The notes beneath the pieces are model-generated. The model did no database searches. It saw nothing but the letters and a program-made list of their open reading frames with translations, and was not told the origin of the DNA. Made by a program: the position numbers and the translations under genes. From IMG/VR virus record IMGVR_UViG_3300033144_002171, positions 1 to 20,236 of that record: a stretch of 20,236 nucleotides of DNA. One strand, given 5' to 3'. Positions 1-20,236 of this stretch are shown here, piece by piece (positions within the stretch are counted from its first letter, which is position 1; each line of letters starts with the position of its first letter). Source of the DNA: a virus.

Positions 1-538
1 ATCGGCAAGTTCTCCTTGAACTTCATCCCATCTTTTTTGTGCTTCAGGAAATCTTCGTTCCCCGGTGAACATATTGGCTGCCTCATTGTCGGGGTCAAGC
101 AATAAAGGATCTGTTTCTCCCTTAACCCAATCTATGTGTTTATTGTATTTATCTTGGAGAGCTTTTGTTTCGGCATCGATAGGCTCTACCTCCTCCTCAC
201 TCTCTGTATCTAAAGATACCGATTGCGCTGCTGCGTCTGTCTCTTGAACTGTTGTATCCAACGAAGTATCTGTGTCCTCCGTAAGACCAGGAGATTCCGT
301 ATCGGTGTCTTCTTTTTTTTTTTAATTCTGCTCCGAACTCCTCCATCGTCCAATGATCTTTGAACGTGGGGTCTTTTTGCACCATATAATTATATAGATT
401 AGGGATAAACTCGGGATCAGCATCGACAGTAGATACAAAATCCTCATAAGGCAAATCAGCCTCGTAGGTTGGGTCAACCTTTACCATATAATCCCATAGC
501 TCTTTACTATACAAAGGTTGTGTTGCTGTCTCTGCCAT
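1..538 (-). CDS. Internal-virion-type protein, partial, frame broken at an A11 run
   Basis: The gene starts at ATG 538-536, two bases after the TAA of the upstream gene. The first 75 residues read well and carry two imperfect 25-residue copies of a motif (residues 14-38 and 48-72; shared core YMVxxDPT[YF], then an acidic-aromatic E[DE]F). At 313-323 the minus strand has 11 A inside a Lys-codon run. In the starting frame the protein then turns into Arg/His/Tyr/Gly-rich sequence and stops at 197-199. In the neighbouring frame (effective +1, as if there were 10 A) translation stays open for 104 codons to the window edge and gives normal acidic, hydrophilic protein (EDTDTESPGLTEDTDTSLD and onward). 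I therefore treat the two parts as one gene of at least 179 residues, either frameshifted by sequencing or slippage or truly broken, with its 3' end outside the window. Short aromatic repeats of this kind occur near the N-terminus of large internal proteins of marine phages (from memory). The function is unknown. Confidence 0.6.
313..323 (-). other. A11 homopolymer at a reading-frame break
   Basis: There are eleven consecutive T on the plus strand, giving A11 in the mRNA. Before the run the frame is Leu-Lys-Lys-Lys; after it the original frame gives Arg-Arg-His-Arg, while skipping one base gives Lys-Glu-Asp-Thr-Asp. The second choice is open and plausible to the window edge. Runs this long are known sites for polymerase slippage and also for sequencing errors. 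The sequence alone cannot tell these apart. Confidence 0.8.
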
Positions 539-540
539 AC

Positions 541-2628
541 TTATATTTTTTCAAAGTCTACATCTATTTTACTATAGTCTACTGCTAGGTATCCATCCTT
601 TTGTTTAATGGATGCCCACGGTACTTCCTGTGCCATTACCCCTCGGTATCTACCCTCCTTATTAATATATTTAAACTCATAGATATTAATACCATTAGGG
701 GATTGCCCTACTAAATTGATGTCTTCTTTAAGGGCAATATCAGAACGCCTTGGCGGGGTTGCTGCACCACCACCACTTGTTGCACCACCACCACCTGTCC
801 CTCCAGCGGTAGTCGTAGTGGTTTGAGTCTTTTGAGCGTTCTTTCTATATTGTCGCATAGCCGCTTTCATCGTCTCATTATTATGGTCTTGCCAGTCCTC
901 CGCATCTCCATACGTTTCACTTGGAGAATCTACAATAATGGTTCCTACCGTGGTATTATCTATTATAATAGGGATTTCATATATATTTTCTTTACCCGTC
1001 AAATCCCATTGGGAGTACTTATCATTAATCTTGGCTGTGCCTAAACCTAACATAGATTCTTTAAATCCTGGCATCCACGTATTTAGAGTTTCGGTGACAA
1101 TATTTTTTATATCTGTCGTATCACCAGAATCTAATGACACCAATGAATTTACTTTGGATGTCTGTGCTTTGGGAATAGCAGCAGGTTGAGTATAGGTAGG
1201 GGGTTTATGAGATGACCCCGCTTGTGCGGCATCATATCTTGCAGCATCAATCTTTTTAATATTATTATGATATTGAGATAATGCCTTATGGTCTCCATTC
1301 TGAATCTCTTCTCGTACTACTAGGTTGCCTTTCTTATCTTTTTCCCATACTATTATATTTCCATCCGATGTCTCCTCATATTCATAGTTTTTATTAAAGC
1401 GGCTAAAGTTAAAGTTATTAACAGCATCAATAGAATCTTGATATATCGTATTAGACAACTTATCCAGATTCTCCTCCGTGGTTCCCGTACCCGAATCCTT
1501 TTGTGGGGCCGTTTCTTTATACCCAGCTTGAGCATCGATGAGCTTGTCGACATATTCATCGGCACGTTTATCTTGCTCGGCAGATAGTTTAGGTTGGACA
1601 TTACCTAGTTCATCAGTTTCGGTTTCTACCATATACCCCTCTGCCACTTGATCGGCTACAGTGGATGGCATTGTACCTTTAACAAATGTGCCATTGGCAT
1701 CGGTATATCCTCCTGCCGTTTTGGACTCTTCAATAAGCTGATCACGTAGAGAAGTCATCTTCTTCTTATAATCATCACCCGTTTTATCCCCTTTATAGGC
1801 AGTAAATTTCCCATTGTCATTATCGGCTAATACACTAAACTTATTACGTGCATTACCTAGAATGGTATTTTTCATATCGGTCTTAAAGACCGCATAGTCA
1901 TCTCTTTCCTGTTGGGAGGCTACCAATTTATCCCCATCCCATATTTGAAACTCCCCCGCATTCTTAAATTGGTTGCTAATCATACCACTCACATCTACCC
2001 TATCGGCTAATTGGTTTTGGTTGTTATTAATACTATTTAAAGATTTGGTGTCTATTACATTCCCATTGGTATCGTAGGTCTCTAAAGACATTCTTCCCGT
2101 AGTAGGGTCGCTAATTATTTTTTTATTTCGTAAGTCGCTCAAGTCAGCTTTATCGGAACCAAGGAATAGTTCGAATGCTCCTGCCGGGGCTGGTTTGCCA
2201 TCTTTCCCTTGTTGGCGTTTCATCATCTCGGCAAAATTCTCATTATAGTTTTTAGCCTCTCTAGCAAAATTAGACCAATCCTGCTTGGCGTTCTGTAACA
2301 TTTTTGTGGCATCGCTAGGATTAAGCTTAATGCGTTTCCCTGGGTTAGATGGGTCATCATAGCCCCCATCTTGGACTGCCTTGGCTAACCACTTCTGAAA
2401 ATTACGTTGACCATCAGCTCCCTCAATAACAAATTGATTAAAACCTTTGTTCTGCCCATGAGGAATATCATCTAAATTATCACTCGCATCGGTGAATTGT
2501 TTTTGAATGACTTCCCTTTGGGCCTTACGGGCAAGATCGACTTTAGCTAAATCTCCTGTGATTTTAGTAGCAATCTCTCCCCATCTTACGGGGCCACCCT
2601 CTGCCTTTTTAAAACCTGCGTATTCCAT
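541..2628 (-). CDS. Large internal-virion/tail protein with short S74-like C-terminus
   Basis: This is a hydrophilic protein of 695 residues. Its ATG directly follows the TAG of the preceding gene, so translational coupling is likely. Residues 1-600 have no domain I can name. They are rich in Asp, Asn, Lys and Gln, and the region around 100-145 looks helical. A Thr/Gly-rich linker covers about 601-627 (five Thr, then Gly-rich). From Ser629 to the end (67 residues) it resembles the intramolecular chaperone/Peptidase_S74 motif: SDxxLKEDI, then GINIYEFKY, then GVMAQEV. Ser629 and Lys634 have the +5 spacing of the Ser-Lys dyad of endosialidase-type auto-cleaving chaperones. The domain is shorter than the usual ~100 or more residues. 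Position after the tail genes and next to an Ala-rich protein suggests a virion component carried in the head or tail lumen, though an external fibre role cannot be excluded. The call of virion protein is fairly safe; the exact role is unknown. Confidence 0.6.
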   Translation of the reverse strand: MEYAGFKKAEGGPVRWGEIATKITGDLAKVDLARKAQREVIQKQFTDASDNLDDIPHGQNKGFNQFVIEGADGQRNFQKWLAKAVQDGGYDDPSNPGKRIKLNPSDATKMLQNAKQDWSNFAREAKNYNENFAEMMKRQQGKDGKPAPAGAFELFLGSDKADLSDLRNKKIISDPTTGRMSLETYDTNGNVIDTKSLNSINNNQNQLADRVDVSGMISNQFKNAGEFQIWDGDKLVASQQERDDYAVFKTDMKNTILGNARNKFSVLADNDNGKFTAYKGDKTGDDYKKKMTSLRDQLIEESKTAGGYTDANGTFVKGTMPSTVADQVAEGYMVETETDELGNVQPKLSAEQDKRADEYVDKLIDAQAGYKETAPQKDSGTGTTEENLDKLSNTIYQDSIDAVNNFNFSRFNKNYEYEETSDGNIIVWEKDKKGNLVVREEIQNGDHKALSQYHNNIKKIDAARYDAAQAGSSHKPPTYTQPAAIPKAQTSKVNSLVSLDSGDTTDIKNIVTETLNTWMPGFKESMLGLGTAKINDKYSQWDLTGKENIYEIPIIIDNTTVGTIIVDSPSETYGDAEDWQDHNNETMKAAMRQYRKNAQKTQTTTTTAGGTGGGGATSGGGAATPPRRSDIALKEDINLVGQSPNGINIYEFKYINKEGRYRGVMAQEVPWASIKQKDGYLAVDYSKIDVDFEKI

Positions 2629-3201
2629 CTATATAACTATTTGCGCTCCAGTGTCATCATATAATCCTCGTGCTGCATAAAGCGAAGTTCCTAGACCACC
2701 TACTCCAGAGGCAATATCAGAGGCAGCCGCTCTACTTCCCTCCTCGGCAGCCGCTCGTGCCTCCCCTGCTCCTGTAAGTCTCGCCATTTCTAGCTCTCGC
2801 TCTATATTGGCTTGATCAGTTTCTATTGTTTGGTCTTGTTGAGCAATAAGCTTATCTAAATCTGCCTCTCGTTGTTCTATACCAGCAGCTATTTTTAAAT
2901 CTTGAGTATTGGAGGCATCCACTATATTTGATACTTGAAAAGCTCCCTCTGGGCCTTGTTGTTGTAAAACATCCATTGACTGCTTTACTCCCCTATCTTT
3001 AGATTGTTGAGCGAGTTCTGTTCCTAATTTGGGAACTTGCAGACCCTTGAGTTTATTTTCGGTCTTAATACTTACTAAATTCTGTGCCGCTTTTGCACCT
3101 GCCTCTTCGGCTTTATTAAGATCACCTCGTTGTTTTACGTATTGTGCCGCACTTAATGCCAAGCCTCCTGCTGCCACTACGGCTGATGTTACTGCTGCCA
3201 T
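2629..3201 (-). CDS. Ala-rich internal virion protein (putative ejection/cargo protein)
   Basis: This protein has 190 residues. The N-terminus (about 1-20) is a small-residue hydrophobic stretch (AAVTSAVVAAGGLALSAAQ) followed by KQR, which could be a membrane-interacting helix. Residues 20-150 are predicted helical, rich in Ala, Gln and Glu, with a long charged stretch (about 105-140) of coiled-coil character. Another small-residue segment (Gly/Ala/Ser) lies at 150-180. It starts one base after the TAA of the GNAT-like gene and its TAG abuts the ATG of the 695-residue gene. Short Ala-rich proteins with an N-terminal hydrophobic patch, encoded beside larger internal proteins, are typical ejection-type proteins of podoviruses; that role is inferred from composition and position, not from a recognised domain. 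Confidence 0.5.
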   Translation of the reverse strand: MAAVTSAVVAAGGLALSAAQYVKQRGDLNKAEEAGAKAAQNLVSIKTENKLKGLQVPKLGTELAQQSKDRGVKQSMDVLQQQGPEGAFQVSNIVDASNTQDLKIAAGIEQREADLDKLIAQQDQTIETDQANIERELEMARLTGAGEARAAAEEGSRAAASDIASGVGGLGTSLYAARGLYDDTGAQIVI

Positions 3202-3202
3202 A

Positions 3203-3610
3203 TTATAAGAATTTAACCATTTGTGTACAATTTTTATCTGTCTCTATAAATTTGCAGTCTTCATATTTTTGAATAAGGGCTTTATTGTTTAAGCTAGTAA
3301 AAATATATTTAGCTCCCTTATCTTTACAAATCTCTGCAATCATATGTAATAAAAAGTATATCGCCTCTCTTCTATCATTTCCTCTATATTTTTTATTAGA
3401 AATAACGAACTCGCACCACGCTACATTTGAATTAGTGAAATACATATATCCTGCACATATATTCACCTCATCTTTAGAGACTAGTACTCCCCCTGTGCCA
3501 TTTTCAGGAAGAAAGTCTTTTGATGGGGCATCCCATTTCCAATCTTTCCACCAACCACACAAAATGTCCTCGTAATCCCCATCTTGTAAGAGTCGTGCCT
3601 TAAAATTCAT
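3203..3610 (-). CDS. GNAT-like N-acetyltransferase
   Basis: This protein has 135 residues and fits the size and layout of a minimal GNAT fold: an N-terminal strand-helix (MNFKARLLQDGDYEDI), a central beta pair around 50-70 (ICAGYMYF, AWCEFVIS), then KKYRGNDRREAIYFLLHMIA, which sits where the acetyl-CoA-binding motif A and its helix belong, then KYIFTSLNNKALIQKYEDCKF, the usual strand plus the helix ending in an 'x-x-[GC]-F' turn. The pyrophosphate-binding [RQ]xxGx[GA] motif is degenerate (RGNDRR), so activity is uncertain. The substrate is unknown. A TATCTTTG box ends 5 bases before the ATG. GNAT proteins are common accessory genes in phages, where most remain unassigned. Here it sits between the detached muzzle module and the internal virion genes. 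Confidence 0.6.
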   Translation of the reverse strand: MNFKARLLQDGDYEDILCGWWKDWKWDAPSKDFLPENGTGGVLVSKDEVNICAGYMYFTNSNVAWCEFVISNKKYRGNDRREAIYFLLHMIAEICKDKGAKYIFTSLNNKALIQKYEDCKFIETDKNCTQMVKFL

Positions 3611-3615
3611 TAAAA

Positions 3616-3623
3616 CAAAGATA
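3616..3623 (-). promoter_or_regulatory. TAnnTTTG box (-7-type) before the GNAT-like gene
   Basis: TATCTTTG lies in the intergenic spacer and ends 5 nt before the ATG at 3610. It matches the Bacteroidetes -7 consensus TAnnTTTG. I see no TTTG about 19 nt upstream, so only half of a canonical promoter is present. If used, transcription would begin at or next to the start codon. Confidence 0.4.
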
Positions 3624-3628
3624 CAAAA

Positions 3629-4393
3629 TTAAGGGTAACTTTTAAACACATCGCTAGTGACAGCGAACATTTCTACTTGGGTGGATTCTTTATTGGTAAG
3701 TAAAACATCTAGGTAATAGCCTCTTACACCATAAGATTCAGCAAGACTATTTTTCATATAAAGCATAAAATCTCCTGGCACGGGAACCGTTCCTACGAGA
3801 CCTAATGGCGGTGGTGCTAACGCAGTAACTGTCACCGTTGTAGTAGTGTGTGAAGTTATTATCCCCACTATAAGTGGGTCTGCTGTAGTGCTATTTCCTA
3901 TAAATAAAATATCTCCATCACTTAATATACTATCAATGGGATCGGCAAACCCTACAGTATAGGGAGGTCCAGGACTTACTAAAATGGCTGGGCCAATTCC
4001 TTGTGCCGACATTAAGTCTACATTAAATTCATTTTCATACCTCCGAATATAAGAATACCACGCTCCCTCTTTAAGGAGGTAATAGCTAGGGTCAATATAA
4101 CCTGTGCCTAAATCAGTCTGCATATCTGCCTCCCATGTAGTGTTCCCCTCAATCTCAATAGTTTTAAACATCTTGGCTTGAATGGGGTTCTCGTTAAATA
4201 TAGTCTGAATAGTAGAGTTATATTGAACACCATAGAAGTTATTACGTATAGGATTTACATTGTGTTTATATAGGTCTCCATCTTTAAAAGTAAAAAGATA
4301 GGTATTAAGCCTTACCATCCAATCGGGGTAATAAGAAAAGAATGATGTCCATCCTTTGGCTCTCGGAGAATAGGTTAGGGTATATTGTGCCAT
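3629..4393 (-). CDS. Detached C-terminal module of the muzzle/stabilisation tail protein
   Basis: This protein has 254 residues. The N-terminal 100 residues carry a motif series that I remember as the C-terminal part of the giant 'stabilisation/muzzle' proteins of crAss-like and marine podoviruses: LTYSPRAKGWTSFFSYYPDW, then NTYLFTFKDGDLYKHN, then RNNFYGVQY, then an Asn-Glu-x-Pro followed by KMFKTIEIEGNTTW. The middle (about 125-205) is a Pro/Gly/Thr-rich beta segment. The C-terminus (KNSLAESYGVRGYYLD ... VTSDVFKSYP) also resembles the usual end of those proteins. In this window the giant protein at 6474-13061 lacks this module. I infer that the gene encodes a separately made piece of the tail muzzle. 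It follows the glycosyltransferase-like gene with essentially no spacer; a TAACTTTG box overlaps the end of that gene. Confidence 0.6.
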   Translation of the reverse strand: MAQYTLTYSPRAKGWTSFFSYYPDWMVRLNTYLFTFKDGDLYKHNVNPIRNNFYGVQYNSTIQTIFNENPIQAKMFKTIEIEGNTTWEADMQTDLGTGYIDPSYYLLKEGAWYSYIRRYENEFNVDLMSAQGIGPAILVSPGPPYTVGFADPIDSILSDGDILFIGNSTTADPLIVGIITSHTTTTVTVTALAPPPLGLVGTVPVPGDFMLYMKNSLAESYGVRGYYLDVLLTNKESTQVEMFAVTSDVFKSYP

Positions 4394-4394
4394 A

Positions 4395-5324
4395 TCACAA
4401 AGTTAACGATTTTTCTAGACAAGTTTTATTCCCCGTCTTTTTTACCCAATCATAATAATAAATGGAACATCTCCCCGGATCAATATCCACCTCATCATCG
4501 TAAGGCAACTTATCCATATAAATACCTTTATAAAACATCCTATGACCGGGGCCAACCACTCCAGCATTATGATAAAAATTTACGGTCTTCCATTTAGATA
4601 TAGGACAGGTTGCCCACGCAAAATCAAAAGCTTTAGGTACTCGAACTTGTTCGCCCCTCTTCCACGCATTCCATAGCTCTGCCCACATACTAGCACACCA
4701 TATCTGTATCGCATATGGATCACCATCTTTTTTGTTATTTTTTAAACTCCCTAATCCATTATATAAGGCATTAGAGTCGCTTTCTACATCTAACCAATAT
4801 TGAGCATCTACATTTTTTATTAACTTCTGCGCTCCTCCAGAGTTCATTTGATTGTCTTCAACGAGCTTGGGGTCGATATTGACAAGCTCACACATCTTTA
4901 GAAAGACCTCTTCTCCTTTCGTTTTGATATACTCTGCACCAATATAAGATATGGTATCAGAAAAATACCACACATCATCGTTAAGGTAAGGACGAAAATC
5001 AAAGGGACGAGTAAAGATAAAATCGCAATCGTGATAGAAAATGCTTTCTTTAGAAAGGTGGGGAAATGAATAAAAATGTTTAGCAAGGATATGGGCTTGG
5101 ATGGATGGGATATATCTTCTGTCATTACGATCATCTTTATAAAAATAAAAATTTGCTGGATAAGTATCTTGTAATATTCTCCACCTAGTAGGAATGGTAT
5201 CTTCAATACTGCATACTACCATTATCTGTGTAGGATTAATACCACAAGCAATAAAGTTGGTTAGATATACTTCTACCTGCCACGCATAATAATCACTTGC
5301 AGGTTGAGCAGATAAATAGAGCAT
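4395..5324 (-). CDS. Glycosyltransferase-like protein (GT-A type, DxD motif)
   Basis: This protein has 309 residues. The N-terminus (LYLSAQPASDYYAWQVEVYL, then IMVVCSIED at 34-42) looks like the first Rossmann-type strand and helix of a GT-A fold. Residues 95-107 read IFYHDCDFIFTRP: a DxD motif (Asp99-Cys-Asp101) flanked by hydrophobic residues, as expected for metal and nucleotide-sugar binding. Later conserved-looking elements are NSGGAQ (161-166), ASMWAELW around 211-218 with a Trp/Glu pair in the acceptor region, and FYHNAG (250-255) with a late His that could be a metal ligand. The D-x-D-x-I-F-x-R-P pattern and the GGAQ element recall the plant hydroxyproline/serine O-glycosyltransferase group, but this is from memory. 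The gene abuts the fibre gene (TAG then ATG) and ends in TGA. The likely role is to modify a phage tail protein or a host surface glycan. The family is fairly well supported; the substrate is unknown. Confidence 0.55.
   Translation of the reverse strand: MLYLSAQPASDYYAWQVEVYLTNFIACGINPTQIMVVCSIEDTIPTRWRILQDTYPANFYFYKDDRNDRRYIPSIQAHILAKHFYSFPHLSKESIFYHDCDFIFTRPFDFRPYLNDDVWYFSDTISYIGAEYIKTKGEEVFLKMCELVNIDPKLVEDNQMNSGGAQKLIKNVDAQYWLDVESDSNALYNGLGSLKNNKKDGDPYAIQIWCASMWAELWNAWKRGEQVRVPKAFDFAWATCPISKWKTVNFYHNAGVVGPGHRMFYKGIYMDKLPYDDEVDIDPGRCSIYYYDWVKKTGNKTCLEKSLTL
4398..4405 (-). promoter_or_regulatory. TAnnTTTG box before the detached muzzle module
   Basis: TAACTTTG ends 4 nt before the ATG at 4393 and lies in the last codons of the glycosyltransferase-like gene (Leu-Thr-Leu-stop). 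It matches the Bacteroidetes -7 consensus. There is no TTTG at -33 spacing. Because it is coding for the upstream gene, chance occurrence is more likely than for the intergenic copies. Confidence 0.3.
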
Positions 5325-6455
5325 CTAGATTCCTGTTGAGGCTACCCACCAAAATCCTGCTCCATCGCTTACAAATTGTACGGTATCATATTGGGTATTC
5401 AGAACTCTCGTAGCAGCCCCATCAATAGTGTTTCCCCCGGCATCGGCTATTGTTACCGTACCAACCACACCTAACTTTACCCATATGCTATACCCTTGGG
5501 TAGTAATGTCTGCGGCCACTAATAATATATTAAGACCACTTACGGTGATTAGGTTAAAACTATTCTTACCGACTGTGGCATTTACACCTACGGTTTGATA
5601 TGCCATTACAGGGATGCCCGGACCTACGGCAGGAGTTGCCCAACTGCCTACACCTACAGCATCACTCGTTAATACTTTTCCTGTTCCCGGTACGCCTCCT
5701 GTTATTTTTATCTGTCCATTCAGTTCTAGTTGTTCCGTAGGGGCATCGGTATTTATACCTACGTAACCCCGTGTAGCCCCTATCCCTTGAATGTGCATAT
5801 CGGAATTGGCTAATGTGTTGACATCACCACCAGCATAAAATCTAATATTGTCGGTGGTTCCTCCAGCTTGGGAAATAATATTTAAGGCATTGGCATCGGA
5901 GTCGCTATAAATAAAGGAATCTCCTGGGTTACCAAAGCCCGTATTTACGGCATCATTAGTTCCTCTCACTCCTATACTCATAGCTTTAGCCGTAGCATTA
6001 TCATCGGCTGCAACTAAAGCCGTATTGTTAGTGTCAGGCCCAACAATCTTCAATTGATTCTTATTAGGAGGACTACTAGTGGATACTGTTCCAAATGTTC
6101 CTACTACCTCAAGGGTTTCTGTAGGAGTAGCAGTACCTATGCCTACTCTATTTGTACCTGATTCAACAAATAAGGTGTCCGTATCAACTACGAGATTGCT
6201 CCCTATAGAAAAGGTGGGCAAATTAGTAAAGGATATATCAAACCCTCCACCATTTACGATACGTGTTCCTGTTAAGGTTCCATCGATATCGTATATGCTA
6301 TTATCGGTTAAAGGTAAATCAGCAGTTAAACTCGCTAATAAGTTGGTATAAGATAGTGATCTCGAATCAAATGTCACCCCATTCCACTCTGACACATCCA
6401 TCAGGTCATTGGGAGACAATAAAGTCATTGATGCATATTGGCTAATTTTTGTCAT
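5325..6455 (-). CDS. Tail fibre-like protein with VGIGT..P repeats
   Basis: This protein has 376 residues. Residues 1-45 (KISQYASMTLLSPNDLMDVS and onward) resemble the N-terminal virion-attachment segment of fibre proteins in related phages. The shaft has two copies of a hallmark of trimeric phage fibres: NRVGIGTATPTETLEVVG at 102-119 and YVGINTDAPTEQLELNG at 231-247, the second followed by Gly-rich sequence including GKVLTSDAVGVGSW. The C-terminal 100 residues form a compact Val/Gly/Ala/Thr-rich beta tip ending in GFWWVASTGI. No S74 chaperone is attached; one occurs instead on the 695-residue protein downstream. The gene follows the giant tail gene with a TAACTTTG box in between and abuts the glycosyltransferase-like gene. 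The likely role is host recognition on the outside of the tail. Confidence 0.7.
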   Translation of the reverse strand: MTKISQYASMTLLSPNDLMDVSEWNGVTFDSRSLSYTNLLASLTADLPLTDNSIYDIDGTLTGTRIVNGGGFDISFTNLPTFSIGSNLVVDTDTLFVESGTNRVGIGTATPTETLEVVGTFGTVSTSSPPNKNQLKIVGPDTNNTALVAADDNATAKAMSIGVRGTNDAVNTGFGNPGDSFIYSDSDANALNIISQAGGTTDNIRFYAGGDVNTLANSDMHIQGIGATRGYVGINTDAPTEQLELNGQIKITGGVPGTGKVLTSDAVGVGSWATPAVGPGIPVMAYQTVGVNATVGKNSFNLITVSGLNILLVAADITTQGYSIWVKLGVVGTVTIADAGGNTIDGAATRVLNTQYDTVQFVSDGAGFWWVASTGI

Positions 6456-6459
6456 AATA

Positions 6460-6467
6460 CAAAGTTA
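6460..6467 (-). promoter_or_regulatory. TAnnTTTG box before the fibre gene
   Basis: TAACTTTG lies in the short spacer between the giant tail gene and the fibre gene and ends 4 nt before the ATG. It matches the Bacteroidetes -7 consensus. The region upstream is A/T-rich but has no TTTG at the expected -33 distance. Confidence 0.4.
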
Positions 6468-6473
6468 AGATTT

Positions 6474-9400
6474 TTATTCTAATGTTTTATCCACGCCATC
6501 TTCCATTGTTTTGGTAAGACCAGCTTGGGTTGTTTTAGTCATATCTAAATCGGGACATTCATATATATCTCCCGTCCATTGAGTCCCATCCCACTCAAAC
6601 GCAAGTTGCGTATCTACTTTTCTATACCAGCCCGGAGTAGCTAACACTAAACTAGGAACAATGCTATCATATAAATAATTTCCTGCTAGTCCCCAATCGC
6701 CCGTTTCATAAAAGGTATTATAGGATGTAGAATCACACGCATTTTCATTTATTACTCCATAGGCTGCAATAACTGCCGTATAAACGGGAGGAGCCGTAGT
6801 GGTGGTAGTGCTAGTACTAGTTGTAGTAGTCGTGGTAGTCGTTGTTGTGGTAGTCGTTGTTGTGGTGTTACTACAATTATGAACTCCTAATACTTGCCCT
6901 GTAACTCCAATTTCTATAGAAGTGTCTTCACCTTGGACATCATACCATTTTCCTAATCCATTAAAGACTGGAGAGGCGATTGTTGGCCCCGTATACACAA
7001 AATCTCCTACTTCGGGTATATCGGTATTTCCATTATGCCAAAATCCCGTATAAGCTCCTACATATTCACAAGCCTCCCATTGGTTCGAATATCCTGTATT
7101 AGATAAGTCGATATCATCTAATGGAGGGGTAGTAGTTGTTGTTGTTGTTGTGGTAGTTGTTGTGGTAGTTCCCGTACATAAAACACACGATGCATAAATA
7201 ACTACAGGATTAATCATAGTATAATAAGGGAATATCCCTGCTGGTATAACCCCCACTAATAACCAACAGCTACCATCAGTAGTTTTTACTATATCTCCGG
7301 GGTTTGTGGCTCCACTACACGAGGCATCAAATAAGGTAGCCGTAAACCCTGTGCTACATAAAATAGCCTCCCAATAACACCCTACAGGCAATGTGCTTGT
7401 GGTTGTTGAGGTCGTAGTTGAAGTTGTAGTTGTAGTAGGATCTGCACAATTATGAATGTTAACTACTATACCATTAAAATCAATTTGTATAACCGTATTG
7501 TTATCTAGCTTATACCATAAGTTTTGTCCATTAAAAGTTTGTTGTAAGGCTTGATCCACATATATCACATCATTTAGTTGAGGATATAGTTGAGTAGTTC
7601 CTCCATAATGCACAAAGTAATAAACACTAAAGATATCGGGTGAAGAACAAGCGGTGCCTGCATCTACTTCCCCATCGGGATTAATATTAACGGGTTGGAC
7701 TACGGCGGGTGGGGTTACATTAATAGTAAACATATGGACAATGCTATCGCCAAAACAATTGGTGGCATATAAATAAATCGTCCACGACCCTGCTTGACTA
7801 GGTACTCCAGAGAGTAAACCCGTGGCAGTATCAAAACTGATACCCGGAGGGAACACTTCATCCATACACACAATGGAGCCTCCAACAAAAGACACACTTC
7901 CCGTAGTAAGTAAAGGTTGTGAAGAGTCAAAACACATCTGTTCACTACTATTCGCCATTACGGGATAAGTGGTATAAGTCTGTGTTAAACAATCTACACC
8001 CTCAATGGTTCCCCCACTTGCATTACCTTGTATATCATATATTCTACAATTGCTTTGAATAGTAAACGAAGTAGGGTTTCCTGTAGCTACCCCAATTACT
8101 ATATTAATAAGATCGCCAACACTCATAGTTAAGTCTCCTTGAGAAATAACGGGAGGTAAAATTTCATTACACGTACAATTACCAACTGCGATAACATACC
8201 CATTAATATCTACTAGTATCCATTCTTGATTTGGCCCCGGTGTAATAGTAGTGGCATGATAAGCATTGCCCCCATTATAAGGATTAAGACCTGTGGAGTC
8301 CGTATATACTCTATCTCCTACAATAGGCGTAGCTCCCGTCCCATCGTGATAATATGTAACATCACACGCATATTCGCATACTTCAACAATACTTGCGTTA
8401 TAAGTATTAATGCAGAATGGAGTTAGAGTAGGGCAAAACGCACTTACTGTCCACCCACTACTAGCTAAAGGATTATAGATAGTAAGTTCAGCCTCTTCAG
8501 GTATTTGAAGTGTTTTCATAAAGGTACGAGTGCCATTGCCATTATCAGTTAATCCATCATATGGTGGCCCCACTAAATTTATTTCACTTGCTGGTATACC
8601 CTCGGCTATTAGGGCATTGTAGTTAGCCAATGTATTAAGACCAATATATCCCGTATCTATTTGTATGGTATTATTCCACGTTACCACATACCTCGTAGGA
8701 GTGGTCATAGAATTAAATGTTATTCCTACGGGGCCGATATTACTTCCAAAATTTAATATCATATGGTGGGTAGTTGCCTCCCCTCCTGCCCACGAGGCAG
8801 CCTCACCACATAATAGTTGGTCTCTATAATCCCAAATTAAATATAAGTATTGTTCATTATTAGGTCTTATAAAAGTAAATGTGCCATCATAAATATTAGG
8901 AGCCGTAAAAATGGCTGCTAGTGGAGTAGATAACGATAATATCGTTAAGGTGTCTATAGCACTATAATAGGTGTTGGTAACTAAATATCTCAACCTATTA
9001 TTAGCATTAGGATTAAATGGTTTCTTGGTTCCACCATCCGTATAGGCTGTCATCGTAATAGTGTCTCCTGGGACAGGAATAGGGTATTGCCCAGGGAAAT
9101 TCTGAACAGGGTCAAATAAAGATAAACCCGTTATGAGTGATGGCGGTACACCGGGAACTAAACTTTGTGCCAACAAAGGAGTATCGATGTGAGTCCACGG
9201 AGGAAGAACATTGCTCGTATACGTATACACTTGAGTAGCTGTTAGCCCAGCATCATCGGGATTGTTTACTACCATAGCTATGCGAGTCAATTCTGCTCCT
9301 GATGCTTGATATAAATTAACTATCAGAGTCAAGGCTTCATCACCTTGTCCACATCCTCGTATTTCAAATGTCAAGCTCCTATCAGAACCTGTTGCGTTAG

Positions 9401-12400
9401 CATCTATATTGATTATAATATCTTGATTATCATTTCCTGATGCAGGATACCCATTTATCCACCCTATACCATATCCATCATCGGTGACATATAAATCCCA
9501 ACTAGTATTAGATGTAATGGTAAATGCTAAAAAATTAGGGTGGGCATTATTGTCTACGCCAATATAATTTCGGCTCACTTCTAGAATACAAGGTTTGGCA
9601 TCTCTATCCGAAGAAGATAACACATATCTCTCGTGATACGGATCCATACACCCTATCTTTAAAGTCTTTTGATCGGTGGTAAAAAGGTCTTTAAACCAAT
9701 CTCTCAATCCTTGGGATGATATTTCAAACATACCATCTAACCCCAAGCGTAAAGTAACCCCTCTTTTAGCATCAGTAAAGAACATCGTGTTACCCCAATA
9801 AGCAAAGCTTTCGGGGTTTTCACTAATTCCATACTCCCCAGCATAGGTAATCTGTGTGCCTAACACTTGCGGATTAGTCGTAATGCTACCTCCCCCCACG
9901 GCATCACTAATTAAATTTTTTCCATAAAGAATTTTAGAGACCTTATGTTCTTGAAATACCACTAAATCTGTATCTCTAGCGTGGAGCTTTTGGATGCTCC
10001 CAAAAAATATATCTAAATATTTATAATTGGCAGTAGATAGATTAAATTCATTAAGGGAATTAATACCAGATGATTCTCTAAAAACACCGCTATAAGTCAA
10101 ACCCTCTTCTACTCGCTCTTGCCTATAGTCATCAATCACGGTAGATGCACGAGGACTATACTGCATAGTGGTTTCATTAAAGGCATCTTTAATACGATAA
10201 CTTTCTAATCCATTGCCAAATGAAAAGGAATTAAAATTTCCATTGTCATTGGTAGAATCATTTAAGGAAATAGTAAGTCCATTAATAGCGGTTTGAAAAT
10301 TGCCCATTAAATCCCCATGATAATGATTAGGGTCAATGGGATATGTTTCTACCATCTCATAAAATATCTCATTGTCTACTTCTTTTGCTACCGTCTCAAA
10401 AATAGTAGGAGTATCTTGTTGTTGGATAGTAAACTCGACTCTAATAAAATTTCTCTTACACGCATTATTGGTTGTCCCATTATTACCGGGAGACTGCCCT
10501 ACCCCTCCTATTATCATATAGGCGGCATAGTCTTCAGCTTGTGGGGGATCCCACTCAATTTGGTTGTGCCACGACCCTGCACTTTGATTCCATCTCCAAT
10601 TAAATCCGTGACGAAACATTACATTTTTTGAACCTACATCATTGGCTCCATCGTATTGAACAAAACTATTATAAATTTTGTCTTCCCAAAACCACTCTTC
10701 TATATTAATATATCTATCATTAGAGATAAAATTTTGAGTAGCTTGATAATTTCCCATAGCCGTACCATCGCTAGTAAAAGATTCTTTTATCTTAATACTA
10801 ATAATAGCTCCTGCCTCTATGGGTCTATCATAATAAGCTGGATTTCCTGTTCCCCAGCCACTCCCCGGAATGATAGCAAAACCTCCAGCCGTATCTCCTT
10901 GACCTTGAGTAGATCCATAAAAATGTAGGTCTCCTCCAAATGGCCCTATCACTCCATTTCCATAACAATTAATTCTCCACGAATCTCCTGCTTTCATTCC
11001 TTGCGAGGGATCGCTAGTAGGGTTTATCCACTTCATACTAGCTACATGGTTTCCGTTAGGGCCATCTAGTAAAGGATAAGCAGAATAGGGCGTAATGGTC
11101 TGACCTGCGGCTACCGTAGTAAGACCCCCATCTCTATAGACCGAATATTTAAAGGTATGAGTAGTGGAGGGAAATATTAAAGGTTCTATCTCAATGATAA
11201 AACGCATATCTTCAGTTGGCGCACCATAATTGCAATTGCCATTGCAAAAAGGGGTATTATATACCTCGGTTACCAATTTCCCTTGGGCTGATCCTAATGG
11301 CCCTCCATAATAAATGGGTTGACCTGCATATTCTGTTCCTGTATTAGCCCCATATCTCCAATCTATAGTATCCTCATTACAAAGATTTTTATATCTGGTT
11401 GCTGACGATCCTTGTGCCGTTGAAGTATATTGAAAGGTATCGGCTAATAAAAATTGATATGGATAAGGCTTAATCTTCATATATAAGCCAGGTGGTTGAT
11501 AATTTCCGTTATTTAAAAAGTCTTGCCCTTTAACAGATAGCTCTAGGACATTATATTGTTGATTACTATGGGTAACTCCTTGGACATTACTCTTGGCAAT
11601 TACATATCCATCCACCGGGACTTTATCTTTTTCTGGATAGGGCAATAAAAACCATCTATAAATTCCATCTTCAAAAAATGTTATAGGAAATATATTGTAA
11701 TATTCTCCCTTATCTTGCTTTATAAAAAACCTATATGAAGTAGCCCAACATGGGGCTTTGCCACCAGCAGGGAAAAAGACATCTAATGAATTACTATAAT
11801 CGGAAAAATCAGGACTGATATAGGTGGTATTCATTTCAGAGGTTAAGACCGTAGTCATTCTCCCATAATCATCCAAATAGGCTATGCCTATCTCATAATC
11901 TCTATCACTTCTAAAACTCTGTTGTGCATTAGGAAAGGTTCCAATGGTGGGGGTAAAGCTTACTTCATAATTTAAATTTATAGGATTACCATCACATAAA
12001 GTTAAGTCTCTAAATTGCACATAATTGCCATATAATAACCTACTGCCTACAAGCTCTTGAGCTAATGCTTTTAAAGGAACATTATCAAATAATCGAGCTA
12101 ATTGAGTGGGGGTAAGATATGTATAAACTTTATTATTATTAAAGTCAAATTGGGCTGTATTGTTAGTAAGATTATAATTATAAGCCGCATTAGAAATAAG
12201 ATCTTCTCGTTTAAAAGACTCTATTACACTAACATTTATATTACGAGTGTCTCTAAAAAGTAATTGTACCTCTTCAACATTTTTATCTCCACACTCAAAA
12301 GTCAACTTTACTTGATTATATTTATTAACCATAGCAGGATTATTGCCCACTCCATAGTCATAAAAATAGATTAGGGGAGCAAAACATACTGCTGAAAAGG

Positions 12401-13061
12401 GAGACATAGCACTATACTCGTTATCTCGATATTTATATCTATACGAAAAGTAGAGAAACTTCTCTGATAAGTTATTCTGATCGGTTCCATTATTACTTAA
12501 AGCAAGAGTAGGGGAACTCAAAGGTGGTTTCTTAATAACCAAAATATCACTTTCAGTCAGTAAGCCACCCCAATCAGCCCCCAAACTTGTTGTCTGTGAA
12601 ATACAATGATTTATGTTTATACCTCTTGGTTCATTTAAATTATCAGTCCAATAGAGTAGTCCCTCTATAATATTTACCCCGGTGATAACATATCCTTTGT
12701 CAAACCCTAAAATACTTGGGGTAGTGGGGGTTAATTTATTGCATTGTAAAACTATGGTTGTGCTGCCCGTGATTTCACTAAACTCTAATACATAATCCGA
12801 ATTGTCGGAGGCTACGAACCAATATATTTTATTATTAGCCTCATCAGGAATTGCTCCTATAGCTAGGGCATTATCGCCAGGGGTAAAGAAATTACTTTGA
12901 TTTATGTTCCCTTTGGTATTTTCAACGGCTCCTACATCGGAAGATTGGGATGTTCCGATACTCACATTTAATGCTTGGCGATACTGATTTTTAGGTAGGA
13001 GTCTTTCATCCAAATCCTTATTCATTATGCCTGCAATGAAATTCCGTGTTATCTTTACCAT
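6474..13061 (-). CDS. Giant tail muzzle/stabilisation protein with BACON, Ig and Cys-capped repeats
   Basis: This protein has 2195 residues; its ATG directly follows the TAA of the ring/tail-tubular gene. Residues 1 to about 1150 match my memory of the crAss-like 'stabilisation' or muzzle protein that caps the podoviral tail: GIMNKDLDERLLPKNQYRQA near the start, and about 1100-1146 LRLGLDGMFEISSQGLRDWF then GCMDPYHERYVLS. Where relatives continue with a KGWTSFxSY module, this one enters a BACON domain (about 1158-1252: LEVSRNYI, ITSNTSWDLY, IDANATGSDRSLTFEI, ending VNLYQ). Next come beta-rich segments, a Cys-capped repeat (about 1562-1631), a He_PIG-type putative Ig domain (about 1636-1783, with FPPGISFDTATGLLSGVP), and further Cys-capped repeats separated by threonine tracts (about 1876-1891, 1964-1978, 2066-2091). 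The C-terminus is a short charged tail with repeated TKT/DKT. BACON and Ig domains usually bind glycans or hold adhesins, so the last ~1000 residues are probably an exposed display arm. The structural assignment is firm; binding partners are unknown. Confidence 0.75.
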   Translation of the reverse strand: MVKITRNFIAGIMNKDLDERLLPKNQYRQALNVSIGTSQSSDVGAVENTKGNINQSNFFTPGDNALAIGAIPDEANNKIYWFVASDNSDYVLEFSEITGSTTIVLQCNKLTPTTPSILGFDKGYVITGVNIIEGLLYWTDNLNEPRGININHCISQTTSLGADWGGLLTESDILVIKKPPLSSPTLALSNNGTDQNNLSEKFLYFSYRYKYRDNEYSAMSPFSAVCFAPLIYFYDYGVGNNPAMVNKYNQVKLTFECGDKNVEEVQLLFRDTRNINVSVIESFKREDLISNAAYNYNLTNNTAQFDFNNNKVYTYLTPTQLARLFDNVPLKALAQELVGSRLLYGNYVQFRDLTLCDGNPINLNYEVSFTPTIGTFPNAQQSFRSDRDYEIGIAYLDDYGRMTTVLTSEMNTTYISPDFSDYSNSLDVFFPAGGKAPCWATSYRFFIKQDKGEYYNIFPITFFEDGIYRWFLLPYPEKDKVPVDGYVIAKSNVQGVTHSNQQYNVLELSVKGQDFLNNGNYQPPGLYMKIKPYPYQFLLADTFQYTSTAQGSSATRYKNLCNEDTIDWRYGANTGTEYAGQPIYYGGPLGSAQGKLVTEVYNTPFCNGNCNYGAPTEDMRFIIEIEPLIFPSTTHTFKYSVYRDGGLTTVAAGQTITPYSAYPLLDGPNGNHVASMKWINPTSDPSQGMKAGDSWRINCYGNGVIGPFGGDLHFYGSTQGQGDTAGGFAIIPGSGWGTGNPAYYDRPIEAGAIISIKIKESFTSDGTAMGNYQATQNFISNDRYINIEEWFWEDKIYNSFVQYDGANDVGSKNVMFRHGFNWRWNQSAGSWHNQIEWDPPQAEDYAAYMIIGGVGQSPGNNGTTNNACKRNFIRVEFTIQQQDTPTIFETVAKEVDNEIFYEMVETYPIDPNHYHGDLMGNFQTAINGLTISLNDSTNDNGNFNSFSFGNGLESYRIKDAFNETTMQYSPRASTVIDDYRQERVEEGLTYSGVFRESSGINSLNEFNLSTANYKYLDIFFGSIQKLHARDTDLVVFQEHKVSKILYGKNLISDAVGGGSITTNPQVLGTQITYAGEYGISENPESFAYWGNTMFFTDAKRGVTLRLGLDGMFEISSQGLRDWFKDLFTTDQKTLKIGCMDPYHERYVLSSSDRDAKPCILEVSRNYIGVDNNAHPNFLAFTITSNTSWDLYVTDDGYGIGWINGYPASGNDNQDIIINIDANATGSDRSLTFEIRGCGQGDEALTLIVNLYQASGAELTRIAMVVNNPDDAGLTATQVYTYTSNVLPPWTHIDTPLLAQSLVPGVPPSLITGLSLFDPVQNFPGQYPIPVPGDTITMTAYTDGGTKKPFNPNANNRLRYLVTNTYYSAIDTLTILSLSTPLAAIFTAPNIYDGTFTFIRPNNEQYLYLIWDYRDQLLCGEAASWAGGEATTHHMILNFGSNIGPVGITFNSMTTPTRYVVTWNNTIQIDTGYIGLNTLANYNALIAEGIPASEINLVGPPYDGLTDNGNGTRTFMKTLQIPEEAELTIYNPLASSGWTVSAFCPTLTPFCINTYNASIVEVCEYACDVTYYHDGTGATPIVGDRVYTDSTGLNPYNGGNAYHATTITPGPNQEWILVDINGYVIAVGNCTCNEILPPVISQGDLTMSVGDLINIVIGVATGNPTSFTIQSNCRIYDIQGNASGGTIEGVDCLTQTYTTYPVMANSSEQMCFDSSQPLLTTGSVSFVGGSIVCMDEVFPPGISFDTATGLLSGVPSQAGSWTIYLYATNCFGDSIVHMFTINVTPPAVVQPVNINPDGEVDAGTACSSPDIFSVYYFVHYGGTTQLYPQLNDVIYVDQALQQTFNGQNLWYKLDNNTVIQIDFNGIVVNIHNCADPTTTTTSTTTSTTTSTLPVGCYWEAILCSTGFTATLFDASCSGATNPGDIVKTTDGSCWLLVGVIPAGIFPYYTMINPVVIYASCVLCTGTTTTTTTTTTTTTTPPLDDIDLSNTGYSNQWEACEYVGAYTGFWHNGNTDIPEVGDFVYTGPTIASPVFNGLGKWYDVQGEDTSIEIGVTGQVLGVHNCSNTTTTTTTTTTTTTTTTSTSTTTTTAPPVYTAVIAAYGVINENACDSTSYNTFYETGDWGLAGNYLYDSIVPSLVLATPGWYRKVDTQLAFEWDGTQWTGDIYECPDLDMTKTTQAGLTKTMEDGVDKTLE
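6791..6866 (-). repeat. Threonine-codon tract, about 25 residues
   Basis: This low-complexity stretch encodes near-continuous Thr with a few Ser, just after the last [GH]NC repeat end. The codons are mixed (ACC, ACA, ACG, ACT), with a visible imperfect 15-bp unit repeated on the plus strand around 6838-6867. It is a likely flexible linker and a possible length-variable site. Confidence 0.7.
7127..7172 (-). repeat. Threonine-codon tract, about 14 residues
   Basis: This Thr run (GTTTT... ending TPPLDD) lies between two Cys-rich repeats of the giant tail protein. It is made mainly of ACA and ACC codons and looks like a linker of the same type as the two neighbouring tracts. Confidence 0.65.
7391..7436 (-). 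repeat. Thr/Ser tract, about 16 residues
   Basis: This tract has the pattern TTTTTSTTTSTTTST between the second Cys-capped repeat and the next Cys-rich unit. It is the first of three Thr-rich linkers in the C-terminal arm of the giant tail protein. Confidence 0.65.
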
Positions 13062-13985
13062 TTACTTAATCCATTTGGCTCTTCCCCGTAAATTCTGCAT
13101 TAGTCTACCAGGATGAAGATTACTTAATCTGATTTTTGCATTACGCAGATTTGAAACTTTCTCTTTCTGCGCTCTCCTCACGGTATATTCAGGGATTCCA
13201 ATTTTGTTATTAAGTATGGCCCATTTGATGTAACTATATAAAAACTCCTCCGCTAATTTATTAATGGTAACTGCACTATCATCTCCATTGTAGAGACCAT
13301 CTGATACAAACTCAATTACCACTAATTGATTCTTTACACCCGAACTGAAGTTAATGACTCCTCCAATTTTATCAATTCTAAAGGATGGATTAATATTAGC
13401 TATTTCTGTTTGTAGCCCATAATAAGCTCCTCCAATACCATAACTAAAATACCATACTCCATTTACCTCCCAGCCATATTGTCCATACATAGCCCCCGGA
13501 ATAAGACAAGGGGTTTGAGCCATCCCTGCTAAACGAGCTTTATCTAATTCAGAATTTTCTGGCTCCAATACATCTCCATGAATATCAAATAAAACTTGGC
13601 AGTCATTATCTTGCAAATAGGCTTTAGAGTAATTTATTTTAGTGTTCTCATGAAGAGGATATAAAACACCATTTTTCTCTACGGATATACGCACATAGTT
13701 TACATAATCTGGAGGTAAAATAAATTTAAGATCATCACATACCATTAATTCTAATACCCTAATGCTACGTAAGGCATCGTAATTAATTTCTTGAATACCC
13801 CGTTTTGCGTGGAACAATACATTATAACGATTTAAGTTATTGACGAGCTTGTCATCACCTACATACATCAACATAAAGTTGTTGATTATATCAGCTAAAG
13901 AAACATACTGATAAGACCCCCAATTATTGCTTGTAGGAGGGGTGGTTCCATTGGTATAATATTGATATGCCGTTATATATGCCAT
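13062..13985 (-). CDS. Ring/tail-tubular (neck) structural protein
   Basis: This protein has 307 residues. It starts in a TAATG overlap with the preceding ring gene and stops immediately before the ATG of the giant tail gene, so the three are probably translated as a coupled set. The sequence (SLADIINNFMLMYVGDDKLV at about 30-49, then NVLFHAKRGIQEINYDAL, then LILPPDYVNYV-like text) resembles neck proteins encoded just before the muzzle gene in crAss-like and marine podoviruses, from memory. A P/D-rich middle, a Tyr/Gly-rich patch around 165-190 and a basic C-terminal 45 residues (RRAQKEKVSNLRNAKIRLSN and onward) are visible. By position it should form a ring between head connector and tail nozzle. 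The structural role is well supported; which ring it forms is not. Confidence 0.65.
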   Translation of the reverse strand: MAYITAYQYYTNGTTPPTSNNWGSYQYVSLADIINNFMLMYVGDDKLVNNLNRYNVLFHAKRGIQEINYDALRSIRVLELMVCDDLKFILPPDYVNYVRISVEKNGVLYPLHENTKINYSKAYLQDNDCQVLFDIHGDVLEPENSELDKARLAGMAQTPCLIPGAMYGQYGWEVNGVWYFSYGIGGAYYGLQTEIANINPSFRIDKIGGVINFSSGVKNQLVVIEFVSDGLYNGDDSAVTINKLAEEFLYSYIKWAILNNKIGIPEYTVRRAQKEKVSNLRNAKIRLSNLHPGRLMQNLRGRAKWIK

Positions 13986-14701
13986 TAGCTTTCCTCTTGA
14001 TTTTCAACTAATTCCTCTTGAGTAGCAAATTGAACTACGTCTGCCTCTCGTATGTTAACCCCCGCTTGTTGTAATATTTTAAATACTAATGTAGTTTGAT
14101 CCGAATATGGCATCTCAAAGTCTTGATAATCTGCCGCAGCGATATTAAAAATAGGTGACCCTCCTACTACGTTATATGTCCATTTAGGATCGAGGGGATA
14201 CCTAACATATTTAATAATAATGTCGGGGTTTGTTATTGTAACTGGATAGACCGTTATAGAATTACCGGGGGCCGTAGCCGTAGCTCCATCCATTGTATAT
14301 GCTGGATAAGAGGTGTTGGGAGCGGTTAAATTTGCTTGTAGTAGTTCAGTTATTTTATTATGATGCACCCTCTCTACAACTTTGGTTTTTAGATAAATAA
14401 CTTCATTAACATAATACCAATTGGATGGTAATGTAAATACGTTTAAGACTGCTCCTAATGGAGTTGAAGTAAGAGAAAAAGTATCTATAACCTCTTCTAA
14501 TTGTTTAGGAATATCAGTATAACCTGTATTAGATTTCCGTGCATTCTGTTTGTTTGTCCATGCATTGAAGTCATAAAAGTATTCTTCAAAGATTTCTAAT
14601 TGGGCTTGTCTCGAAAATAGGTTAAACTCTTCGGGAGTCATATAGCCATTATTATCTTTATTCATAATCGCTAATACAGTATTTCTAACTTCGTTAATCA
14701 T
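13985..14701 (-). CDS. Ring protein / head-tail connector-like structural protein
   Basis: This protein has 238 residues. The N-terminus (MINEVRNTVLAIMNKDNNGY, then TPEEFNLFSRQAQLEIFEEYFYDF) is a helical start typical of ring/adaptor proteins in crAss-like phages, as I recall them. It is followed by QNARKSNTGYTDIPKQLEEV and a beta-rich middle with WYYVNEVIYLK and KYVRYPLDPKW, then a helical C-terminus (YSDQTTLVFKILQQAGVNI) and an acidic tail. The start is supported by AAAGGA, the only good Shine-Dalgarno-like site seen in the window, 7 nt upstream of ATG. A terminator-like hairpin and a TATCTTTG box precede it, so this gene probably opens a new transcription unit for the neck and tail. Its last base pairs overlap the next gene (TAATG). 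Confidence 0.6.
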   Translation of the reverse strand: MINEVRNTVLAIMNKDNNGYMTPEEFNLFSRQAQLEIFEEYFYDFNAWTNKQNARKSNTGYTDIPKQLEEVIDTFSLTSTPLGAVLNVFTLPSNWYYVNEVIYLKTKVVERVHHNKITELLQANLTAPNTSYPAYTMDGATATAPGNSITVYPVTITNPDIIIKYVRYPLDPKWTYNVVGGSPIFNIAAADYQDFEMPYSDQTTLVFKILQQAGVNIREADVVQFATQEELVENQEES

Positions 14702-14708
14702 AAAGATA

Positions 14709-14714
14709 TCCTTT
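14709..14714 (-). promoter_or_regulatory. Shine-Dalgarno-like AAAGGA before the ring-protein gene
   Basis: AAAGGA sits 7 nt before ATG 14701. Other starts in the window follow a stop codon directly or have A/T-rich leaders, so this site stands out and fixes the start. Confidence 0.5.
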
Positions 14715-14717
14715 ACA

Positions 14718-14725
14718 CAAAGATA
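14718..14725 (-). promoter_or_regulatory. TAnnTTTG box before the ring-protein gene
   Basis: TATCTTTG ends 16 nt before the ATG at 14701 and follows the hairpin after the 100-residue gene. It matches the Bacteroidetes -7 element. A TTTTG lies upstream but 23 nt away, longer than the usual ~19. Confidence 0.45.
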
Positions 14726-14726
14726 A

Positions 14727-14757
14727 TAAAAAAAAAGAGTCTCTTTTACAAAACTCT
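14727..14757 (-). terminator. Terminator-like hairpin after the 100-residue small gene
   Basis: On the minus strand, just past the TAA at 14762, AAAAGA-GAC-TCTTTT folds as a 6-bp stem with a 3-nt loop and runs into about nine T in total. An alternative AGAGT/ACTCT pairing also exists. The stem is A/T-rich, so strength is uncertain. Confidence 0.5.
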
Positions 14758-14761
14758 AATA

Positions 14762-15064
14762 TTAGGTATATACCATGCCCGTTACACTAATAGGCGCACC
14801 TCCAATATGGGGAAGAATTACTTCTTTTACCACATGAGTGTTTTCATAACTGTTAATATTGAGTAGCGCACTATTAATAGCATCTGCCAAACTTCGATTA
14901 GCTAATGCAGTTGAAGTGTGAGTAACCTCATAATAATGTCCATCAATGAGACGAATTATCGAAAGTGCAGGCAACGAGGGTTCTACCGCAATAATAGTTT
15001 CTGCTTGAATATGAAATTGGGAAGTGGGCAGACCAGTTACGGTTATGGAGATATACTTACTCAT
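14762..15064 (-). CDS. Small beta-rich structural protein, paralogue of the preceding gene
   Basis: I place the start at ATG 15064, giving 100 residues (MSKYISITVTGLPTSQFHIQ and onward); a TTG six codons earlier lies inside the TATCTTTG box and is unlikely. The protein has alternating beta-type residues, an IIRLIDGHYYEVTHTS hairpin in the middle, and a helix ADAINSALLNIN. It lines up loosely with the 93-residue protein next door: both open K-aromatic-I/L-x-I, have a beta hairpin ending in T-rich turns, then a helix with I/L-x-x-A-L, and end in a beta strand with L-P. I infer tandem paralogues. Position after the capsid gene and private expression signals suggest a high-copy head protein such as a decoration or head-completion protein; this is not shown by a known domain. 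Confidence 0.5.
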   Translation of the reverse strand: MSKYISITVTGLPTSQFHIQAETIIAVEPSLPALSIIRLIDGHYYEVTHTSTALANRSLADAINSALLNINSYENTHVVKEVILPHIGGAPISVTGMVYT

Positions 15065-15068
15065 CTCA

Positions 15069-15100
15069 CAAAGATAAAGCAAAGAGAGTTCTTTTCAAAA
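15069..15100 (-). promoter_or_regulatory. Bacteroidetes-type promoter before the 100-residue small gene
   Basis: TATCTTTG at 15069-15076 ends 4 nt before ATG 15064. TTTTG at 15096-15100 lies 19 nt further upstream. This fits the Bacteroidetes consensus TTTG-N19-TAnnTTTG and is the best full promoter in the window. The -33 element overlaps the loop of the preceding hairpin. Transcription would start at or within a few bases of the ATG. Confidence 0.6.
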
Positions 15101-15103
15101 CTC
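15081..15103 (-). terminator. Weak hairpin after the 93-residue small gene
   Basis: On the minus strand GAGTT and AACTC pair (5 bp) around an 8-nt loop, followed by the T-rich stretch TCTTTGCTTT. The layout is the same as the hairpin at 14727-14757, but the T tract is interrupted. Confidence 0.35.
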
Positions 15104-15114
15104 CCTTAAACTAT

Positions 15115-15396
15115 CTATGCATTAACAATACTAGTAATTGCTTTCGGTAATGTAACCAACAAGTATGGATTCTGCCAACTTAATCTCAACGCAGCCATTA
15201 AGCTTTGTCTGATTTCTTGATACACATCTGCTCCTACTTGAGCCGCAGTAGTGATAGTTGTTGCAGTACCATCAGAATACGCAATAACAACCGTGGTTGC
15301 AGTTGCACCTGAAGTAGTAACTGTTTTAATATTGTTTACTGCTACTAATTGGTTTCCCATTACAGGAACGCCTTGAATTTGAAGAAACTTTTCCAT
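15115..15396 (-). CDS. Small beta-rich structural protein
   Basis: This protein has 93 residues. It starts MEKFLQIQGVPVMGNQLVAV, contains a Thr/Ala-rich beta hairpin (TVVIAYSDGTATTITTA at about 36-52), a helix DVYQEIRQSLMAALRLSW, and a last strand LLVTLPKAITSIV. It resembles small proteins that marine Bacteroidetes phages encode near the capsid and neck genes (from memory) and looks paralogous to the next gene. It stands alone: terminator-like hairpins lie on both sides and an A/T-rich leader of about 45 nt precedes the ATG. A high-copy head or decoration protein is a reasonable guess. Confidence 0.5.
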   Translation of the reverse strand: MEKFLQIQGVPVMGNQLVAVNNIKTVTTSGATATTVVIAYSDGTATTITTAAQVGADVYQEIRQSLMAALRLSWQNPYLLVTLPKAITSIVNA

Positions 15397-15416
15397 TCTT
15401 AAAAATTTTATGGATT

Positions 15417-15443
15417 AAAAAAAAGTTGGTTAAATATACAACT
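15417..15443 (-). terminator. Hairpin plus T run after the conserved GTG-start gene
   Basis: On the minus strand AGTTG (overlapping the TAG stop) and CAACT pair around a 10-nt A/T loop and run into about eight T. The 5-bp stem is short but the T tract is clean. Confidence 0.45.
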
Positions 15444-16206
15444 ATTTCTCTTCTTCTAATAATTTATTTAGCAATTCATAAGCTTCAATACCCTCATTAG
15501 TTTTAAAGTAGGCTACTGTTGCTTTATTAGGATGTTCATTTAAAGGCACAGTAAACATTCTTCTCTTATTGCCTTGAATATTAAAGTACACATCTCGGTT
15601 CTTATTCCGGGTGCGTAATAACCCTTTTGAAAATAGTTTAGCTACCATATTCTCAATCTGCAATTTAGGATCATTGGCAATCTCAATAAACTCTACAGGT
15701 TCATTTTCTGCATATAGCATTACATCACGCTTTATTTCGGCAGAAGACATATGTTCTACTTTTAAGCCTAACATCACCCTTGCAATCGCCTCTAATATAT
15801 CAATACTCATATCTTTAGCTAAAGTTTGAGCCTCTAATACTACGTTTATCTCAAGGAGATCATCCTGGGCATCACGCTCATTATTTACTTCTTCAAATAC
15901 CACCCCATTTAAAGGATGAATATCCATAAAGCGTTGCTTAACAATCTCGCCTTTTCTAACTACTAAAGAGCCATCATCAAAGATTATAGGTTCTAATATC
16001 GCATTACCATCCTGCTCATCTTCAAAAAATGATTTTTGGTTACTCGCAAAACGTAAAGCTCGTTGAGTATTGGTATCCGAATCTAAATGTAATAAGGGAT
16101 GTCTGTGAGTATGCCGGGTAGGTAGCATATAACATATAGGAGTGGACTTTGTTTTAAGCCTAAATATCCTATCTTTTGGTTGGTTTTTTTGTTTAAGTGT
16201 CTTCAC
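15442..16206 (-). CDS. Conserved phage protein downstream of the capsid gene
   Basis: This protein has 254 residues, read from GTG at 16206-16204 because the N-terminal KTLKQKNQPKDRIFRLKTKS and the following ICYMLPTRHTHRHPLLHLD segment look like real protein and match what I remember of homologues in marine Bacteroidetes phages. Further marks are FEDEQDGNAILEPIIFDDGS (about 80-100), a helix with RVMLGLKVEHMSSAEIKRDV, and a winged-helix-like C-terminal half (IENMVAKLFSKGLL, then DVYFNIQGNKRRMFTVPLNE). No enzymatic motif is visible. It sits between the terminator of the capsid gene and a second terminator, so it is probably expressed separately. The function is unknown; a head-assembly or virion role is the default inference. 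Confidence 0.55.
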   Translation of the reverse strand: MKTLKQKNQPKDRIFRLKTKSTPICYMLPTRHTHRHPLLHLDSDTNTQRALRFASNQKSFFEDEQDGNAILEPIIFDDGSLVVRKGEIVKQRFMDIHPLNGVVFEEVNNERDAQDDLLEINVVLEAQTLAKDMSIDILEAIARVMLGLKVEHMSSAEIKRDVMLYAENEPVEFIEIANDPKLQIENMVAKLFSKGLLRTRNKNRDVYFNIQGNKRRMFTVPLNEHPNKATVAYFKTNEGIEAYELLNKLLEEEK

Positions 16207-16223
16207 TTTGATTTGATTTAATT
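16207..16223 (-). promoter_or_regulatory. A/T-rich leader shared with the scaffold-like gene
   Basis: The 17 nt before the GTG read AATTAAATCAAATCAAA. The spacer before the scaffold-like gene reads AATTAAATCTAATCTAAT, the same at 15 of 17 positions. Both directly touch the start codon, which suggests a translation-enhancing leader. Confidence 0.4.
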
Positions 16224-16230
16224 TGATTTA
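16211..16230. repeat. 10-bp tandem repeat in the spacer
   Basis: ATTTGATTTA occurs twice, head to tail (16211-16220 and 16221-16230), overlapping the leader of the GTG-start gene. It may be a small local duplication. Confidence 0.6.
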
Positions 16231-16264
16231 AAATAAAAAAATGGGAGGCTTTTACCCCTCCCAT
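16231..16264 (-). terminator. Rho-independent terminator after the major capsid gene
   Basis: On the minus strand ATGGGAGG and CCTCCCAT form a perfect 8-bp G/C-rich stem (16257-16264 with 16241-16248) around an 8-nt loop, followed directly by TTTTTT-A-TTT. It lies about 20 nt after the capsid TAA. This is the strongest terminator in the window. Confidence 0.85.
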
Positions 16265-16285
16265 CTACTTTTCACACACTAGGAC

Positions 16286-17743
16286 TTATACTCCACCAGC
16301 ATTCTGGAATAAGAAGAAGTTGTTTGCTCCAAGAGTACAAAGACATCTTTCAGAAAGAAAACTAACATTCATTTCATCAATGGTGCTAGTCTGCGCTCCT
16401 CCTGCAGAACCTGTAATCCAAGATTTATATCTTCTGTCTTCAGTTTCAGATGCTCTATATCGAACGTGTAGGAAAGGTCTTTTAGCATTTTTACCAAGAA
16501 TTTGGTCGTAAACGCTAGTAGAACCCGCAGGGACTAATACCCCGTTGATAGCTCCTCCATCGATATCACCTCTTAAAGTCGCATCGTTAAGATACTTCCA
16601 ATCGGTTTTGTAGAACTCATAGCCTCTTTTAAAGCCGTGGAAACCAAGATTTAATGCCATATCCTCATCATTGTCGAAAAGACCATATGAAGTACCACCC
16701 GTACCATAAGAGTTTTGGGCTGCTAACATATCATCGATATCAAAACCGAATTGACGATTAACGAAAATAACATTTTCTTGAATGGCTCCCTGCTTATCAA
16801 GTCGTTGGATGATAGCATCGAAGTCGGCTAATGAAGTTGGGTTACCTCCTCCAAATACGTTACCTCTTGCTCCAATAGCATCGAATAAGCCTTGAGTACC
16901 AGCACTCTGTGGTAATGTAGATCCAGCTGGATACGCTGATGCAACCAAGAACGCTGCTGCTCCTGATGCCGTAGCTGCTGGAACACCCTCAATCATTGAC
17001 ATCTCAAGATAGTCATCGAATCTCAACCTAGTATCATGTTCAGATTTCAAATACCATAGATATCCCGTAGCTCCATTTTCAGAGGATATTTCTACCCATC
17101 CAATCTGTGCCATATCGGAACCTGCTACCGTATAGTTTTCTTTGATGATGATCGGTTTGTTGTCGAAGAACACATCTTCAGAATCAAGAGAGTCTAACAT
17201 TCCTTGTGATCCTTTTCTGAATTCTGAACCATAAACAAATACGGTCATTGTTCCAGCATTGAATCCTGCGGACTGTGCAGCCTCATAATAAGCTACTTCA
17301 AAAGCATCGGGAGTACCCGCTGCTGTGCCTGCTCCTACTGCCGTAACTATTGCTTTGTTGGAAGTGGTTCCTCCCTCTAAAGAAATAAAGATGGTTTGAC
17401 CCACTCTAAAGTTACAAGCAACTGCACCTGCTGTAATGTAAGGTACGTTAGTTGCTGCAGTAGCACCATCTGCCCCGGTTGTAGTACAACCCGTGTATTT
17501 GGTATGTAATCTGCCTTGTTCTGCCCATTTTACTAAATCCGAATTAGTTGGAAGTTCTGCTCCCACCATTCTTAAAAAAGCCGCTATTGTCCTATTTCCA
17601 TATCTCTCAAATTCTTTCTCATAGGTATCTGGAAGATACTGATTCAAGAAGTTGAAATTAGTTATATAGTTAGTCGGCAAAGTCGTTTTCTGTGCGGACG
17701 GGGTTAATGCATAACCCGGTATCGCTTGTACACCTGCTGCCAT
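16286..17743 (-). CDS. Major capsid protein (HK97-fold type)
   Basis: This protein has 485 residues. The N-terminus MAAGVQAIPGYALTPSAQKT is followed by a helical stretch NFLNQYLPDTYEKEFERYGN and TIAAFLRMVGAELPTNSDLV-KWAEQGRLH, which I recognise from major capsid proteins of crAss-like and marine Bacteroidetes podoviruses. Residues about 80-175 are a Gly/Ala/Thr-rich beta insertion (GQTIFISLEGGTTSNKAIVT), probably a surface domain. The middle (about 200-360) has the longer alternating helices and strands expected for the P and A domains, including DDYLEMSMIEGVPAA and IIQRLDKQGAIQENVIFVN. It follows the scaffold-like gene after an A-rich 31-nt spacer that lacks a Shine-Dalgarno site and ends in AAAATATC before ATG. 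The G/C hairpin just downstream fits strong separate expression. This is the most confident functional call along with the portal. Confidence 0.8.
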   Translation of the reverse strand: MAAGVQAIPGYALTPSAQKTTLPTNYITNFNFLNQYLPDTYEKEFERYGNRTIAAFLRMVGAELPTNSDLVKWAEQGRLHTKYTGCTTTGADGATAATNVPYITAGAVACNFRVGQTIFISLEGGTTSNKAIVTAVGAGTAAGTPDAFEVAYYEAAQSAGFNAGTMTVFVYGSEFRKGSQGMLDSLDSEDVFFDNKPIIIKENYTVAGSDMAQIGWVEISSENGATGYLWYLKSEHDTRLRFDDYLEMSMIEGVPAATASGAAAFLVASAYPAGSTLPQSAGTQGLFDAIGARGNVFGGGNPTSLADFDAIIQRLDKQGAIQENVIFVNRQFGFDIDDMLAAQNSYGTGGTSYGLFDNDEDMALNLGFHGFKRGYEFYKTDWKYLNDATLRGDIDGGAINGVLVPAGSTSVYDQILGKNAKRPFLHVRYRASETEDRRYKSWITGSAGGAQTSTIDEMNVSFLSERCLCTLGANNFFLFQNAGGV

Positions 17744-17774
17744 GATATTTTATTTTTTTGTTTTCAATTTAAAA

Positions 17775-18935
17775 TTATTTATTTGATCTTATTACTAGCC
17801 TAGACCCCATTTTTTCATTACTTAAATTGGTAACTTTAAATCCTCCTGAATTTACACTTTCTGGAGCTGATCTAACATTTGTCATATCAATGTTCTTCGT
17901 TTCCTTGGTAACATTATCAATAGCATCTGCTTTCCCTTGCTCATAAAAGAATTTTGCAAATCCCTCTGGATTCATAGCCACCGCTAACGAGCGATGATAG
18001 TTCCCAACATCATTTACAAATCCATCTTTATTGATGTGTTTGTTAACGAATCCCTCTAAATTAGCTTGTGATTTTCGCATCTGGTCACCACTTGCGGGTT
18101 TATAAACAACATTTTTATCGTCTGCTAGTTGGAATTCAAAACCTTTGAACTCATTAGTAAACAACTCATTTGTTTTATTAGCGAAATACTCTTGCCTCTT
18201 TTGAGTATATTCTTGTTGAGATTTAGAATCTTCAGCATACTTTTTATACGCCTCATAGCTTTTCGAATCCTCCTCTGAAAGGTCTTGTCCCCTAGACTCT
18301 AGTGGAACCAGATAATCTTTTTTTAGATTCTCAAAATGCTTTTTGGCTTTTGAAAGTTCTTGTTTTTTAGCTATCGTTCTCTTTTTCCCATCTCTCTCAT
18401 CATCATATTCGGGATCAAACCCAAATTTGTTTTCTAACTCAAAGGCTATATCCTCCTCATCTAAATGAGGTTGAGTCTGCCTCCAGAACTCGGCTAATAC
18501 TTTGTCGGGGTCAAGCTCGTCATAATTAGTATTTAATTTTACATAATCATTTAAGCCTCTCCCTGTGTCGTTCTTAAACTTCAAAAAGGCTTCGACATCT
18601 TCTGGGAGGTCTATTCCTTTTTCTTCTGCCTTAAAAAGTTCATCGATAGAGCTAACTTCTCTATCGTATTTCTCATTAATATATGAAAGAACGCTATTTT
18701 CATTTAATGGGTCTACAACTTCTTCGGGTGTCTCTGCGACTTCTTCAGTTGTTGCTGACTCGGTTGATACAGGCGATGACTCTACTTTAACTTCATTGGT
18801 GGTATCATTTACCACGACTTCTGATGTTTCGGTCGGAGTCGCTGTCTCTTGATCTTCTTTCAACAAAGTTGCCTCAACTTCTTGTTGAGATTTTGCCTCC
18901 GCATCGTCAAGAGATTTTACTTGAAACTCTGCCAT
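17775..18935 (-). CDS. Scaffold-like acidic coiled-coil protein
   Basis: This protein has 386 residues. Residues 1-85 are acidic and disordered-looking (Glu, Thr, Val, Ser). The middle, about 90-260, is helical and strongly charged, with KKRTIAKKQELSKAKKHFEN and SKSYEAYKKYAEDSKSQQEY of coiled-coil type. The C-terminal third has NEFKGFEFQLADDKNVVYKP and ends in a basic MGSRLVIRSNK. An acidic N-terminus, central coil and basic C-terminus, with the gene sitting between portal and major capsid genes, fit a scaffolding protein whose basic end docks onto capsid subunits. Identification rests on position and composition; a minor capsid protein is the alternative. Confidence 0.6.
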   Translation of the reverse strand: MAEFQVKSLDDAEAKSQQEVEATLLKEDQETATPTETSEVVVNDTTNEVKVESSPVSTESATTEEVAETPEEVVDPLNENSVLSYINEKYDREVSSIDELFKAEEKGIDLPEDVEAFLKFKNDTGRGLNDYVKLNTNYDELDPDKVLAEFWRQTQPHLDEEDIAFELENKFGFDPEYDDERDGKKRTIAKKQELSKAKKHFENLKKDYLVPLESRGQDLSEEDSKSYEAYKKYAEDSKSQQEYTQKRQEYFANKTNELFTNEFKGFEFQLADDKNVVYKPASGDQMRKSQANLEGFVNKHINKDGFVNDVGNYHRSLAVAMNPEGFAKFFYEQGKADAIDNVTKETKNIDMTNVRSAPESVNSGGFKVTNLSNEKMGSRLVIRSNK

Positions 18936-18953
18936 ATTAGATTAGATTTAATT
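18936..18953 (-). promoter_or_regulatory. A/T-rich leader before the scaffold-like gene
   Basis: The whole spacer between the portal TAA and the ATG is AATTAAATCTAATCTAAT. It nearly repeats the leader at 16207-16223. No Shine-Dalgarno sequence is present. Confidence 0.4.
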
Positions 18954-20236
18954 TTAGTATTTAGTATCCATTAAAGCAAAGTTAATATTTTGTTGAGTGT
19001 TTTGTTGAGATATGCGACTTTCTTTAGCTACTTCCCTCTCGGACTCTCTTTGTTGAAGAGCATCTGCCTCAACTTTCTTTAATTGCATCTGCATTTGAAA
19101 TTCAGTCTGCATAAGTTGTTGTTTAAGATCTTTTTCTGCCGTTAACTTTTCTATCTGAAAAGCCGCCTCTGCTTGTTCTATTTTTATTTTGGCTTGGGTC
19201 TCCATTTCTAATAGTTGCATTTTAGCTTGAGATGCCGCTTGTTGAGACTGCATATTTATCTGCGACTGCATCTGCATTTTCTTTTCTTCAGCCTCCTGGT
19301 CTTGTTTAGCTTTCTCTTTACGTTTAACCTTTAATAACTCATTGGCTAGTTTTAAATTAGAAAGCATTCGGATATCGATAGCATCTTCTAAATTAATACT
19401 ATCTTGCTGTAATGCCATTTGAATATTAGCCTCAAGCTGGGCTTTCTCCTCTTCATCCGGGCTTACTTCAATAAAGATTCCAAAGTCATGGAGATATAAA
19501 TCATTAATGGATTCCAAGAGTTTAATATTATATTTCCCAATTTGATTAGCAAATTCTTCACGGAAAGGAGCAAACTCTAATATATCGGACATCCTAATAG
19601 ATAAACATTCTGCTAGGTGTTTAGTAATAAAAAGACTGCCATCTAAAATGTGTCTAGTAGCAGTATTAGAATTAAGGGCGGCTAATTTCTGAAGTCCTAC
19701 CAATGAATTAGGGTCAGGAGTAGATGCATCTCTAGCTTCATTGAGTCCCGTTACATCTCTTATCATATTTAAATAGTGATTGTAACTATTTATGAGACTT
19801 GTAATTTTGGCTTGACCGCTATTGGCATTTAGTTCTTGAATTGGAATTTTAGCGTGATTATATTCCCCATCTTGCGTAAAGCTCCTACCAATAACACTAC
19901 CCGTTTGAAAATATAGTCTTAATGCATCTTCGGGATTATAGGCGGCTCCCGTTCCAAGATCGACTTCATTTAAACCATCGGCATCAATGAATACCCCATC
20001 TGGAACCACTCTTTGCAATACTTGTTGCAATTTGAGGTGAGTCATCTGTATTAAATCTGCAAAAGGAATCATTCTTCTTACTAAAGATTCAATGACTCCT
20101 TTATACATTCTAGGCGCACACGCCACATAATTAGGTTTAGCATACTGACTAGCAGATTGAGGTCGCACCATATTTTTTGCTAACTCCCACTTTAATAGAT
20201 AATTACTTCCTAATACCATGATGCCATCATACCATA
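18954..20236 (-). CDS. Portal protein, C-terminal part (N-terminus outside the window)
   Basis: The frame is open through the window edge: upstream of the ATG at 20219 the codons read Trp-Tyr-Asp-Gly-Ile, which continue the protein sensibly, so that ATG is internal. About 426 residues are seen. Recognisable stretches are KNMVRPQSASQYAKPNYVAC, RMYKGVIESLVRRMIPFADL, VVPDGVFIDADGLNEVDLGT and LRLYFQTGSVIGRS, matching portals of crAss-like and marine podoviruses as I remember them. From about residue 300 (counted from ATG 20219) to the end is a Gln/Met/Lys/Glu-rich coiled coil (KQDQEAEEKKMQMQSQINMQ and onward), the kind of helical barrel that lines the portal tunnel or reaches into the head. The dodecameric portal is the DNA entry and exit point and nucleates head assembly. 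The next gene is the scaffold-like protein. Confidence 0.8.
   Translation of the reverse strand, partial: WYDGIMVLGSNYLLKWELAKNMVRPQSASQYAKPNYVACAPRMYKGVIESLVRRMIPFADLIQMTHLKLQQVLQRVVPDGVFIDADGLNEVDLGTGAAYNPEDALRLYFQTGSVIGRSFTQDGEYNHAKIPIQELNANSGQAKITSLINSYNHYLNMIRDVTGLNEARDASTPDPNSLVGLQKLAALNSNTATRHILDGSLFITKHLAECLSIRMSDILEFAPFREEFANQIGKYNIKLLESINDLYLHDFGIFIEVSPDEEEKAQLEANIQMALQQDSINLEDAIDIRMLSNLKLANELLKVKRKEKAKQDQEAEEKKMQMQSQINMQSQQAASQAKMQLLEMETQAKIKIEQAEAAFQIEKLTAEKDLKQQLMQTEFQMQMQLKKVEADALQQRESEREVAKESRISQQNTQQNINFALMDTKY

Follow-up and report, generated by a model that had tools for sequence, protein, structure and literature searches.

An adenine run close to the start of a giant gene is probably (at roughly 80%) a conserved site of programmed frame change, at which transcriptional slippage would allow a single virion cargo gene to yield both a short and a giant protein. 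The site lies in a virus record of 20,236 bases, referred to here as the window, which is a fragment of a crAss-like Bacteroidota phage. The muzzle C-terminal domain and the gene order mark the phage as crAss-like. In a comparison of gene order, the window matches Cellulophaga and elemo phages, and its kin are Cellulophaga phi38:1, phi46:3, and the Flavobacterium elemo phages. The coordinates of the features discussed below are collected in Table 1.

Table 1. Features of the window that bear on the candidate slippage site.
Feature	Position	Strand	Basis or remark
Giant protein continued in the other frame, at first as an S/T/D/E-rich linker, with no stop before the window edge	1..315	-	
Conserved tail and stop codon, zero frame in the window; end of the putative short product, predicted three-stranded beta-meander	197..312	-	
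A11 run (T11 on the + strand, A on the coding strand), candidate slippage site; relatives mostly A10	313..323	-	sequence and relatives
Second module copy, residues ~44-73	320..409	-	model helices 44-55, 65-73
First N-terminal helical-hairpin module, residues ~9-39	422..514	-	sequence and AlphaFold2 helices 12-21, 31-40
Start codon ATG of the giant gene	536..538	-	sequence
Stop of the upstream gene	541-543	-	upstream of the giant-gene ATG
695-aa gene upstream, with a Peptidase_S74 (intramolecular chaperone) domain at its C-terminus; located where crAss001 has cargo protein gp46	541..2628	-	
190-aa gene; position of crAss001 cargo protein gp45	2629..3201	-	gene order
Acetyltransferase-like anchor gene	3203..3610	-	phrog_17252, E 3.7e-41
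Muzzle C-terminal domain protein; crAss-like marker	3629..4393	-	Pfam crAss_MUZ_C, E 2e-17

The giant gene opens as a 113-codon reading frame (197-538, minus strand), the first 75 residues of which end in KKK at the run. Past the run, the zero frame continues for 38 more residues to a stop at 197-199, and the neighbouring frame contains no stop as far as the window edge. The original prediction, made from the letters and their open reading frames, described a gene interrupted at an A11 run, with 75 sensible residues before it and an open neighbouring frame after it, and each of these elements was found again in the sequence and its open reading frames. It also held that the protein loses sense after the run; this is incorrect, since the 38 residues are the conserved tail that relatives carry in their shifted frame. 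The further claim that one base less would restore one long gene agrees with the relatives, nearly all of which have the giant in frame, as A10 would place it here. With eleven adenines, the tail, RRHRYGISWSYGGHRYFVGYNSSRDRRSSAIGIFRYRE, stands in the zero frame, and the window as assembled reads into the short form, leaving the giant out of frame. The A11 is the only run of at least 10 in the window. The two next longest, A9 (14728-14736) and A8 (15417-15424), fall between listed long genes.

No useful relatives of the gene itself came from searches that used its 75 N-terminal residues, the 695-aa protein, or the first 8 kb of window DNA. Consequently, relatives were gathered through the neighbouring acetyltransferase-like gene, an anchor that is independent of the run. 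Four IMG/VR scans and three phage records provided 233 loci, of which 179 include the start of the giant gene; these form 127 clusters after deduplication on the first 400 nt. The stretch searched for the run differed slightly between counts, being the first 350 nt in one and 420 nt in later ones. The giant gene in relatives is one open reading frame, commonly longer than 2000 codons where enough DNA is present, and in L002-L010 a single unbroken frame of more than 2000 aa follows the run, under the same proviso. A run of A9-A13 or T9 occurs at the same place, 14 to 115 codons into the gene, in 118 of the 127 clusters: A10 in 104, A11 in six, A9 in five, and A12, A13, and T9 in one each, the T9 version being found in L002 and L003. 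Most relatives have A10 with the giant in the zero frame, unlike the window. Homologues lacking the run were to count against slippage; this outcome did not arise, although nine clusters lack it. Eight of them (L015, L017, L019, L020, L022, L026, L027, L046) form a clade without the N-terminal modules; L022 and L026 have an A9 at another position and are counted as run-less. In the ninth, L067, the run is interrupted and the tail can still be read. Two minor observations concern individual loci. In L019, the giant gene shifts frame relative to L015 at about 12,470-12,920, with no long homopolymer there, and L126 and L169 carry an additional A10 located 11-12 nt upstream of the giant start codon, besides the run within the gene.

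The run is not a product of chance. Runs of A10 or longer number 112 in the first 420 nt of the giant gene (127 clusters) and none in a control of 2,128,740 coding bases taken elsewhere in these loci, made up of 1,457,022 bases of other open reading frames and 671,718 bases of the remaining giant genes. A9 or T9 occurs 19 times in this control, and among 980 other open reading frames, six have a run of at least 9 in their first 420 nt and none has one of at least 10. AAA accounts for 67% of lysine codons; the tripeptide Lys-Lys-Lys is written entirely in AAA in 87 of 89 cases at the run and in 8 of 339 elsewhere, and long adenine runs are therefore shunned everywhere but here. Each of the three codon phases occurs at the start of the run, and the encoded residues are as different as LKKK, VKKK, EKKN, QKKK, KKKS, and FFF. 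Consequently, what is conserved is the DNA sequence rather than a peptide. Cultured phages carry it as well, with A10 in phi38:1, elemoC, and Calle_1, and the run region is identical (A10) in the 60 elemo records listed.

The frame reached after one extra base encodes a tail of 15-48 residues followed by a stop in 117 of the 118 clusters, and of 8 residues in L040. The same pattern recurs in phages that are unrelated: a strand with G-[I/F/V] leads through a turn into an aromatic strand containing [F/I/L]-G, and a third strand, A-[F/I]-G-[I/F]-F, often follows. Its conservation was assessed against a null in which the main-frame protein is fixed and synonymous codons are redrawn from the same gene. 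In a first set, scored with a leave-group-out model, 40 of 47 tails beat all 200 nulls and 43 lay within 5%; the failures at that level are L040, L070, L076, and L012. In a second set, an HMM built from 48 clusters gave a median of 22.7 bits for 69 unseen clusters, 65 of which ranked in the top 1% of 500 synonymous reshuffles (60 beat all of them, and four fail at 1%), compared with 16 of 69 for the opposite (-1) frame in the same test. The main frame is itself conserved beyond what the tail demands (47 of 69 within 1%), and the region is therefore no free linker. In 64 ungapped pairs, which are not independent of each other, substitutions that are silent in the tail and change the main protein number 327, versus 242 of the converse kind; in 25 downstream control windows of such pairs, likewise not independent, the figures are 61 and 262. 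The position that is freed is the wobble position of the tail frame. That the tail is conserved protein-coding sequence in the frame a slip would reach is strongly supported by these comparisons.

Going upstream from the run, the tail frame is closed after a median of 9 nt (maximum 60), and the interval contains no ATG, GTG, or TTG in 113 of 118 clusters. As a result, the run is the only evident entry into the tail. The tail as an independent overlapping gene was considered and rejected on account of this upstream closure and the lack of a start codon in 113 of 118. No separate tail gene was found elsewhere, as the tail HMM matched this site only, besides three weak matches. The tails have a mean net charge of +5.2 and are 26% aromatic, compared with 19% in the nulls; their charge per residue, 0.16 versus 0.21, is not above that of the nulls. 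Searches of Pfam, PHROGs, and PDB sequences assigned neither the short form nor the tail to a family. A DNA pattern consisting of A10 followed by degenerate tail codons was also used without the anchor gene. It matched 79 times in IMG/VR. Of these matches, 77 show this arrangement; the other two are a chance A24 and an unclassed contig end. The pattern count is too low, because the window itself is missed even by a slightly looser form. Across 84,980 genomes of bacteria and archaea, the pattern matched 37 times and never in this arrangement: 28 matches have no open reading frame of more than 100 codons past the run continuing from an earlier ATG, and in the other 9 the shifted frame is not the tail.

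Two tandem copies of a module precede the run, and the two halves of the N-terminus are self-similar in 108 of 118 clusters. The module varies by phage, being a 30-residue helical hairpin in many and in others short motifs such as FVPPSDAV, DPLGLKK, or LPSPNDIL. Nineteen pairs are alike after the run and unrelated before it, while a single pair shows the reverse; the cultured phages phi13:2 and phi18:3 are likewise alike after the run, with the N-terminal cassette swapped. The run therefore also delimits an exchangeable cassette. A further module copy in the same locus occurs in 2 of 118 loci (L128, 13689-13790; L165, 12667-12765), just past the run, so that copies flank it, and no docking partner with the same repeat was found among module copies elsewhere in the 118 loci. 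The 113-residue short form of the window was modelled with AlphaFold2 from an alignment of the window and tails (19 sequences). The model (mean pLDDT 79.7, pTM 0.55) predicts two helical hairpins followed by a three-stranded beta-meander at residues 78-112. Fold searches with it returned nothing below E 0.1.

In the proposed mechanism, RNA polymerase would slip on the A9-A13 run while transcribing the giant gene. Transcripts in one length class would encode the giant, in which two N-terminal modules and the lysine run lead into an acidic linker and then a stretch of more than 2000 residues. Transcripts longer by one A, or equivalently shorter by two, would encode the short protein, in which the same two modules and lysine run are followed by the conserved cationic and aromatic tail of 15-48 residues, a beta-hairpin or beta-meander, and then a stop. 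Both products would share the docking modules, and their ratio would be set by the run. Such slippage is known from enterobacterial RNA polymerase at runs of at least nine A/T, with spa13 (A10), mur (A10), and mxiE (T9) among the cases named in the excerpt of PMC6260861. Slippage giving a short and a long product from one gene had been raised as a possibility in the original prediction, and the comparison of relatives supports it strongly. However, the short form is no truncated wreck but ends in a conserved, domain-like tail.

The main rival is programmed -1 frameshifting by the ribosome at the lysine codons (A AAA AAN), which would produce the same tail from uniform transcripts; it is considered unlikely. 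The tail frame is reached equally by a -1 ribosomal shift and by an mRNA one base longer, and a slippery heptamer must be contained in every run seen, as all are at least nine long. However, a -1 shift heptamer needs only its seven bases, all of them A, yet no run is shorter than 9 and 104 of 118 are A10. A-rich heptamers are also classic shift sites, for example in E. coli dnaX (excerpt of PMC5009743). Against a shift of this kind, the run also occurs as T9 (L002, L003), and neither a stem-loop nor an enrichment of upstream Shine-Dalgarno sequences accompanies it: the downstream fold has a mean z of -0.23, and Shine-Dalgarno-like sequences lie upstream in 22% versus 21% of controls, both over 117 clusters, with L040 left out for its tail of fewer than 12 residues. 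Because the runs reach at least nine where a shift needs seven adenines, and because the usual stimulators are absent, transcriptional slippage is favoured by about five to one over the ribosomal shift.

Two further explanations do without any slip in gene expression. If run length changed during DNA replication, the phage could toggle between giant and short form by phase variation. The A11 of the window and the A9 of four Cellulophaga deposits, which depart from the usual A10 and alter the frame, would fit such a switch, but, as assembled, no break at the run appears in any of the 127 surveyed clusters, and A10 is identical in the 60 listed elemo records, where a switch should often show both states; phase variation is accordingly held to be quite improbable. 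It is more improbable still that lysines alone account for the retention of the run, or that it persists as the DNA junction at which N-terminal cassettes are exchanged, with no second product. The 19 pairs against one, and the swap between phi13:2 and phi18:3, agree with a junction. However, this leaves the conserved tail frame and the wobble pattern unexplained, and a role for the lysines is at odds with their avoidance of all-AAA elsewhere and with a run that persists while codon phase and residues vary. Transcriptional slippage is retained as the preferred reading.

The A11 of the window may be either a length variant with the short form as its default or an assembly or sequencing slip. 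In this contig only, it is somewhat probable that the eleventh A is such a slip and that the true sequence is A10. Indels classically occur at homopolymers, 104 of 118 relatives have A10, and no cluster out of 127 is broken at the run. On the other hand, an in-frame A11 is present in relatives L011, L039, L079, L106, L138, and L196, which shows that such runs were plausibly assembled elsewhere. An indel is rated somewhat likelier than a true variant because no surveyed cluster is broken and the 60 listed elemo records have one run length. A slip in this contig leaves the conserved site itself unaffected. A related observation concerns the four Cellulophaga Pachyviridae deposits examined, phi19:3, phi18:3, phi46:3, and phi13:2, in which the run is A9 and the giant frame is broken. 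For this reason, the giant gene is annotated there as two (L235, 5056-10991, which is phi19:3; L239, L240, L241), for example as gp128 and gp129 of phi19:3. The frame in which the first part ends belongs to neither the giant nor the conserved tail, and the A9 in these four deposits is possibly a sequencing error.

Several known systems resemble the proposed site. In Thermus thermophilus dnaX, transcriptional slippage yields tau and gamma, a long and a short product (excerpt of PMC5009743), at a site of T9 in the template strand (excerpt of PMC6260861). Both dnaX, as described in these excerpts, and the proposed site involve a homopolymer within one open reading frame and a full-length and a short product with a common N-terminus. 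However, the short dnaX product ends at nearby stops in the other frames, while the alternative frame here is a conserved domain-like tail, and gene, organism, and function all differ. In the Shigella type III secretion genes spa13, spa33, and mxiA, slippage gives two protein lengths, with 25-30% of the product shifted at the A10 of spa13 (excerpts of PMC5009743 and PMC6260861). Slippage in spa13, as excerpted, lengthens the protein, whereas here it would shorten it to a small alternative form; no sequence relation is claimed. The frameshift of the lambda tail assembly chaperone gpG/gpGT, conserved across phages, likewise gives two products with a common N-terminal part (excerpt of PMC5009743), and, so far as that excerpt describes it, resembles the present case in being located in a phage virion-assembly gene. 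Unlike gpG/gpGT, where a ribosomal -1 shift makes the longer product, the shifted product here would be the shorter of the two, made at a long homopolymer. No description of this slippage site was found in the open-licence literature on slippage in phages and Bacteroidetes or on crAss-like phages and their cargo.

The giant would be a virion cargo protein, as its position matches that of crAss001 gp47. The virion of crAss001 stores gp45, gp46, and gp47 as cargo proteins, whose ejection is presumed (excerpt of PMC10172136). In PhiCrAss001, the genes beyond the muzzle gene gp44 (gp45, gp46, gp47) stand in the same order as in the window, the giant and gp47 being compared by position only; unlike the window, its gp44-gp47 (gp47 in part) contain no A or T run of at least 8. 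In cultured relatives, the record of phi38:1 gp101 reads 'structural protein', and that of phi18:3 gp123, which is part of the giant, notes MS/MS verification. By analogy with crAss001, the giant would be located inside the virion, and the short form may be present in the virion as well. In L003, residues 1941-1994 of the giant give a weak match to ART-PolyVal (ADP-ribosyltransferase of polyvalent proteins) at E 2.7e-6, under the Pfam cut-off.

A broader model is put forward tentatively, at somewhat less than even odds. In most environmental crAss-like Bacteroidota phages of this kind, a fixed A10 would act as a ratio-setting slippage switch that draws two virion proteins from one cargo gene, both with the same exchangeable pair of docking modules. 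The giant would be ejected, and the small cationic beta-meander would plug, cap, or open the ejection path at the portal, the tail, or the host membrane, with the run doubling as cassette border. The site adds a hidden conserved protein ending to a widespread phage group, overlooked because annotation stops at one frame, and explains split or 'broken' giant genes in deposited genomes such as the window and the phi19:3 group. It also offers a natural library of more than 100 candidate slippage sites whose length is strongly selected, and a starting point for learning how giant cargo proteins are loaded and ejected by crAss-like phages. Cultured phages, namely Cellulophaga phi38:1, Calle_1, and the Flavobacterium elemo phages, allow immediate testing.

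The module pair exists without the switch as well. The DarB-like giant of Bacteroides phage BKO1-TP3 starts with two similar module copies (39% identity over 56% of the phi19:3 query); unlike in the window, its gene has no A/T run of at least 8 in the first 600 nt. This giant gene is at L238, 5630 onward, and the phage has an integrase gene. Two observations on neighbouring genes may be added. The Peptidase_S74 chaperone domain closes the 695-aa gene of the window (541-2628), but in L004 it closes the preceding gene (10413-11378), and it appears to have shifted between neighbouring genes. Elsewhere in the window, the 2195-aa protein encoded at 6474-13061 has long threonine-rich linkers close to its C-terminus.

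What the first reader, a model, noticed from the sequence alone, without database searches (positions are those of the whole stretch)
3629..13061. Muzzle protein appears split: its usual C-terminal module is encoded as a separate gene
In related phages, as I recall, the stabilisation/muzzle protein runs from the NKDLDERLxP start through GxxDPYHxxYVL directly into a KGWTSFxSY ... LYKHN ... RNNFYGxQY ... VFKSYP module. Here the giant protein reaches DPYHERYVLS at about residue 1146 and then turns into a BACON domain, while the missing module is a separate 254-residue protein (3629-4393) three genes downstream. This suggests that the tail cap is rebuilt from two polypeptides, with a display arm taking the place of the old C-terminus.
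Basis: partly seen in the sequence, partly recalled or inferred. Interest (0 to 1): 0.7.

Follow-up and report, generated by a model that had tools for sequence, protein, structure and literature searches.

The report
Phage tail muzzle in two chains
The protein that caps the tail of this crAss-like phage is made as two separate chains, cut in the middle of a single propeller blade, and this layout turns out to be normal in a large, mostly environmental group of relatives rather than a quirk of this genome.

Summary
P0001 (6474-13061, 2195 aa) is a crAss_MUZ muzzle protein whose homology stops at DPYHERYVLS (residues 1140-1149). It lacks crAss_MUZ_C. That module is the separate 254-aa gene 3629-4393. 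AlphaFold models of the two tile PhiCrAss001 gp44: P0001 1-1150 on gp44 2-1197 (Z 19.9), P0002 on 1181-1371 (Z 9.1). The cut falls at a tight hairpin inside a propeller blade, so each chain supplies two strands of that blade.

It is not peculiar to this genome. Of 202 distinct loci, 188 are split and 14 fused across this hairpin. In four of the fused proteins an insert of about 136-154 aa sits in the same hairpin. In split loci the upstream chain runs on from the hairpin; 156/188 extensions share one ~170-aa domain and 28 begin with BACON. In phage phi18:3 both chains are annotated as virion proteins from MS/MS. A second clade (78/78 loci) cuts the muzzle elsewhere, at the IG2/crass-domain junction.

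Co-assembly was not shown: no two-chain prediction was possible and coevolution was uninformative. New variant of a known kind.

The parts
9612..13061 (-). Muzzle chain 1 core (P0001 residues 1-1150): beta-propeller start, Ig-like and crass-domain region, late blades
   Evidence: PF25731 38.4 bits; AF2 pLDDT 81; VIA-align 1..1150 onto 7qol_P 2..1197, Z 19.9
9615..9644 (-). DPYHERYVLS (residues 1140-1149), last homologous strand of chain 1; break point
   Evidence: core homology ends here in the sampled split relatives; gp44 equivalent is hairpin VYFTYK-DH-CLCYSE starting at residue 1193
9315..9611 (-). BACON-like domain (residues 1151-1249), first domain of the extension
   Evidence: PF19190/PF13004 E 0.004 in the window, 5e-8 in relatives; custom profile 1.5e-37 (window was in the seed)
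8814..9332 (-). Conserved ~170-aa domain (residues 1244-1416) found in 156 of 188 split extensions; possible stalk
   Evidence: profile search; (phrog_14478 1283-1365)
6477..8813 (-). Variable arm (residues 1417-2195): He_PIG Ig-like domain (~1734-1783), poly-Thr linkers, phrog_21885-like repeats
   Evidence: He_PIG 33.8 bits, cutoff 24; phrog_21885
5325..6455 (-). P0003, 376-aa ORF between the two muzzle genes; unknown
   Evidence: found in 3 of 211 loci; 59% identical in L008
4395..5324 (-). P0004, 309-aa ORF between the two muzzle genes; phrog_4417, unknown function
   Evidence: 14 of 211 loci
3629..4393 (-). Muzzle chain 2 (P0002, 254 aa): two strands of the cut blade, the following blade strands, MUZ_C domain and an extra small beta-barrel (~126-218)
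   Evidence: PF25729 63.8 bits; hhalign 3-90 onto gp44 1199-1285, E 9e-9; AF2 pLDDT 85.6; VIA-align onto 7qol_P 1181..1371, Z 9.1
3203..3610 (-). P0005, 135-aa ORF directly after chain 2, conserved neighbour (acetyltransferase by a relative's annotation)
   Evidence: 139 of 211 loci, usually within 25 bp of MUZ_C; relative annotated 'N-terminal acetyltransferase complex subunit'

Best explanation
The muzzle (tail-tip nozzle and gate) of this phage is built from two polypeptides. Chain 1 (P0001) carries nearly the whole muzzle up to the second strand of a late propeller blade, then leaves the propeller as a long C-terminal extension: BACON-like domain, conserved ~170-aa domain, variable Ig-like/Thr-rich arm. 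Chain 2 (P0002) starts with the next strand of the same blade, completes that blade and the next, and carries the MUZ_C domain. In the virion chain 2 would add its strands to chain 1's blade, so the blade is shared between chains, presumably six of each per tip as in hexameric gp44. Cutting the chain gives the propeller a free C-terminus at a surface hairpin, from which host-facing domains can be added without having to return to the propeller. Shown: homology, position of the cut, tiling of predicted folds, conservation, virion presence of both chains in a relative (by record annotation). Inferred: strand pairing, copy number, outward display, carbohydrate binding.
For: Pfam MUZ on P0001 and MUZ_C on P0002. 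Both in one ORF in phi38:1, elemo and Gundel, with a single annotated feature across the site in nearly all listed gut Crassvirales. Models tile 7qol_P: 2-1197 and 1181-1371 (Foldseek E 2.9e-25 and 1.4e-3, with the gp44 chains on top in both). P0002 residues 1-30 are low-confidence alone while most of the rest is confident, as expected of strands that need a partner. 188 split, 14 fused; chain-2 homology starts a median of 2 aa after its start codon. Four fused proteins carry 136-154 aa in the same hairpin, so it tolerates large insertions. phi18:3 gp114 and gp115 are both annotated from MS/MS of virions.
Against: No two-chain prediction could be run. Coevolution across the cut was uninformative: hairpin columns are nearly invariant and phylogenetic noise dominates. 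The MS/MS evidence is a note in the phi18:3 record; the paper was not available. BACON is below Pfam's cutoff in the window itself. Nothing tests glycan binding or which face the arm leaves from.
Confidence: 0.88

Rival explanations
1. Artefact: a frameshift, misassembly, decayed gene or recoded stop has cut an ordinary one-piece muzzle gene in this contig.
For: Panino shows a muzzle broken elsewhere that could be such an error; crAss-like phages use introns and recoded stops (PMC7886860).
Against: Same cut in 188 distinct loci with intact chain-2 ORFs and in cultured isolates; two intact genes lie between; gap is out of frame; TAA, TAG and TGA all end genes in the window; no Rfam intron match.
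Confidence: 0.02
2. Chain 1's own extension folds back to complete the propeller, and P0002 is a separate adaptor that keeps the MUZ_C fold but sits elsewhere.
For: 156 of 188 extensions share a domain right after the first ~100 aa; no joint structure was obtained.
Against: Some extensions are only a ~100-aa domain; MUZ_C profile finds nothing significant in any extension; P0002 keeps the propeller strands YTLTYS and GWTSF, which a free adaptor would not need.
Confidence: 0.07
3. The two ORFs are joined at the protein or RNA level (readthrough, splicing or trans-splicing) into one chain.
For: In 31 of 72 close pairs the gap is in frame.
Against: 41 of 72 close pairs are out of frame, as is the window (2080 bp, two genes between); TAA is the usual stop (172 of 188); no intron family match.
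Confidence: 0.03

Closest known systems
PhiCrAss001 gp44 muzzle (PDB 7QOK, 7QOL; PMC10172136)
   Same: Same fold over the whole length; P0001 1-1150 and P0002 tile it
   Different: gp44 is one chain with a tight turn where this phage has a chain end, a 1046-aa extension and a new chain; P0002 has an extra small beta-barrel
phi46:3, phi13:2, phi18:3, phi19:3 structural protein pairs (Pachyviridae; e.g. phi18:3 gp114/gp115)
   Same: Same cut, same two proteins, both in the virion by MS/MS annotation in phi18:3
   Different: Genes adjacent (3-bp gap), ~501-aa extension with a Big_9/cadherin-like domain rather than a BACON domain and Thr-rich arm; nothing found that describes them as a split muzzle
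Cellulophaga phage phi38:1 gp097 (Pervagoviridae)
   Same: 36% identical core and 35% identical MUZ_C
   Different: Fused, short hairpin, no extension
phage T7 nozzle gp12
   Same: Propeller-based nozzle; P0001 core matches 8e4g_P, Z 10.9
   Different: No crass domain (PMC10172136); score no better than many unrelated propellers in the same list

Membership tests
crAss_MUZ muzzle protein (PF25731) | Score above the curated cutoff | tested here: met
   P0001 38.4 bits vs cutoff 27
crAss_MUZ muzzle protein (PF25731) | Overall fold of solved gp44 | tested here: met
   AF2 model 1-1150 on 7qol_P 2-1197, Z 19.9, 653 residues, rmsd 6.4
crAss_MUZ_C (PF25729) | Score above the curated cutoff | tested here: met
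   P0002 63.8 bits vs cutoff 27
one-piece crassvirus muzzle | MUZ and MUZ_C in one polypeptide | tested here: not met
   Separate ORFs 2080 bp apart, out of frame
crassvirus muzzle | Hexamer at the tail tip with a gate loop | not testable with these tools
   Needs a virion structure
BACON domain (PF13004/PF19190) | Score above the curated cutoff | tested here: inconclusive
   Window 17.4-17.5 bits vs cutoff 25; aligned relatives reach E 5e-8
order Crassvirales | Placement of hallmark genes within the order | not tested
   No terminase, MCP or portal tree was built; the nearest named relatives seen (Pachyviridae, Elemovirus) are not listed under Crassvirales

The most novel reading that the evidence does not exclude
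The crassvirus muzzle is a general platform for chain breaking: at least two lineages have cut it at different insertion loops (inside a propeller blade here, at the IG2/crass junction in a second clade), each time leaving an open-ended display tail on the upstream chain; and the separate downstream chain may also act as a releasable part of the propeller that loosens the gate when the arms bind the host.
Probability: 0.12. Interest if true: 0.8.

Novelty: new variant of a known kind. Interest (0 to 1): 0.55.

Why it matters
The muzzle is the gate through which crAss-like phages eject DNA and proteins, and its solved form is a single chain. Finding that most sampled environmental relatives build it from two chains, with the cut inside a propeller blade, changes how these genes should be annotated (the small gene is labelled only 'structural protein') and gives natural matched sets (fused, fused with insert, split) for asking how a tail tip gains new host-facing domains without losing its seal.

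Tried and rejected
Mean-field DCA across the cut on 181 split pairs (effective ~80): top between-chain scores looked like phylogenetic noise and the hairpin columns hardly vary, so not used. Distance-matrix correlation core vs MUZ_C 0.76, core vs shared stalk domain 0.79: argues against free swapping of the stalk but does not test contact. Sequence search of the PDB with P0001, P0002 or A1 found no muzzle chain; fold comparison did. Readthrough and intron ideas rejected. Literature searches found no description of a split muzzle; the library is open-licence papers only, so this is weak.

Full report
What is in the window. The window (a 20,236-base virus record) reads on the minus strand as the structural module of a crAss-like podovirus: 18954-20219 (a partial ORF in the portal position), 17775-18935, 16286-17743 (phrog_13704 structural protein), 13985-14701 and 13062-13985 (structural proteins), the giant P0001 (6474-13061), P0003, P0004, P0002 (3629-4393), P0005 and further genes. 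Portal is assigned by synteny with annotated relatives, not by a search.

The observation. P0001 matches Pfam crAss_MUZ (PF25731) and not crAss_MUZ_C; P0002 matches crAss_MUZ_C (PF25729), and its first ~35 residues match the last 35 positions of PF25731, below the cutoff. PHROGs agree: P0002 matches a 241-position standalone family (phrog_18548) and also the muzzle families. DPYHERYVLS lies at residues 1140-1149, followed by a BACON-like domain that is sub-threshold in the window but clear in relatives.

Where the cut falls. By profile alignment P0002 3-90 equals gp44 1199-1285; the site in gp44 is the hairpin VYFTYK-DH-CLCYSE beginning at 1193. The AF2 model of P0001 1-1150 ends with strands 1136-1140 and 1145-1149; P0002 begins with strands 7-9 and 14-16, then 33-37 and 40-44. 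Read as a propeller, the first two are strands A and B of a late blade and the next two C and D of the same blade. B-C loops conventionally lie on the same face as D-A loops (general knowledge of propellers); [quoted passage not shown] This last step is inference.

Fold test. VIA-align places P0001 1..1150 on 7qol_P 2..1197 (Z 19.9) and P0002 3..251 on 1181..1371 (Z 9.1); both stand at the head of their lists, as do the gp44 chains in Foldseek. P0002's first 30 residues have pLDDT near 50 while most of the rest is confident, as expected if they fold only against chain 1.

How common. In 211 distinct loci (IMG/VR plus GenBank), 188 have core and MUZ_C in separate ORFs, 14 have them fused across this hairpin (Panino, L005, counts as fused here but is broken further upstream), and 9 lack the core end. 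In the fused set the loop is 5-17 aa except for four proteins with 136-154 aa inserted exactly there. In split loci the extension is 10-1503 aa (median 362); 156 of 188 carry the ~170-aa domain, nearly always starting about 80-120 residues in, and 28 start with BACON within 4 residues of the cut. Others carry thrombospondin-type acidic repeats, a Big_9/cadherin-like domain, or Thr-rich linkers. MUZ_C may sit directly next to the core gene or up to several kb away. The sample was chosen by similarity to MUZ_C queries, so these fractions are not population frequencies.

Evolution. On a 121-row FastTree of core plus MUZ_C, fused and split need at least 8 changes, 5 of them forced by well-supported branches; the window lies in an all-split group of 91 rows. 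The stalk domain tracks the core (distance correlation 0.79), which fits one early split with several re-fusions, but the root was not inferred, some branches are long, and repeated splitting is not excluded. In the gut Crassvirales hits listed, a single annotated feature spans the site in almost all records.

Virion evidence. That places both chains in virions, not yet in contact.

A second cut. Bacterial-genome contigs led to a further clade in which the muzzle is cut at the IG2/crass junction: 78 of 78 distinct loci have chain 1 (mostly 1050-1850 aa) and a chain 2 of mostly 450-550 aa that begins near M-A-x-x-I-E-V-x-Y-F-N-S-F and holds the late blades plus MUZ_C. It aligns to P0001 924-1151 (E 3e-29). 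Two cut sites, each with a variable tail on the upstream chain, suggest a general pattern rather than one accident. The exact gp44 position of this second cut was not mapped.

Verdict. What is new here is that the cut lies inside a blade, that it is the common state among the sampled relatives, and that another clade cuts the same protein elsewhere. Direct proof that the two chains share a blade, and any test of the arm's function, is still missing.

Noticed in passing
L326-L408 (e.g. L326:3330-8420 and 8451-9821): A second class of split muzzle, cut at the IG2/crass-domain junction, in 78 of 78 distinct loci; chain 2 carries late blades plus MUZ_C.
   Followed up: partly
L005:10001-13914 (Maribacter phage Panino): Muzzle broken at a third place (core profile 943/982) with a 110-bp gap; could be a true split, an intron-like element or a sequencing error.
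   Followed up: partly
L141, L144, L158, L170: Fused muzzles with 136-154 aa inserted exactly at the hairpin where others are cut.
   Followed up: partly
window 4397-4405, 6459-6467, 3615-3631, 14717-14725 (minus strand): TAnnTTTG, like the Bacteroidota -7 box, sits just upstream of P0002, P0003, P0005 and P0007; it occurs before 15% of MUZ_C genes against 2% of control stretches. The motif count in the window alone is barely above chance.
   Followed up: partly
window 3203-3610: Small gene next to MUZ_C in 139 of 211 loci; annotated as an acetyltransferase in one relative, not among MS/MS-detected proteins in phi18:3.
   Followed up: no
window 3629-4393, P0002 residues ~126-218: Extra small beta-barrel that appears to be missing from gp44, resembling barrels of phage tail-tip proteins and ATP synthase N-terminal domains.
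   Followed up: no
L012-L019: Muzzle extensions of 1285-1434 aa made largely of acidic DTDGDGxGDNADTDDDNDGV repeats, like calcium-binding thrombospondin type 3 repeats.
   Followed up: no
L320-L324: Muzzle loci on large scaffolds of Aquimarina, Wenyingzhuangia, Flavobacterium and Tenacibaculum genomes, possibly prophages; both fused and split forms occur.
   Followed up: no
L313, L315, L318, L325, L326: Muzzle-bearing contigs binned into gammaproteobacterial, planctomycete, archaeal and actinobacterial MAGs, probably mis-binned phage contigs.
   Followed up: no
L005:22634-22842: Permuted tmRNA gene in the Maribacter phage Panino record, next to tRNA genes.
   Followed up: no
window 541-2628: 695-aa structural protein ending in a Peptidase_S74 intramolecular chaperone domain, 22.9 bits against cutoff 22.
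   Followed up: no
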